Assembly: GCA_947623505.1 (NCBI GenBank)
Contig: CANQGT010000004.1
Location: 1 to 64,000 of the forward strand
DNA: 64,000 nt
Reading direction: 5' to 3'
From: an uncultured Clostridia bacterium
Lineage (GTDB): Bacteria; Bacillota; Clostridia; Oscillospirales; Acutalibacteraceae
This document shows positions 1 through 64,000 of this stretch, in pieces. Each line of letters starts with the position of its first letter. Position 1 is the first letter of the stretch. The translations under genes were made by a program, and so were the position numbers. The notes under the pieces are model-generated. The model ran no database searches and was not told where the DNA came from. It saw only the letters and a list, made by a program, of their open reading frames with translations.

Positions 1-36
1 ATCGGCGTTCTTATTTTTACTAAAGCGCTCTATTTT

Positions 37-64
37 CCCCCGGTAGAACCGGGGGTTTTCATGC
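37..64. terminator. GC-rich hairpin (ccccggtagaaccgggg) followed by tttt
   Basis: Inverted repeat CCCCGGT/ACCGGGG followed by T-run; likely terminator of a gene to the left of the window. Confidence 0.6.
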
Positions 65-88
65 TTATAGCCAAACAGTAAAATAAGC

Positions 89-115
89 GGTATGCCATAG
101 GCATACCGCTTAAAT
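89..115. terminator. Hairpin aagcggtatgcc-ata-ggcataccgctt between converging units
   Basis: 12-bp perfect inverted repeat just downstream of the minus-strand CDS end at 125. Confidence 0.6.
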
Positions 116-124
116 TATGCGTTT

Positions 125-1714
125 TTATTCAAATTTACCGCTGAAATTAGGCTCAAATATCGGCAGACCGAAGGTTTTAACGGCTCCCTTTACAAATTCC
201 TCGGTGCTCTTATGCTTTATCGGATTGCCCGTAAAGGTCATATTGTAAATAGCAAGCTCCTGGAATGTGGGGGTCATTTCGTTTATTACCCTGACAGAGC
301 CGTTGTCTTTAAAAATAAATGTGAATTTTCTGACATGGGCGGTCTCGACAGGTCTTATCCAAACCTTGAGACTGCCGTCCGGCTGCCACGCCGCCTTTGA
401 GCAGGCGTGATAATGAAGATCGGCAAGCTTCATTTCGCTCGTTTTATACTCCCCGTCCATACCGACTTCTATCGTGTTGACATCGTTCTTTTCTCTCCAG
501 GTGAATTTCATTCCGTCGTCGTTGAAATCAAATTTGATCTCGCTTATCTTGCCCGGTTTGTTAAAGAGCATCTGCTGAACGGAAATTGAGATGACCGAGG
601 TGTTGGAATTCGTTCTGCACTTTATTTTTCTGCCGCTTATCTTCTTTTCGGCTTCGCGGTTTCTCGGCGCCGCCGGCAGATCCTCCACATGGCAGTTTTC
701 TATAGCCTCAAGAAGCGCGGCGTTCTCCGCCTCGTTTTCTTCAAGGGGCTCGTTGCCGAAGCATTTGGGAAAATGCTTCCAAAATACTTTCATTATCTTA
801 TAATCCTCGGATTCGCCCGAATTCAGGACAACAAGAGCGTCGTAATCGGGGAACATAAGGCATCGCTGACCGTGCAGACCGTCCGCGCGGTAACTGTTTT
901 CAACGCTGTTGCGCCAGAACTGATAGCCGTAGCCGCACATATAATCGATATATCCCGCTTTGACCGAATCCGTATGCTTCGCGGTGGCCTCGCGCACCCA
1001 TTCCTCGGGGACGAGCTGTGTGCCGTCTATCCACTTCCCGCCGTGTATGTAAGGCAGGAAGAATTTTGCCAAGTCCTCAGACTTCATATAAAGCCCCCAG
1101 CCAGCGGCGTTGTTGCCCTTGCCGTCGGCCTCCCAGAAAGGCTTTTCTATCCCGAGGGGCTCGAACATACGCGGATAGAGGTAATCGAGCATACTCATAC
1201 CCGTTACCTTTGAGATTATTGCCGAAAGCATAAAGGTGTTTTCGGATATGTAGTTGAATTTTGTGTCCGGAGCGGAAATAAAGCCCGCGTCAAAATAACT
1301 CTTTATCCAATCCCTGTTTCCCTTTTCATCGGCAACGGTGATAAACTTATCGGAGCGCATCGTAAGCAGCATTCTTATTGTGAGCTTCTGGTTTTTCGGC
1401 TTTTTCGCGGATTCGTATTCCGGAAAGAAATCGGCCACCTTATCGTCAAGCGAAATAAGACCCTCGCTTATCGCGAAGCCGACCGCCGTGGACGTTACCG
1501 ATTTGCTCATCGAATAAAGCACGTGGGGATATTCCGCCGCGTACGGCTTCCAAAATCCCTGCGCGCACACTTTATCGTGCCTTACGACGGTAAAGCTCTG
1601 AAGGCCGAGCTTTTTTTCATTTATCTCGTCAATAAAAGCCTTAATGGCGCCGCTTCTTACTCCAACGGATTCCGGCGTAACGTGCCGAAGCTCCGTCATC
1701 TGCAACTTTTCCAT
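125..1714 (-). CDS. Serine hydrolase, beta-lactamase/class C family
   Basis: ORF track; SMSKS (SxxK) motif, YSMSKSVTSTAVG, HGQRCLMFP; start moved to MEKLQMTELRH with RBS aagggag. Confidence 0.8.
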   Translation of the reverse strand: MEKLQMTELRHVTPESVGVRSGAIKAFIDEINEKKLGLQSFTVVRHDKVCAQGFWKPYAAEYPHVLYSMSKSVTSTAVGFAISEGLISLDDKVADFFPEYESAKKPKNQKLTIRMLLTMRSDKFITVADEKGNRDWIKSYFDAGFISAPDTKFNYISENTFMLSAIISKVTGMSMLDYLYPRMFEPLGIEKPFWEADGKGNNAAGWGLYMKSEDLAKFFLPYIHGGKWIDGTQLVPEEWVREATAKHTDSVKAGYIDYMCGYGYQFWRNSVENSYRADGLHGQRCLMFPDYDALVVLNSGESEDYKIMKVFWKHFPKCFGNEPLEENEAENAALLEAIENCHVEDLPAAPRNREAEKKISGRKIKCRTNSNTSVISISVQQMLFNKPGKISEIKFDFNDDGMKFTWREKNDVNTIEVGMDGEYKTSEMKLADLHYHACSKAAWQPDGSLKVWIRPVETAHVRKFTFIFKDNGSVRVINEMTPTFQELAIYNMTFTGNPIKHKSTEEFVKGAVKTFGLPIFEPNFSGKFE

Positions 1715-1895
1715 AAATTTTCTCCCTTCATTATTCTTTAATATAATTTTAAACCTAAACACGCCTTTTTTCAACATAAAAGTGAAATTTGCCTTAAATC
1801 CCGCGCCGCGGAGCTTTTCCGAAAAATCTTGCGCTAATTTTTAAACCGAAAGTATTGACAATTATTTGTTTTATGGTAAAATATTTTCGTTGAGA

Positions 1896-1971
1896 GGGAG
1901 TTTAGCTCAGCTGGGAGAGCATCTGCCCTACAAGCAGAGGGTCACAGGTTCGAGCCCTGTAACTCCCACCA
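1896..1971 (+). tRNA. tRNA-Val (anticodon TAC), CCA encoded
   Basis: Cloverleaf gggagtt...aactcccacca; D arm gctc/gagc; anticodon stem tctgc/gcaga with loop cctacaa; T arm acaggttcgagccctgt. Confidence 0.93.
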
Positions 1972-1976
1972 CATCA

Positions 1977-2014
1977 TCGCCGCAAGTTTATTCCGCTTGC
2001 GGCGGTTTTTTTGC
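1977..2014 (+). terminator. Terminator after tRNA-Val
   Basis: cgccgcaag-tttattc-cgcttgcggcg followed by gtttttttg. Confidence 0.8.
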
Positions 2015-2046
2015 CCGTTTTTTCGAAAAGGCTCGTAAGATAATTA

Positions 2047-2075
2047 TTGACTTATAAAGCCCAAACGGATATAAT
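2047..2075 (+). promoter_or_regulatory. Promoter of tRNA-Gly (TTGACT-17-TATAAT)
   Basis: ttgact, 17-nt spacer, tataat directly upstream of the tRNA. Confidence 0.75.
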
Positions 2076-2084
2076 AACTTATAT

Positions 2085-2158
2085 GCGGATATAGTTCATT
2101 GGTAGAATATCAGCTTCCCAAGCTGAGGAGGCGGGTTCGATTCCCGTTATCCGCTCCA
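2085..2158 (+). tRNA. tRNA-Gly (anticodon CCC), CCA encoded
   Basis: gcggata...tatccgctcca; anticodon stem tcagc/gctga with loop ttcccaa; T arm gcgggttcgattcccgt. Confidence 0.92.
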
Positions 2159-2302
2159 TTGATAAATCGTTCGTGCTTTTTAATGCCGAACTTAGCGCAC
2201 AATCAATCCGTCAGGGTTGATTTTTTGCTTTTACGACTTATAATATATACGCCGAGAGTTAATAATTATTTCGATGATAAATAAAAGAAAGGGGCATATT
2301 TT

Positions 2303-3274
2303 ATGTGCACTGCCGTTTCGCTAAACACCGCCGATCACTATTTCGGCAGAAATTTCGATCTTGAATATTCATATAAGGAAACCGTAACGATAACGCCGAG
2401 AAATTTTCCGCTTATATTCAGAAAAGAAAAGATCGTAAAAAGCCACTACGCTATGATAGGTATGGCATATGTGGCGGATAATTATCCGCTTTATTACGAC
2501 GCGGTGAATGAAAAGGGGCTGTCAATGGCGGGGCTCAATTTCCCCGGCAGCGCCGAATATTTTGAAGAAAAGGCCGGAAAATCAAACATCGCTCCGTTTG
2601 AATTTATCCCGTGGATACTTTCGCAGTGCGCCGATTTGGACGAGGCAAAGGGACTGCTTGAAAACATTTCGATCGCAAATATGGATTTCAGCAAAGAGCT
2701 TCCGTCAACCCCGCTTCACTGGATGATAAGCGACAGAAACGCCTCCGTTACCGTTGAGTCAACAGAGAGAGGTCTCGAAATTTACGACAATCCCATAGGG
2801 GTGCTTACAAACAACCCGCCATTTGATATTCAGCTTTACAATTTAAACAATTATATGGCTCTTTCCGTTGAGCCGCCGGAAAATAATTTTTCAAAAAAAA
2901 CGGATTTCAAAATTTACAGCCGCGGTATGGGCGCTATCGGTCTGCCGGGGGATCTTTCGTCTCAATCTCGTTTTGTTAAAGCGGCGTTTACAAAATTAAA
3001 TTCCGTATGCGGCGATACCGAAAACGAAAGCGTGAGCCAGTTTTTCCATATTTTGGATTCGGTTGAGCAGCAGCGCGGCTGTGTTCGCCTTGGGGATAAA
3101 TACGAGATAACGATATACGCCTCCTGCTGCAACACGGATAAGGGAATCTACTACTATAAAACATACGAAAACAGCGCAATTACCGGCGTTGATATGCGCA
3201 AAACAAATCTCGACGAAAAAGAGCTTGTAAGCTATGACCTTTTAAAAGAGCCGAGGATATTGATTCAAAACTGA
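2303..3274 (+). CDS. Choloylglycine hydrolase family protein (bile salt hydrolase-like)
   Basis: Ntn Cys2 (MCTAVSL), GRNFDLEYS, SMAGLNFPG, GVLTNNPPFDIQLYNLNNY, GMGAIGLPGDLSSQSRFVKAAF blocks typical of the family; RBS gaaagggg. Confidence 0.9.
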   Translation: MCTAVSLNTADHYFGRNFDLEYSYKETVTITPRNFPLIFRKEKIVKSHYAMIGMAYVADNYPLYYDAVNEKGLSMAGLNFPGSAEYFEEKAGKSNIAPFEFIPWILSQCADLDEAKGLLENISIANMDFSKELPSTPLHWMISDRNASVTVESTERGLEIYDNPIGVLTNNPPFDIQLYNLNNYMALSVEPPENNFSKKTDFKIYSRGMGAIGLPGDLSSQSRFVKAAFTKLNSVCGDTENESVSQFFHILDSVEQQRGCVRLGDKYEITIYASCCNTDKGIYYYKTYENSAITGVDMRKTNLDEKELVSYDLLKEPRILIQN

Positions 3275-3349
3275 TATGTTTTTCTTGCCAAAAACGGGAG
3301 CGTATGATAAATTATTATTGACGAAATACTTTTAACCGGGAGGAAAATT

Positions 3350-4618
3350 ATGAATATAGATTCGATTTGCGTTCAGGGCGGCTACGAGCCGAAAAACGGC
3401 GAGCCGAGAGTTATCCCCATAGTGCAGAGCACAACTTACAAATACGATTCGAGCGAGGAAATGGGCGATCTTTTCGACCTTAAAAAATCGGGATATTTCT
3501 ATTCGCGGCTGCAAAATCCAACCTGCGATTACGCCGCGCAGAAAATAGCGATGCTTGAGGGCGGAGTTGCCGGAATGCTGACCTCCTCGGGTCAGGCGGC
3601 GAATTTTTACGCTGTTTTCAATATCGCGCAAAGCGGCGACCATATCGTTTCATCTTCAGCTATCTACGGCGGAACATTCAATCTTTTCAACGTCACCATG
3701 AGAAAGCTGGGAATAGACTTCACCTTTGTAAGCCCACACGCGAGCGAGGAGGAAATTCAGGCGGCAGTAAAGCCCAACACAAAGGCAATATTCGGCGAAA
3801 CTATCTCAAATCCGAGCCTTGATATACTCGATATTGAGAAATTCGCAAAGGTTGCCCACGCGAACGGCGTTCCGCTTATCATTGACAACACATTTGCCAC
3901 CCCGATAAACTGCCGTCCGTTTGAATACGGCTGTGATATAGTTACGCATTCAACAACAAAATATATGGAGGGCCACGCCTCCACAATCGGCGGAGCGATA
4001 GTTGATTCCGGCAATTTCGACTGGACACGGAACGGTAAATTCCCCGGCCTCACCACACCCGACGAGAGCTACCACGGCATAACATATACCGAGGCTTTCG
4101 GCAAGGGAGCTTACATAACCAAGGCAACCGTTCAGCTTATGCGCGATCTCGGATCGATACAGTCGCCGCAAAACGCCTTTTTGCTAAACGTGGGGCTTGA
4201 AACACTGCACCTGAGAGTGGCAAGGCACTGCGAAAACGCGAAAAAAGTGGCGGAGTATCTTAAAACCCATGAAAAAATAAGCTGGGTAAACTGCGCCATG
4301 CTGCCCGACGACAAGCAGTATCCCCTCGCGCAAAAATATATGAAAAAAGGCACCTGCGGCGTAGTATCATTCGGAATAAAGGGCGGCAGGCAGGCCGCCA
4401 CCGTATTTATGGATTCGCTTAAACTCGCGGCTATCGTTACCCATGTGGCGGACGCGCGCACCTGCTGCCTGCACCCCGCATCTACCACCCACCGCCAGCT
4501 TACGGACGAACAGCTTGAGGAATGCGGCGTAAGCCCCGACCTCGTGAGATTCAGCGTGGGTATAGAGGACGCGGACGATATTATAGCCGATATCAGGCAG
4601 GCGCTTGATAAAATCTGA
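3350..4618 (+). CDS. metY: O-acetylhomoserine aminocarboxypropyltransferase / Cys-Met metabolism PLP enzyme
   Basis: YSRLQNPTCDYAAQKIAMLEGG, SSGQAANFYAVFNI, THSTTKYMEGHASTIGG (PLP-Lys region). Confidence 0.9.
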   Translation: MNIDSICVQGGYEPKNGEPRVIPIVQSTTYKYDSSEEMGDLFDLKKSGYFYSRLQNPTCDYAAQKIAMLEGGVAGMLTSSGQAANFYAVFNIAQSGDHIVSSSAIYGGTFNLFNVTMRKLGIDFTFVSPHASEEEIQAAVKPNTKAIFGETISNPSLDILDIEKFAKVAHANGVPLIIDNTFATPINCRPFEYGCDIVTHSTTKYMEGHASTIGGAIVDSGNFDWTRNGKFPGLTTPDESYHGITYTEAFGKGAYITKATVQLMRDLGSIQSPQNAFLLNVGLETLHLRVARHCENAKKVAEYLKTHEKISWVNCAMLPDDKQYPLAQKYMKKGTCGVVSFGIKGGRQAATVFMDSLKLAAIVTHVADARTCCLHPASTTHRQLTDEQLEECGVSPDLVRFSVGIEDADDIIADIRQALDKI

Positions 4619-4632
4619 CGCAAAATATTATA

Positions 4633-4672
4633 AAGGCTTGCACCCGATAGAGAAAACCGCGGTGTAAGCCTC
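4633..4672 (+). terminator. Terminator downstream of metY
   Basis: aggcttgcacc...ggtgtaagcct inverted repeat. Confidence 0.6.
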
Positions 4673-4698
4673 TATTCTTCGGAATATAAAAACGAAAT

Positions 4699-4742
4699 AC
4701 GCCCTTTGCGCATCGAGTTGCGACAAGGGCGTTTTGTTTTAC
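4699..4742. terminator. Bidirectional terminator (acgccctt...aagggcgtttt)
   Basis: 8-bp inverted repeat flanked by A-run and T-run between convergent units. Confidence 0.6.
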
Positions 4743-4966
4743 TTTTTTGCCTTTACGAGCAGAAAAGTCGGTTTGATTTGCTCCTTAATTAAAATATTCG
4801 GAATTATTTTAACCGCACTTTCTTTTGGAATAGGCTCGCTCACCGTGTCAATTATAAATCCCGCAGCCGGCTGTTCCAACTGAATATTATAATTCGCGTC
4901 GTTTGCGCGAAGCTTTTGATATCCGCTGAAAACAGTATCGTTATCAAAAATGTTTTGCTCGTCCAT
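4739..4966 (-). pseudogene. Remnant of a class I SAM-dependent methyltransferase with the internal catalytic core missing
   Basis: N-terminus MDEQNIFDNDTVFSGYQKLRANDANYNIQLEQPA and C-terminus IIPNILIKEQIKPTFLLVKAKK look like the two ends of a ~240-aa Firmicute methyltransferase; no GxGxG SAM motif between them. Confidence 0.6.
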
Positions 4967-5097
4967 AATTACCGTTCCTAATCTATATAAATTTCGTTTC
5001 TCACAATTTCGGCTCTTCTTATGCAGAAGAGCCGAAAATTTTGTAATATAAGCGAATTTTAGAGAATGTTTAAGTCTATATCGGGTGTTTTATTTTA

Positions 5098-8000
5098 TCA
5101 GCGTCTGTAAGCACGTTTTCTGTTTTTAACAACAAGATAAACGACGGCGGCAACACTTGCCGTAAGCAGAGCGCCAAGCCAGAAAACAAGGAATATATCC
5201 TCACCGGTGGGCGGTGAAACGGTGCTTCCCGGGCGTGTATTTTCAGCCGCGGGCGCTTTTTCCTTTGCGCCGCAGACCGTGCAAACGCCGTTTTCATACG
5301 TGTGTTCGCCGTAGCCGTCTGTTTCGCCGCAGGCGCATTCGCGGAAATGATGATCGCCGTCAACCTGCCATTCGCCGTAGCTGTGTTTATGAGTCTCGGT
5401 GAGCTTTTCAACGGTTTGACCGGCGGAAATAAGCTCGCCGCAGCCAAGGCAGTAAACGTCGCCCGTGTAGCCCTCTTCGTCAAAAGTGGCTTCCTTTTTG
5501 CCGCGCACCTCGGTGCCGCCCGTGTGGTTTGACGCGTCTTTCGGCAAATATTCGTATCCGCACACATCGCATATGCCGCCGCTTACGCACGTTGCGTTTC
5601 CGCCCTCGTGCGGCACGCTTTCGCTTACGGCGCGGCAATTCGGATTTACGCAGGCGAATACGTGCCCGTCAGACGTTGCCTCGGCGTCGCCGGAGAAATC
5701 GTGGCTCATCGCCTGATTTACGACCTTGCCGCAGATTTCGCAAACGTCGGCGGTGGTGCAGTCGTAATCCTCGGTAAAGGTATGCTCGCCCGTGGCGGGT
5801 ATCTCTTGTGTAAACGTTCTGCCGCAGACCGTACACTTGTAAACGGTATATCCCGCTTCGCCGCAGGTGGCCGGTTTTTCGCTGTCCTGCTCGTAAATAT
5901 GCTCGTGCGGCTCATAATCGGAAACAACATTCGGAACGGCCGACGTTATTCCCTGCTCCTCTTCCTCCTGCTTTAACTGTGCGGGCACAAAAGATACGTT
6001 GAGAACGTCGTTAAGCCCCGCAAGATCACTGTAGTTTACGGTAAATTCATTGTTTTCCACCGGAATCGAAAGTCCTCCGACCGAAACAACATCAACGGTG
6101 TAGCCTTCCTTCGGCTGAACGGTAAAGGTATAATTCTCACCCGCCTTTACGGGAATAAATCCGTTTGCGCCCACGGCATCCTTGCCGTTATAAATGACCT
6201 TTCCGTTTCCGTCCGTGTTTACAACTATATTGTTGCTCTTTTCAAGCTCGTCGGCATCCACCTTTGAAGCGTCGAAAGCAACAAGCTCAAACGGGGAGAA
6301 CGAGCTACAGAGTATAACAAGCCCGTATGGCGTAACGGCTACCGGTATCTCCTCAACCGAAACTATATCGTCGCCGTATTTGTGGCCCTGCTTATCTTCG
6401 TTTCCGCAGGGGTGATTTGCGGAGCAGCGGGTGAAGTGATACGCCTTGAAAACAACGGTGTTGTTCGCGGCGTCCTCGGCGTCATATCCCTTGGGGAAGC
6501 CCACCTGAAGACGAATGGACTCGCCCTCCATGGCAACCGTCATTTTGCAAAGACGGGTAAAGTTTATCTCATACATCGAGCTGCTCTTTACTGCGCTCTC
6601 GTCGATATCGGTAAATTCATCGAACGCGTCGGTGACCTCCCGATACTTTTCGCGGCTCATTCCGTCCTCGGTGCCTATCTCCTCAACAACAAGCATAAGC
6701 TTTCCGTTCATATCGTCTATCTTCATCTGCTTCTGAAGCTCGTCGAGGCTTTCTTTTGAGCCGTCAACGCCCTCAACGGACATCTTGCTTAAATCAAGGT
6801 CGTTGGGATTGTCAAGCAGCGAGGGACGCCCCCAAAGCGCCCAATCTATGCCCTGGCTTCTGTAAGCATACGGGCACATTGCGGTGGACATTACATAGCT
6901 GAAATGATTGGCGAATCGGTTTGAACGGCTGCCGACAAGCCCCGTAAGCTCAAAATCGTAGAGAGTCGTGTCGTCGGACCAGTTAGTGCTTGCCCTGTAA
7001 TCAAATTCAACGCCGTAAATGTAGCAGTCTTCGGGGCTGTGAACGTGGTTAGGATCGTCATTGTCGCATTTGTAGAGCCAAGTTATCTCATCGCCGTCAA
7101 CGAAATTATCGCAGTCGGTATCGAAATTGACTTCGCCTACAAGCTCGTATTCAACCGTCTCGCCGTCTCTGTCCTGCTGATAGCAGGTGTATTTTACGCC
7201 TACATTCTGATTGGCGGCGTTTTTCATATCCTCCGTTTCGGGAGCGCCGGAGCCTGCCATTGAAATTGCCGCCGGTGCGTCTTCCCCCTGAACGGCGGGA
7301 TGATAGAGCCTGTCGTCAAACTCTATATGCATACGGTAGGTCTGCCCCGTGTTGTTTGTCTGCGTGGGATCGGGATACTGCTTGCTCACATAAGGAGCGG
7401 CCTCGTAAGATGAGTTCATATTGTAAAGCAGACCGGTCTGAGCGATTATATCGGAGCCGTCGCCGTGATACCAGCCCGTTTCGGGATCCTGCGAAAGGCC
7501 GTTTGAAGCCGGCGGATTGTACCACGTTTCAATGCCGTCCGGCCTGCGGGTAGTAAGCGCGAACTCAACGTATTCGCAGGTCGCGGTGTACATTTTCAGA
7601 TAATCGTCCGTATCATAGAAAAATCCGTTTGAGCCGCCCATTTCAAGAATGGCAAGCGACGCGGCGGCATAATACCAGTCCTCCATATAATGCGAGGTGC
7701 CGTCCGGATGCTCGTCATACATCTTGAGTATAAGATAAAATCCCTGCTCGGCGGCTTTTTTCATTCCCATACCGTTATAATCTATCGTCCATTGGCCTGC
7801 CTCTGCGCCCTCCATATCGGCCATAGCCGTGTACTGAACATGGAGACCGACCGCGTCCGTGTAAACGTTTTCACCGTCAAAGGAGCGATCCTCGATTTCG
7901 GGATACGAGAATTCGGCGTTTCCCGTTGAAACAACACCGGAGGGCAGCCAGTTCGCGCCGATAACGTCCATACCGACAAGAAGATACGTGTCGTTCTCGC

Positions 8001-8934
8001 CGCCGTCGTTTCCGCTGCCGTCGATAACCTTGGGATTTCCGTCTTTGTCAAGCCTTACCGGATCGTCCCAGGTAGCGTCCACGGCGAACCATCTGCCGCC
8101 GATATTAACGGCGTTCCACATATGCATTTCAGGAGCGTTGCCCGAATTTTGAATGCCGTGAATAAGCACGCACGGTATGCCGAGCCTTGTGAGGATAACC
8201 TGCATTGCGCGGGAATAGCTTTCGCATACGCCCTCGTGGGTGACAAGCGCGTAAAGCGTGCGGATATAGCCCACATTTTCGGGCTTGCATTCGTTTTCAA
8301 AGCGATAGCTTATTCTTTTTGTAACCTGATCGTGAACATACTGCACCTTTGCGGCCGCAGCGTCGGATTCGTTGTAGCCTTCCGTGTTTACGGCATTCGC
8401 GCCGTCGATTATTTCATCGATAACGGCGTTAAGAGCTTCGTTTTTGGCCTGAACGTCGGCAGCGCCCGAAACGCCTGAAACATAGTAATTATCGGAACGC
8501 CCTATGCCCAAAACGGCGGAATATTCCCCGTTTTCAAGTTTACCAACCCTAAGGGTAAGATAAGAGCTGTCTATATACCACGCTTCGGAATGGTCAAGGT
8601 CAAACGCGTCCTTCGCGGCGGAATAATCGTCCGACAGCGAAGTGTCGCCCGCCAAATAATTGCCGAGCTCCGCCTGCGTGACGGCGCCATTGGCGGCAAG
8701 GTCAACTCCGCTTTTTCCGTCCGCAAGCTCACCGTTTTCATACGCGCTGTAAAGCGCGCCGTATATTTTCTGCGCCCTGCCGTTTAACTGATCGTAGAAG
8801 TAGTGGGAATCGCCCACACCTTGAGCCCCGACGGCGACAGCCGAATTACCGGCCGCCATCGCGACCGTGAGGCTTGAAACGGCCATTACCGCGGCAAGCA
8901 ACCGGCATAACGCTTTTTTCATCTTCTGTTTCAC
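5098..8934 (-). CDS. Large secreted, probably cell-wall-anchored protein with transglutaminase-like domain, Ca-loop-like motif and C-terminal CxxC-rich modules
   Basis: Signal peptide MKQKMKKALCRLLAAVMAVSSLTVAMAAG; transglutaminase-like EGVCESYSRAMQVILTRLGIPC...HMWNAVNIGGRWFAVDATWDDP; DTDCDNFVDGDE; repeated CxxC modules; C-terminal SPPTGE-hydrophobic-KNRKRAYRR sortase-type tail. Confidence 0.8.
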   Translation of the reverse strand: MKQKMKKALCRLLAAVMAVSSLTVAMAAGNSAVAVGAQGVGDSHYFYDQLNGRAQKIYGALYSAYENGELADGKSGVDLAANGAVTQAELGNYLAGDTSLSDDYSAAKDAFDLDHSEAWYIDSSYLTLRVGKLENGEYSAVLGIGRSDNYYVSGVSGAADVQAKNEALNAVIDEIIDGANAVNTEGYNESDAAAAKVQYVHDQVTKRISYRFENECKPENVGYIRTLYALVTHEGVCESYSRAMQVILTRLGIPCVLIHGIQNSGNAPEMHMWNAVNIGGRWFAVDATWDDPVRLDKDGNPKVIDGSGNDGGENDTYLLVGMDVIGANWLPSGVVSTGNAEFSYPEIEDRSFDGENVYTDAVGLHVQYTAMADMEGAEAGQWTIDYNGMGMKKAAEQGFYLILKMYDEHPDGTSHYMEDWYYAAASLAILEMGGSNGFFYDTDDYLKMYTATCEYVEFALTTRRPDGIETWYNPPASNGLSQDPETGWYHGDGSDIIAQTGLLYNMNSSYEAAPYVSKQYPDPTQTNNTGQTYRMHIEFDDRLYHPAVQGEDAPAAISMAGSGAPETEDMKNAANQNVGVKYTCYQQDRDGETVEYELVGEVNFDTDCDNFVDGDEITWLYKCDNDDPNHVHSPEDCYIYGVEFDYRASTNWSDDTTLYDFELTGLVGSRSNRFANHFSYVMSTAMCPYAYRSQGIDWALWGRPSLLDNPNDLDLSKMSVEGVDGSKESLDELQKQMKIDDMNGKLMLVVEEIGTEDGMSREKYREVTDAFDEFTDIDESAVKSSSMYEINFTRLCKMTVAMEGESIRLQVGFPKGYDAEDAANNTVVFKAYHFTRCSANHPCGNEDKQGHKYGDDIVSVEEIPVAVTPYGLVILCSSFSPFELVAFDASKVDADELEKSNNIVVNTDGNGKVIYNGKDAVGANGFIPVKAGENYTFTVQPKEGYTVDVVSVGGLSIPVENNEFTVNYSDLAGLNDVLNVSFVPAQLKQEEEEQGITSAVPNVVSDYEPHEHIYEQDSEKPATCGEAGYTVYKCTVCGRTFTQEIPATGEHTFTEDYDCTTADVCEICGKVVNQAMSHDFSGDAEATSDGHVFACVNPNCRAVSESVPHEGGNATCVSGGICDVCGYEYLPKDASNHTGGTEVRGKKEATFDEEGYTGDVYCLGCGELISAGQTVEKLTETHKHSYGEWQVDGDHHFRECACGETDGYGEHTYENGVCTVCGAKEKAPAAENTRPGSTVSPPTGEDIFLVFWLGALLTASVAAVVYLVVKNRKRAYRR

Positions 8935-9171
8935 TGGAAAACCCCCGTTCTCTTAACTTATGCTATTATTATATTTATTAAGCATACGATTTGCAACAGT
9001 AATTTCAAAATATTACAAATTATTTACAATTATTACAAAACCGTCAATACCCGAAAAGCTACTGCCTTTCTCAATTCGGCGAAATATTCCGTTTTATATT
9101 GAAACAGCGTAATTTTTAAGTTATACTGAATATAGATTTACACGGCAAGCACCGAAAAGCGGGGTATTCAG

Positions 9172-9813
9172 ATGAATTTAAAAAAAGTGGAGCAAAGAAC
9201 GGCCTACGGAGCGGACAAAAAAAACAAGGTTCAGAATTTCGAGCTGCTCAACACAAAATACTGCAAAAAGGGGCAGACCGTGCTTGCGGGAGATTCCATA
9301 ACCGAGCTTTACAATTTGGAATTATTCGGCGAATACAGCGAAAAAACGGGGAAGCTTGTGTATAACCGCGGCATAAGCGGAGACACAAGCAACAGATTGC
9401 TTGAACGCTTTGAAAACACCGTGCTGAATTTAGAGCCGACGAATATCGTTCTGCTCATAGGCACCAACGATTTGGCAGTTGGCGCAAGCGTTAATTACAT
9501 AATCGAAAACGTGGAAAAGATAATAAGGCTTTCAAGGGAAAAATGCCCCGGGGTAAACATAATTATTGAAGCGGTTTACCCCGTAAACAACATAATAAAC
9601 AGCCAGGGCGGAAGGGGCAACAGCGCGATAAAAACCCTCAACAAAGGTCTTGAAGGCCTCGCGGCGATGCAGAACGCGGAATTTATCGATCTCACCGGCG
9701 AATTTGCCGATAAGTTCGGTTTTCTTAAAAGAAAATACACATACGACGGGCTTCACGTCAACGCTCTCGCGTATGAGGTCGTGACCGCCGCAATACTTCC
9801 GTATTTAAAATAA
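9172..9813 (+). CDS. SGNH/GDSL-family hydrolase
   Basis: GDSITE, GxxND (LIGTNDL), DGLH catalytic blocks. Confidence 0.85.
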   Translation: MNLKKVEQRTAYGADKKNKVQNFELLNTKYCKKGQTVLAGDSITELYNLELFGEYSEKTGKLVYNRGISGDTSNRLLERFENTVLNLEPTNIVLLIGTNDLAVGASVNYIIENVEKIIRLSREKCPGVNIIIEAVYPVNNIINSQGGRGNSAIKTLNKGLEGLAAMQNAEFIDLTGEFADKFGFLKRKYTYDGLHVNALAYEVVTAAILPYLK

Positions 9814-9825
9814 GACTTATTTCAG

Positions 9826-9862
9826 GCGGAGCCGGAGCTCCGCTTTTGTTTTTGTTGCATTT
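9826..9862 (+). terminator. Terminator after SGNH hydrolase
   Basis: gcggagc-cgga-gctccgcttttgttttt. Confidence 0.75.
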
Positions 9863-9908
9863 TTTTACCCGTTCTGCTAATATCTATAGCTGAGGGAGAT
9901 ATGATAAT

Positions 9909-11180
9909 ATGTTTGTTGACATAGCTAAAATTAAAATAAAGGCGGGCGACGGCGGCGACGGCGCTGTTGCCTTTCACCGTGAAAAATATGTGGCTTCGGG
10001 AGGCCCCGACGGCGGCGACGGTGGCAGGGGCGGCGACGTTGTTTTTGTTGTGGACGACAATCTCGCAACGCTTGCGGATTTCAGATACAAACGAAAATAC
10101 GCCGCGAAAAACGGTCTGCCCGGCGAAGGGGACAAGAAGCACGGCAAAAACGGCGAAAGTCTTGAGATACGCGTGCCGCGCGGCACGGTGATAAAAGAGG
10201 CGAACAGCGGCGCGGTTATGGCGGATATGAGCAAAACTGAGCGCTTCGTTGCCGCAAGAGGAGGCAAAGGCGGCTGGGGGAACCGCCGTTTCGCGACGCC
10301 GACAAGGCAGGCGCCGAGATTCGCGAAACCCGGCGTTCCCGGAGAGGAATGGGAAGTAAGCCTTGAGCTCAAACTTCTTGCCGACATAGGCTTGATCGGT
10401 TACCCCTCCGTCGGAAAATCAAGCCTTATTTCGGTCGTTTCCCAAGCAAAGCCGAAAATTGCGGATTATCATTTCACAACGCTCGTGCCTAATCTCGGCG
10501 TTGTGTATATGGGCGATGGAAATTCCTTTGTTATTGCCGATATACCCGGCCTTATCGAAGGCGCGGGGGAAGGAGTCGGCCTCGGCCACGAATTTTTGAA
10601 GCACGTTCAGCGCTGCCGGATGCTTGTTCACATAGTCGACGTGAGCGGTCACGAGGGCAGGGATCCGAAAAAAGATTTTGAAACGATAAACAGGGAGCTT
10701 GCTAAATACGATCCCGAGCTTGCCGAAAGGCCGCAGATAGTGGCGGGAAATAAAATAGATATGGCGGAGCCGGAGCAGATTGAGGATTTCAAAGCGTGGG
10801 CAGAGGCTCAGGGCTATGAGTACCATTCAATATGCGCTCCCATTTGCGAAGGTACTGCCGAGCTTATGAACGCCGTGTGGAATAAATTGCAGACCTTGCC
10901 GCCTATCAGGGAATACGAGGCGCAGGAAATTCCCATCGAAAGCCTGATAAAAAAGGACAGCGGATTTCGCATATCAAATCCCGAAAAAGGCTATTTCATA
11001 GTGGAAGCGGATTGGTTCCCGAAAGTACTTCGCGGAGTTGACGTTGAGGATTACGAGAGCTTGCAATATATGCAGAACGTGCTTGAAAAAAGCGGCGTTT
11101 TCGATGCGCTGCGCAAAAAAGGGATTCAGGAGGGAGACACTGTTTCGATATACGATATCGAATTTGAATATGTGCCTTAA
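9909..11180 (+). CDS. obgE: Obg family GTPase
   Basis: Gly-rich Obg fold (KAGDGGDGAVAFHREKYV..GGPDGGDGGRGGDV), GTPase motifs GYPSVGKSS, DIPGLIEGA, NKID. Confidence 0.96.
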   Translation: MFVDIAKIKIKAGDGGDGAVAFHREKYVASGGPDGGDGGRGGDVVFVVDDNLATLADFRYKRKYAAKNGLPGEGDKKHGKNGESLEIRVPRGTVIKEANSGAVMADMSKTERFVAARGGKGGWGNRRFATPTRQAPRFAKPGVPGEEWEVSLELKLLADIGLIGYPSVGKSSLISVVSQAKPKIADYHFTTLVPNLGVVYMGDGNSFVIADIPGLIEGAGEGVGLGHEFLKHVQRCRMLVHIVDVSGHEGRDPKKDFETINRELAKYDPELAERPQIVAGNKIDMAEPEQIEDFKAWAEAQGYEYHSICAPICEGTAELMNAVWNKLQTLPPIREYEAQEIPIESLIKKDSGFRISNPEKGYFIVEADWFPKVLRGVDVEDYESLQYMQNVLEKSGVFDALRKKGIQEGDTVSIYDIEFEYVP

Positions 11181-11186
11181 TCGTCT

Positions 11187-11573
11187 ATGAGATTTACCGA
11201 AATGAATGTTGAGCCAAAAAAGCTCAGTCCTCTCAATCTTGCGTTTGTGGGCGACTGCGTTTACGAAATGATGGTGCGCGAAACGCTTGTGTGCGCGGCA
11301 AACCGCCCCGTAAACGACCTGCACGCCGAAAGCGTAAAATACGTTTCGGCGAAAGCCCAAACTCAGGCTTATGAAAAAATCAGAAATATTCTGAGTGAAG
11401 AGGAAACCGCGCAGTTCAAACGCGGAAGGAACGCGAAAACAGGTCACCTGCCCAAAAGCGCGACTTCGGCGGAGTACCATACGGCGACAGGGATAGAAGC
11501 GCTGTTCGGCTATCTCTACTTTATTGGCGAAATCGACCGCATAAGAGAACTGTTTAAAATAATCAATGAATGA
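11187..11573 (+). CDS. mrnC: Mini-ribonuclease III
   Basis: LSPLNLAFVGDCVYEMMVRE and TATGIEALFGYLYFIGE; partial RNase III domain, 128 aa. Confidence 0.88.
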   Translation: MRFTEMNVEPKKLSPLNLAFVGDCVYEMMVRETLVCAANRPVNDLHAESVKYVSAKAQTQAYEKIRNILSEEETAQFKRGRNAKTGHLPKSATSAEYHTATGIEALFGYLYFIGEIDRIRELFKIINE

Positions 11574-11580
11574 TATTTTG

Positions 11581-12130
11581 CCGGCAGGCAGTCTGAGGGG
11601 TTGTCAATATAATCTTCAACCGTTTTGGCTCACCTGTGTAAGGGGAGCTGTCTGCCGTTAGGCAGACTGAGGGGTTGGTCAGTTACAATAACGCTGTTGT
11701 TACAGAACACTACAACCCTTCCGTTTCGCTTACGCTCAACACCTTCCCTTACACAGGGAAGGCTCATTTTAACAGAAGCGTTCTTTCACCTCTTTGGCTC
11801 ACCTGTGTAAGGAGAGCCGGCTGCCGTTAGGCAGACTGAGGGGTTGGTCGATACAATCTTTAACCTTTTTGGCTCTCCTGTGTAAGGGGAGCCGGCTGCC
11901 GTTAGGCAGACTGAGGGGTTGGTCGATACAATCTTTAACCTCTTTGGCTCACCTGTGCAAGGGGAGCTGTCTGCCGTAAGGCAGACTGAGGGGTTGGTCA
12001 ATTACAATAACGCTGTTGTTACAGAACACTACAACCCTTCCGTTTCGCTTACGCTCAACACCTTCCCTTACACAGGGAAGGCGGAGAGAGGTGGGATTGT
12101 TCGCTTGCCATAACCTTACACAGGGAAGGC
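11581..12130. repeat. Cluster of palindromic intergenic repeat elements (two ~135-bp full copies, two short copies, truncated pieces)
   Basis: Full copies 11629-11763 and 11948-12082 differ at 3 positions by eye; short copies start near 11799 and 11873; 45-nt imperfect inverted arms. Confidence 0.9.
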
Positions 12131-12252
12131 GGAGAAAGAGGAAAAATATGGGGAAATGTGCGGGAGCCAAATCGGTAAAATAGCATTGAATTTATATCAA
12201 ATATATGATAAAATTTTCACAGGCAATTTAATATGAACGGGAGGAGACTGTT

Positions 12253-12792
12253 TTGCCGAAGCCGACAAAGAATCAAATCCTTAAAGGTTTTTCCGTTTTG
12301 CTGAAGGATTATGAGCTTGACAAAATAACGGTAACTATGCTTGTTAAAGAATGCAATATAAGCAGGCAGACATTTTATTATCATTTTTCAGATATACCCG
12401 CTATGATAAAATGGGGTATCAGGCAGAGCACGGAAAATTGCATTGAAAGCGTTAAAAACACAAGCGACATAAGAGAGGCTACTCAAGTCTATTTTGATTT
12501 CATTGAGGAAAGCAAATTTTTTCTTACAAAATGCCTTTCCTCATCGTATTTCGGTTGCACCGCCGCCGTTTTGAAAAAAAGCGTTACGGAATACATTACA
12601 TATTTCGTAAATAAAAATCCCTCGCTTTTAAACTCCGAGAGCGACGTGGTTGAATTTATAACCGATCTTCTTTCAAATGCCGTTACGGGGCAGATAATTT
12701 CATCGATTTTTACTGATGAAAAGCTGAATTTCAGGGAGATACCGACAAAAGCGGAGAAAATCATTCTTCGGAATATCATAAAAAGCGACTGA
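12253..12792 (+). CDS. TetR-family transcriptional regulator (DhaS-like)
   Basis: N-terminal HTH KITVTMLVKECNISRQTFYYHFSDIPAMIKW. Confidence 0.8.
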   Translation: MPKPTKNQILKGFSVLLKDYELDKITVTMLVKECNISRQTFYYHFSDIPAMIKWGIRQSTENCIESVKNTSDIREATQVYFDFIEESKFFLTKCLSSSYFGCTAAVLKKSVTEYITYFVNKNPSLLNSESDVVEFITDLLSNAVTGQIISSIFTDEKLNFREIPTKAEKIILRNIIKSD

Positions 12793-12820
12793 AAATACGA
12801 ACATTACATAGTTATATAAA

Positions 12821-12852
12821 AAAGCAGACGGGATCCGTCTGCTTTTGCTGTT
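12821..12852. terminator. Bidirectional terminator between the TetR gene and the end of the 10-gene minus-strand operon
   Basis: aaagcagacgg-gatc-cgtctgcttttgctgtttt. Confidence 0.8.
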
Positions 12853-12885
12853 TTATATGGGGCAACCGAAAATCCGAGCCGTTTT

Positions 12886-13794
12886 TTAATGCTCCGAAGC
12901 GAACATTCGCTTTTTAAAAAATTCCGTCATTCTGCCTATCTGCTGCGCGCCCTCTTTGCTTTCGGGCCTAAGCACCGCAAACACATGCGGCAGATCCCTG
13001 CCGTCGAATTTACCGTAATCATCAAGCATTACTTCAACGCCGATTTCTCTGAGCTTAGCGGCCGTTTTAAGCGTGGACGCCCTGCCGAGCATATCGCCCG
13101 AGCTTGTTACAAGATAAGTAGGCGGAAATTCGGCATAAGGCGCTATATCGTCAAAATCCATATAAGCGCCGTATTCGTGATCTTTGTAATCCTTGCCCCA
13201 CATCGGTCTTGTGTATATTCCCATAACACCGCATTTATTCATATAGTTTACGCCCGAGGTGAGCGCAAGGGCTTTGAGCGGCAAATCGAAATCTGCCGTT
13301 TTGAAAATTTTTCTCAGCTTTTCGGAGCTTATGAGCGCCGCCGTGTAAAGCGCAAGCTGGCCTCCCGCCGAATCACCCGTGAGTATAACGTTTTCGGTAT
13401 CGCAGGGATACGAGCCCATATTGAGACTTATCCATTTAAGCGCGTTGGCGCAGTCCTGAAGCTGCTGCACCACCGTTACGGCGGGAGTAAGTCTGTAATT
13501 GATATTGAAAACGGTGAATCCCGCTTTTGCAAGATGCAGGCAGTAAAGCCGGTTAAAGCTTTTGTCGTTTGCCATCCAGCCGCCTCCATGAATATCAATT
13601 ATAACCGGCAGCCTGCCCGCCGAGCCTTCGGGATAATAAACGTCAAGCATATGGCGCGGATCCTTATCGTCAATATAAGGTATATCGTATATCCGCTCAA
13701 TACCCTGCGGTTCTGTTTGGGTGGCTCTCAGCTTCGCGTCTTTTTTTGAGTTGCTTTTCCAAAATTCACCCATAAGTTTAAGAACTAAAGACAT
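12886..13794 (-). CDS. Alpha/beta-hydrolase, esterase/lipase (HSL-like), last gene of the operon
   Basis: DIHGGGW oxyanion motif, GDSAGGQLAL nucleophile elbow, C-terminal D/H; no signal peptide. Confidence 0.85.
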   Translation of the reverse strand: MSLVLKLMGEFWKSNSKKDAKLRATQTEPQGIERIYDIPYIDDKDPRHMLDVYYPEGSAGRLPVIIDIHGGGWMANDKSFNRLYCLHLAKAGFTVFNINYRLTPAVTVVQQLQDCANALKWISLNMGSYPCDTENVILTGDSAGGQLALYTAALISSEKLRKIFKTADFDLPLKALALTSGVNYMNKCGVMGIYTRPMWGKDYKDHEYGAYMDFDDIAPYAEFPPTYLVTSSGDMLGRASTLKTAAKLREIGVEVMLDDYGKFDGRDLPHVFAVLRPESKEGAQQIGRMTEFFKKRMFASEH

Positions 13795-13800
13795 ATCTTT

Positions 13801-16299
13801 TCACCCTCTGCTTTTAAGTTGTGTTTTGATTATATGCCCGATAGCGCGCGAACCTCTTGTGATATATTTCATCATATTGCCGCTTATACCCGTAAGTATC
13901 GGGTTTTTGAGATTTTTCTCGCTTACGCCGTCGGCGTTCGGCTCTTTCAGCTTTACGTTATCTCCGTAAAACGCCTGAGCCGCCGCGCCTTCGGGGGCGG
14001 ATACTACCGCTCCGTCCGCAAACGCCTTTATTTCTTCAAGCGTCTTGCCGCTCGGAAGCGGGGAATCGACGGCGTAAAACGCTATCATCGCCGTTTCGGA
14101 GCTGCCGTTATACGACGGCGCTATGGATTTGCCCTGCGGAGTCACGAGAGTGTAGGTGGCGAGGATTTCGTCTTTCGCCCTGCCCCAGTGATGGCGCTGG
14201 CTGCCGTAATATGTGCCGAACGGGTTCATACGAACAGTTTTATCATTTTCAAGACGCATTGGGCAATATGCCATTGAATTGAGCACCTGCCGCGCGTTTG
14301 CAATCAAAATGCCGCCGTTTTCATCGGTAAGCCCGACAAGGCCGCCCGTAAGCTGATGATTGAAAGAGGCAAGAGCGGCGTTTTTCTCATCGCATTCGGG
14401 GAAAGTTTGCGTTCTGAAAGTTGAAATATCGTCCATAAAATTGCGCTTCACAACCGAAACGTCGCCCGAAAGCTTCGGCGTTATCTGAAACGGAACCGTC
14501 TGTATCCATTTCATATCGGAAAATCTGCCGAGCGAGGAATTTTCGGTGGATATGGAAGTTTCTTCGGGAGTATAGGGATACTGCACGCTTATCCTCGCGA
14601 AAACCGCGTCAGAGCTTTTTACGGTAAAGAAATCATACTCAAAGCTTCCCCCGCGTATCTCGCCGGGCAAATGAATTTCGCCGCTTACGCGCACTCCGCG
14701 GGCGCTTCCGGCGCACTCAAGCGCCGATGCCGTTTTGTTTACAAAAAAGTAATCCTTGCCCCCGTAGGTGATAAAGCTTTTGAGAAATTCGTCGTTGCCG
14801 AGAATTTTTCCGCCCGACGACACCTCAAAAAGATTGCCGTGCACGGAAAATTTCATCGTCAGCCTGCCGCTTGACACGATATTTGAAAATTCCCTTTTTG
14901 CCCGCCTGCCGTTTTTCACTATTTCTATTTCGTATTTATCGGCGATTTCCTTAAATCTCATAATCGCGAAGACGGAGGAATTGTCGCCGTCCATAGGTAT
15001 GAGAGCCCAATCGGTGAGCCCCCGTCCTTTTACCGATAATTCAGACACGCTTTCGGGCTTTTCGCCGAGCTTTAACTGAACGCACTGAAAATCGGATTTC
15101 GTTATATTGTAAACGGTGATTTTCTCACTTTTGGGAAGCGCCGCTTTTTCAAAATCCACCACCCTCTGCGCAAGGCCGAGCGCGGCTTTTTCCCTTTGTA
15201 TGTTCAAAACGGGCGTGGCAAGCCCGAAATGAGTTGTGGAGAGCAGCAAAACTCTGTCGTTAAAAGACGGCGAATCCTTATCCCTGCGGCTGTTGAGCCT
15301 TGCCATGGCCCTCGCCCGCTCAAGAGAAGTCCATATTTTTCTGTTGAACGGTTTTTCCGACCAAGAAGCGTATCCGGTGAAATTACCGTCGGCGGTATCC
15401 TGCGTAAATTCGATTTTTCCCAACGGTTTATGATTTTTGAGATAACCGCCGGGAGTATCGTAAACAATGTACGGCAAATCCGATATTTCCTTTACAAGGC
15501 CGTGTATGCCGTCCGTATTCGCGATTTTTCCTGTAAGCGGGCCGAGCCCCATAGTCTCCCAAAACATACCGTCGGCGTCCATATTTATGAATATAAACAA
15601 ATCGCTGTTTATCTCACCGCTCGCCTGTTTGGCGTGCAGTTCCTTCACCCAAGCCCGCAGACAGCCGGCGTCGCATACGTCGGAATTGCTGTAGGTGGGT
15701 ATTATCGTCATACTTTCGCCCTTGTAAGTATAAGTTACGGGGTTAAACGCTATCTCGTCCGGCAGTTTGGGAATTATCGTGCGAAAAGCGTCAAAGGGTA
15801 CACAGCTGTAATAAAGGCAGAGCGCTTTTACACCTAATTTGTTGTAAAGCGTAACCTGAGACGGGGTGAACATAACCTCCTGCGGTCTCACGATTTTTTC
15901 GCATTTTCCGAAAATATCAGAAAGACCCGAGCCGGCGGGATTGGTTACGGCAAGCTCAACGGAGGCGCAAAATTCATCCTCCGTCATAGCGGAGAGCGCG
16001 CCGTTGTTGTAGCCCATAATAATATTTTCGTCGCCGTATTTATCAACGCGTTCTTTCATTCCCTCGATTATATCGGGGGCATATTCGGGCAGTATCTTTT
16101 CAAGGGAAAAGAAATTTTCCGTATCCCACGTTCCTTTCACGGGAATGCCCTGCTCGTTGAATTTATTTAATATATCAATGGTTTTTCGCATTATCCTTAT
16201 ATCGGAGCCGAAGCCGAGACTGTCGTTCGTATCGCCCCTGTAAGAATGATAACAGTTAACGTGAAAGCCGTAGGCAACGTGTATTTTATTATCTTTCAC
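13801..16299 (-). CDS. Uncharacterised 832-aa protein with GH38/GH57-like layout (putative glycoside hydrolase)
   Basis: N-terminal barrel-like region HVAYGFHVNCYHSYRGD, GTWDTENF; central SLERARAMARLNSRR and STTHFGLATPVLNIQREKAALGLA resembling the helical region of alpha-mannosidase-like enzymes; beta-rich C-terminus. Confidence 0.45.
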   Translation of the reverse strand: MKDNKIHVAYGFHVNCYHSYRGDTNDSLGFGSDIRIMRKTIDILNKFNEQGIPVKGTWDTENFFSLEKILPEYAPDIIEGMKERVDKYGDENIIMGYNNGALSAMTEDEFCASVELAVTNPAGSGLSDIFGKCEKIVRPQEVMFTPSQVTLYNKLGVKALCLYYSCVPFDAFRTIIPKLPDEIAFNPVTYTYKGESMTIIPTYSNSDVCDAGCLRAWVKELHAKQASGEINSDLFIFINMDADGMFWETMGLGPLTGKIANTDGIHGLVKEISDLPYIVYDTPGGYLKNHKPLGKIEFTQDTADGNFTGYASWSEKPFNRKIWTSLERARAMARLNSRRDKDSPSFNDRVLLLSTTHFGLATPVLNIQREKAALGLAQRVVDFEKAALPKSEKITVYNITKSDFQCVQLKLGEKPESVSELSVKGRGLTDWALIPMDGDNSSVFAIMRFKEIADKYEIEIVKNGRRAKREFSNIVSSGRLTMKFSVHGNLFEVSSGGKILGNDEFLKSFITYGGKDYFFVNKTASALECAGSARGVRVSGEIHLPGEIRGGSFEYDFFTVKSSDAVFARISVQYPYTPEETSISTENSSLGRFSDMKWIQTVPFQITPKLSGDVSVVKRNFMDDISTFRTQTFPECDEKNAALASFNHQLTGGLVGLTDENGGILIANARQVLNSMAYCPMRLENDKTVRMNPFGTYYGSQRHHWGRAKDEILATYTLVTPQGKSIAPSYNGSSETAMIAFYAVDSPLPSGKTLEEIKAFADGAVVSAPEGAAAQAFYGDNVKLKEPNADGVSEKNLKNPILTGISGNMMKYITRGSRAIGHIIKTQLKSRG

Positions 16300-17727
16300 T
16301 TATTCATTCTCCTCCCTGCTCTTTCTCCGCTCTTCCATTTGCAGATGCAGCTTTTCAAGTTCCTTTTTGGAGAGCTTGTAGAAAAACGCTATGAGCACAA
16401 ACATAACTATAAGTATGATGGCGGGAATAAGAGTTGAGATATTGTATAATTTCGGCAAAACCTCTTTCGGCTGAACGGCGAGCTCGCCGTTGTAGCCTAT
16501 CCAACCGAGTATCGCCGCGGCGCCGGCGCCGGCAATGGTCTGCCCCAGCTTTCTTGTGAAAGAATAAAAGCTGTAGGAAGTGCCCTCTTCGCGCCTGCCG
16601 GAAAGAAATTCCTGATAGTCTATAACGTCCATTACAAGCGCCCATACCTCAAGCACAAGGAAAGTCTGCCCGGCGCCTGAGAAAAAGGTTAGAGCAAGGA
16701 ACACATACGGATTTTCGGCGGCGGGAGTAAAACCTATAAAATACATTATGATATTTACGACGGCGGCAAAGCCGAGGCCCGCTGCGCAAATCTCTTTTTT
16801 ACCGAATTTCTTTATGAGCTTGCCCATAAACGGGAGGAACATAGCCATCGGCAGATAAGTGCATATGGTAACTATACTGTAAAGACCCGGTTTTTCAAAA
16901 TAGTTTTTGAAAAGATAGTTATAAACCGTTTGCGTGTACATTTGGAAACAGATAAGCAGCATCGACACGGCGCAAAGTACTATAAACGGTCTGTTTTTTA
17001 TAAGCACGCTCACCGTCTGAAGCACGTTGAAATCGCTCTGTTTCTGAGTGGGCGGAAGCTGAACTCTTTCTTTGGTGAGTTTAAAATGCAAAACGAAAAT
17101 CATTACCGACAGTATGGAAAGGCAGCCTACCGCGACGGAAAGCTTAGTGGGATCGAGCACCTTCGCGTTCGTGCCGTCCGCGTTGGCGACCGTGGAATAC
17201 ACCATAAGCGGAAGAAGTATCTGCGCGGGAAGCCCGCCCACGCCGGCGCCTATCGACCTCCACATCGAAAGAGACGAACGCTCGATCTCGTCATCGGTTA
17301 TGACCGAGGCGAGAGAGCCGTAGGGAATATTTACGCCGGTGTACATCATTCCGTAGAAAATATAAGTAATATAAGCATAAATCAGATACTGATTTTCCGA
17401 GAGACCGGGCACCTTGAAGAACATTAAGAACGCGCCCAGCGCCATCGGGAAGGACGCCCAAATTATGTAAGGCCTGAAGCGCCCGAATCTGGTTGGCTTT
17501 CTTGAATCTATAAAAGCTCCCCACATCGGATCGTTCAAAGCGTCCCATACCCTTGCCACTATCATCAGCACGGTGATTTTGCCGGCGGATATGTGCAGCA
17601 CGTCCGTATAGAACATATTAAGGAACGCCGCGATCAGCGAGAAAGACAGCAACCCGCCCATATCGCCGAGAGCGTAGCCTATCTTGTCCTTGAATTTTAT
17701 TCCGTGAGTCTGCATTTTTTCTTCCAT
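16300..17727 (-). CDS. GPH-family (glycoside-pentoside-hexuronide) MFS symporter
   Basis: KIGYALGDMGG, RVWDALNDPMWGAFID, RFGRFRPYI motifs; start at MEEKMQ with RBS aagggg. Confidence 0.88.
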   Translation of the reverse strand: MEEKMQTHGIKFKDKIGYALGDMGGLLSFSLIAAFLNMFYTDVLHISAGKITVLMIVARVWDALNDPMWGAFIDSRKPTRFGRFRPYIIWASFPMALGAFLMFFKVPGLSENQYLIYAYITYIFYGMMYTGVNIPYGSLASVITDDEIERSSLSMWRSIGAGVGGLPAQILLPLMVYSTVANADGTNAKVLDPTKLSVAVGCLSILSVMIFVLHFKLTKERVQLPPTQKQSDFNVLQTVSVLIKNRPFIVLCAVSMLLICFQMYTQTVYNYLFKNYFEKPGLYSIVTICTYLPMAMFLPFMGKLIKKFGKKEICAAGLGFAAVVNIIMYFIGFTPAAENPYVFLALTFFSGAGQTFLVLEVWALVMDVIDYQEFLSGRREEGTSYSFYSFTRKLGQTIAGAGAAAILGWIGYNGELAVQPKEVLPKLYNISTLIPAIILIVMFVLIAFFYKLSKKELEKLHLQMEERRKSREENE

Positions 17728-17743
17728 AAAATAAACCCCTTTC

Positions 17744-18844
17744 TTAATTTTGTTTTTCAAAGAAGAAATGCTTTGCCGCGAGCGCCGCGGCGCCTATATA
17801 TGATATTTTATCATTAAGCTCTGAGAGCTTGATTATATCCTTATCGAAATTGACATTATATCTGAGGCACTGCCTTGTCAGCTTTTCCGCAACCGTACCG
17901 TTTTTGAAAACGGAGCCGAAAAGCACTATCTCCTTAGCGTCGAGTATGGTTGCGGTGTTTGTAAGAGCCAAAGCCACCATATCGGTTTTTATATCCATAA
18001 GATTCACCACGTCGGGATCCTTGCTTTCCGTCACCTCGTCAAGAGCGCTTTTGCCCGTCTCCCTCAAAATCGTCATCGAAGAGACTTCTGTTTCAAGGCA
18101 GCCGTAGCGCCCGCAGCGGCATTTTCTGCCGTCTTTTCTTATAATGTAATGCCCTATTTCGGCTATTCCCGCGTCGTTTCCCGTTACTATCCTTCCGTCG
18201 GACGCGATGGCGGAGCCGATACCCGGCCCCCATTTTAAAAACAAAACGGCGCTTTCGGGCTTTGTTTTTCCGTATATCATCTGCGCGAGAGCAAAACTGC
18301 GGATATTGTTTTCTGCAACAACGGGAAGCCTCATCGCGCCGCGCGCTTTTTTCTTCATCTCCTCAATATCCCACATTCCGAATCGGTTATCATCTGCCGA
18401 ACCTATAACACATATCGAAACGCAGAGAAATCTGCTTCTGTCAACCCCGCAGCTTTCGAGAACGCTTTTACCCACGTCAACGATTTCGTCAACAGAGCTT
18501 TCGGGAGGCAGGCTTTTGCTTTTTACGGGAGTTCCGTCAAGCCTTACGGCGCAGACGGTTATTTTGTCCACCTCAGCGTTTATTCCTACCGCGTAAAATC
18601 TGTTTAGGCAAAGGCTGAGAGGTATCTTTTTTCTTCCGGCTTTCGCGGCCGTATCATCCGTTTCGCCCTGCTCGCTGATAAAGCCGTCCCTGATAAGACC
18701 CGTGCATATCTTCGTCACCGCCGCAGGGGTTAGCTCCAGCAGGCGGGCAATATCCTTTCTGCTGAGATTCGGCATACCGTTCAGCAGATATAATACCGAA
18801 GATTTGTTTGAGCGTTTTATGTCTTTAAGATTAAGTCCCTGCAA
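17744..18844 (-). CDS. ROK-family transcriptional regulator
   Basis: N-terminal wHTH (RKDIARLLELTPAAVTKIC), ROK domain with Zn motif CRCGRYGCLET. Confidence 0.88.
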   Translation of the reverse strand: MQGLNLKDIKRSNKSSVLYLLNGMPNLSRKDIARLLELTPAAVTKICTGLIRDGFISEQGETDDTAAKAGRKKIPLSLCLNRFYAVGINAEVDKITVCAVRLDGTPVKSKSLPPESSVDEIVDVGKSVLESCGVDRSRFLCVSICVIGSADDNRFGMWDIEEMKKKARGAMRLPVVAENNIRSFALAQMIYGKTKPESAVLFLKWGPGIGSAIASDGRIVTGNDAGIAEIGHYIIRKDGRKCRCGRYGCLETEVSSMTILRETGKSALDEVTESKDPDVVNLMDIKTDMVALALTNTATILDAKEIVLFGSVFKNGTVAEKLTRQCLRYNVNFDKDIIKLSELNDKISYIGAAALAAKHFFFEKQN

Positions 18845-18854
18845 ATTCCCACCT

Positions 18855-19589
18855 CTACTTCACCAAAAGGGATATGCCGCTTATAAGCATAAGAATATAT
18901 GTAAGCGCCAAAAACGCATTTTTACTGAGCTTTTTGCCAATATAATTTCCGAGAAGAACGGCCAACACGAGAACCGCCAGCGAAACGGCGAGCATAGCGG
19001 TGACCTTCGCCGTGAAATATCCGCTTGATATATCGCTGAAAAGTATTGCCGTATTCAAAACTATCCATACCGCCGAAAGCGTGGCGCGAAATTCCTGCGT
19101 GTCCCTCAGCTTCATTGAGGCGTAAGTGACAAGCAGAGGCCCGCCGCAGACGAAAGCACCGTGTACGACTCCCGCCGCCGCGAGAACGGCATACTGCGAA
19201 AAGGTATTTAACGAAGCGCCGTCTTTCTTTTTTATGAATCTGTAACCGTTTACAAGCGAAAATATTATAACCGTTGCGCCGAGAATTTTGTAAGTGACAT
19301 ACGCGCTGCCGGCAAGATATGGCGACAGAAAAGTTCCGGCGATTATTCCCGCAAGCATAACGAGAATGATTTTAAGCAGTTCTTTTTTGTTTACGCTTTT
19401 TCGGCACTGTAAAAGCACTCCCGCCGAGGCGGCTATTCCGAGCACGTTAAGTATCGGCTTTGCCGAGGTGTAACCTACGAGCATAACCGAAAACGGCATT
19501 GCCAAAACCGTGCCCGCAAAGCCCGTTACGCACTGTATGATATTTGAAAGAAAAACTACAATTTCAAAAATTATTTCATTTACCGTCAA
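18855..19589 (-). CDS. TauE/SafE-family sulfite/organosulfonate exporter
   Basis: Hydrophobic membrane protein, FAGTVLAMPFSVMLVG and GAFVCGGPLLVTYA repeats typical of TauE/SafE. Confidence 0.8.
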   Translation of the reverse strand: MTVNEIIFEIVVFLSNIIQCVTGFAGTVLAMPFSVMLVGYTSAKPILNVLGIAASAGVLLQCRKSVNKKELLKIILVMLAGIIAGTFLSPYLAGSAYVTYKILGATVIIFSLVNGYRFIKKKDGASLNTFSQYAVLAAAGVVHGAFVCGGPLLVTYASMKLRDTQEFRATLSAVWIVLNTAILFSDISSGYFTAKVTAMLAVSLAVLVLAVLLGNYIGKKLSKNAFLALTYILMLISGISLLVK

Positions 19590-20920
19590 AAGCGTTCAAC
19601 CTCTATACCAAACATAGCGCCAAGTGCCTCAAGCTCGCCGCTTATATCGCCGTAGCCGACTGCGAAATGCGGCTCCCAGCCGCCGATAACGGCTTTGCTT
19701 ATGATTTCGGCGCACGGCGCGGAGGTTTTCACAACAAGCGACGTGCCTGTAAACTGCTTAGGCTTATCGAGTATTTCACCCGTGCAGACGAATATTCTGA
19801 AAGCGCCGTCCGGCTTTTTGCCTATTCTTAAAACGGTTGCCTTTTCGCAGGGTTTGCAGCCGAATTCAAGAGTGGGGCCGATCTTTCTGTTGCAGTGAAC
19901 TCCCGCAACAGCCCCCGTATCCCGCCTCGCAAGCGAACACGCGGCGGTGCCGCAGTGCCAAAAGGTGACTGTGTTTTCCGCCTCGTCCATAGAAACGGGA
20001 TCGCCGAAAAACGCGGGGCTTCCCGTAAGAAACTGAGCCGCGTACATTGACAGAGCGCCGTAAGCGTCCGCCTCGCAGGCGGAGGGGATATTCATATCGT
20101 TTAGCATCGCCAGCACCGCGCAGACGGGCGTGCCGTATGAAGTAAAGAAATCGGGCCAGCACCGTGAAGCTATCGCCCCCACGCCGTTTTCCGCGCAGTA
20201 TTCGTAATACGCCTTATACAGCTTCGCAAAATCGGAGACGTTCTTTTCGGGGATATCCGAGAGGCATTTGATACAGCCGCGCGCCTTTTCAAGATAATCT
20301 GCGGCATCTGCATCGGTATAGCCTTTTGCCCTGTCGATAAGCTCCCTCGCCTCTATCGAATCAAGAGTGACGCCGAAATTTTTAAGCATCTCACTGTCGC
20401 CCGCCCTGCCGAAGCCAAAGCCCTGCGGGGTGTGGCCTATCTGAAGCAGTTTCAGACCTTTCATTGATTTTTTGAGCCGCGCCGTGCTTATGTAAGAATT
20501 TATCTTACTTTTCACGGCTTTCTCGTTCGGAGAGCCGAAAACATAGCCGTAACGCCTGCCGAGCGCCGAAAGCGCGTTTCCGGCTGAAAACGCGCCGGTA
20601 AGCGAATTGAGCCTGAGCCTGCCGCCGTCAACGGCGGGCTCGCGCAGCGCCCAGAGAAGCACGGGGCAGTCAAACCGCCGCGCTATCTCGCTTATGTACG
20701 CTCCGTTTGCGAAAGTCACATTCTGAACTATTACAAGATCAGGCGAAACCGTGCCGAGAAACGCCTCAAGCTTATCGATTGTGAGCAGCATTTCTTCGGG
20801 ATATTTTATATCCGCCTGAATTTCTTTTAACGCCGAAACGGAGCTTTCGTATTCTTTTTGGGCGGATTCCAAATGGAAAGTACCCACTCCTATCGGTATA
20901 TAAACGCATTCAAATTTCAT
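19586..20920 (-). CDS. L-fucose/L-arabinose isomerase-like sugar isomerase (candidate sulfoquinovose isomerase)
   Basis: ASRCWPDFFTSYGTPVCAVLAMLNDMNIPSACEADAYGALSMY and WHCGTAACSLA blocks typical of the fucose-isomerase-like family; ATGA overlap with TauE gene. Confidence 0.7.
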   Translation of the reverse strand: MKFECVYIPIGVGTFHLESAQKEYESSVSALKEIQADIKYPEEMLLTIDKLEAFLGTVSPDLVIVQNVTFANGAYISEIARRFDCPVLLWALREPAVDGGRLRLNSLTGAFSAGNALSALGRRYGYVFGSPNEKAVKSKINSYISTARLKKSMKGLKLLQIGHTPQGFGFGRAGDSEMLKNFGVTLDSIEARELIDRAKGYTDADAADYLEKARGCIKCLSDIPEKNVSDFAKLYKAYYEYCAENGVGAIASRCWPDFFTSYGTPVCAVLAMLNDMNIPSACEADAYGALSMYAAQFLTGSPAFFGDPVSMDEAENTVTFWHCGTAACSLARRDTGAVAGVHCNRKIGPTLEFGCKPCEKATVLRIGKKPDGAFRIFVCTGEILDKPKQFTGTSLVVKTSAPCAEIISKAVIGGWEPHFAVGYGDISGELEALGAMFGIEVERF

Positions 20921-20934
20921 ATTTTCACCTGTTT

Positions 20935-21600
20935 TCAGTAATTGAGCCTTTTGTTTTCCCCTATCAGCCCGATATGGGCGCCCTGCTTCACAAGCGGCTC
21001 CCTGTCCTTATGCGCAAGCACCCACTTGTTTTTCATCAAAAGCATTTCGTCCTCTTCGGTAACGGTATTTTTACAACGCTCAAGCGGCGTGTTCGTGCCT
21101 TTTAAGAGTATTACTATATCTTTAAAGCCGTGATCGCTGACGGAGCACGGGCTTAAATGCAGAGTTGTCTGATACATTTCGAGAACGGTTCCCTTAGACA
21201 CGAAAAACACCTTTTCGTTTCCGACGTAAAATCTGCCGTTTTCTATCTGCCAAATATGGCCTAAAGCAAGCATAAAATCGGTTACGGCAATATTGACCTC
21301 ACTGCATTTGTGATATTCAAAGCCGTTGTAGGTGGTGTTTTTTCCGTTGCAGTAGCCTATCTGTATCGGCATTTCGCCGTATATTGATTTTTCGATTTCA
21401 CTGCGGACGGCGGTTTTTTCCATCTTTTCTACCGACGGAACATAGATATTTCCGCTTTCGGGGATTTTCGTTTCGCTTTCCATATATTCCGAAAGCTCGG
21501 ACAAATCAAACCCCGTGTGTATTCTGCCGTAGGTTTTAAACTCCTCGTCAAAAACGGAGAAGATCTTAACGTCGTTTACGGCGTTGAGGCGCTCAAGCAT
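20935..21600 (-). CDS. DUF4867-like protein
   Basis: 221-aa protein (VKIFSVFDEEFKTYGRIHTGFD...GYCNGKNTTYNGFEYHKCSEVN...HLSPC) resembling the DUF4867 family recalled from sulfo-transaldolase clusters. Confidence 0.55.
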   Translation of the reverse strand: MLERLNAVNDVKIFSVFDEEFKTYGRIHTGFDLSELSEYMESETKIPESGNIYVPSVEKMEKTAVRSEIEKSIYGEMPIQIGYCNGKNTTYNGFEYHKCSEVNIAVTDFMLALGHIWQIENGRFYVGNEKVFFVSKGTVLEMYQTTLHLSPCSVSDHGFKDIVILLKGTNTPLERCKNTVTEEDEMLLMKNKWVLAHKDREPLVKQGAHIGLIGENKRLNY

Positions 21601-22459
21601 TGTAATCCCCTCTTACGACCTTGTAGGTGGCGCGCCAGTCCTCTTTGCCTATGCCCGCTTCCATTCCTTTGCGGTAAACCTCTCTCGCCGTCTCCATTCC
21701 GGGCATCGGGATATCAGCCTGCTCCGCGAGGCGGGAGCATATGCCGAGATCCTTATTTTCGTTTTCAAGTGAAAACGCGGTAGTCCAGTTTTCGCTTTCG
21801 ATATTTTTCCACTGCGCGTCAAGATAAAAGCACTGAGCGCCGCCGTAGGATATCGCCGTGTGATAATCCTCGGCGGATATGCCCATCTTTCTCGCAAGCA
21901 AAAGCGTTTCGTTCACTCCGTTTTGAATTTCGGCGCAAAGTGCGTTGTGGCATATTTTCATAACAAGCCCCTTGCCGTTTTCGCCCATTCTTATCACGTT
22001 GCGGCCCATATATTTAAGTATTGGTTCTATAACGGGAAACAGCTCCTCATCGCAGCCGACAAGCACGCCGAGCGTGCCGTCTATCGCGGCGGGCTTTGAT
22101 TTAACGACGGGCGCGTCCGCGAACTGAGCGCCTCTTGCCTTTATTATTCGCGAAACCTCAACGGAAACCGCGAGATCTATCGTACTCATATCTATACAGA
22201 TCATACCCGATTTTATTTCGTGGAGTATCTCGGTATAAACGGCTTTGACGTGCTCCGACTTCGGCACCATAGTGATTATTAAATCGGAATTTTCCGCCAC
22301 CTGAGAATTATTTTCGCAGGCGACCGCTCCGAGTGAGGCGAGCTTTTCGACCTGAGCCCTGTTGAGGTCGTTTACAAAAACCGCGTCGTCGTGTTTTTTT
22401 ATGATGTTTTCGCACATTGACTCGCCCATAATTCCGAGCCCGATAAAACCTATCCTCAT
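21593..22459 (-). CDS. 3-hydroxyisobutyrate dehydrogenase-family oxidoreductase (candidate sulfolactaldehyde reductase)
   Basis: MRIGFIGLGIMGESMCENI Rossmann, DAPVVKSKPAAIDGTL, GENGKGLVMKICHN (catalytic Lys region); start chosen at MRIGF. Confidence 0.8.
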   Translation of the reverse strand: MRIGFIGLGIMGESMCENIIKKHDDAVFVNDLNRAQVEKLASLGAVACENNSQVAENSDLIITMVPKSEHVKAVYTEILHEIKSGMICIDMSTIDLAVSVEVSRIIKARGAQFADAPVVKSKPAAIDGTLGVLVGCDEELFPVIEPILKYMGRNVIRMGENGKGLVMKICHNALCAEIQNGVNETLLLARKMGISAEDYHTAISYGGAQCFYLDAQWKNIESENWTTAFSLENENKDLGICSRLAEQADIPMPGMETAREVYRKGMEAGIGKEDWRATYKVVRGDYNA

Positions 22460-22469
22460 TTTCTTCTCC

Positions 22470-23159
22470 TTATTCTTCGGTAACGGTATTGTCCCACGCG
22501 CTTTGGAATTTCGCAAGGCCGTAATCGGTGAACGGATGATAAAAACTGTCCTTAAACACCTGAAGCCCCGCCGTGACTATATCGGCGCCCGCGACGGCGC
22601 AGTCCACAACCTGTTTGCCGTTTCTTACCGCCGCGCAGATTATCTGCGTTTTGCCGAGAAAGCCGTAATTCCCGTAAATCTTAACTATATCGTTGATATA
22701 CTTCACGCAGTCCTCGCCGCTGTTCTCTTTCCAGCCGATAAAGGGCGAAACAAAAAGCGAATTGTTTTTTGCCGCGATTATCGCCTGAGACGGCGAAAAC
22801 ACCAGCGTCAGATTTGTTCTCACGCCTTTTTTCTCAAGCCGCCTCGCCGCGGTTATACCCGCCTGCGTGCACGGTATTTTAATTACAAAATTCGGGCTCA
22901 TCGCCGCTATTGTCTCGCCCATCGCCACCATTTCATCGGCGTCGTCAAGGTGGGGATTTATCTCAACGGACACGGGGAATTTTTCCCATCCCCCGATTCC
23001 CTTTTCCTTAACAAACTCGGCGAGCTCGCCGATGACCGTGTAAAACGGCTTGCCGGAATCCATAATATGTTTCGGATTTGTTGTAACGCCGTCTATACCG
23101 AACGTATCGTAGGCCTCTCTTATCTCGTCTATTTTTGCGCTGTCAAGAAAATATTTCAT
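22470..23159 (-). CDS. Transaldolase-family protein (candidate 6-deoxy-6-sulfofructose transaldolase)
   Basis: MKYFLDSAKIDEIREA, GVTTNP, VIKIPCTQAGITAAR (Schiff-base Lys block), GADIVTAGLQVF. Confidence 0.88.
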   Translation of the reverse strand: MKYFLDSAKIDEIREAYDTFGIDGVTTNPKHIMDSGKPFYTVIGELAEFVKEKGIGGWEKFPVSVEINPHLDDADEMVAMGETIAAMSPNFVIKIPCTQAGITAARRLEKKGVRTNLTLVFSPSQAIIAAKNNSLFVSPFIGWKENSGEDCVKYINDIVKIYGNYGFLGKTQIICAAVRNGKQVVDCAVAGADIVTAGLQVFKDSFYHPFTDYGLAKFQSAWDNTVTEE

Positions 23160-23177
23160 TTTGCTTTCCTCCTGAAA

Positions 23178-25169
23178 TCAAGCATTTTTTATATCTAAAA
23201 GCTCTTCGCTTTTTTCGGCGTTTTTTCTTATGAAAACGGGTATCTCCCCCAACGGCGCCGCTATCTCGTATTCACCGCCGGGATATAGAACTCCGCTCCA
23301 AAGATGCACCCACTCGTCGTTCGGAAGATATACCCGCCTGCTTTCGGCGTTTTCCTTAAGCACGGGGGCAACAAGAATATCTCCGCCGAGAAGATATTCA
23401 TACGCCTCGCTGTAAGCCCTTTCCTCATCATAGCGGAAAAACAGAGGCCTTATGATTCCGACTCCCTTTTCGGCGTTTTCAGCGTCGCATTCTTTCAGAT
23501 ACGGCTTCAGCGCCCTGTGTATTCTGCTCATTTTCGCGTGATGCGAAAGTACCCGATCATCATAGTCAAACTGTGCGTTGACGTCGGGATTAAGCCCCTC
23601 GTGACCGCGCATAAGCGGCGAAAAGGCGTTCATCTCCGCCCAGCGCATAAACAGCTCCGGCGTGCGCTTAAGACTTAGAAAAGTGGTGTATCCGCCCACG
23701 TCGGAATGACTGAGCCCGAATCCGCAGCACGTCAGCGACAGCGCCGCGGGGATAACACTCGGCAATCCGAAATCTATCGAATAATCCACGTGGTTGTCTC
23801 CGTTCCACATCATCGTTGAATATTTTTTGGTATCGGTAAAGCCCGACCTTGTGAAAAACATTATTTCGCCGAGCTTGCCGCTCTCCTCCACCGCCTCGCG
23901 GTTGAGTTTCGCCCAAAGCGACGCCCAGACGTTGTGCTTTAGCCGCGCGTCCTCATTGCTGAAAAGAACGCAGTCGGTAGGCAAATACTCGCCGAAATCA
24001 GCCATCCAACCGGAAAAGCCGAGATCTATCATATTCCTTTTGATTATATTTTTCAGCCATTCATACGCCTGCGGATTCGTAAGATCGACCATTGCGGCGG
24101 GAAAAGTGGTTATGGTGACGTAATAATCCCCGCCGTCCCTGTTCTTTACGCAATAGCCCTTTTCGTGAGCCTCTTTATAGAGCGGCTTCTCCACGGCGAG
24201 AAACGGATTGATATATCCGAGCACCCGTATGCCTTTTTCATTCAGTTCCTTTATCTTTTTATCGAGATCCGGGTAGAGCTCTTTATCCCACTGCCAGTTC
24301 CACTGAAGCTGTTTTCCGACTGCGGTAACTCTTCTGCCCTCCCAATCCTGTATCCACACGCCGCACACCGCCGTGCCCGCGTCAAGGCAGGCTTTTACCT
24401 TGCTCATCATAATATCCGTGCCGCCCTGTATGCCGAGTATGGCTCCGTCAAACACCCAATCGGGCAGGCGCGGCTGGCGGCCGAGCAGAGAAGTGAGATT
24501 GCTTTCAAGCTCCTCAAAGCTTTCGCCCACTCCTATGTAGAAAGGCGCTATCGAATCGGTTTTGAGAATATGAACGTCGGCTTTTGTAAAATCAAACTCG
24601 CACCGCGCCGTTGAGGCGGAATGGAAAAAATATTTTCGCGAGCTGATGAAAGTGGGCTCCGCGTAATAAGTTTCATAATTCCCGAATTTTTGCTTTTTCG
24701 TTGTGTTGCGAACGCCGAAAGCGATTTTAACGATTTTCTTCGCCGTTTGCAGCGCGTTTATATGTTCTGCAACCCATACGTTGACCTTTTTTCCGCGAAG
24801 ATTAAATTCCGTAAAATTTTCACCGCAGCCGTATATCCTTTCATCGGATTCGGCAGGCAGATTTATCCACATTCTGTTAAATTCTTCGGAAATACGAGGT
24901 GTAAAGGTTAACATCTTTACACCTGTGCTTATTATAAACTCTCCGCAGTCGAGACCTACGGTGAGCTCATTGCCGTTCAATGAAAGACGCTTTATACTGA
25001 AAACAGATGACGAGAAAATCTTTTCCTTGATTTTAAAACTGCCGTGGCTCATAGAATATGTGTTGCAGCCCTTGCCGAGCCTGCAAAATTCATCGCCCTC
25101 TTTAAATTCACAAAGGATTTTTCCTCCATAGCAAACGGAAGCCCTGCCGTTTTCACATAAGATTTTCAA
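23178..25169 (-). CDS. GH31 sulfoquinovosidase-like alpha-glycosidase
   Basis: GIQGGTD, WIQDWEGRR..GKQLQWNWQWD, GWMADFGEYLPTD (nucleophile), SHSDVGGYTT (acid/base), very close to recalled E. coli YihQ. Confidence 0.88.
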   Translation of the reverse strand: MKILCENGRASVCYGGKILCEFKEGDEFCRLGKGCNTYSMSHGSFKIKEKIFSSSVFSIKRLSLNGNELTVGLDCGEFIISTGVKMLTFTPRISEEFNRMWINLPAESDERIYGCGENFTEFNLRGKKVNVWVAEHINALQTAKKIVKIAFGVRNTTKKQKFGNYETYYAEPTFISSRKYFFHSASTARCEFDFTKADVHILKTDSIAPFYIGVGESFEELESNLTSLLGRQPRLPDWVFDGAILGIQGGTDIMMSKVKACLDAGTAVCGVWIQDWEGRRVTAVGKQLQWNWQWDKELYPDLDKKIKELNEKGIRVLGYINPFLAVEKPLYKEAHEKGYCVKNRDGGDYYVTITTFPAAMVDLTNPQAYEWLKNIIKRNMIDLGFSGWMADFGEYLPTDCVLFSNEDARLKHNVWASLWAKLNREAVEESGKLGEIMFFTRSGFTDTKKYSTMMWNGDNHVDYSIDFGLPSVIPAALSLTCCGFGLSHSDVGGYTTFLSLKRTPELFMRWAEMNAFSPLMRGHEGLNPDVNAQFDYDDRVLSHHAKMSRIHRALKPYLKECDAENAEKGVGIIRPLFFRYDEERAYSEAYEYLLGGDILVAPVLKENAESRRVYLPNDEWVHLWSGVLYPGGEYEIAAPLGEIPVFIRKNAEKSEELLDIKNA

Positions 25170-25181
25170 TATACCACCCCT

Positions 25182-25206
25182 AATTGATAAACGCAGTTAA
25201 CTAATT
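25182..25206 (-). promoter_or_regulatory. Imperfect palindromic candidate operator AATTAGTTAAC-TGC-GTTTATCAATT
   Basis: 8 of 11 arm positions match; lies just downstream of the -10 box of the operon promoter. Confidence 0.5.
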
Positions 25207-25216
25207 CATCGTTTTA

Positions 25217-25245
25217 ATTATAATACCGCCGTTATTCAAAGTCAA
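25217..25245 (-). promoter_or_regulatory. SigA-type promoter of the 10-gene operon (TTGACT-17-TATAAT)
   Basis: Minus strand ttgact / ttgaataacggcggtat / tataat, about 48 nt upstream of the GH31 start. Confidence 0.75.
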
Positions 25246-25265
25246 GGGATAACGGAAAATACAAA

Positions 25266-25312
25266 AAACGCGCATCTGTAAAGTGATAATGCTTTACAGA
25301 TACGCGTCCTTT
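25266..25312 (-). terminator. Terminator of the HMA-domain gene
   Basis: Minus strand cgcgtatctgtaaag-cattatca-ctttacagatgcgcgttttttg. Confidence 0.8.
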
Positions 25313-25319
25313 TCGGTTT

Positions 25320-25574
25320 CTATTTTCTGCCGCCGAAAATGCCCTTTTTATCGTATTGCTCGCATTTAACCGAAAGCAATCCGTAACCTGTGGGCTCAAT
25401 GACCTTTCGCAGTTCTTCCGTCGGTATTTCGTTCTCGCAAATGATTTCGGTTTTTCTTTTTGTGTGGGAAGAGTTCACCTTTTTTACCTTAAACGCTCTG
25501 CGCACCGCATCGTTAATATGCGCCTCGCACATCGAGCATGCCATTCCGTCTATTTCCAATATCATTTTTACCAT
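25320..25574 (-). CDS. Heavy-metal-associated (HMA) domain protein, CopZ-like
   Basis: GMACSMC metal-binding motif, 84 aa. Confidence 0.8.
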   Translation of the reverse strand: MVKMILEIDGMACSMCEAHINDAVRRAFKVKKVNSSHTKRKTEIICENEIPTEELRKVIEPTGYGLLSVKCEQYDKKGIFGGRK

Positions 25575-25629
25575 TTAAAAGTCCCCCCTTGACGAAGATA
25601 AATAAATATATAAATAAAGCGTTCGGTAA

Positions 25630-25655
25630 AATCAGTTAGTTTTTACTAACTGATT
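25630..25655 (-). promoter_or_regulatory. Perfect palindromic operator AATCAGTTAGT-N4-ACTAACTGATT upstream of the HMA gene
   Basis: 11-bp perfect inverted repeat; TTGACA-17-TATTCT promoter immediately upstream on the minus strand. Confidence 0.75.
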
Positions 25656-25703
25656 AAAGAATAGCACTAATTTTTGAATTTGTCAATAGATTTGCCAATC
25701 TGT

Positions 25704-26114
25704 TTATTCGTTTGATACCAAATAAATATTAAAATCTTTGCGCTTGCCGCCTACAACGACCCGTTCAACCTCGCTGTCCCAAAAAGGAAGCAAATAGTTT
25801 TCATAGTAGTTTTCAATTCTTTTTTTAACAGCATCATTATCAACCATAAATTTATCATAATTTTTAATTATAAAAATATATTTTTGTTCAATCAATTCAT
25901 CCATTTCGGTCAAAAAATCATCTTCGGTATAATAATCTTTTTTCCAGCCGTCCGGTATTTCGCCGAAATCGAACAGTTCCCATATCTTGTCAAAATATTG
26001 CTCGTAGGTATCGATCCCTTTTCCGTCCATAACAATATATTTAACATCACTATATCTATATAATATCTTCTCTCGTTCAAATTCTTCATTTGTCATTCTG
26101 TATAATTTGTTCAT
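25704..26114 (-). CDS. Barstar-like small protein (putative)
   Basis: KYIVMDGKGIDTYEQYFDKIWELFDFG...YYTEDDFLTEMDEL...FIIKNYDKF...FNIYLV resembles the barstar fold pattern. Confidence 0.45.
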   Translation of the reverse strand: MNKLYRMTNEEFEREKILYRYSDVKYIVMDGKGIDTYEQYFDKIWELFDFGEIPDGWKKDYYTEDDFLTEMDELIEQKYIFIIKNYDKFMVDNDAVKKRIENYYENYLLPFWDSEVERVVVGGKRKDFNIYLVSNE

Positions 26115-26203
26115 TCTTGTCTCCTTAGCTATACATTGTAATTATCATATGGATATGGTATCATAAAAATAAATTTGTGAAAAGATTATATTTGGTGATA
26201 TAA

Positions 26204-26872
26204 ATGATAAATATTTTGCTTGAGGGATATGAAATAAACGCCGATTATCTTTATGATGAGCTGAAAAAATACATAATGCCGGAACACAAGGTTGCCGTCG
26301 TAGCGTTCTCGTTTCGTGATACAGAAGTTAAATCTCTGACCGACTGGAAAAATTTATACGGTAAAGATAGCGGTATATATTATAACGGCATAGTAAGCGG
26401 ATTTGCCGCCTACGGTATATCCGAAAATAATATTTCATTTATAAACTACTTTACCGACACGAAAGAATCTGCCGTGCGGAAAATAAAACAATCGGATATC
26501 GTGTATTTTCTGGGCGGTTTACCCGACAGAATGATGGACAGGATAAAAGAATTTTATTTGACGGACGCGTTAAAAAATCATAACAGAATCATTATGGGAT
26601 ACAGCGCGGGCGCTGTTATTCAATTATCGGAATATCACTTATCCCCCGATAAAGATTATCCTCAATTTAATTACTACGAGGGGCTTTCGTATTTAAACGG
26701 TTTTTATCTGGAAGTTCATTACGAAGGCGCCAAAGCGCAAAATGACGCTATTCGGCGCGTATTAAAGGAAAGAGGAAAAACTGTGTACGCGACCGCGTTA
26801 AAAAAGGGCGCTGTACTTGTTGATAACGGTAAAATAAAACTGCTCGGAGATGTGCGGACGTTTAAAGCATAG
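26204..26872 (+). CDS. Peptidase S51 (dipeptidase E / class I glutamine amidotransferase-like)
   Basis: FLGGLPDRM and GYSAGAVI nucleophile motif. Confidence 0.75.
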   Translation: MINILLEGYEINADYLYDELKKYIMPEHKVAVVAFSFRDTEVKSLTDWKNLYGKDSGIYYNGIVSGFAAYGISENNISFINYFTDTKESAVRKIKQSDIVYFLGGLPDRMMDRIKEFYLTDALKNHNRIIMGYSAGAVIQLSEYHLSPDKDYPQFNYYEGLSYLNGFYLEVHYEGAKAQNDAIRRVLKERGKTVYATALKKGAVLVDNGKIKLLGDVRTFKA

Positions 26873-26959
26873 GATGGGCACATTCAAAGTCAAAAGTAAT
26901 AGCGATATGCAAAAGTAATCGGATAAACGGGAATTTGCCAAAGCGCAGTGTGTGAAAAA

Positions 26960-27109
26960 ATGGAGAAGATAAAAAATTTATTTAATAAACTTAAAACGAA
27001 GTTTATAAACTTTTGTAAATGGATATGGCAAGAATGCAAAGATTGGCGTACCATAGTTATTTTTGCCGTTTTGAATCGCCGTCACTTTGGCAATACGCCG
27101 AATTATTGA
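26960..27109 (+). CDS. 49-aa small ORF with amphipathic N-terminus, possibly truncated membrane protein
   Basis: Hand translation MEKIKNLFNKLKTKFINFCKWIWQECKDWRTIVIFAVLNRRHFGNTPNY; not in ORF track because of length. Confidence 0.35.
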   Translation: MEKIKNLFNKLKTKFINFCKWIWQECKDWRTIVIFAVLNRRHFGNTPNY

Positions 27110-27433
27110 TAAAATATTTTAATTGATGTGTATTCTTATTTGAATTGTTAAATCTGTAAATCAATTTCAAACAGAATTTATATCAAATATCCGCTTTCGC
27201 TTTGCGACAGTTTTATTTATTGATTTCTCGATATATTTACAAAATATAATGAAAAATAAAATAAAGATATTTCATCGCATTCGTATGCGTTTTAATATCT
27301 GTTTTGCTAAAATTTTTCAATTTTAAATGAGGAATAACGGCTAACAATATACTTGCAAGAGCGATGAGAATCCATTGCGTTTGCAATCGATACTTTTTGC
27401 TTTTGAAATAAAATGAAAAAGGAGTGTTATTCA

Positions 27434-27622
27434 ATGTCAAACAAGAACGTAGTTCCCGAGGCCAAAGAGGCTCTTAACAGATTCAAAATGGAAGCTGCAA
27501 GTGAAGTTGGTGTTAACCTCAAGCAGGGTTACAACGGTGACCTTACCTCTAAGCAGGCAGGTTCGGTAGGCGGTCAGATGGTTAAGAAAATGATCAAGTC
27601 CTACGAGGAATCTATGAAGTAA
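27434..27622 (+). CDS. Alpha/beta-type small acid-soluble spore protein
   Basis: EAKEALNRFKMEAASEVGV and LTSKQAGSVGGQMVKKMI; RBS aaaggag. Confidence 0.95.
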   Translation: MSNKNVVPEAKEALNRFKMEAASEVGVNLKQGYNGDLTSKQAGSVGGQMVKKMIKSYEESMK

Positions 27623-27855
27623 AGCGGTTTTAAAATTCCGATAAAACGGATATTTTAAAGCTAACGAACGCCCGATTTACAAGGCGTTATATAAACGCTG
27701 CTTTTTCTTTGGGGCGTTCATACAGATTGCTAACGAGTAATCCATGGGCACGGCTTCGCCGTGTCTTTTGCTTTTAAATAACCGCCGTGGGACATATCGG
27801 GTTCGGCTCCCTATAAATCAAGATGAGCCGCTTCAAGGCGGCTCAAGGATATTGT

Positions 27856-28656
27856 CTATTTATCTTTTATCTGTTTTAATTCCCTTTCAAAAAAATCAAT
27901 ATAATTTGAAAAATCCCGTATTTTCTCTTCTTCCTCCATAGCCGCGATAAGCGCGAGAGCGCGTTCGATCTCGGCGGCGGCAGCGTCGGTTTTGCCATCG
28001 GCATCGTAACATTCCGCAATCTTTTGCATCATCTGAAGCAGCGTTTCAAATGACAGCCATTTCTGCTTTTCGGCGGCATCGTATTTTGCTTTGCCAGACA
28101 GGATAAACGCCATCTCCGACAGCTTTGAAAAATATATTTCGGGAACCTGCTCCAGCGCCTTTACAGCGCTGTTTGTATCGCCCTTTGCTTTGTATGCATA
28201 CGCTAAAAACCTGAGCGCATCGCAGCGAATGGCGCTCTCGCTCGTTTTTTCGACAAGGCGGCTCGCAATGCGTATGGTTTCATCGGGAGCTTTTGAGCAA
28301 TCGAGCACATACAGCAGATTATTCAAAAGCACGTCATTGTCGGGATATCTTCGCAAGCCTTCCTCCAATATACGCCGACTCTCGGCGGGATCGCTTTCGC
28401 GCAGCCTGACCGCCTCTCTTACATATCGCTCTATTTCCTCACGCATTTCCGTAAGATCGTAAGCAAAAAGCTCGTCCGTGGTTACTCCGAAAATCCGCGC
28501 GAGCGCAGGCACAAGCGAAATATCCGGCAAGGCGATGTTATTCTCCCACTTACTGACCGCTTGAAAAGAAATTCCTATCTGCTCCGCCAGCTGTTCCTGC
28601 GTCATACCGCTCGCTTTACGAAGTTCGCGGATCCTGTTTCCTATCTGTAATTCCAT
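27856..28656 (-). CDS. XRE-family HTH regulator with C-terminal TPR-like region
   Basis: IGNRIRELRKASGMTQEQLAEQIGISFQAVSKWENNIALPDISL. Confidence 0.88.
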   Translation of the reverse strand: MELQIGNRIRELRKASGMTQEQLAEQIGISFQAVSKWENNIALPDISLVPALARIFGVTTDELFAYDLTEMREEIERYVREAVRLRESDPAESRRILEEGLRRYPDNDVLLNNLLYVLDCSKAPDETIRIASRLVEKTSESAIRCDALRFLAYAYKAKGDTNSAVKALEQVPEIYFSKLSEMAFILSGKAKYDAAEKQKWLSFETLLQMMQKIAECYDADGKTDAAAAEIERALALIAAMEEEEKIRDFSNYIDFFERELKQIKDK

Positions 28657-28785
28657 AAAAATCACCTTAATAATTTTAGTAAAAGCGCTTTTCTGAAATT
28701 ATTATATCCGTTCACGCCGTTTGCTTCAATAACCGCATAAACGAGCGTTTTCAACCGGCGGTTGAGAATTTTATTTTCTATATTT

Positions 28786-30219
28786 TTAATTTATTTTCGC
28801 GTCGGCGCGCGATTTCAAATCTTCGATTATCCTCCTGTGATCGCTTTCCTTGAGGTCGTAAAACAAAATCGGTATAACGCTTATCACGCAGCTTATGAGC
28901 GAGGAAATTATAAGTACGTTGAAAATCGGCGTTCTCACCGCGGCGTCATAGAGCACGGTATAATCCTCCTGAAGCCCGTAATGCTCATAAAAATACGGCA
29001 GAATAAGGCTTGTTCCCATACCTGCGGCGGCAACAAGCATACCGCCGAATTGAGTTATGAAGCCCTCTATTCTCGTGCCCGTTTTCCACTGCTGATAATC
29101 GAATATTTCGGCGGTCATCGACGTGGTAACTACCGAATCGCCGCCCATCATAACGGTGGCGAGATAAAGGCAGATAAGGAAAAGAACGGTGTTGTTGATC
29201 GTAAACATCATCAGCACGGTGAAAACACATCGAAGCACGCTTGTCCACAAAATAACGTTTCTTTTTCCGAGCCTTTTAGCCAAAACGGGGGCAAGAAGCA
29301 TAAGAGGAACGGAGGCGGTGCCTATAACAGCGTTCATTATTCCGAGCAGACTGTCGCTTTTAAGCTGATACACACAATACCAAGAAAGGATAGAGCCTAT
29401 TCCGTATTTCAGACTGCCCAAAATCGAATACAAATTTATCAGCCAAAAATATTTGTTTTTGGCCACCTGCTTTATACCGTTTGAAAATTTGATTTTTGCA
29501 ACGTAATTTTTCGGCACCACTATTTTTTCTTCGGTTCCCTTAAACGTTATAAGCCCCAAGGCCACGCCCAAAATCGAAAATACGGGGAAGAAAATCCTGT
29601 ATGTTCTGAAATCGGTCATACCGCCGGTAAGCCCCGCGAGTATCGGAAGAAACATATTGATTATCGACGGACCGAGGCTGTATATAAACATACTTATCGA
29701 CAAAAGCGAAGTTCTCTCATCCCCGTTTGGCGTAAGCACCTGAGCAAGACTCGTAAAAGCCTGAGAATAAAGCGCCTGAAAGAGCATAAGAAATGTGTAA
29801 ACTATCCCGATAAACGCGACTTTAACATTATAATTCAGATTATTCGGAATAAACGCCATAGCGCAAAGCAACACCGCGGTCGGCACTCCTGTATAAAGAA
29901 GATACGGGCGGAATTTTCCGTAACGTGTATTGGTATTGTCGATAAGCATACTGATAAACGGCGTTTTTACCAAATTGATTATGCCCATTATAATGCTGAG
30001 ATACGCAAGATGCGTCGGTTTAATTCCGTAAGCCGAGCCTATAAGCAGGCAGTTCGCGGTAAGAGCTACATAGCCGAAAAGCGCATTTATTGTGTTTACG
30101 CCTATGCCGCCCACGCTGTAAGCGGCAAATTCCCTGTAAGCGATATATTTCCCCTCGGCGGGAGTTTTCCAGTATTTTTTCAAATTGCTCAAAATCGAGC
30201 CGACACTTATTTTAGCCAT
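28786..30219 (-). CDS. GPH-family MFS sugar symporter
   Basis: KTPFISMLIDNTNTRYGKFRPYLL and 12-TM pattern. Confidence 0.82.
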   Translation of the reverse strand: MAKISVGSILSNLKKYWKTPAEGKYIAYREFAAYSVGGIGVNTINALFGYVALTANCLLIGSAYGIKPTHLAYLSIIMGIINLVKTPFISMLIDNTNTRYGKFRPYLLYTGVPTAVLLCAMAFIPNNLNYNVKVAFIGIVYTFLMLFQALYSQAFTSLAQVLTPNGDERTSLLSISMFIYSLGPSIINMFLPILAGLTGGMTDFRTYRIFFPVFSILGVALGLITFKGTEEKIVVPKNYVAKIKFSNGIKQVAKNKYFWLINLYSILGSLKYGIGSILSWYCVYQLKSDSLLGIMNAVIGTASVPLMLLAPVLAKRLGKRNVILWTSVLRCVFTVLMMFTINNTVLFLICLYLATVMMGGDSVVTTSMTAEIFDYQQWKTGTRIEGFITQFGGMLVAAAGMGTSLILPYFYEHYGLQEDYTVLYDAAVRTPIFNVLIISSLISCVISVIPILFYDLKESDHRRIIEDLKSRADAKIN

Positions 30220-30236
30220 ACTTCATATTTTCCTTT

Positions 30237-31886
30237 TTATTTTACGGTTTCACCGGTTTCGGAATTAAATTTAAGCACACCGTCTTTGCCGTTAAGCAAA
30301 TATTCGATTTCTATTATGTTTTTTTCGCAAAACTGCGCTTTCTTTATTTTTACGTCCTTTTCGCTTATCGTGTCAAGAAAAATTTTCATCTGCTCTTCGC
30401 TGTAATCGTCCACATTATCGGAAACAAAAAGCAGGCTTCCCAAAAGGCCGTTTATCTTCGCAAGCAGCTTTTTCTGCTCCGGGTTCATTTTAAGATTGCC
30501 GTCGCGCAGGAGAAATACATCGGGGTCGTTCAGAAACGCCCTGCCGTTGAGGTGGCGGCGGAACACCGTGCAGTTGACGGTATTCGGCGTGCTCACGTCT
30601 TCCCTTATCCTGTGCTTTTTGCGTTTCCAGCACAAATCAACATCCGCGCCGATACGGCAAAAATCCACCTTGCCGAAAGCCGGCATAAGCGGCACGCCGC
30701 AGCCGAGAATAAGCTTATCGCCGACGCACTCCCTTATAAAATCCATGGCGTCGCACATTATCTCGCCGCGGCTTTTTCCGTGCATAGGCAGCATACAGGC
30801 GGCATAGAGAAAATCGAGCTTCACCATATCAAAGCCCCATTCATCAAGAATTACCCTGAAGAAGTTCCTTATGTATTCGGCCGCCTCTTTGTTATAAAAA
30901 TCAATCGCGTAGAAGGTGCCCCAGTTCGGCCCCGCGACGTATAGCTTGCCTTTTTCGTCCCTTACAAGCCAATCCTTATGGTTTTTATATACGGAAGAGC
31001 CGGCGGTAGCCCCGAACGGAGCAAGCCAAAGCCCCGCGAGCATATTTTTTTCGTGTATGGCGTCGGCGGCGGCTTTCATTCCGTTGGGGAATTTTTCGCC
31101 TTTTGTCTCAAGCCAGTCGCCTATGGCTTTCTGATAGCCGTCGTCTATCTGAAAAATATCAATCTTTTTGCCGATGCGGGAAAGAGATTCCAAATCTCTC
31201 ATAACAATATCCTGCGTTATCGAGCCGTAATAGTTATACCAGGTGGTGTAGCCGCACTTTGCTTTGCTTTGGCGGCATTTTACGCCCATCATCTCAAAAT
31301 ATTTGTCAAAAGCCTCGTCATACTCTCCGCCGATGACCGCGAAATCGGCCAAAAGCGCTCTGCCGCTGAAAGTTACTCCCTCCAAATCCTTTTCAATCAC
31401 AACGCGCGAATTGCATGCCTCAAACCGAACGACGGTGAAACCGCAGCGCTCACTGAGCGAGCCGAATATCTCCACTCTTTCGCCCGTTCTTACATATCCG
31501 TAGGAAAAGCCGTAAAACGTACCCTTGCGCCGAGGATAATCGCAGATGATATAGTCGCCGGATTTCCCGAGTCCTATGCGCTTTACGATAGGATATTTGA
31601 CATAGCGCTCCGTAAACCTGCTGAGCTCCGTCATCTCCTCGTCCAAAGAATACTCTCTGCTGTCCGTCCAGGACTGATAACCGTTTACAAAAATACGCTG
31701 TTCCTTTTTAAATTCGTAAGGCAAAAACACCTGAAATTTTTGCAGTGAAACAGGCACTTTCGCGTTGATATAAAGCCTTGTCCTGCCGCCGTCGCTCTCT
31801 TCCTCAACGGTGAAATGATCGGTTTGCCCGCTTTCATCGGTGAAAGACGCGCCGTTTGCGGTGTAGGCGATAAAAAGCTTTTTCAT
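30237..31886 (-). CDS. GH36/GH-D clan alpha-galactosidase-like enzyme
   Basis: GYTTWYNYYGSIT, IFQIDDGYQ, GLWLAPF, DMVKLDFLYAA, CRIGADVD. Confidence 0.78.
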   Translation of the reverse strand: MKKLFIAYTANGASFTDESGQTDHFTVEEESDGGRTRLYINAKVPVSLQKFQVFLPYEFKKEQRIFVNGYQSWTDSREYSLDEEMTELSRFTERYVKYPIVKRIGLGKSGDYIICDYPRRKGTFYGFSYGYVRTGERVEIFGSLSERCGFTVVRFEACNSRVVIEKDLEGVTFSGRALLADFAVIGGEYDEAFDKYFEMMGVKCRQSKAKCGYTTWYNYYGSITQDIVMRDLESLSRIGKKIDIFQIDDGYQKAIGDWLETKGEKFPNGMKAAADAIHEKNMLAGLWLAPFGATAGSSVYKNHKDWLVRDEKGKLYVAGPNWGTFYAIDFYNKEAAEYIRNFFRVILDEWGFDMVKLDFLYAACMLPMHGKSRGEIMCDAMDFIRECVGDKLILGCGVPLMPAFGKVDFCRIGADVDLCWKRKKHRIREDVSTPNTVNCTVFRRHLNGRAFLNDPDVFLLRDGNLKMNPEQKKLLAKINGLLGSLLFVSDNVDDYSEEQMKIFLDTISEKDVKIKKAQFCEKNIIEIEYLLNGKDGVLKFNSETGETVK

Positions 31887-31956
31887 AAAAACACCCCTTT
31901 ATGCTTTGTTAATTAAAGAATACCATATCAAGTCGTAAAAAGATAGTATGAATTAT

Positions 31957-31989
31957 AAAAAAGCGGCGGAAAGTTACCGCCGCAAAATC
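31957..31989 (-). terminator. Terminator downstream of tadA
   Basis: Minus strand gcggcggtaactttccgccgctttttt. Confidence 0.75.
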
Positions 31990-32434
31990 ATTGCTTTTTT
32001 CTTAGTTCCTTAAAAAAATCCGTAAGCAGAGCCGCGCATTCCTCGCCGCATATACCGCCGTTTACTTCGGGCTTGTGGTTATAGGCCAGCGCGTTGAAAT
32101 CCGCGACGGAGCCGAAAGAGCCCGCTTTCGGATCTCTCGCTCCGAAAAAAACCCTTTTTATCCTTGAGTTTATTATCGCGCCCGCGCACATAGGGCACGG
32201 CTCCAGCGTAACGTAAATATCGCATTCCCAAAGACGCCAACCTCCGAGCGCTCCGCAAGCCTCGTCTATCGCCTGAATTTCGGCGTGAAAAAGCGCGTTT
32301 TTTCCAAGCTCGCGCCTGTTTCTGCCCTCTCCCACTATAACGCCGTTTTTAACAACGACCGCGCCTACCGGCACCTCGCCCTCGGCGGCGCTGATACGGG
32401 CAAGCTCTATTGCCCTTTGCATAAAATCATTCAT
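31988..32434 (-). CDS. tadA: tRNA-specific adenosine deaminase
   Basis: HAEIQAI and PCPMCAGAI zinc motifs. Confidence 0.92.
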   Translation of the reverse strand: MNDFMQRAIELARISAAEGEVPVGAVVVKNGVIVGEGRNRRELGKNALFHAEIQAIDEACGALGGWRLWECDIYVTLEPCPMCAGAIINSRIKRVFFGARDPKAGSFGSVADFNALAYNHKPEVNGGICGEECAALLTDFFKELRKKQ

Positions 32435-33480
32435 TTAATACTTGAAAAAATTGAAAGCAGCAGGAAAGCGAAAGGAACTATCATTCCGGGAACAAAAAAG
32501 AACGAAACAAGCTTTTTAAAAACCGAATTTCCGAAAGGAACAAATTCCTTGGAGCTTTCGCCGCGCCTGAACTGCCCTTTTACGGCAAGTATAACAAGGC
32601 ATATGGCACCGAAAATAATCCAGAAAAGCGTTGAAAAATAATAGGAGACCGACTCCGCCTTTTCATTGAAAAAGAACGATACGGCATCGCCCAAAACACC
32701 GAGGATGTTGTTGATGGCGTGAATCAGTACCGCGGGAAGAATACTATCCGTTTTAACGGTAACGAAGCCGAGAATCAGCCCTACCAACGTGGCAAAAATA
32801 AACTGAATAAGGTTGCCGTGAAAAAGGCCGAACATAATCGACACGGCGAGCACGCCGAAGCCCTTGCCGTATTTTTTAAGCAGGCCGAGCGTACAGCAGC
32901 GGAAAGAAAATTCTTCGCATATCGCGGGAATAATCGTGTTGCAAAGGATTACGACCACAACGGCAAAAGCGGAATCGGGCTTTGAATATTCGGGACTTTC
33001 AAGAGAATGACCTATCGACTGAAACAGCGTGTTTATCACGGTAATGAGATAATCCGCGCAAAGGCAGCAGAAGAGGCCGAATCCCGTCCAAAGCAAAAGC
33101 GTCGAAAAAGGCAGACGCTTTGCCGGAATAAGCGGCGTTTCATATTTTTTTTTGTTGACCAAAGCCAAAACGGCGAACGGCAGCAGAGTGGCGAACAGCT
33201 CGACAAATATTGCCGTTGAGGACATCTGAAAAAGCGCCGAATTTTGATATTTGTCATACAACTCGGGGACGAGCATTATCACATAAGAAAAAATCAACTG
33301 CACAATGATATACGCCGTTGCCGCAAGTCCGACGCTGTTGCCGAGCTTTCTTATCTCGCGCCGTTCATACTTCGCTTTTTCCAAAAAGTACGCTCTGCGC
33401 AAAACCGACGAATCCCCGCCGAAATCTCCGCCGGAGCCGGAATCGCCCGCTCCCGGCGGCTGATAGTAGTAATTATCCAA
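32431..33480 (-). CDS. CPBP family intramembrane metalloprotease
   Basis: EEFSFR (EExxxR), FGLFHGN, HAINN motifs in a membrane protein. Confidence 0.88.
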   Translation of the reverse strand: MDNYYYQPPGAGDSGSGGDFGGDSSVLRRAYFLEKAKYERREIRKLGNSVGLAATAYIIVQLIFSYVIMLVPELYDKYQNSALFQMSSTAIFVELFATLLPFAVLALVNKKKYETPLIPAKRLPFSTLLLWTGFGLFCCLCADYLITVINTLFQSIGHSLESPEYSKPDSAFAVVVVILCNTIIPAICEEFSFRCCTLGLLKKYGKGFGVLAVSIMFGLFHGNLIQFIFATLVGLILGFVTVKTDSILPAVLIHAINNILGVLGDAVSFFFNEKAESVSYYFSTLFWIIFGAICLVILAVKGQFRRGESSKEFVPFGNSVFKKLVSFFFVPGMIVPFAFLLLSIFSSIK

Positions 33481-33508
33481 AAACCGTTCCTCCGATTGCA
33501 GAGCAGCG

Positions 33509-34390
33509 TCAATCGATGCTCCGCGCTATTTTTTTGATAAACGCCGAAAGTTCGTCTTTCGTTTCGGGGTGCTTGAGACCCACTTCTATATTCGCCTGAA
33601 GAATGCCGAATTTATTTCCCATATCATAACGTGTGCCCTCGTATTCCACCGCGACAACGCCTTCGCTTTGCGCAAGCGTTTTCATCGCGTCGGTAAGCTG
33701 AAGCTCATTGCCCGCTCCGAGAGGCGTTTTTTCGAGAATGCCGAAAATTTCGGGAGGCAGCACCACCCTGCCGAGTATTGAGAAATTGCCCATTATCTCC
33801 TCGGGCTTCGGCTTTTCTATCATATCGGTGCAGCTGTAACAGTTGCCTTCGATATGCTCCGTTTTAAGGGAGCAGTATTTCGTTATGGCAAGACCGGGCA
33901 CCTCTTTTACGCCCACTACGCCCTTGCCGTATTTTTCATAGGCGTCGCAAAGCTGCTTTGTGGCGGGAACGTCGGAAATAATAACGTCGTCGCCGTAGAG
34001 CACGGCGAAAGGCTCATCGCCCACGAAATTTTTGGCGCAGAGAACGGCGTGGCCGAGCCCCTTTGTTACCTTTTGCCTGAGAAAATAGATATTTCCGAAA
34101 TCGGAGCAAGCGGCGACACTGTCGTATATGGCTTTTTTGCTCGGATTTGAGGCCAGCTTGTACTCAAGCTCAAAGGCGTGGTCAAAATGATCCTCTATCG
34201 CTCCTTTGTTTCTGTTGGTTATAATAAGAACCTCTTCGATTCCCGAAGCGAAAGCCTCCTCAACAATATACTGGATAGCAGGCTTATCAACAATGTTGAG
34301 CATTTCCTTCGGCACGGCCTTGGAAGCCGGAAGAACTCTTGTGCCCATACCCGCTGCCGGTATTATCGCTTTTCTTACTTTCATAATCAT
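33509..34390 (-). CDS. galU: UTP-glucose-1-phosphate uridylyltransferase
   Basis: KAIIPAAGMGTRVLPASKAVPKEML, KPAIQYIVEEA. Confidence 0.95.
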   Translation of the reverse strand: MIMKVRKAIIPAAGMGTRVLPASKAVPKEMLNIVDKPAIQYIVEEAFASGIEEVLIITNRNKGAIEDHFDHAFELEYKLASNPSKKAIYDSVAACSDFGNIYFLRQKVTKGLGHAVLCAKNFVGDEPFAVLYGDDVIISDVPATKQLCDAYEKYGKGVVGVKEVPGLAITKYCSLKTEHIEGNCYSCTDMIEKPKPEEIMGNFSILGRVVLPPEIFGILEKTPLGAGNELQLTDAMKTLAQSEGVVAVEYEGTRYDMGNKFGILQANIEVGLKHPETKDELSAFIKKIARSID

Positions 34391-34402
34391 ATCCTCCTAA
34401 AA

Positions 34403-35359
34403 TTAAAATACCTGTATAAAACTCAAAAAGAGCTGAACCGCTATCATCGCGAGCAGCGGCTCGAGAGTGCTTATTCCTCCCTGACGGGCGAGAAACAGCC
34501 TCCTCATCTGACTTTTGCTCATATTTCCGTCAACGGCCGCCATAGGGCTTACGGCAAATTCCCCGCCTGCCTTTAATCTTTCGTCTACCGAACGGACTAC
34601 GTTGATAACCTTTCGGCGGTAAAACCTGTCCGCCGTAAGGGCGCTGAACAGATGAATTATGAGCATTCCCGCAAAAACTATGCCGGATGCCATTACGATT
34701 TGGGCATATTCCTCAAGCCCCGTCATTTTCTGCGCCGCTTCATAATACTGAGCCGGTGTGCTTACGTTGCTGAGCAAATCCGCAACGGCGCTGAAAGCCG
34801 GAGCGTAAACTGCGGACACCATCAGCCTCAAAGCGTATTCAACGGCAAGCAAAACGATACCCTGAATATGCATTTTTCTGAAGAAGAAATAATACGGCCC
34901 GAAAATCAGAGCGCTCCAGTTCCACCCGAGCCTGCCTTTTTTCTGAAATTTTTTTATAAAGTTTTCCGTGTTTACCGATATGACCGCGCTTATATCTTTC
35001 AATTTTACGCCGTCTATTTCCCTGCTTTCGAAATCCTGCGCGCTCTCGGCTGACGGCGGCTCGGAAATTTCCGTCGGTTTCGCTTTATCGCCCGTTGATT
35101 CCGCTTCAGGCGGAATATAATATTCCTCGCGGGAATTTATCTCCGGAGCCTCGAAAGATTCACGCTGTTTAGTTTCCTGCGTGTCGGCGCGCTTATAAAC
35201 AAATCCCGTGCCGTGCAGGTTTTGATTCTCGCAGCGGCCGAGTTTATCGTAGCATTCCCTGTGATGAGGCGTTCCGCAATCGGGGCAGGTAACCACATCG
35301 TCGCCCTCTTGAAACGGTTTTTCGCAAACAGGGCATATTTCATTTTCGTATAAAAACAT
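34403..35359 (-). CDS. Prokaryotic RING-like zinc finger fused to a DUF2628-like membrane region
   Basis: CPVCEKPFQEGDDVVTCPDCGTPHHRECYDKLGRC then GWNWSALIFGPYYFFFRKMHIQG membrane region. Confidence 0.75.
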   Translation of the reverse strand: MFLYENEICPVCEKPFQEGDDVVTCPDCGTPHHRECYDKLGRCENQNLHGTGFVYKRADTQETKQRESFEAPEINSREEYYIPPEAESTGDKAKPTEISEPPSAESAQDFESREIDGVKLKDISAVISVNTENFIKKFQKKGRLGWNWSALIFGPYYFFFRKMHIQGIVLLAVEYALRLMVSAVYAPAFSAVADLLSNVSTPAQYYEAAQKMTGLEEYAQIVMASGIVFAGMLIIHLFSALTADRFYRRKVINVVRSVDERLKAGGEFAVSPMAAVDGNMSKSQMRRLFLARQGGISTLEPLLAMIAVQLFLSFIQVF

Positions 35360-35550
35360 TTCAATCTCCCGTAAAAATATACTTCCACTATATGATTATA
35401 CTTTTTTTATCATAAAAAATCAACATAGTGATTAAAATAATGTAAATATAATTTTAACGCTTTGGCTTGCAAAGAGCCGGCAAGTTGTATATAATACCCT
35501 TGTTTATTATAAATTTGTTTTTTGAAAGCGTTTTTAAAAGGAGACAAACA

Positions 35551-36678
35551 ATGCTTGAATTTGAAAATCTCAGATTCCGTCTGCTTGAATGTGAAAAGCC
35601 GATACAGAATCTTAAAGAGGCTTTGGCAATAGATCTTGTTAAGGACGAGATTGCCGAGCTTGAGGAGCAGGCAGGCGCCCCCGGTTTTTGGGACGATATG
35701 GAAAAAAGCCAAAAAATCCTGAAACGCACCGGCGCTCTCAAAACGAAAGTGGCGAATTACGAAAGCCTGAAATCGGATTATGACGACGCCCTTGTTATGA
35801 TTGAGCTCGCGAACGAGGAGGGCGACGAAAGCCTTTTGGCGGACTGCACCGATTCCGTTGCGGAAATCGAAAAAAGAATAGAGGAAATGACACTGACAAC
35901 GCTGCTAAGCGGAGAATACGACGGCAAAAACGCGCTGCTTACTTTTCACGCCGGGGCCGGAGGAACCGAGGCTATGGATTGGGCGGAAATGCTTTTCAGA
36001 ATGTATAACCGCTGGGGCGAACGCCACGGCTACAAGGTATCCACACTCGATTATCTTGAGGGCGACGTTGCCGGAATCAAAAGCGCCACGATATTGATAG
36101 AGGGCGAAAACGCTTACGGTTATCTCAAGGGCGAAATGGGCATTCACCGCCTTGTCCGCGTTTCGCCGTTCGACGCTTCGGGCAGAAGGCACACGTCGTT
36201 TGCATCGCTTGAAGTGATGCCCGAAATCGACGACGACGTAAACGTTGAAATACGCGAGGAAGATTTAAAAACCGATTTTTACAGAGCGTCCGGCGCGGGC
36301 GGCCAAAAGGTAAACAAAACCTCTTCGGCGGTGCGCCTTACCCATATACCTACGGGAATAGTCGTTTCCTGCCAGATTGAGCGCTCTCAGCACCAAAACC
36401 GCGAGGTGGCGATGAAAATGCTGAAATCAAAGCTTATCGAAATCAAAGAGCGCGAAAATCTTGAGCGCATAGACGATATTAAGGGCGACCAAAAAGAGAT
36501 TGCCTGGGGCAGCCAGATACGCTCATATGTTTTTATGCCCTACACAATGGCAAAAGACCATAGAACGGGATTTGAAATGGGCAACATCAACGCCGTTATG
36601 GACGGAGATATAGACGGCTTTATAAACGCTTATCTGAAGCAAAAAAGCGTGGCCGCCACCGAAAACGCGCAGATTTAA
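35551..36678 (+). CDS. prfB: Peptide chain release factor 2 (no frameshift site)
   Basis: GAGGTEAMDWAEML, SPF anticodon-mimic, RASGAGGQKVNKTSSAVRLTH; start at MLEFENL with RBS aaaaggag. Confidence 0.95.
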   Translation: MLEFENLRFRLLECEKPIQNLKEALAIDLVKDEIAELEEQAGAPGFWDDMEKSQKILKRTGALKTKVANYESLKSDYDDALVMIELANEEGDESLLADCTDSVAEIEKRIEEMTLTTLLSGEYDGKNALLTFHAGAGGTEAMDWAEMLFRMYNRWGERHGYKVSTLDYLEGDVAGIKSATILIEGENAYGYLKGEMGIHRLVRVSPFDASGRRHTSFASLEVMPEIDDDVNVEIREEDLKTDFYRASGAGGQKVNKTSSAVRLTHIPTGIVVSCQIERSQHQNREVAMKMLKSKLIEIKERENLERIDDIKGDQKEIAWGSQIRSYVFMPYTMAKDHRTGFEMGNINAVMDGDIDGFINAYLKQKSVAATENAQI

Positions 36679-36750
36679 ACCCCATTTGTTTATTTTACCT
36701 TTTTTCGAGCAAAAAAATTGTCAATAAAAATCTGCCAATAATAAAAAACG

Positions 36751-36781
36751 CTCCTTTCGCTTACAATAAAAGCGGAAGGAG
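36751..36781 (+). promoter_or_regulatory. 12-bp hairpin covering the Shine-Dalgarno of the polysaccharide deacetylase gene
   Basis: ctcctttcgctt-acaataa-aagcggaaggag, 11 Watson-Crick plus 1 G-U pair; contains ggaaggag. Confidence 0.7.
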
Positions 36782-36795
36782 TTTAATATATAATT

Positions 36796-37656
36796 ATGAA
36801 AAAAACCATTGCATTGCTTTTTGCGCTCGCACTGCTGCTTTGCGGCTGCGCGGCCGACGGCGGGCAAGCGGGCAAAGAGCGGATAACACAGCAGGAGGAC
36901 GATCCGCCGAGCAGCACCGAGGTTGCTTCCGAAACGACCGTTAAGCCGACAGAAATAGGAGCGTCTCTTTCGGAATACGATCCCTCTCCGATAACGTGGG
37001 GACCGGGGAACATCAAAGACCATAAAAGACCGACGGATCCCGTAACACTTCAGGAAAAATACTCGGAGCTCGGCGGAAAATGGCTTTTGGAGGACGGAAA
37101 AAAGATTTGCCTGACATTCGACGAGGGCTACGAAAACGGATATACTCCGCAGATACTCGACACGCTGAAGGAAAAAAACATAAAAGCCGTTTTTTTCTGC
37201 ACTTACGATTATGTAAAGCGAAACCCTCAGATCGTTAAGCGAATGATAGACGAGGGACACACCGTAGGAAACCATTCCTACAGGCACTATAATATGACCA
37301 CCGTAGACCTCGGAACGGCAAGGGACGAAATAACGCTGCTCCACGATTACGTTGAAAAAAATTTCGGCTACCAAATGAAATACTTCCGTTTCCCGGAAGG
37401 CGCTTTCAGCGCGCAGACACTCGCGCTCGCGAACAGCCTCGGCTACGAAACGATTTTTTGGAGCTTCGCCTACGCTGATTGGGACACGAGCGCCCCGCCG
37501 GATCCGACAGAAGCCTTTAACCTTATAACCTCGTCGGTTCACAACGGCGCCGTCATTCTTCTGCACGCCGTAAGCAAAACGAACGCCGATATTCTCGGCT
37601 CGGTTACGGACAATATAAGAGAGCAGGGCTACGTTTTTACCACCGAACTCTCTTAA
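36796..37656 (+). CDS. Polysaccharide deacetylase lipoprotein (PdaA-like)
   Basis: Lipobox LLLCGCA, LTFDEGYENGYTPQILDTL, VGNHSYRHYN, RFPEGAFS. Confidence 0.88.
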   Translation: MKKTIALLFALALLLCGCAADGGQAGKERITQQEDDPPSSTEVASETTVKPTEIGASLSEYDPSPITWGPGNIKDHKRPTDPVTLQEKYSELGGKWLLEDGKKICLTFDEGYENGYTPQILDTLKEKNIKAVFFCTYDYVKRNPQIVKRMIDEGHTVGNHSYRHYNMTTVDLGTARDEITLLHDYVEKNFGYQMKYFRFPEGAFSAQTLALANSLGYETIFWSFAYADWDTSAPPDPTEAFNLITSSVHNGAVILLHAVSKTNADILGSVTDNIREQGYVFTTELS

Positions 37657-37720
37657 CACGCTCCGTTTCCCCGCCGCCCGAATACGCCCGCCGGCAAATA
37701 TGCCGAACGCCGCGGTTCTT

Positions 37721-37748
37721 CCCTCCGTTTTTCGGAGGGATTTTTTTG
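37721..37748 (+). terminator. Terminator after polysaccharide deacetylase
   Basis: ccctccg-tttt-cggagggattttttt. Confidence 0.8.
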
Positions 37749-37934
37749 CGAAAACACGTCGCCGCTCACTCTCCTGCCGAAAGCCGGATTCGCCCCGCCG
37801 TTTGCGACAAAATATTTTGTTAATTTTGGATTTTTCTATTGTTAAGACTTTTTAAATAATATATAATAGATTGTAAATTATCATTTTTAAATTGATTATA
37901 ATTTAATCCGACAGTCTGAAGGCAGGAGAATTTT

Positions 37935-38921
37935 ATGATATTAACAAGAGATATAGGTATTGACCTTGGCACGGAAAACACACTTATCTGCGACAGGAAA
38001 GGCAGAATAATACTGCGGGAGCCCTCCGTAGTCGCGGTGGACGTAAAATCGCGCAGAGTTCTCGCCTCGGGAAGCAGCGCGAAAATGATGATAGGAAGAA
38101 CCCCCGGCTCGATAGTTGCGATAAAGCCTCTTAACGAAGGCGTTATCGCGGATTTCGATATGACGGCCGATATGCTTCACGATTTTATTTACCGTTCGTC
38201 AAAGCGCTCCTTTTTTACAAAAACGAGAGTGGTGATATCCGTTCCGAGCGGCGTTACCGAGGTTGAAAGACGCGCGGTTGAGGACGCGGCGCGCTCGGCG
38301 GGAGCGCAGGACGTGGAACTCATTGAGGAGCCTATGGCGGCCGCGCTCGGAGTCGGGCTTCCCGTAAACGAGGCGAGAGGCTCCATGATAGTGGACGTCG
38401 GCGGCGGCACCTGCGACGTGGCGGTTATTTCTCTCGGCGGGATCGCCGCGAGAAAGAGCATACGGGTTGCCGGAAACGCGCTTGACGAGGAAATAATAAA
38501 TTATATGAAAAAAACGCATAATCTGCTTATCGGCGCGATAACCGCCGAGGAGATAAAGCTGAACATCGGCTCGGCCGCTCCGTATGAGGGGGAGGGCGCG
38601 ATGGGCGTTCGCGGAAGGAATCTTACGGACGGTCTTCCCAAGGCGATAGAGGTGACTTCGGCGCAGATACGCGAGGTGCTTTCCGCGCCGGTTTCCGAAA
38701 TAATCGGAGCGATACGCGAAACGCTTGAGGTAACTCTTCCTGAGCTTGCCGCGGACATAATTGAAAGAGGCATATATATCACCGGAGGCTCTTCGCTTCT
38801 CAGAGGTCTTCCGGAGCTTATAGAAAAGGAAACGAACATAGCCGTTCACACCACCGATATACCTCTTGACGCGGTGGCAATCGGCGCGGCGGCAAAGCTA
38901 AGAAAGGCAAAAGCAAGATGA
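37935..38921 (+). CDS. mreB: Rod shape-determining protein MreB
   Basis: DIGIDLGTENTLI, VDVGGGTCDVAVISLGG, ITGGSSLLRG. Confidence 0.93.
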   Translation: MILTRDIGIDLGTENTLICDRKGRIILREPSVVAVDVKSRRVLASGSSAKMMIGRTPGSIVAIKPLNEGVIADFDMTADMLHDFIYRSSKRSFFTKTRVVISVPSGVTEVERRAVEDAARSAGAQDVELIEEPMAAALGVGLPVNEARGSMIVDVGGGTCDVAVISLGGIAARKSIRVAGNALDEEIINYMKKTHNLLIGAITAEEIKLNIGSAAPYEGEGAMGVRGRNLTDGLPKAIEVTSAQIREVLSAPVSEIIGAIRETLEVTLPELAADIIERGIYITGGSSLLRGLPELIEKETNIAVHTTDIPLDAVAIGAAAKLRKAKAR

Positions 38922-39763
38922 AAACCCTTTTAAAAAGCAAGCGGTTTAAAATCATAATCGCGATAATCGCTTTGCTGCTGGCAGGCGCGCTTATCTGCGC
39001 CGCTAACGGGCGCAGCGAAACGGCGCAATCCGGAATAATCGGCTTTGTTTTCGCTCCGGCTCAATGGGCGGCGGCAAAAATCTCAAACGCCGTTGAGGGC
39101 GTTTTCGGCGAGGCAAGCGGCAACGCCGAATATCTTGAAAGAATAGACGAGCTTGAAAAGCAGGTGGGCTCGCTTCAGAGCCAACTGAATGATTTTGAAA
39201 ATATGAAAAAGCAGAACGCGCTGTATAAGGACGCGCTCGGGCTGAAGAGCGAAAATCCGTCCTTCACCTTTGTTGAGGCCGAAGCGACGGGGCGCGACGC
39301 GGCCGATATTTTCGGCTCCTACACGATAAATAAAGGCTCATTGAGCGGGATAAAAAAAGGCGACGCGGTGCTTTACGGAAATTATTTGGTTGGAACTGTC
39401 GACGCGGCTTATCCGAGCTACAGCGTTGTTAAAACCATACTTGATCCCGACTTTTCCGTTTCGGTTTACGAGATAGTTTCCGGAGAAATCTCCTATATAA
39501 CGGGCGACGCCGCGCTCGCGGCTCAGGGCAAATGCAAGATGGCAAATCTTACGTCGCAGACTGCCGTTTCTCACGGCTCAATAATATCTACCGCGGGCAT
39601 AAGCGGAAGTATTCCCAAGGGTATCATAATCGGCACGGTGGACGAGGTGGACGAGGATCCCTCCTCGGTTTCCTACTATGCCTCGATAGAGCCGGGGATT
39701 GACGTTGACAATATTTCAAACTGCCTTGTCCTTATAAACCACGGGGCGGTGAGCGATAAATGA
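38918..39763 (+). CDS. mreC: Rod shape-determining protein MreC
   Basis: TM plus coiled coil plus beta domain; between mreB and mreD. Confidence 0.88.
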   Translation: MKTLLKSKRFKIIIAIIALLLAGALICAANGRSETAQSGIIGFVFAPAQWAAAKISNAVEGVFGEASGNAEYLERIDELEKQVGSLQSQLNDFENMKKQNALYKDALGLKSENPSFTFVEAEATGRDAADIFGSYTINKGSLSGIKKGDAVLYGNYLVGTVDAAYPSYSVVKTILDPDFSVSVYEIVSGEISYITGDAALAAQGKCKMANLTSQTAVSHGSIISTAGISGSIPKGIIIGTVDEVDEDPSSVSYYASIEPGIDVDNISNCLVLINHGAVSDK

Positions 39764-40290
39764 ATATCACTTCAAGGCAAAGGAACGTAAAAACCGCCGT
39801 CTATTTTATAATCATCGCGTTAGTCGCGGTAATACAGAGCACGCCCGGATTTACTTTTGAAATAGCGGGCGCAAGATGCTTTTTGCTCATTCCCGTCTGC
39901 GTAACGCTCGGAATGGGCGAGGACGAGGGTCTCGCCGCCGCTATGGGGCTGTTCGGAGGGCTTCTTTGGGACGCTACCACCTCCGTTCATCTCGGTTTCA
40001 ACGCCGTTTTTCTTTGCGTGTCGTGCCTCATAAGCTCCACGCTTGTAACTTTTATACTGAGAAACACATTTATAGCGAATTTGGTTTTTTCGGCAATTTC
40101 CGCTTTTGCCTACGCCCTTATGTACTGGCTCTTTTTCATCGTGATAAAGGGGGTAAACGGAGCGGAACTGAGCATTATATATTTTTATTTCCCGAGCGCT
40201 TTTTACACGGCGGCGCTTTTTCCGATTATATGGTTTTGCGTAACGCCCGTGAAGAGGCGCCTCAACAGCCCCGTCAAATCCTTAAACTGA
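39760..40290 (+). CDS. mreD: Rod shape-determining protein MreD
   Basis: Hydrophobic 176-aa protein, position in mreBCD. Confidence 0.82.
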   Translation: MNITSRQRNVKTAVYFIIIALVAVIQSTPGFTFEIAGARCFLLIPVCVTLGMGEDEGLAAAMGLFGGLLWDATTSVHLGFNAVFLCVSCLISSTLVTFILRNTFIANLVFSAISAFAYALMYWLFFIVIKGVNGAELSIIYFYFPSAFYTAALFPIIWFCVTPVKRRLNSPVKSLN

Positions 40291-40311
40291 TTTCGCAGAG
40301 AGGAGAGAGCC

Positions 40312-42321
40312 ATGAAAAGCAGACACAGCAGTATCCGTTCCGCCATAGCTCTTTTGCTTGTGGCGGCGGTCATACTCGGATTCGGTTACATACTTTTTGA
40401 TATACAGATAGTAAACCACGATTATTACGTTGCAAAAAACAGCGCCGTGCGCACCTACAAAATACCGATCGAGGCCGCCCGCGGCGATATCGTGGACAGG
40501 AACGGAAATATCCTCGTCACCAATAAACAGGACAGTTCCATAATTCTTGACGCGGCATATTTCCCGCCAAGGAGCGAAAACGAGAAAAGAAACAGAATAC
40601 TCTACAATCTTGTAAAGCTGTTTGAAAAAAACGGTGAGGAATATATAAACAACCTTCCTCTTACAATAAAAAACGGAAAAGTGGATTTTACCGACGATGA
40701 GGAAGCGGTGGCGGTTATGAAAGGGCCGGGTGCTTTCAACGTGCAGAAATACGCAACGGCTCAAAACTGCTTTGACGTTATGAAGGAGCTTTACGGCCTT
40801 GACGGATATTCGGCGGGCGACGCGCTGAAAATCGGCGCGCTGAGATATGAGCTTACGCTGAATATGTTTTCGATAGAAAACCCCGTTACGATTGCAAAAA
40901 GCGTGAGCAGCGAAACGGTGGCCGCCATAAAAGAGGACAGCGAAAGCTATCTCGGGGCAAACGTAAGGGCAACTTCCTCAAGGGATTACCCCGATCCGAC
41001 GCTCGCTCCCCATATTCTCGGCACGGTAAGAAAAATAAACGCGTCCGAATACGAAAAGCTGAAAGACGAGGGCTACGGTATTTCTGACACTATAGGCGGC
41101 AACGGCATAGAGGCCGCCATGGAGGACGAGCTTCGAGGAACCCCCGGCGAGCTGACGATTACGATAGACAGCGACGGGAACGTATCGGAAGAGGTTACAA
41201 AAAACCCCGTAAAAGGCAACACCGTGGTGCTCACAATATCAAAGGAAATGCAGAGCATTGCGCAGAAAGAGCTTAAAAAAACGTGTGACAATATAAGCCT
41301 TTACAGAGGCGCGGGCGCGGTCGTGGTAGAGGACGTTCACAACGGCGAGGTGCTTGCGGCGGCTTCCTACCCAACGTACAATATACTTGACTATTACGAT
41401 AATTACTCAAAGCTTGCGAAAAACTCAAGGCAGCCGATGTGGAGCAGATTCGCGCAGGGTCAGTACGAGCCCGGCTCAACATTCAAGCCCGCTATGGCCT
41501 GCGCCGCGCTTGAGGAAGGCGTTATAACGGAAAACACCACTTTCGTGTGCAGAGAGAAGTTTCAATACTATGACCAGCCCTTCAAATGCCTTGCCTACCA
41601 CGGCACGGAAAACGTGAAGCAGGCGCTGAGGGATTCGTGCAATATTTTCTTCTATAATTGCGCCGACAAGCTCGGCATAGCGAAAATGAACGAATACGCC
41701 TCTATGTTCGGCCTCGGTGAAAAAACCGGCGTTGAGATAAGCGAAGCATCTGGCGTGCTTGCCGGGCCGGAAAGCGCGCAGAGACTTGGCAGAGTGTGGC
41801 AAATGGGCGATACCATTCAAAGCGCCATAGGGCAATCTCTAAATCTTTTCACCCCTTTGCAGCTTGCCAATTACTGCGCCACGATTGCCAACGGCGGCAC
41901 GAGATATGAGCTGCATTTCGTAAAATCCATAGTTAATTCCTCAACAGGCTCCGTTGACGAAACGAATATTTCCGTTGCCGAAGAACTGCCGATTTCAAAC
42001 GGCACCTTTGCCATAGTTAAACAAGGAATGAGAATGGTGGCTACTCAGGGGCCCCCCGCTCCCGTTTTCAGAAATTTTGAAATAAAAGTCGCCTGCAAAA
42101 CAGGTACGTCTCAAGTAAAAAGAAACGGCGTTAAAGACAATAACGGCTTTCTTATCACCTACGCGCCATATGAGAATCCCGAAATATCCGTTGCCTCTGC
42201 TATTGAGCTGGCGGGCTCGGGTACCTCAACCGCGTCAATAACCGCGGCAATACTCGATTATTATTACAAAAGCGGCAAGGATATGCCGTCCGCGCAGAGC
42301 CCGGGCGCAATAATTCAGTAA
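40312..42321 (+). CDS. mrdA: Penicillin-binding protein 2 class B transpeptidase
   Basis: GDIVDRNGNIL, EPGSTFKPA (SxxK), SCN (SxN), CKTGTSQ (KTG). Confidence 0.9.
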   Translation: MKSRHSSIRSAIALLLVAAVILGFGYILFDIQIVNHDYYVAKNSAVRTYKIPIEAARGDIVDRNGNILVTNKQDSSIILDAAYFPPRSENEKRNRILYNLVKLFEKNGEEYINNLPLTIKNGKVDFTDDEEAVAVMKGPGAFNVQKYATAQNCFDVMKELYGLDGYSAGDALKIGALRYELTLNMFSIENPVTIAKSVSSETVAAIKEDSESYLGANVRATSSRDYPDPTLAPHILGTVRKINASEYEKLKDEGYGISDTIGGNGIEAAMEDELRGTPGELTITIDSDGNVSEEVTKNPVKGNTVVLTISKEMQSIAQKELKKTCDNISLYRGAGAVVVEDVHNGEVLAAASYPTYNILDYYDNYSKLAKNSRQPMWSRFAQGQYEPGSTFKPAMACAALEEGVITENTTFVCREKFQYYDQPFKCLAYHGTENVKQALRDSCNIFFYNCADKLGIAKMNEYASMFGLGEKTGVEISEASGVLAGPESAQRLGRVWQMGDTIQSAIGQSLNLFTPLQLANYCATIANGGTRYELHFVKSIVNSSTGSVDETNISVAEELPISNGTFAIVKQGMRMVATQGPPAPVFRNFEIKVACKTGTSQVKRNGVKDNNGFLITYAPYENPEISVASAIELAGSGTSTASITAAILDYYYKSGKDMPSAQSPGAIIQ

Positions 42322-42474
42322 CGGCGGCCGATATTCGGCGAATGCGGCGAATATTTTGTTATAATATATAAAATTTTTATTGAATATAGTTTATAATTAT
42401 GTTATATTTTTTATGTTACCTTTAAATTATTTGAAGCGTTAAGCGGCTTCATCACTACCCGATCGGAGGATTTT

Positions 42475-42885
42475 ATGAATATAGCACTGATAGCGCACGA
42501 CGCAAAAAAGGAACTTCTCGTTCAGTTTTGTATTGCTTACTGCGGGATAATGAGCAGGCACGAGCTGTGCGCCACCGGCACCACGGGAAAGCTTGTCCGT
42601 GAAGCGACAGGCCTGAATATAAACTGCTTTCTTGCGGGAAGCCAGGGCGGCGGCCAGCAGATTGCCAGCAGAATAGCCTGCAACGAAATTGACCTGCTGA
42701 TTTTCTTCAGGGATCCGCTTGATCCCAAGCCGAACGAACCGAACGACAATGATCTTTTAAGGCTTTGCGACGTTCACAATATTCCATACGCCACTAACAT
42801 TGCCACTTCGGAGGCGCTTATCAGAGGGCTTGAGCGCGGAGATTTTGAGTGGAGAAAGATAGTCAATCCGCGTTACAGCTCATAA
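42475..42885 (+). CDS. mgsA: Methylglyoxal synthase
   Basis: IALIAHDAKKELL, ATGTTGKLV, GSQGGGQQIA, FFRDPL. Confidence 0.95.
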   Translation: MNIALIAHDAKKELLVQFCIAYCGIMSRHELCATGTTGKLVREATGLNINCFLAGSQGGGQQIASRIACNEIDLLIFFRDPLDPKPNEPNDNDLLRLCDVHNIPYATNIATSEALIRGLERGDFEWRKIVNPRYSS

Positions 42886-42897
42886 ACTGTAAAAATT

Positions 42898-42930
42898 CGC
42901 GGGCGGGCGTATGCCCGCTCTTTTTTTGAA
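42898..42930 (+). terminator. Terminator after mgsA
   Basis: gcgggc-gggcgtat-gcccgctctttttttg. Confidence 0.7.
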
Positions 42931-42948
42931 ACAGGAGGCAGTTAAAAA

Positions 42949-44289
42949 TTGATTACAAAAGCAATAAAAGGCACAAAAGACGTGCTGCCGAAAGACGTTC
43001 ACAAAAATCAGTATATCGAGGCCACCGTGCTTGAAACGGCGCAAAAATTCGGCTACAAAGAAATACGCACGCCCGTTTTTGAAAACACGGAGCTTTTTCA
43101 GCGCGGAGTGGGCGATACTACCGACATAGTGCAGAAAGAAATGTATTCCTTTGACGATAAGGGCGGCAGAAACATAACCCTGCGCCCCGAAGGAACGGCG
43201 GGCGCGGCAAGAGCCTTTCTTGAAAACGGGCTCAGCAACGAGGCTCTTCCCCAAAAGGTATGCTATCTCGCGTCCTGCTACAGATACGAAAAGCCGCAGG
43301 CGGGCAGGCTCAGGGAATTTCACCAATTCGGCGTTGAATGCTTCGGCACGGCCTCCCCTCTGGCAGACGCGGAGATAATCGCTCTCGCGAAATCCGTTTT
43401 TGACGAGCTCGGCGTTAAAGATCTCAGCCTTGAGATAAACTCAATCGGCTGCCCTAAATGCCGCGCCGAATATCACAAGGCGTTAAAGGAATATTTCAGA
43501 GCAAGGCAGGACGAACTGTGCGACACCTGCAGGGACAGGCTTGAGAGAAATCCCATGCGCATACTCGACTGCAAATCACCGATATGCGCCGAAATAGCAA
43601 AGTCCGCGCCGTCGGTGCTTGATTATCTTTGCGACGAATGCAGAGAGCACTTTGAAACGGTGCAGAAATATCTGAAAGCCGAAAATATAGAATTTACCGT
43701 TAATCCCAAAATCGTGCGCGGCCTTGATTACTACACGAAAACCGTTTTTGAATTTATTTCAAATTCGATAGGCGCGCAGGCCGCCGTTGCCGCGGGCGGA
43801 AGATACGACGGACTGATAGAAGAACTCGGCGGCAAGCCCACCCCGTCGCTCGGTTTCGGTATGGGGCTTGAAAGGCTTTTGCTTTTGATGGAAACGCAGG
43901 GCTGCGAATTTCCGAAAAGCGAAACGCCCGATCTCTTCATCGCCGCGCTTGGCGAAAAAGCGGTGCTGAAGGCCGTTGAAACTGCGCAGGATATGCGCGC
44001 CGAAGGATTTTCCTGCGTGTACGACCTCAATAAAAGAAGCCTGCGCGCGCAGATGAAATACGCCGATAAGTTAGGAGCGAAATTCATCGCCGTGATAGGC
44101 GACAATGAGGTTGACGAGGGAATAACAAAGCTGAAAAATATGGAGACGGGCGAGGAGACGGAAATAGCCCTTGACACATTTGTAAGCGGCTACTACAATA
44201 TAACCCTTTCGGAGCAGCTTGCCGATATTGAGATAAACGGCGAGGCGTTTGATTTCGGATCATTTTTCAATGTGGGAGATAAAGAATAA
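42949..44289 (+). CDS. hisS: Histidyl-tRNA synthetase
   Basis: KGTKDVLP, LRPEGTA, LDYYTKTVFE, GGRYDGLIEELGG; TTG start. Confidence 0.95.
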   Translation: MITKAIKGTKDVLPKDVHKNQYIEATVLETAQKFGYKEIRTPVFENTELFQRGVGDTTDIVQKEMYSFDDKGGRNITLRPEGTAGAARAFLENGLSNEALPQKVCYLASCYRYEKPQAGRLREFHQFGVECFGTASPLADAEIIALAKSVFDELGVKDLSLEINSIGCPKCRAEYHKALKEYFRARQDELCDTCRDRLERNPMRILDCKSPICAEIAKSAPSVLDYLCDECREHFETVQKYLKAENIEFTVNPKIVRGLDYYTKTVFEFISNSIGAQAAVAAGGRYDGLIEELGGKPTPSLGFGMGLERLLLLMETQGCEFPKSETPDLFIAALGEKAVLKAVETAQDMRAEGFSCVYDLNKRSLRAQMKYADKLGAKFIAVIGDNEVDEGITKLKNMETGEETEIALDTFVSGYYNITLSEQLADIEINGEAFDFGSFFNVGDKE

Positions 44290-46070
44290 TGGAAAGTATA
44301 AGAGGACTTAAAAGAACCGATTTTTGCGGCACCCTGCGCCTTTCGGACGCGGGCAGAGAGGTTACGCTTTTCGGCTGGGCTCAGCGCAGGCGCGACCTCG
44401 GCAACCTTATTTTCATAGACTTGAGGGACAGAACGGGCGTTGTTCAGCTTTCTTTTAACGACAGGACGGACAAAGGCGTTTTTGAAAAGGCGCAGTCCGT
44501 GCGCTCGGAATACGTGCTTGCCTTAAAGGGCGTTGTAAAGGAGCGCGAAAGCAAAAACGATGACATTCCGACTGGCGGAATCGAGGTGGAAGTGACCGAA
44601 CTCCGCATAATTTCAAAGGCGCAGACTCCGCCCTTTGAGATTTCAAAAACCGATTCGGTGGGCGACGAAACTACTCTTAAATACCGCTATCTTGCCCTTA
44701 GAAACGAAAAGCTTACAAAAAACATAATAATGCGGCATAAAATCGCGAGGATAGCCCGCGAGTATTTCTATGAAAACGGATTTATAGAGATCGAAACGCC
44801 GATGATGATAAAATCCACCCCCGAGGGAGCGAGGGACTACGTTGTGCCGAGCAGAATACACAACGGCAAATTCTATGCCCTGCCGCAGAGCCCGCAAATC
44901 TACAAGCAGCTGCTTATGGTAGCGGGCTTTGATCGCTATATCCAGCTCGCGAGATGCTTTAGGGACGAGGATCTGCGCGCCGACCGCCAGCCCGAATTCA
45001 CCCAAATCGATCTTGAGATGAGTTTTGTTGATACCGACGATATTATGGAGACGGCGGAGGGCTTCATCAAAAAGCTGATGAAAGAAACTTTGGATATCGA
45101 TATCCCCTCACCTCTGCCGAAAATGACATATGCCGAGGCTATGAACAGCTACGGCTCGGACAAGCCCGACACCCGCTTCGGTATGCTTATACACGATATT
45201 TCGGACTGGGCGGATAAAACCGATTTCCCCGTCTTTCGCTCCGCCATAGACGGAGGCGGCAGCGTAAGGGCGATAGTCGCCAAAAACGCCGCGGCGGTTT
45301 ACACAAGAAAAAAAATTGACAAGCTAACGGAATACGCAAAGGGCATAGGCGCAAAAGGTCTTGCCTATATCCGCTGGGCGGAGGACGCGCCCGCCTGCTC
45401 CTTCGGAAAATTTCTTAAAGACGGCGAGCAGGAGGAGCTTCTTGAATCGCTTGGAGCCGAAAAGGGCGATTGCGTGTTTATAATCTGCGGCAAAACGAGC
45501 CTTGCGCTCTCCGTTCTCGGCGCTCTGCGCCTTGCCATTGCGAAAGAGCTTGATATAATACCGAGCGGAAAATGGAATTACCTATGGATAACGGAAATGC
45601 CGTTTTTCGAATATGATGAGGAAAGTGGCGAATGGGTGGCCATGCACCACCCGTTTACGATGCCGCTTGAGGAATGTATTCCGTATCTTGAAAGCGACAG
45701 GGCTTCCGTCCGCGCCAAGGCGTTTGATTTGGTGCTCAACGGAGTTGAGCTTTCATCGGGCTCAATGAGAATAACCGACTGCGCTTTGCAAAACAAGATG
45801 TTTGAGCTTTTGGGTATGGAGCAAGATGAAATCGACGCAAAATTCGGCTTTCTCGTTGAGGCATATAAATACGCCGCTCCGCCCCACGGCGGAATGGGCA
45901 TAGGGCTTGACAGGCTCGCAATGCTTATCTGCGGCGCGGAAAGCCTTAGAGACGTTACGGCTTTTCCGAAAGTTCAGAACGCCAGCGAGCTTATGAGCGG
46001 AGCGCCTTCCGCCATAGACGGCATACAGCTTGAGGAGCTCGGAATAGATATATCTTCAAAAGAGGAATGA
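44289..46070 (+). CDS. aspS: Aspartyl-tRNA synthetase
   Basis: GWAQRRRDLGNLIFIDLRDRTGVVQ, PQSPQIYKQLLMVAGFDRYIQLARCFRDED, GMGIGLDRL. Confidence 0.96.
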   Translation: MESIRGLKRTDFCGTLRLSDAGREVTLFGWAQRRRDLGNLIFIDLRDRTGVVQLSFNDRTDKGVFEKAQSVRSEYVLALKGVVKERESKNDDIPTGGIEVEVTELRIISKAQTPPFEISKTDSVGDETTLKYRYLALRNEKLTKNIIMRHKIARIAREYFYENGFIEIETPMMIKSTPEGARDYVVPSRIHNGKFYALPQSPQIYKQLLMVAGFDRYIQLARCFRDEDLRADRQPEFTQIDLEMSFVDTDDIMETAEGFIKKLMKETLDIDIPSPLPKMTYAEAMNSYGSDKPDTRFGMLIHDISDWADKTDFPVFRSAIDGGGSVRAIVAKNAAAVYTRKKIDKLTEYAKGIGAKGLAYIRWAEDAPACSFGKFLKDGEQEELLESLGAEKGDCVFIICGKTSLALSVLGALRLAIAKELDIIPSGKWNYLWITEMPFFEYDEESGEWVAMHHPFTMPLEECIPYLESDRASVRAKAFDLVLNGVELSSGSMRITDCALQNKMFELLGMEQDEIDAKFGFLVEAYKYAAPPHGGMGIGLDRLAMLICGAESLRDVTAFPKVQNASELMSGAPSAIDGIQLEELGIDISSKEE

Positions 46071-46654
46071 AAATGAGCAATTTTTTCGCAATGGTCAACA
46101 GAATGAAGCTGATTGACCGCTGGGCGCTTATGCGCAGCACCGCAAAGGAAAATATAGCGGAGCACAGCCACGGCGTTGCGGTTATAGCCCACGCGCTTTG
46201 CGTAATAGGCAATAAAAAATTCGGCAAAAGCCTAAATGCCGAAAGATGCGCCGTTCTCGCTCTTTATCACGACACAACGGAGGTTATCACCGGCGATATG
46301 CCCACCCCCGTTAAGTATTACAACGAGAATATAAAGAACGTTTACAAGGATATTGAAAAAAAGGCCGGCGAACGGCTTATCGCCATGCTCCCCGATGAAT
46401 TTAAAGAGGATTACGCTCCGTTTTTTGAAAAGCGGGAGAGCGACGAAGAGCTTTGGAAAATAGTTAAGGCGGCGGATAAAATAGGCGCGCTTATCAAATG
46501 TATAGAGGAATGCCGTATGGGCAACAGGGAATTTGAGATCGCGCTGAAAAGCCGGCGTGAAATCGTTGACAATATCGATATGCCCGAAGTCGAATATTTC
46601 AGAAAGGAATTTCTTCCCGCCTATGAGCTCACTCTTGACGAGCACACAAAATGA
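46067..46654 (+). CDS. YfbR-like HD-domain 5'-deoxynucleotidase
   Basis: RWALMRSTAKENIAEHSHGVAVIAH, YHDTTEVITGDMPTPVKYYN. Confidence 0.88.
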   Translation: MKMSNFFAMVNRMKLIDRWALMRSTAKENIAEHSHGVAVIAHALCVIGNKKFGKSLNAERCAVLALYHDTTEVITGDMPTPVKYYNENIKNVYKDIEKKAGERLIAMLPDEFKEDYAPFFEKRESDEELWKIVKAADKIGALIKCIEECRMGNREFEIALKSRREIVDNIDMPEVEYFRKEFLPAYELTLDEHTK

Positions 46655-46796
46655 TTTTTTTAATAGAATGCAAAGGCGGCTTTTGCGCGGGAACAGAGAA
46701 AAATTTTGTTTCCGCGGCAGCCGTCGATAAAGTTTAATTTGAATAACTATCCGTGCAATAATTCGACTTTATTTTTATATAATTTGCATAAAATAA

Positions 46797-46836
46797 TGGC
46801 CATAATTCATTGAATATGGCCGTATTTTTTGGCTAT
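46797..46836 (+). terminator. Terminator after the YfbR-like gene
   Basis: ggccata-attcattgaa-tatggccgtatttttt. Confidence 0.7.
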
Positions 46837-46871
46837 TTCTAACAAATATCGCCTTTTTTGAAGAATAAGTG

Positions 46872-46899
46872 TTGACTTTTAAAAAGCGCGTGCTATAAT
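46872..46899 (+). promoter_or_regulatory. Near-consensus promoter TTGACT-16-TATAAT
   Basis: ttgact at 46872-46877, tataat at 46894-46899. Confidence 0.75.
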
Positions 46900-46933
46900 G
46901 TGGGCAGAAAATGAGTTAAGGAGGGATATAGAT

Positions 46934-47020
46934 ATGCTTAAACAACTCATTAAGTGTGCTAAAATCCTTGCCGGTTTAGACAGGGCATATGTGCACGAGA
47001 ACTACAGCATTTGGAGCTGA
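46934..47020 (+). CDS. 28-codon stand-alone small ORF MLKQLIKCAKILAGLDRAYVHENYSIWS
   Basis: Own promoter, RBS aaggaggg, ATG, stop and downstream terminator. Confidence 0.5.
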   Translation: MLKQLIKCAKILAGLDRAYVHENYSIWS

Positions 47021-47069
47021 CAGGCAAATCCAAAGCATTCCGATGCTGTAAAAACGCAGAATAATAAAC

Positions 47070-47109
47070 TCCCCAAGCGGTATTAAACCGTTTGGGGAAT
47101 ATTTTTTTA
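47070..47109 (+). terminator. Strong intrinsic terminator of the small-ORF transcript
   Basis: ccccaagcggt-attaa-accgtttgggg followed by aatattttttt. Confidence 0.88.
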
Positions 47110-47167
47110 CTATATTGCTTTAACAAATTCGTTTCTTTGCGAAAGGAAGACGATAAATTTCCGTGTT

Positions 47168-47827
47168 TTATTTCGTTGCCATTTCGGCTCTTGCCTCTTT
47201 TATGCGCTGAACAAAAAGCTTGCCCGTTTCGGTTATCTTATCGTAATCGCCCGTTTTCGCGCCGGCGATAAGCGATGAACCCGCACCGCAGGCGATAGCG
47301 CCCGCCTTTATCCAATCCTTAACGTTGTTTACGTCAACGCCGCCGGAAGGCATCATTATCGCATTCGGTATCGGCCCGTGTATATCCTTAATGAACGAGG
47401 GGCCCGCTATATCGCCGGGGAATACCTTAAGCACGTCGGCTCCGCATTCCATAGCGGCAACGGCCTCGGTGGGCGTATATATTCCGGGCATAGACGGTAT
47501 GCCGTATCTGTTGCAGCACTTTACCGTTTCGGGATCAAAATACGGAGCCACAACATATTCCGCGCCGGCAAGAATGGCTATTCTCGCGGTGGCGGCATCC
47601 ATAACGGTGCCCGCGCCGATAATTATTTCGCCGCTGCTGTATTTTGACCTCATAGCCTCTATAAGTTTATCCGCGTGCGGAACGGTGAAGGTAAGCTCTA
47701 TTGCCGCAACGCCGCCGGCAATGCAGGCGTCCGTAATTTTTTCCGCCTGCTCAACAGAAGTGGCGCGCACAACGGCGACAATGCCGACCTCCTGAATTTT
47801 AGCGAGTGTTTCGATTTTATTCGCCAT
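47168..47827 (-). CDS. kdgA: 2-dehydro-3-deoxy-phosphogluconate aldolase (KDPG/KHG aldolase)
   Basis: GVAAIELTFTVPHA, IGAGTVMDAATARIAILAGAEYVVAPYFDP, KVFPGD. Confidence 0.9.
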   Translation of the reverse strand: MANKIETLAKIQEVGIVAVVRATSVEQAEKITDACIAGGVAAIELTFTVPHADKLIEAMRSKYSSGEIIIGAGTVMDAATARIAILAGAEYVVAPYFDPETVKCCNRYGIPSMPGIYTPTEAVAAMECGADVLKVFPGDIAGPSFIKDIHGPIPNAIMMPSGGVDVNNVKDWIKAGAIACGAGSSLIAGAKTGDYDKITETGKLFVQRIKEARAEMATK

Positions 47828-47885
47828 AATTTTATTATCCTCCCAAAATTTATTCGGCCGCCAGTTGGCAAACCGTAAAAAATTA

Positions 47886-49004
47886 TTATCTCTGAACTCT
47901 GGCCGACGCGCCGTTTACCTTTGCCTCGACCTCTTTCAGCGAAGCCATCGAGGTATCTCCCGGCGTGGTCATCGCGAGCGCGCCGTGAACAACGCCGTAA
48001 TCTACGGCTTTCTGCGCGTCACCATAAGTCATAAGCCCATAGATAAGCCCCGAAGCGAAGCTGTCCCCTCCGCCGACTCTGTCTAATATCTCAAGTCCGG
48101 GAAATTCGATGGAATTATAAACCCTGCCGTCCGCGTAGCAGATAGCTTTCCAGTCGTTGACCGTGGCGGTTTTTACGGTGCGAAGCGTTGTGGCGATAAC
48201 CTTGAAATTCGGGTACGCTTTGCATACCTCGCCGAGCATCTTAACATAGCCGTCCATATTGAGCTCCTTGAGTTCGGCGTCGTTGCCCTCAACCTCAAAG
48301 CCGAGGCAGGCGGTGAAGTCTTCCTCGTTGCCTATCATAACGTCAACATATTTCGCAAGCTCATTATTTACCTCCTGCGCCTTCGCCTGACCGCCTATAT
48401 CGTTCCAAAGCGACGGCCTGTAGTTGAGATCGTAGGAAACGACCGTGCCGTATTTCTTTGCCGCCTTGACCGCCTCAATGGCGACCTGCGCCGAGCTTTC
48501 GGAAAGCGCCGCGAATATGCCGCCCGTGTGAAGCCAGCGCGCGCCGAGAGTACCGAATATATAATCCCAATCGAAATCGCCCGGCTTCATCTGGCTTATG
48601 GCGGTGTTGCCTCTGTCCGAAGCGCCGACGGCGCCCCTGATACCGAAGCCTCTTTCCGTGAAATTTATGCCGTTTCTCGTTGTTCTACCGATACCGTCGT
48701 ACTTAACCCATTTTATGAGAGAAGTGTCCACGCCGCCCTGAAGAATAAGGTCTTCAAGCAAACGGCCTATCTCGTTTTCTGCAAACGCCGTTGCGACGGC
48801 TGTTTTCATTCCGAAACATCTTCTCAAACCGCGGGCAACATTATATTCGCCGCCGCCCTCCCATGCTTTGAATGAGCGGGCGGTTTTGATCCTGCCCTCG
48901 CCGGGGTCAAGGCGAAGCATTATTTCTCCGAGGGATATTTCGTCAAACGCGCATTCTTCCTTAGGTCTTAAATTCAAGTTCATTTTTCGTCCTCCAAATA
49001 TCAA
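47886..49004 (-). CDS. kdgK: PfkB-family 2-keto-3-deoxygluconate kinase
   Basis: GGEYNVARGLRRCFG, VSYDLNYRPSLW, DRVGGGDSFASGLIYG; adjacent to KDPG aldolase and uxaC. Confidence 0.85.
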   Translation of the reverse strand: MIFGGRKMNLNLRPKEECAFDEISLGEIMLRLDPGEGRIKTARSFKAWEGGGEYNVARGLRRCFGMKTAVATAFAENEIGRLLEDLILQGGVDTSLIKWVKYDGIGRTTRNGINFTERGFGIRGAVGASDRGNTAISQMKPGDFDWDYIFGTLGARWLHTGGIFAALSESSAQVAIEAVKAAKKYGTVVSYDLNYRPSLWNDIGGQAKAQEVNNELAKYVDVMIGNEEDFTACLGFEVEGNDAELKELNMDGYVKMLGEVCKAYPNFKVIATTLRTVKTATVNDWKAICYADGRVYNSIEFPGLEILDRVGGGDSFASGLIYGLMTYGDAQKAVDYGVVHGALAMTTPGDTSMASLKEVEAKVNGASARVQR

Positions 49005-50401
49005 AATTTAAAATAATTCATAGCGTTATAATAAGAGATGCCCTGCACTATTTCTTTAAGTATCTCCGTATCGTTCGCGTACCGGCCGTCCTCTACCCAT
49101 CTGCCGACGAGCCTGCAAAGGATACGGCGGAAATAATCGTGCCTGCCGTAGGAAGTTATGGAACGCGAATCCGTCTCCATTCCTATAAACTTTCCGAGTA
49201 TGCCGAGATTGCCGAGAGTTTTCATCTGCTCGGTCATTCCGTCCATAGTATCAAGGAACCACCAGGCGGGGCCGAACTGGAGCTTGGACTGCGCCTCATC
49301 GCTCTGGAAATTGCCGAGCATAGTCGCAAGCACGGTATTATCCTTTGGATTCAGATTGAAAAGCACTGTTTTTGGGAGCTTTCCTTTTACATTAAGCGCA
49401 TCGAGAAAACGGCTGAGCGGGTAGGCAATTTCACGGTCGCCCACGGAATCGAAACCTATATCCGCGCCTTTTTCCGCGAACATGGCGGTGTTGTTGTTTC
49501 TCATTGCACCTATATGGATTTCCATTGCCCAACCGAGCTTGTGATACTTTTCACCGAGCGCGAGCATTATTTTCGTTTTGTACGCGTCCGTTCCCTCAAG
49601 GGAAACGCTCCCGCCGTTCATCGCCCGCTCAAAAACGGCGTTTATATCGCGATCCTCGGCCTCCTTATACGGAACATAGTCGAAGGACTGATCCGATATT
49701 TTGCAGCCGACAGATTTGAAATAATCGGCGCGTTTGAGCAACGCGGCGATAACGTCTTTATATGATTTTATCTCAATTCCGGCGGTTTTGCCGAGAAGAG
49801 CTATATATTCGGCAAAGCCGGAAAGATTCATATTGAGCGCCTTGTCGGGGCGGAAAGTCGGCAGCACCTTGCAGTCAAAGCCCTGCGCGTCTTTAAGCAG
49901 TTTATGATATTTCAGATCGTCGGTCGGATCGTCCGTTGTGCATATCACCTTAACATTTGAGCGGGAGATAATGCTTTGCGGCCTGAAATCATTTTCGGCA
50001 ATTATATTATTTGCCCTGTCGTATATCTCGTCGGCTGTTTTGGAGCAAAGAGGAGTCGTTATCCCGAAATATTTTTTCAGCTCGATATGAGCCCAGTGAT
50101 AAAGCGGATTTCCGATCGCGTATTGCAGGGCGTAGGCGAATTTTTCAAATTTTTCCCTGCCCGTTCTGTTCCCCGTGCAGTAATCCTCACCGATTCCGCA
50201 GGAGCGCATCGCGCGCCATTTATAGTGATCGCCCGCAAGCCAAAGCTCCGAAATATCCTTGGGAGGAGCGTTTTCGTAAATTTCCTTGGGGCTGAGGTGG
50301 CAGTGATAATCGCACACCGGTAAATCTTCGCAGTAATCGTGAAAAAGGCGTTTTGCCGTATCGGTATCAAGCAGAAAATCCGCGTCCATAAATTCTTTCA
50401 C
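49001..50401 (-). CDS. uxaC: Glucuronate isomerase
   Basis: VCDYHCHLSPKEIYEN, DHYKWRAMRSCGI, GMETDSRSITSYGRHDYFRRILC. Confidence 0.95.
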   Translation of the reverse strand: MKEFMDADFLLDTDTAKRLFHDYCEDLPVCDYHCHLSPKEIYENAPPKDISELWLAGDHYKWRAMRSCGIGEDYCTGNRTGREKFEKFAYALQYAIGNPLYHWAHIELKKYFGITTPLCSKTADEIYDRANNIIAENDFRPQSIISRSNVKVICTTDDPTDDLKYHKLLKDAQGFDCKVLPTFRPDKALNMNLSGFAEYIALLGKTAGIEIKSYKDVIAALLKRADYFKSVGCKISDQSFDYVPYKEAEDRDINAVFERAMNGGSVSLEGTDAYKTKIMLALGEKYHKLGWAMEIHIGAMRNNNTAMFAEKGADIGFDSVGDREIAYPLSRFLDALNVKGKLPKTVLFNLNPKDNTVLATMLGNFQSDEAQSKLQFGPAWWFLDTMDGMTEQMKTLGNLGILGKFIGMETDSRSITSYGRHDYFRRILCRLVGRWVEDGRYANDTEILKEIVQGISYYNAMNYFKF

Positions 50402-50625
50402 AAAGAAACCTCCCCGCTTTAAATTTACATATATTATATACTTCCGTTTAAGCTATTTCAAGCAAATTTATCCTTAAAATAATTTTATTGAATAAAAGAC
50501 GGCAGACTGATATAATAAAAATACAAAATATATTCGCTCAGACGGCAAAATATTTAAGGCGGCAGCCGAACGCGCGCCATTTGAAATATACCGCCCGAAA
50601 GCGAAATAATAAAAAGGGTGATAAA

Positions 50626-51228
50626 ATGAACATTTGCGTTTTCGGAGCCTCAAGCGATATTATCGACGATAAATATATTGACGCGGCATATAAGCTCGGA
50701 AGCGAGATGGCAAGGCGGAATATCGGCCTTGTTTTCGGCGGCGGGAACTGCGGCGTTATGGGCGCTTCCGCCAGAGGCGAATTTGACAACGGCGGCTATA
50801 TTTTAGGCGTTGCCCCGCACTTTATGAAAATACACAATCTGCTGTTTGACAACTGCACAAAATTCAAGCACACGGAAACGATGAGCGAGAGAAAAACCTA
50901 TATGGAGGATCACGCCGACGCTTTCATCATCGCTCCGGGCGGCGTAGGCACCTTTGAGGAGTTTTTCGAGGTCTACACATTAAAGCAGCTTGGCAGGCAC
51001 AACAAGGCCATAGCCATATTCAACGTTTGCGGATATTATGACAAAATGATAGATATGCTTGAGCATTCGGTCGATGAGAATTTCATAAAAAGAGATTCTC
51101 TTGAGCTTATCGAAGTGTTTGACAAGGTTGAACCGATGCTTGACTATATCGAAAATTACAAGGGCGTTGACACGGACGTTATGAAAGTGCGCTACGCGTT
51201 TCTTCAGGACGGAGAAAAAATGGAATAA
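50626..51228 (+). CDS. LOG-family (TIGR00730) nucleoside 5'-monophosphate phosphoribohydrolase
   Basis: VFGGGNCGVMGA and PGGVGTFEEFFE (PGGxGTxxE). Confidence 0.92.
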   Translation: MNICVFGASSDIIDDKYIDAAYKLGSEMARRNIGLVFGGGNCGVMGASARGEFDNGGYILGVAPHFMKIHNLLFDNCTKFKHTETMSERKTYMEDHADAFIIAPGGVGTFEEFFEVYTLKQLGRHNKAIAIFNVCGYYDKMIDMLEHSVDENFIKRDSLELIEVFDKVEPMLDYIENYKGVDTDVMKVRYAFLQDGEKME

Positions 51229-51242
51229 ACGCCGATCATAAC

Positions 51243-51283
51243 AAAAAAGCCGGTGAGCAATCACCGACTTTTTGCTTTTTTTA
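51243..51283. terminator. Bidirectional terminator between LOG gene and rplL
   Basis: aaaaagccggtga-gcaa-tcaccgactttttgctttttt. Confidence 0.85.
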
Positions 51284-51288
51284 TTTAA

Positions 51289-51681
51289 TTACTTGAGCTC
51301 AACCTCAGCGCCGGCTTCGGTAAGAGCGGCCTTAAGAGCCTCTGCGTCGGCAGTGGGAACGGCTTCCTTAACGGTTGCGGGCGCGGCGTCAACGATAGCC
51401 TTAGCCTCTTTAAGTCCGAGGCCTGTAGCCTCACGAACAGCCTTAATAACAGCGATCTTGTTTGCGCCTACGCTTGTAAGTACAACGTCAAACTCTGTCT
51501 TTTCCTCGGCTGCGGGAGCGCCGCTGTCTACCGGGCCGGCAACTGCAACTGCCGCGGCAGCGCTTACGCCGAATTCTTCTTCTACTGCTGATACGAGCTC
51601 CGAAAGCTCAAGAACGGTAAGAGTTTTAAGCTCTTCAACGATCTTAGTTACGTTTTCTGATGCCATTTTTATTTCCTCCAA
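51289..51681 (-). CDS. rplL: Ribosomal protein L7/L12
   Basis: [43 protein letters not shown]. Confidence 0.98.
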
Positions 51682-51702
51682 ATAAAATTTAATTTTTGCC
51701 GA

Positions 51703-52269
51703 TTATTCGGCCGTTTCGGTTGCGGGAGCTTCCTCACTCGGAGCCTCCGCGGTTTTTGCTTTTAAACATTCTTCCGCGCCGCCCTTGTCAACAATGGCTT
51801 TAACACCTCTTGCGAATGCCGCTATCGGAGCGCTGAATACGCTGCAAACCGTTGCGAGAAGAACCTCTCTGGACGGAAGCTTTGCAAGCGACTGGAGCTT
51901 TTCCGTGCTGATAACCGCGCCGTCAAGATAACCTGACTTGAGGGTAAAGTTTTTGTGATTGTCCGCGAACTTCTGAAGAATACGCGCCGACGCAACATAA
52001 TCGTCCGCGCTGGTTGCAAGCGCCGTTGTGCCCTCAAGGACATCGTCAAGACCGCCGAGACCCGCGTCGTCCGCGGCTCTTTTAAGGAGCGTGTTTTTAA
52101 CTACCGTGTATTCCACGCCCGCCTCGCGCAGCTCTTTGCGCAGCTTAGTATCGTCCTCAACGGTGATACCCTTGTAGTCGACTACAACGCCTGCAATGGA
52201 GCCCTTGATTCTCTCGGCAAGAGCGGCAACCTGTGCCTGTTTCTTTTCAAGAATTGCTGTGCTTGGCAT
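51703..52269 (-). CDS. rplJ: Ribosomal protein L10
   Basis: VVDYKGITVEDDTKLRKELREAGVEYTVVKNTLLKRA; followed by rplL. Confidence 0.96.
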   Translation of the reverse strand: MPSTAILEKKQAQVAALAERIKGSIAGVVVDYKGITVEDDTKLRKELREAGVEYTVVKNTLLKRAADDAGLGGLDDVLEGTTALATSADDYVASARILQKFADNHKNFTLKSGYLDGAVISTEKLQSLAKLPSREVLLATVCSVFSAPIAAFARGVKAIVDKGGAEECLKAKTAEAPSEEAPATETAE

Positions 52270-52299
52270 TAACCGTACCTCCATACTTATTTGCCGCCC

Positions 52300-52465
52300 G
52301 AAAGAGCGGACTTAAGGCTGTTTCCAAAAAGAAAAGTGCATTCCGAAAGAGGAATGCACAACATTTCTAATATATATAACAATATTATATATTACCGAAA
52401 ATGCTCATTCCTCGGCAGGCGATAAACTTACACCGAAAAGGTACCTGCTGTCTTTGGTTGAACAG
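52300..52465 (-). ncRNA. L10 ribosomal protein leader with intrinsic terminator (attenuator)
   Basis: Minus strand ...ccaaagacagcaggtaccttttcggtgtaag..tcgcctgccgagg.. then gtgcattcc-tctttc-ggaatgcacttttcttttt; directly upstream of rplJ. Confidence 0.75.
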
Positions 52466-52472
52466 CGAACGT

Positions 52473-52501
52473 ATTATAACACAAGGCAAGCGCCTTGTCA
52501 A
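52473..52501 (-). promoter_or_regulatory. Promoter of rplJ-rplL (TTGACA-17-TATAAT)
   Basis: Minus strand ttgaca / aggcgcttgccttgtgt / tataat. Confidence 0.8.
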
Positions 52502-52510
52502 TACCTGAAT

Positions 52511-53218
52511 TTACTGCGCCGCGGCGCCGGAGCCGACCCTGTTAGGATTGATGCGAATGCCGGGGCCCATAGTTGACGCTACCGCGCAGGACTTGATATA
52601 CTGCCCCTTAGCGGCGGCGGGCTTTGCCTTGATTATCGCGTCGAGCAGCGCATTGAAATTTTCAAGCAATTTCTCGGTGCCGAATGAAGCCTTGCCTATC
52701 GGGCAATGAATGATATTTGATTTATCGAGACGGTATTCGATCTTACCGGCTTTAGCGTCCGTAACGGCCTTGGCAACGTCCATAGTTACCGTTCCGGCCT
52801 TGGGCGAGGGCATAAGCCCGCGGGGGCCGAGAACCTTACCCAAGCGACCTACAAAGCCCATCATATCGGGGCTGGCGATGGCAACGTCAAATTCCATCCA
52901 ACCGCCCTGTATTTTCGTTACGAGATCCGCGTCGCCCACGATATCAGCGCCCGCCTCTTCGGCGGCCTTTGCGAGATCGCCCTTCGCGAACACCGCAACC
53001 CTTACGTCCTTACCTGTTCCGTTAGGCAGAACAACCGCGCCGCGAACCTGCTGATCAGCATGGCGGGAGTCAACGCCCAAACGAACGTGAACTTCTATTG
53101 TTTCATCGAATTTTGCCGTTGCCGTTTTTGCCGCGAGATCAAGCGCCTCGGCGGTTTCATATAATGCCGAACGGTCAATGAGCTTCGCGCTGTCTGTATA
53201 TTTCTTTCCGTGTTTCAT
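52511..53218 (-). CDS. rplA: Ribosomal protein L1
   Basis: [64 protein letters not shown]. Confidence 0.97.
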
Positions 53219-53267
53219 AATAAATTACCTCCAGTGGTTAATCGGATTTTTCCTCCCACACGGGGAA

Positions 53268-53693
53268 TCAGTCTTCAACTTCCACGCCCATACTGCGCGC
53301 GGTGCCTGCTATCATACTCATTGCGGACTCAAGATTTGCCGCGTTGAGATCGGGGAGCTTCGTTTCGGCTATCTGCTGAACCTGAGCCTTTGTTATCTTT
53401 GCTACCTTGGTTTTGTTCGGAACGCCGGAACCGGATTCGATCCCGCAGGCTTTCTTTATAAGAACCGCCGCGGGGGGCGTTTTCGTTACGAACGTGAATG
53501 AACGGTCTTCAAAAACGGTGATAACGACCGGAATGATAAGGCCGGCGTCGTTCTTCGTTCTTTCGTTGAACTCCTTCGTAAACGCCATAATGTTTACACC
53601 GTGCTGACCGAGCGCAGGGCCTACCGGGGGCGCCGGCGTTGCTTTGCCTGCGGGGATCTGAAGTTTGATTAAACCTACTACCTTCTGAGCCAT
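53268..53693 (-). CDS. rplK: Ribosomal protein L11
   Basis: [43 protein letters not shown]; start corrected from ORF track. Confidence 0.97.
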
Positions 53694-53798
53694 AAATAAA
53701 TTTCCTCCTAAAAAATGTGGTTTGGCGGGAAAGCAATTCCCTCCCACTCACCGCAAAGCGGTGAACAATAAGCAGATATACTGCGTATTACCTTAATG

Positions 53799-54323
53799 TT
53801 AATCCTTGATCTTTTCAAGCTGATCAAGCTCAAATTCAACGGACGTTTCCCTGCCGAACATGGAAATGGAAACGAGAACGCTGTTTTTGCCGACGTCAAC
53901 GGATTCAACGGTGCCCGAGAAGCCCTCGAGAGGCCCGTCTATTACGTTTACAAGATCGCCCGCCGCGTAAGATACCTCTACGCTTATCTTTTCGATGCCG
54001 AGCTTCTTTACCTCCTCGTCGGTGAGGGGTACGGGCTTGCTTTCGGGGCCAACAAAGCCCGTGCAGCCTCTGATATTGCGGACAACATACCACGTGTCGT
54101 CGTTCATTACCATTTTAACGAGCACATAGCCGGGAAAGATTTTTCTTTCCACTTCCTTTTTCTTGCCGTCCTCTTTGATTTCCACGACCGTTTCTGTGGG
54201 AACTGAAACCTCCTGAATCAAATCTTGGAGATTGCGGTTTTCAACAACGGTCTGAATATTGCTCGCCACCTTGTTTTCATAGCCCGAAAACGTGTGTGCA
54301 ACATACCATTTAGCTTCTTCCAT
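53799..54323 (-). CDS. nusG: Transcription termination/antitermination protein NusG
   Basis: WYVAHTFSGYENKV, FPGYVLVKMVMNDDTWYVVRNIRGCTGFVG, KOW DLVNVIDGPLEGFSGTV. Confidence 0.96.
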   Translation of the reverse strand: MEEAKWYVAHTFSGYENKVASNIQTVVENRNLQDLIQEVSVPTETVVEIKEDGKKKEVERKIFPGYVLVKMVMNDDTWYVVRNIRGCTGFVGPESKPVPLTDEEVKKLGIEKISVEVSYAAGDLVNVIDGPLEGFSGTVESVDVGKNSVLVSISMFGRETSVEFELDQLEKIKD

Positions 54324-54367
54324 ATGGATTTAAGCCTCCGTAAATAAATTCAGCCTGCCCGCGTCAA

Positions 54368-54826
54368 TCACTTCGACGAGCTCTCGGAATTTCCTTCGTT
54401 CGCGGCGCTGCTCGCTGCCGTGCTGCCTGCTGCGGTTGTGCCGGCGGCCGTGCTGCCTGTTGACGACGCGCCCGTGCCGCTTTCAGAATCGGCGGCAGTT
54501 GACGAACCCGCCTGCGACGTATTGCTTTCGGAGCCCGCCTCAGCCGAATCGCTTACGGAAGTCGTTGTGGTGGTGGGAGCAAGATTTTTAATTCCCTTAA
54601 GACCAAGTGAAAGACCTGTATCAACAATATAGATCGCAACGCCTACTATGATCGTTACAAACAAAACTATCGCCGCGTTCTTGAGCGTTTCTTTCGCGGT
54701 CGGCCAAACTACCTTTTTGCGCTCCGAGTTAACGCTTTTGAAGAAAGAGGCAACGGATTTCAACGGATTCTTTCTTGCTTTTTTCTTTTTTTCTGCCTTT
54801 TCGGGCTTCTTTTTTTCTTCCGCCAT
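54368..54826 (-). CDS. secE: Preprotein translocase SecE with long Ser/Thr/Ala/Gly-rich C-terminal tail
   Basis: ERKKVVWPTAKETLKNAAIVLFVTIIVGVAIYIVD core; low-complexity tail after TM; between rpmG and nusG. Confidence 0.92.
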   Translation of the reverse strand: MAEEKKKPEKAEKKKKARKNPLKSVASFFKSVNSERKKVVWPTAKETLKNAAIVLFVTIIVGVAIYIVDTGLSLGLKGIKNLAPTTTTTSVSDSAEAGSESNTSQAGSSTAADSESGTGASSTGSTAAGTTAAGSTAASSAANEGNSESSSK

Positions 54827-54838
54827 TGCTATCCTCCG

Positions 54839-54988
54839 TTACTTCGTCTCTCTGTGAAGAGTATGTTTTCTGCAGAATGGGCAATACTTGTTCATTTCAA
54901 GTCTGTCCGGAGTATTCTTTTTGTTCTTCATCGTGTTGTAATTGCGTTGTTTGCATTCAGTGCAAGCCAAAGTGATCTTAACTCTCAT
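54839..54988 (-). CDS. rpmG: Ribosomal protein L33 (zinc-binding, CxxC form)
   Basis: [49 protein letters not shown]. Confidence 0.96.
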
Positions 54989-55217
54989 TTCGACGCCTCC
55001 GTTTAAATTTCGATTTTTGATCTCCCTCTGCCGAACGAACGGCAAGCCGCAAAAGCGGGCAGGAAAAGGGCAAAAAAATTAACCCCTTTCAGAGGTAAAC
55101 ATACTATATCACAAGCCACCCGAAAAAGTCAAGCAAATTCCGCAAAAAATTTGCAATTATCCTCGATTTATATTATTATAATAAAAACACACATATATAT
55201 TGTATTTCGGTGATAGT

Positions 55218-56333
55218 ATGACCACAATTATAATCGGCGCCGGAGCGTCCGGGCTTGCCTGCGCCGTAAGCCTGAAACAGAATATTCCCGACGAAAAGGT
55301 TATCGTGCTTGAGCGCCTTTCTGCCCCGGGAAGAAAAATCCTTGCCACCGGCAACGGCAGATGCAATTTAACAAATTCATCGGCCGAGGGCTTTTCGCGG
55401 GTAAAGGATTTTTTCGCGGGACTCGGCCTTGTTACCTGCGAAGAAGAGCAGGGCAGGATATACCCCTATTCCCGCAAATCGAAAACCGTTTTGGATATTC
55501 TGCTCAACTCCTGCGAAAAACTCGGCGTTGAAATAATAACCGAATGCCGCGCGCAGAAAATAGACGGCGGCCCCGCAGTAATTTCCTCAAAGGGAGTTTT
55601 TGAGGCGGACAGCGTTGTGGTAGCCGCGGGAGGAACGGCGCAGAAAAATCTCGGCTCCGACGGCAGCTCGTATTCGCTTCTTACGGCGCTCGGCCACTCC
55701 TGCTCAAAAACGTATCCCGCGCTCGTTCAGCTCGTCTCCTCAAGCAGATACCCGAGAATGTTAAAGGGCTCAAGGGCAAAATGCGAGGTATCGATAGAGC
55801 TCGCCGGAAAAAACGCCGGAAGCGAGTACGGCGAGGTGCTTTTTACGGATTACGGGCTTTCCGGAATAGCGGTTATGAACCTTTCGCACATCGCGTCCGA
55901 GAATTTCAGCCGCGACGTTCCGGAAAAATGCGTTGCCGTGCTCGATTTGGTTCCAGAAATGAGCCGCGGCGAGCTTTGCGCCCATATCGAAAAATTCGGC
56001 GGTCTTGAGGGCTTGCTCGGCGGGGAGCTTTCCGGCATACTTTTAAAGCAGGCGCGCGGCGACGCTGAAAAAACCGCCGAATACGCGAAAAGCTGGCGGC
56101 TTATAATCACCGGCACAAAGGGGTTTGATTTTGCCCAGATCACCGCGGGCGGAATACCGCTTTCGGAATTTGACGGCTTTAAATCAAAATTCGCGAAGAA
56201 CGTTTATGCCTGCGGCGAGGCGCTGGACAGGCATTTCCCCTGCGGAGGATTCAACCTTGATTTTGCGTGGAGCAGCGGCATCGGCGCCGCGAAACAGATA
56301 GCGGAGAAAATAAAAAATGATAAGAATAAGTGA
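55218..56333 (+). CDS. HI0933/YhiN-type flavoprotein (NAD(P)/FAD-dependent oxidoreductase)
   Basis: TIIIGAGASGLACAVSL, ATGNGRCNLTN, CGEALDRHFPCGGFNLDFAWSSG. Confidence 0.88.
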   Translation: MTTIIIGAGASGLACAVSLKQNIPDEKVIVLERLSAPGRKILATGNGRCNLTNSSAEGFSRVKDFFAGLGLVTCEEEQGRIYPYSRKSKTVLDILLNSCEKLGVEIITECRAQKIDGGPAVISSKGVFEADSVVVAAGGTAQKNLGSDGSSYSLLTALGHSCSKTYPALVQLVSSSRYPRMLKGSRAKCEVSIELAGKNAGSEYGEVLFTDYGLSGIAVMNLSHIASENFSRDVPEKCVAVLDLVPEMSRGELCAHIEKFGGLEGLLGGELSGILLKQARGDAEKTAEYAKSWRLIITGTKGFDFAQITAGGIPLSEFDGFKSKFAKNVYACGEALDRHFPCGGFNLDFAWSSGIGAAKQIAEKIKNDKNK

Positions 56334-57912
56334 AATAAAGCTTTCCCTTGACGAGGACGAGAGCCTGCTGCGCGAAAAGGCGTCAAGGCTGCTTAAAATA
56401 AACAAAAAATACATTACCTCGCTCACGGTATTCAAAAAAAGCGTTGACGCGAGAAAAAAGGATGATATACACTTTTCATACACGGTTGACCTGACCGTTT
56501 CCCTTGACGAAAAGCAAATCGTTTCAAAATGCAAATCGCAAAAGGTGAGCCTTGCAAAGCCGTATATCTGTGAATTGCCCGAAAACAAAAGGAGTTCCCC
56601 TTACCGCCCGATTATAGTAGGCTTCGGCCCCGCGGGTATGTTGGCGGGTCTCATTCTGTCCGAAGCGGGTATGCGCCCGATAATCCTTGAACGCGGCAAA
56701 GGGATCGACGAACGCAAAAAGGACGTAAACAGATTTTGGAAAGAGCGCGAGCTAAACGAGGAATCGAACGTGCAGTTCGGCGAAGGCGGAGCCGGAACCT
56801 TTTCGGACGGCAAGCTCACAACGGGAATCAAAAGCCCGTATATACGCAAGGTGCTCGAAGAGCTGTACGAAGCCGGAGCGCCTGAGGAAATACTCTATTC
56901 CTCCAAACCCCATATAGGGACGGACAGGCTTGCCGTGGTGGTCAAAAACATACGCGAAAAAACAGAGCGCCTCGGCGGCGAGGTTTGGCTTGAAACGAAG
57001 CTTGAAAAGCTGATAGTTTATAACGGCTTCGTTCATGGCATAACGTACACCCAAAATGGTGTAAAAAAAGATATGCAAGCGGACAGCGTGATTATGGCGA
57101 TAGGGCACAGCGCGAGGGACACCGTTGAAATGCTGTTTGATTTGGGCGTAAAAATGATGCAAAAGCCGTTTTCGGTGGGCGCGCGCATAGAGCACCCCCA
57201 AAGCCTTATAGATAAGGCGCAGTACGGCAAATTCGCGGGGCACCCAAAGCTCGGAGCGGCCGATTACAAGCTTGCCTGCCATGGGCTGCATGAACGGGGA
57301 GCGTACACCTTTTGTATGTGCCCCGGCGGAACGGTCGTTGCGGCCGCGAGCGAAAAAGGCGGCGTTATCGTAAACGGTATGAGCGACCTCGCGAGAGACG
57401 GCGAAAACGCAAACAGCGCGCTGCTTGTGGGCATTGAGCCCAAGGATTTTCCGAGCGAGCATCCGCTTTCGGGCATATACTATCAGCGCTCGATAGAACA
57501 CGCCGCGTTTGAGCTTGGCGGCGGCGATTACAGAGCGCCCGCCCAGCTTGTGGGCGATTTTCTCAAGGGGATAGAGAGCAAATCCCTCGGAAACGTGAAT
57601 CCCACCTGCCCCACGGGTGTTACCCTCACCTCCATTGACGGCTGCCTGCCGCCGAAGGTCACGGCGACGATGCGCTCGGCAATAGTTGAAATGGATAAAA
57701 AGCTAAACGGCTTCAACACATATGACGCGGTGCTTACCGCGCCCGAAACGAGAAGCTCAAGCTCCGTAAGAATACTACGCGATGAATTTTGCCAATGCAA
57801 TATAAGCGGCGTATATCCCTGCGGAGAGGGAGCCGGCTACGCGGGCGGTATCGTTTCCGCCGCCGTGGACGGCATTAAATGCGCCATAGCCGTTATGGGC
57901 GACGAGCATTGA
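56317..57912 (+). CDS. FAD-dependent dehydrogenase-like protein (YtfP/COG2509-type)
   Basis: VGFGPAGMLAGLILSEAG, FGEGGAGTFSDGKLTTGIKS, PCGEGAGYAGGIVSAAVDG. Confidence 0.88.
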   Translation: MIRISEIKLSLDEDESLLREKASRLLKINKKYITSLTVFKKSVDARKKDDIHFSYTVDLTVSLDEKQIVSKCKSQKVSLAKPYICELPENKRSSPYRPIIVGFGPAGMLAGLILSEAGMRPIILERGKGIDERKKDVNRFWKERELNEESNVQFGEGGAGTFSDGKLTTGIKSPYIRKVLEELYEAGAPEEILYSSKPHIGTDRLAVVVKNIREKTERLGGEVWLETKLEKLIVYNGFVHGITYTQNGVKKDMQADSVIMAIGHSARDTVEMLFDLGVKMMQKPFSVGARIEHPQSLIDKAQYGKFAGHPKLGAADYKLACHGLHERGAYTFCMCPGGTVVAAASEKGGVIVNGMSDLARDGENANSALLVGIEPKDFPSEHPLSGIYYQRSIEHAAFELGGGDYRAPAQLVGDFLKGIESKSLGNVNPTCPTGVTLTSIDGCLPPKVTATMRSAIVEMDKKLNGFNTYDAVLTAPETRSSSSVRILRDEFCQCNISGVYPCGEGAGYAGGIVSAAVDGIKCAIAVMGDEH

Positions 57913-58050
57913 CAGATTTTTCCGCACCTTTTGCGACGCAATAGTGAAAAACTCGGCAAAGCGGAAATGAAAAATGAAAACAAACGGCGGGAAATTGTTT
58001 GGCAGAGGAAGAACGAAAGCCCTGAAAGGTTAAATTTATAAAATAAAATT

Positions 58051-58092
58051 CGGGCGAAAGAATTGTGAAACGCACATTCTTTCGCCCGATCT
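58051..58092. terminator. Bidirectional terminator
   Basis: cgggcgaaagaat...attctttcgcccg. Confidence 0.7.
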
Positions 58093-58108
58093 TCTTTATA
58101 TTCTATCT

Positions 58109-59143
58109 TTATCTTTTCGGCTCTAAACCCAATTCACCGTAAATATCTTTCTCGGCTTCCGTCAATTCCTCCGGTTCGCCGTAAGACGCTCTTCTGAAAA
58201 GATTGAACAAAAAGCTCTTAGCTTTGCTCTCGCTTTCTTCGCCCGTGTTTTTCGCGCCGAACACCTTACCGCCGATTATCGCTTTTGAAAGGCGGGAATA
58301 AAGCCGATTCATATCCCTGTCCTCAAAAGTGAAATTAAGCGCCGCGGGTGTATTGAACCACTTTTTCGCGAGCGCTATAAGCGCGGACGCTGTTTTTCCT
58401 ATATGGATATTCTCACAAAGAGTGAGGAACTCGTCAAGGTCTATTTCGTGATAATTTCTTATAAGAACGTCCGTATCCATTATCATCTTTATGCCTGCTC
58501 CGCCCGTCTGAAGATGGTGCGCTATATGGGTAATTACATAAAGCAGATGATAGATGGGCTTCAGCTTATATGTGCAGCCCATGGCCTCGCTTATATCGTC
58601 AAACGGTGTGGAAAAATAGATTTTGCTCTGTATGTTTATGTTTTCCAGCTCGGTGCGTATCTCAAAAATATCCTGCGATATTCGCATCTGCGCCTCGCTG
58701 CTTTCAACGCGTATTTCCTCAAGGCCCCTTTCTTTAAGGACTTCAACGGCGCGCATATAATCGGTCGGGCGCACTATAACGTCTATATCCGCCCCCGTTC
58801 TCAAAGCGGGAACGGGATAATGCGGCCTTATCGAGGTGCCTTTGATTATAAGATGCGGGATCCCCGCGTTAGTGAGCGTTGACATAAAGACGGCGAGGGA
58901 GCAAAGCCTTGCGTCAAAATCATCTTTCGTGCGGTCAAGACTTTTGCGAAACGCCTCAGAAATTTCCCCCTTGGGGCGGCAGTCTTCGGCAAGCAGATTT
59001 ATTTCATACGCGATGATTGCCGTTACGTTATTCCTTTCGGAAAACTCATAGATCTGCTGCCAATCGCCGCGCCTTTCCCCTTTCGGCTTAACGCCGTTCA
59101 AATGGCAAGACAGCAGATAAACAAAATATTCTCTTGTATCCAC
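58109..59143 (-). CDS. Uncharacterised nucleotidyltransferase family protein (PF14907-like)
   Basis: LIIKGTSIRPHYPVPALRTGADIDVIV. Confidence 0.75.
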   Translation of the reverse strand: MDTREYFVYLLSCHLNGVKPKGERRGDWQQIYEFSERNNVTAIIAYEINLLAEDCRPKGEISEAFRKSLDRTKDDFDARLCSLAVFMSTLTNAGIPHLIIKGTSIRPHYPVPALRTGADIDVIVRPTDYMRAVEVLKERGLEEIRVESSEAQMRISQDIFEIRTELENINIQSKIYFSTPFDDISEAMGCTYKLKPIYHLLYVITHIAHHLQTGGAGIKMIMDTDVLIRNYHEIDLDEFLTLCENIHIGKTASALIALAKKWFNTPAALNFTFEDRDMNRLYSRLSKAIIGGKVFGAKNTGEESESKAKSFLFNLFRRASYGEPEELTEAEKDIYGELGLEPKR

Positions 59144-59280
59144 CGAATCACCCTTTTTCCTTAAAATTCTGCCGTTTTCTCCATATTTATAATAATGGAA
59201 TAACTAAAAAACTTCAATTATTGTTACAATATTGTTGATAAGTCTTAAATATTCTGTTATAATTTCCGCGGTGAAATCAT

Positions 59281-60186
59281 ATGAAAAACGAAAAATACAC
59301 AAAATATCTCTTCTGTTACTTTACCGGAAATCGGCCTGAGGATGAAAGCGTTCATTTCGCGCTTTCCGAAGACGGTTATAATTTTTTCGCTTTAAACGGC
59401 AACCGCCCCGTAATATCTCAGACTCTCGGCAAAAAATGCTGCCGCGATCCGTTTATTTTCAGGGATAAGGGCGGTTTCTTTCATATAATAGCAACCGATA
59501 TGCGCAGCGAGGACGGCTGGTGCAGCAACAATTCGGCGGTGATATGGAACAGCGAGGATCTTGTAAATTGGAAAAACGAACGAATTATTGATTTCTCGCA
59601 ATTTGAGGAAACAAGGGACGCGGACAGAGTTTGGGCGCCCGAAATCATATTTGACAAATTCAAAAACGAATATATGATATACTGGTCTCATCACAACGCC
59701 GGCGGTGCGCCGGCGACCGTGATATGGCACGCGTACACAAAGGATTTTATCAATCTCACAACGCGCCCGAAGCTGCTTTTCGCGCCGAAAAGCGGCTTGG
59801 CGGGAATAGACGCGGACATCATTGAAAAAGACGGAAAATATTATCTCTATCAGGCCGACGAAGCAAAAAGCGCCGTGTGCTATGCCGTTGCCGACAAGCC
59901 CGACGGCCCTTATTTCGAGCCGGACGACAATATCGTTTCCGTTTCAAGCTCCGCGCTTGAGGGAAACTGCATATACCCGATACTCGGCACGGACAAATAT
60001 GTTCTCATCGCCGACAGATTCAGAGACGGCGGCTATTTTATGCAGGAAACAACGGATATGATCCGTTTCAGAGAGGTGGAAGAAAGCAGGCATTCAATAG
60101 ATCATCTGCGCCCGCGCCACGGTTCCGTGCTTACGATAACCGACGCCGAATACGCAAGACTTCTAAACGCTTTTTCGTCTCTGTAA
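59281..60186 (+). CDS. GH43-like (five-bladed beta-propeller) glycosidase, no signal peptide
   Basis: CRDPFIFRDKGGFFHIIATD, RVWAPEIIFDKFKNEYMIYWS, AGIDADIIEKDGKYYLYQ. Confidence 0.8.
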   Translation: MKNEKYTKYLFCYFTGNRPEDESVHFALSEDGYNFFALNGNRPVISQTLGKKCCRDPFIFRDKGGFFHIIATDMRSEDGWCSNNSAVIWNSEDLVNWKNERIIDFSQFEETRDADRVWAPEIIFDKFKNEYMIYWSHHNAGGAPATVIWHAYTKDFINLTTRPKLLFAPKSGLAGIDADIIEKDGKYYLYQADEAKSAVCYAVADKPDGPYFEPDDNIVSVSSSALEGNCIYPILGTDKYVLIADRFRDGGYFMQETTDMIRFREVEESRHSIDHLRPRHGSVLTITDAEYARLLNAFSSL

Positions 60187-60204
60187 AACACAAAAAGGTT
60201 ATAT

Positions 60205-60245
60205 CAAAACGGCAGGAAATCCTGCCGTTTTGATTTTACCGTTTT
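60205..60245. terminator. Bidirectional terminator between GH43-like gene and purB
   Basis: atcaaaacggcagga-aa-tcctgccgttttgatttt. Confidence 0.82.
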
Positions 60246-60250
60246 TTACG

Positions 60251-61684
60251 TTAAACGTTTATTTCAACATTTATGCCCAAAAGCTCTTTGTTCGCCTCAA
60301 GTATCGGCCTCACCGTTTCATTGAGGAAGTCCTCGGTCTGCCGAGGGGCTCTGCCGACAAAATTTTCGGGCTTCATTGCCGCCGTTATTTCCTCCTTGGT
60401 CATCATAAAGGCGGGATCCGCGGCGATCCTGTCCACAAGATCGTTTTTGCCGCCCTCTTTCTTGACGACCGCGCCCGCCGCCATCGAGTGAACGCGTATC
60501 TTTTCGTGGAGCTCCTGTCTGTCCCCTCCCTTTTTAACGGCGTCCATCAAAATATTTTCGGTTGCCATAAAAGGCAGCTCGCTCATAAGGCGCGCCTCAA
60601 TGACCTTTGGGTAAACGACAAGTCCGCTCGTGACGTTTATATAAAGATCGAGTATGCCGTCCGTGGCAAGGAAAGCCTCGGCGACGGAAACGCGCTTATT
60701 TGCGCTGTCGTCAAGCGTTCTCTCAAACCACTGGGCGGACGCCGTCCAAGCGGGATTGAGGGCGTCTATCATCACATAACGCGAAAGGGAGGCTATTCTT
60801 TCGCTCCTCATAGGATTGCGCTTATATGCCATGGCGGAAGAGCCTATCTGATTTTTCTCAAACGGTTCCTCTATCTCCTTTAAATTCTGCAAAAGGCGCA
60901 GATCGTTTGAAAATTTACAGCAGGACTGCGCGATAAGCGCAAGGCAGTTGCAAACTATCGTATCGAGCTTTCTCGCATACGTCTGCCCGCTTACGGGAAA
61001 GCACGCCTTAAAGCCCATTTTTTCGGCGATCTTCCTGTCAAGCTCCTTGCATTTTTCGTGATCGCCGTTAAAAAGCTCCAAAAACGAAGCCTGAGTACCG
61101 GTCGTACCCTTTGAGCCGAGCAGCATCAATGTATCGAGAACGTGCTCGACCTCGCCGTAATCCATTACAAGATCCATAAGCCAAAGCGTGGCGCGCTTGC
61201 CGACCGTGGTGGGTTGGGCGGGCTGGAAGTGGGTAAAGCCGAGACAGGGCAAAGCCTTGTATTTATCGGCAAAATCGGCTACTCGGGCAATGGCGTTTAT
61301 TAGCTTTTTCTTTATCAGCAAAAGCGCCTCGCGCATCGTTATAACGTCCGTATTGTCGCCCACATAGCAGCTTGTCGCGCCGAGATGGATTATTCCCTTT
61401 GCCTTGGGGCACTGATCTCCGTAAGCGTGGACGTGGCTCATAACGTCGTGGCGGAATTTTTTTTCGTATTCCCTTGCCACTTCATAATTTATATCCTCGG
61501 CGTGAGCCTTCATTTCATCTATCTGCTCGCGCGTAACATTGAGCCCAAGCTCGTTTTCCGCCTCCGCGAGAGCTATCCAAAGCTTTCTCCACGTTTTGAA
61601 TTTGAAATCGGGAGAGTAGATATACTGCATCTCCTTGCTCGCGTATCGGGCGTTGAACGGTGAATTGTATGTATCGTTTGCCAT
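60251..61684 (-). CDS. purB: Adenylosuccinate lyase
   Basis: HLGATSCYVGDNTDV, GSKGTTGTQASFLELF, GSSAMAYKRNPMRSERIASL. Confidence 0.95.
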   Translation of the reverse strand: MANDTYNSPFNARYASKEMQYIYSPDFKFKTWRKLWIALAEAENELGLNVTREQIDEMKAHAEDINYEVAREYEKKFRHDVMSHVHAYGDQCPKAKGIIHLGATSCYVGDNTDVITMREALLLIKKKLINAIARVADFADKYKALPCLGFTHFQPAQPTTVGKRATLWLMDLVMDYGEVEHVLDTLMLLGSKGTTGTQASFLELFNGDHEKCKELDRKIAEKMGFKACFPVSGQTYARKLDTIVCNCLALIAQSCCKFSNDLRLLQNLKEIEEPFEKNQIGSSAMAYKRNPMRSERIASLSRYVMIDALNPAWTASAQWFERTLDDSANKRVSVAEAFLATDGILDLYINVTSGLVVYPKVIEARLMSELPFMATENILMDAVKKGGDRQELHEKIRVHSMAAGAVVKKEGGKNDLVDRIAADPAFMMTKEEITAAMKPENFVGRAPRQTEDFLNETVRPILEANKELLGINVEINV

Positions 61685-62397
61685 TATTTATCAAGTCCTG
61701 TTCTTTTCATCATTTCGGCGTAAGCGTCCTCTACTCCGCCGAGATCGCGGCGGAAGCGGTCCTTATCGAGCTTTTCGTGCGTTTTAATATCCCAAAAGCG
61801 GCAGGTATCGGGGCTTATCTCGTCCGCGAGAACGATGCCGCCGTCCGAAGTTTTGCCGAATTCAAGCTTAAAATCTATAAGCTCAACACCGATGGAGGCA
61901 AAATACTCTTTCAGCACATCGTTTATTTTAAACGCCATATCGGTTATCGTATCGACCTCTTCCCTTGTGGCAAAGCCGCAGGAAATGGCGTGATATTCGG
62001 AGATAAGCGGATCGTCAAGCTCGTCGCATTTATATGAAAACTCGATAGACGGGGCAACAAAATCCATACCCTCCTCAAGGCCGAGCCTTTTGCATATGGA
62101 GCCTGCCGCGCGGTTGCGGATTATAACCTCAAGCGGAACTATGGAGACTTTTTTGACCGCCGTTTCACGATCGGAAAGCTCCTTTACAAAATGCGTGGGA
62201 ATACCTTTCGATTCAAGAATACGCATAAGGTAGTTGGACATTTTGTTGTTCACAACGCCCTTGCCGACTATCGTGCCCTTTTTCTTTCCGTTGAACGCGG
62301 TCGCATCGTCTTTATAATCGACGATAACGATTTCGGGGTCGTCCGTTGCCCAAACCTTTTTTGCCTTGCCCTCGTAAAGCTGCTGTGTTTTTGTCAT
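61684..62397 (-). CDS. purC: SAICAR synthase
   Basis: LYEGKAKKVW, KDDATAFNGKKKG, DFKLEFGKTSDGGIVLADEISPDTCRFWD. Confidence 0.96.
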   Translation of the reverse strand: MTKTQQLYEGKAKKVWATDDPEIVIVDYKDDATAFNGKKKGTIVGKGVVNNKMSNYLMRILESKGIPTHFVKELSDRETAVKKVSIVPLEVIIRNRAAGSICKRLGLEEGMDFVAPSIEFSYKCDELDDPLISEYHAISCGFATREEVDTITDMAFKINDVLKEYFASIGVELIDFKLEFGKTSDGGIVLADEISPDTCRFWDIKTHEKLDKDRFRRDLGGVEDAYAEMMKRTGLDK

Positions 62398-62424
62398 TTT
62401 TATATCCTCCTGAATTTTGTTTTA

Positions 62425-63642
62425 TTACTTCCTGCCGTAAACGGCCTTTATTCTTTCAACGGCTTCAATCGTTTTTTCGTAATTGCCGAAGCCCGTGAGC
62501 CTGAGATAGCCCTCTCCGCTCGGACCGAAGCCGGAGCCGGGAGTGCCCACCACGCTGCATTTTTCAAGCAGATCGTCGAAAAATTCCCACGAGGTCATAC
62601 CCTCGGGAACCGCGAGCCAAACGTAGGGAGAATTAACGCCGCCGTAGCATTTAAAGCCCGCCTCGGTGAGCCCGTCAAAAATGGTTTTCACATTCCTGCG
62701 GTAATACTCTATCGTTTCCTTTGTCTGCCTTTTTCCCTCTTCGCTGTAAACCGCCTCGGCCGCGCGCTGCGTTATGTAGCTTACGCCGTTGAATTTTGTC
62801 GCCTGCCTGCGCGCCCACATGGCGTTTAGGCTCGCTCCGTCGAAAACAAGCTCCTTCGGAACGACCGTATAGCCGCAGCGAACGCCCGTAAAGCCCGCCG
62901 TCTTTGAAAACGAGCGGAACTCTATGGCGCACTTTTTCGCCCCGTCAATTTCATAAATCGACCTCGGCGAGCCGTCCGTTATAAACGCCTCGTAAGCCGA
63001 ATCGTAAAGTATTACGGAGCCGTTTTTCAGGGCGTAATCGACCCATTTTTCAAGCTCTTCCTTTGACGCCGCCGTGCCTATGGGATTATTCGGGAAACAA
63101 AGATATATAATATCGGCCTTTTCTTTCGGAAGATCGGGCATAAAGCCGTTTTCGGCCGTGCAAGGCATATATATGATATTTTCGTAAAGTCCGTCCGCGC
63201 CCTTGTCGCCGCTTCTGCCCGCCATTACGTTCGTATCAAGATAAACGGGATAAACGGGATCACAAATGGCAACCTTATTATCAACGCCGAAAATATCGCC
63301 GATATTGCCGCAATCGGATTTCGCGCCGTCAGAGAGGAAAATTTCGTCCGTGTTTATATCTATTCCCCTGTCGGCATAATCGTTTTTGCGAATCGCCTCA
63401 AGAATAAAATCATAGCCGTATTCGGGGGGATAGCCTTTGAAAGTGGCCTCTTTCGCCATATCGTCTACCGCCTTGTGCATCGCCTCTATAACGGCGGGCG
63501 CCAGCGGCCTTGTAACGTCTCCTATCGAAAGGCGTATGATCTCCTTATCGGGGTGAGCCTGCTGATATTCCCTCTGCTTTCTCGCGACCGTGGCGAAAAG
63601 ATACGAGCCCTCTACCTTTAAAAAATTATCGTTGATTTTCAT
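62425..63642 (-). CDS. dapL: LL-diaminopimelate aminotransferase
   Basis: [72 protein letters not shown]. Confidence 0.95.
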
Positions 63643-63660
63643 ATTTTGACCTCCTATGGA

Positions 63661-64000
63661 TTACAAATCTGTTTCTCCGCTGAAAACGGTCGTTGCGGGG
63701 CCCGTCATAAAGATGCTGCCCTCCTCGTTTCCGTTCCAGCTTATCTCAAGATCGCCTCCGCAAAGATGAACCGTTACCTCGTTGTCGGCAAGACCGTTTA
63801 TTACAGCCGCAGCAACAGAGGCGCAGGCGCCTGTGCCGCAGGCAAGAGTCTCGCCCGTGCCCCTTTCCCAAACTCGCATATCAAGATTTTTTCTATCTTT
63901 AATATTCACAAATTCGGTGTTTACCCTTTCGGGAAACGCGGGATGATGCTCAAACGCCGGGCCGATTTTTTCAAGCTCAAGCTCCGCGACGGGAATATCG
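63661..64000 (-). CDS. dapF: Diaminopimelate epimerase, C-terminal part (runs off window end)
   Basis: NTEFVNIKDRKNLDMRVWERGTGETLACGTGACASVAAAV; frame open to position 64000. Confidence 0.93.
   Translation of the reverse strand, partial: DIPVAELELEKIGPAFEHHPAFPERVNTEFVNIKDRKNLDMRVWERGTGETLACGTGACASVAAAVINGLADNEVTVHLCGGDLEISWNGNEEGSIFMTGPATTVFSGETDL

Follow-up and report, generated by a model that had tools for sequence, protein, structure and literature searches.

What is the role of P832, an 832-residue protein encoded within an operon for sulfoquinovose (SQ) degradation? In the window (the whole 64,000-nucleotide stretch of DNA that was analyzed), its gene is housed in a full sulfo-transaldolase (SFT) set that brings together SQase, SQ isomerase, transaldolase, SLA reductase, DUF4867 and exporter genes (Table 1). 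The open reading frame described in an earlier note on this DNA is present and uninterrupted, on the minus strand, which that note had not given, and contains the motifs quoted there: HVNCYHSYRGD from residue 13, GTWDTENF from residue 56 and STTHFGLATPVLNIQREKAALGLA from residue 354. The start codon is GTG; GGGAGGAG shortly precedes it, within the 3' end of the GPH symporter gene. The TAA of the GPH gene is followed directly by this GTG (a gap of 0 nt), and 6 nt separate the P832 stop codon from the α/β-hydrolase gene, a layout that supports the co-transcription that had been proposed. The GPH gene itself probably starts at an internal ATG (MEEKMQTHG). No signal peptide is apparent on P832 by inspection of its sequence, as had also been noted.

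Table 1. Features of the window discussed in the text; positions are those of the window, and residue numbers are those of P832.
Feature	Position	Strand	Remarks
α/β-hydrolase (BD-FAE/Abhydrolase_3)	12886..13794	-	last gene of the operon
P832, GH57/GH38-superfamily, unnamed sequence family	13801..16299	-	832 aa, GTG start
P832 domains, as predicted by modelling			catalytic barrel 1-300; helices 308-387; β domains 394-790; C-terminal helix 808-830
Codon His357 in TTHFG	15229..15231	-	corresponds by region to the zinc ligand in the GH38 helical domain; invariant
Codons Asp241-Ala-Asp243, after β7	15571..15579	-	Asp241, proposed acid/base; invariant in aligned relatives
Codons Gln140-Glu141, after β4	15877..15882	-	Glu141, proposed nucleophile; invariant in aligned relatives
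Codons His13-Val-Asn15, β1 motif	16255..16263	-	invariant in aligned relatives
GPH-family cation symporter	16300..17760	-	PF13347, TIGR00792
ROK-family regulator	17744..18844	-	
TauE/SafE exporter	18855..19589	-	
SftI-like sulfoquinovose isomerase	19586..20920	-	NF048012, E 3.8e-117, below equivalog cut-off
DUF4867 protein (SftX)	20935..21600	-	PF16161, E 5.6e-74
β-hydroxyacid dehydrogenase family, probable sulfolactaldehyde reductase	21593..22516	-	
Transaldolase/fructose-6-phosphate aldolase family, probable SftT	22470..23159	-	PF00923
GH31 sulfoquinovosidase (YihQ type)	23178..25169	-	opens the operon; NF007746 above cut-off (756.6 bits)
Hexuronate genes: UxaC, PfkB/KdgK-like kinase, KDPG/KHG aldolase	47168..50401	-	outside the SFT operon

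The SFT operons of Eubacterium rectale and Bacillus megaterium (PMC11968277) share with the window the GH31 SQase, SftT, the reductase, SftX/DUF4867, SftI and the exporter. Unlike these known operons, that of the window adds the genes for P832 and the α/β-hydrolase next to the GPH symporter. The gene sets of PMC11968277 and PMC13219744 lack P832, in line with the earlier note, which was aware of no such protein in described sulfoglycolysis.

Searches of sequence libraries left P832 without a name. On its own it matched neither Pfam (E ≤ 0.1, GH38 models included) nor NCBIfam, and nothing in the PDB was found at E ≤ 10 with the single sequence or with a 23-sequence profile. Among 23 family members, no GH38 model was listed at E ≤ 10, and three touched the GH57 model PF03065 with a best E of 0.07, which is below significance. 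Genome searches collected 57 relatives at 45–89% identity. The alignment of the 58 family sequences contains 194 invariant or nearly invariant positions, and mean column identity is 84% over residues 1–400 versus 75% for the whole protein. Pairwise dN values are 0.05–0.12 and dS values 0.8–1.9, giving dN/dS ratios of about 0.03–0.09 that are alike in SFT-linked and free-standing copies; P832 is under strong purifying selection. The relatives, the invariant positions and the low dN relative to dS together establish that P832 is a real gene and not a chance open reading frame. Its spread is narrow: the family occurs in 20 of 398 genomes and 12 of 135 genera of the same bacterial family, only in its own genome among 391 sampled at class level, and with no significant match elsewhere among 300 sampled at phylum level, which rules out a broad distribution. 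Carriers whose record title gives a source come mostly from the herbivore gut. A tree of 45 P832 proteins resolves two main SFT-linked lineages with a free-standing clade of 19 between them. P832 is thus nameless in every library searched, yet conserved in gut Clostridia, many of them from herbivores.

The GH38/GH57-type architecture that the earlier note had read from the motifs is supported by structure prediction. The full-length AlphaFold2 model (31 sequences; pLDDT 84, pTM 0.88) contains the α/β barrel, helical bundle and β domains of the GH38 fold, and its best PDB matches by Foldseek were GH38 α-mannosidases (E 5.9e-20 over 905 columns, TM about 0.5), at about 10–11% identity, followed by the GH57 glucanotransferase 1k1x (E 8.9e-15). 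When the catalytic domain (first 400 residues) was modelled alone (pLDDT 79, pTM 0.82), 1k1x was the best match (E 1.5e-11, TM 0.63), ahead of other GH57 and GH38 enzymes. The whole chain thus resembles GH38 and the catalytic domain GH57; the two models and the Foldseek searches rule out an unrelated non-hydrolase fold. By hhalign, P832 aligned collinearly and weakly with a seven-sequence GH38 profile (E 0.009–0.014, probability 3–5%), and the comparison with a GH57 profile was uninformative, as that profile holds two sequences only.

The GH38 α-mannosidases of Streptococcus pyogenes (SpGH38, 2wyh/2wyi) and Enterococcus faecalis (3lvt, 5kbp) are like P832 in their domain order over the whole length. 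In SpGH38, zinc is bound by His13, Asp15, Asp125 and His351, and the positions of nucleophile and acid/base are occupied by Asp125 and Asp232, respectively (PMC2815779). SpGH38 residues His13, Asp15, Asp125, Asp232 and His351 correspond in close chain order to His13, Asn15, Glu141, Asp241 and His357 of P832, in a register taken from sequence alignment and not from coordinates; for His357 the hhalign register agrees with the zinc ligand to within one residue. P832 differs from GH38 in having Asn15 for the zinc ligand Asp15 and Gln140/Glu141 for the nucleophile Asp, and in giving no Pfam GH38 match. Of the GH38 site (His-x-Asp in β1, nucleophile Asp at β4, helical-domain His), the two His positions alone remain, and a metal site in P832 would be uncertain.

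In GH57 enzymes, a Glu at β4 and an Asp at β7 are catalytic (PMC6037648). In kind and order, Glu141 and Asp241 of P832 resemble this pair of the GH57 family (Thermococcus litoralis 4-α-glucanotransferase 1k1x, amylopullulanases, branching enzymes): both are invariant and lie in the order expected for GH57. Model confidence is low in the proposed active-site loops, residues 16–30, 242–251, 306–312 and 358–360. Glu141 is followed after 15 residues by the next conserved Gly, the same spacing as in our GH57 alignment A4; in the GH38 alignment A3 the spacing is one residue longer. The residue order and the GH57-like Glu-to-Gly spacing suggest that Glu141 would act as the nucleophile and Asp241 as the acid/base in a retaining mechanism. 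P832 differs from GH57 in its long GH38-like C-terminal part and its His-Val-Asn β1 motif; of the five conserved sequence regions of GH57 (PF03065), CSR-1 differs and CSR-5 was not recognized by eye. Having lost the zinc Asp and matched no model, P832 falls outside GH38 by the tests made, and current models do not place it in GH57 either. With Glu141 and Asp241 fitting the GH57 catalytic pair in kind and order, and Asn15 in place of the GH38 zinc Asp, P832 is a candidate for a new family within the GH57/GH38 superfamily.

The earlier note had expected P832 to accompany sulfosugar genes, and the outcome depends on the taxonomic range considered. Within the genus, P832 is intact and directly follows GPH in ten SFT operons (that of the window included), and the same arrangement was found in one further operon, at locus L036. 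Among 37 genomes of the genus, 15 have P832 together with a strong SftI, two P832 only, four SftI only and 16 neither; SftI thus accompanies P832 in 15 of 17 carriers (Fisher p 4.7e-5, uncorrected for ancestry). Both P832-only genomes are incomplete, and in one of them (G012) other SFT genes lie on a contig that ends there. The SFT-bearing genomes of the genus without P832 are G001, G008, G024 and G028, and among the seven carriers in the 57%-identity P832 group of the genus, five have SftI/SFT at another place in their genome. The link weakens beyond the genus: SftI is missing from 13 of 15 near-complete family-level carriers, and among 29 genomes reached through loci outside the genus a strong SftI or YihQ-type GH31 was found only with L036, L054 and L056. 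Neither SftI nor a YihQ-type GH31 was found in the genomes of the 19 free-standing relatives that form one clade. One of the 13 family-level carriers without SftI (G569) has a sulfo-transketolase-like operon (L158:3518-11394) with genes for a GH31 SQase, an isomerase (SftI-like, 26%), DUF4867, an iron alcohol dehydrogenase, TauE, GPH and an RpiB-like protein, the RpiB-like and alcohol dehydrogenase readings having been made by eye. Carriers without SftI rule out a strict dependence of P832 on SFT. The proposal that P832 cuts an SQ-glycoside is favored by the co-occurrence with SFT in the genus and opposed by the 19-member clade, and the link of P832 to sulfoquinovose is only partly supported.

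P832 is accompanied more steadily by the GPH symporter than by the SFT enzymes. A GPH of the same type (E ≤ 1e-120) is present in 14 of the 20 P832 carriers versus 20 of 378 non-carriers among the 398 family genomes (p 1.8e-12, shared ancestry ignored). Apart from the window, it adjoins P832 in ten loci linked to SFT and in eight that have no SFT genes; in six of the latter (L053, L116, L117, L121, L122, L125) GPH lies immediately upstream of P832, and in one lineage (L057, L058) the order is reversed. In a GPH tree, the symporters of the non-SFT pairs L053, L116 and L117 branch within the clade of SFT-linked ones, and those of L121, L122 and L125 cluster with the L168 symporter, which is encoded in an operon with an SQase gene. 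At least 12 of the 20 GPH-bearing non-carriers hold GPH with or near sulfoquinovose genes. Four carriers (G689, G784, G805, G830) lack this GPH type, and their substrate therefore cannot come from the GPH-P832 pair.

Among named single-substrate transporters, GPH scores best to a glucuronide transporter. At L122 the gene order is GPH, P832, glucuronate isomerase UxaC and mannonate dehydratase UxuA; uronate genes lie beside P832 in this one genome, and two carriers of the same genus are without them. The window holds hexuronate genes, and its host is therefore probably able to use a released uronic acid. A second transporter-glycosidase pair is also present in the window (28786-31886, minus strand), where a melibiase-like gene lies beside another MFS_2 symporter gene.

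We propose that the GPH symporter, translated just before P832, imports a small glycoside and that P832 would split it in the cytosol as a retaining α-glycosidase, with Glu141 after β4 serving as nucleophile and Asp241 after β7 as acid/base. The likely substrates would be α-glycosides with an anionic C6, left from plant membrane lipids. SQD2 makes both sulfoquinovosyl- and glucuronosyl-diacylglycerol, α-linked. Both lipids occur in photosynthetic organisms and are named together with SQD2 in papers. An anionic α-glycoside is ranked first because SQ and glucuronate are both anionic-C6 hexoses and both are found in photosynthetic lipids. Candidate substrates would be sulfoquinovosyl-glycerol, or an SQ-glycoside poorly handled by the GH31 enzyme, and/or glucuronosyl-glycerol; since the operon of the window has its own GH31 sulfoquinovosidase, P832 would be redundant for SQ-glycerol. 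That P832 is hydrolytic is probable, and that it acts on the cargo of GPH is somewhat less so but still favored; the preference for an anionic substrate over neutral lipid head groups is tentative. For the reading as a whole, a cytosolic retaining α-glycosidase paired with GPH, most likely acting on anionic-C6 glycosides and founding a sequence family, we consider the chances about even.

Each of the other readings appears less probable. P832 might instead cleave neutral plant-lipid head groups or ordinary α-glycosides, such as α-galactosyl-galactosyl-glycerol or α-glucosides, its place in SFT operons reflecting the joint arrival of thylakoid-lipid head groups. Such an enzyme would be useful without a sulfosugar pathway, which accounts for carriers that lack SFT or SQase; galactose and glycerol need no special pathway, and GH57 includes an α-galactosidase and α-glucan enzymes (PMC6037648). 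We nevertheless regard it as unlikely, as the linked GPH type recurs in SQ operons and scores best to a glucuronide transporter, and the sole other sugar pathway beside the GPH-P832 pair is for uronate. Slightly less likely again is a second, specialized sulfoquinovosidase, strictly for SQ catabolism, that handles the other anomer, another aglycone or, with the α/β-hydrolase, acylated forms. The position and intactness of the gene in SFT operons of the genus and at L036, the genus-level co-occurrence with SftI, the sulfo-transketolase-like operon that G569 has instead and the sulfoquinovosidase suggested for Caproiciproducens of the Acutalibacteraceae (PMC13219744) are all consistent with this role, but the large carrier clade without SftI and YihQ-type GH31 argues against it.

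The closest structure to the catalytic domain is a 4-α-glucanotransferase and many relatives stand alone, with no transporter gene beside them, as might be expected if P832 were a transglycosylase, a phosphorylase or a non-catalytic sugar binder on a GH57/GH38 scaffold that, for example, remodels the cell's own glycolipids or glucans. The close association with an importer across many lineages and the invariance of the proposed catalytic acids make this, too, rather improbable. Least likely is an unrelated housekeeping role for P832, with its gene only a passenger in the SFT operon: the four SFT-bearing genomes of the genus that lack P832 and the 57%-identity carriers with SFT elsewhere fit such a view, but the 0-nt layout with GPH, the two separate SFT-linked lineages and the strong purifying selection speak against it.

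The proposed anionic-glycoside hydrolase would possibly share a substrate class with the sulfoquinovosidases YihQ (GH31) and SqgA (GH188), but no sequence relation of P832 to either was found, and the window has a YihQ-type enzyme besides P832. Rumen Caproiciproducens (Acutalibacteraceae) degrade SQ without YihQ or SqgA, for which an unknown sulfoquinovosidase or the release of SQ by other organisms has been suggested (PMC13219744); P832 is a concrete candidate for such an enzyme. A more far-reaching version of our proposal appears doubtful: that P832 represents a new GH family in which a GH38-like scaffold bears catalytic acids of GH57 type, cutting GPH-imported sulfoquinovosyl- and glucuronosyl-glycerol, and that its relatives could be the missing sulfoquinovosidase of gut SQ degraders without YihQ and SqgA. 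If active, P832 would constitute a new glycosidase family that bridges GH57 and GH38, and even if its substrate proved to be based on uronate or galactose, it would define an importer-enzyme pair.

Several other genes recur around these loci. Near P832 in L046 and L047, two loci devoid of SFT genes, there are homologues of the α/β-hydrolase (48–49%); the hydrolase is a possible partner esterase of P832, and the link outside SFT drawn from these two loci is only suggestive. Another GH31 (759–765 aa, 26% to the SQase) and a carboxylesterase lie beside the GPH gene in L095, L096 and L175; in G008 and G024 they belong to SFT operons without P832, and in G791 they accompany GPH alone, so that they may form an alternative downstream module. 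The second GH31 near P832 in L028, L032 and L033 is not the GH31 beside SFT in G008 and G024, as the two are 22–24% identical. Four loci with free-standing P832 (L037, L038, L050 and L063) share a nearby module, found in three different arrangements, that encodes an MFS_2 transporter, a 2-hydroxyacid dehydrogenase, a xylose-isomerase-like TIM protein and an uncharacterized protein of 700 aa. Elsewhere in the window (5098-8934, minus strand), a 1278-aa transglutaminase-core protein with a C-terminal hydrophobic stretch is probably a surface protein.
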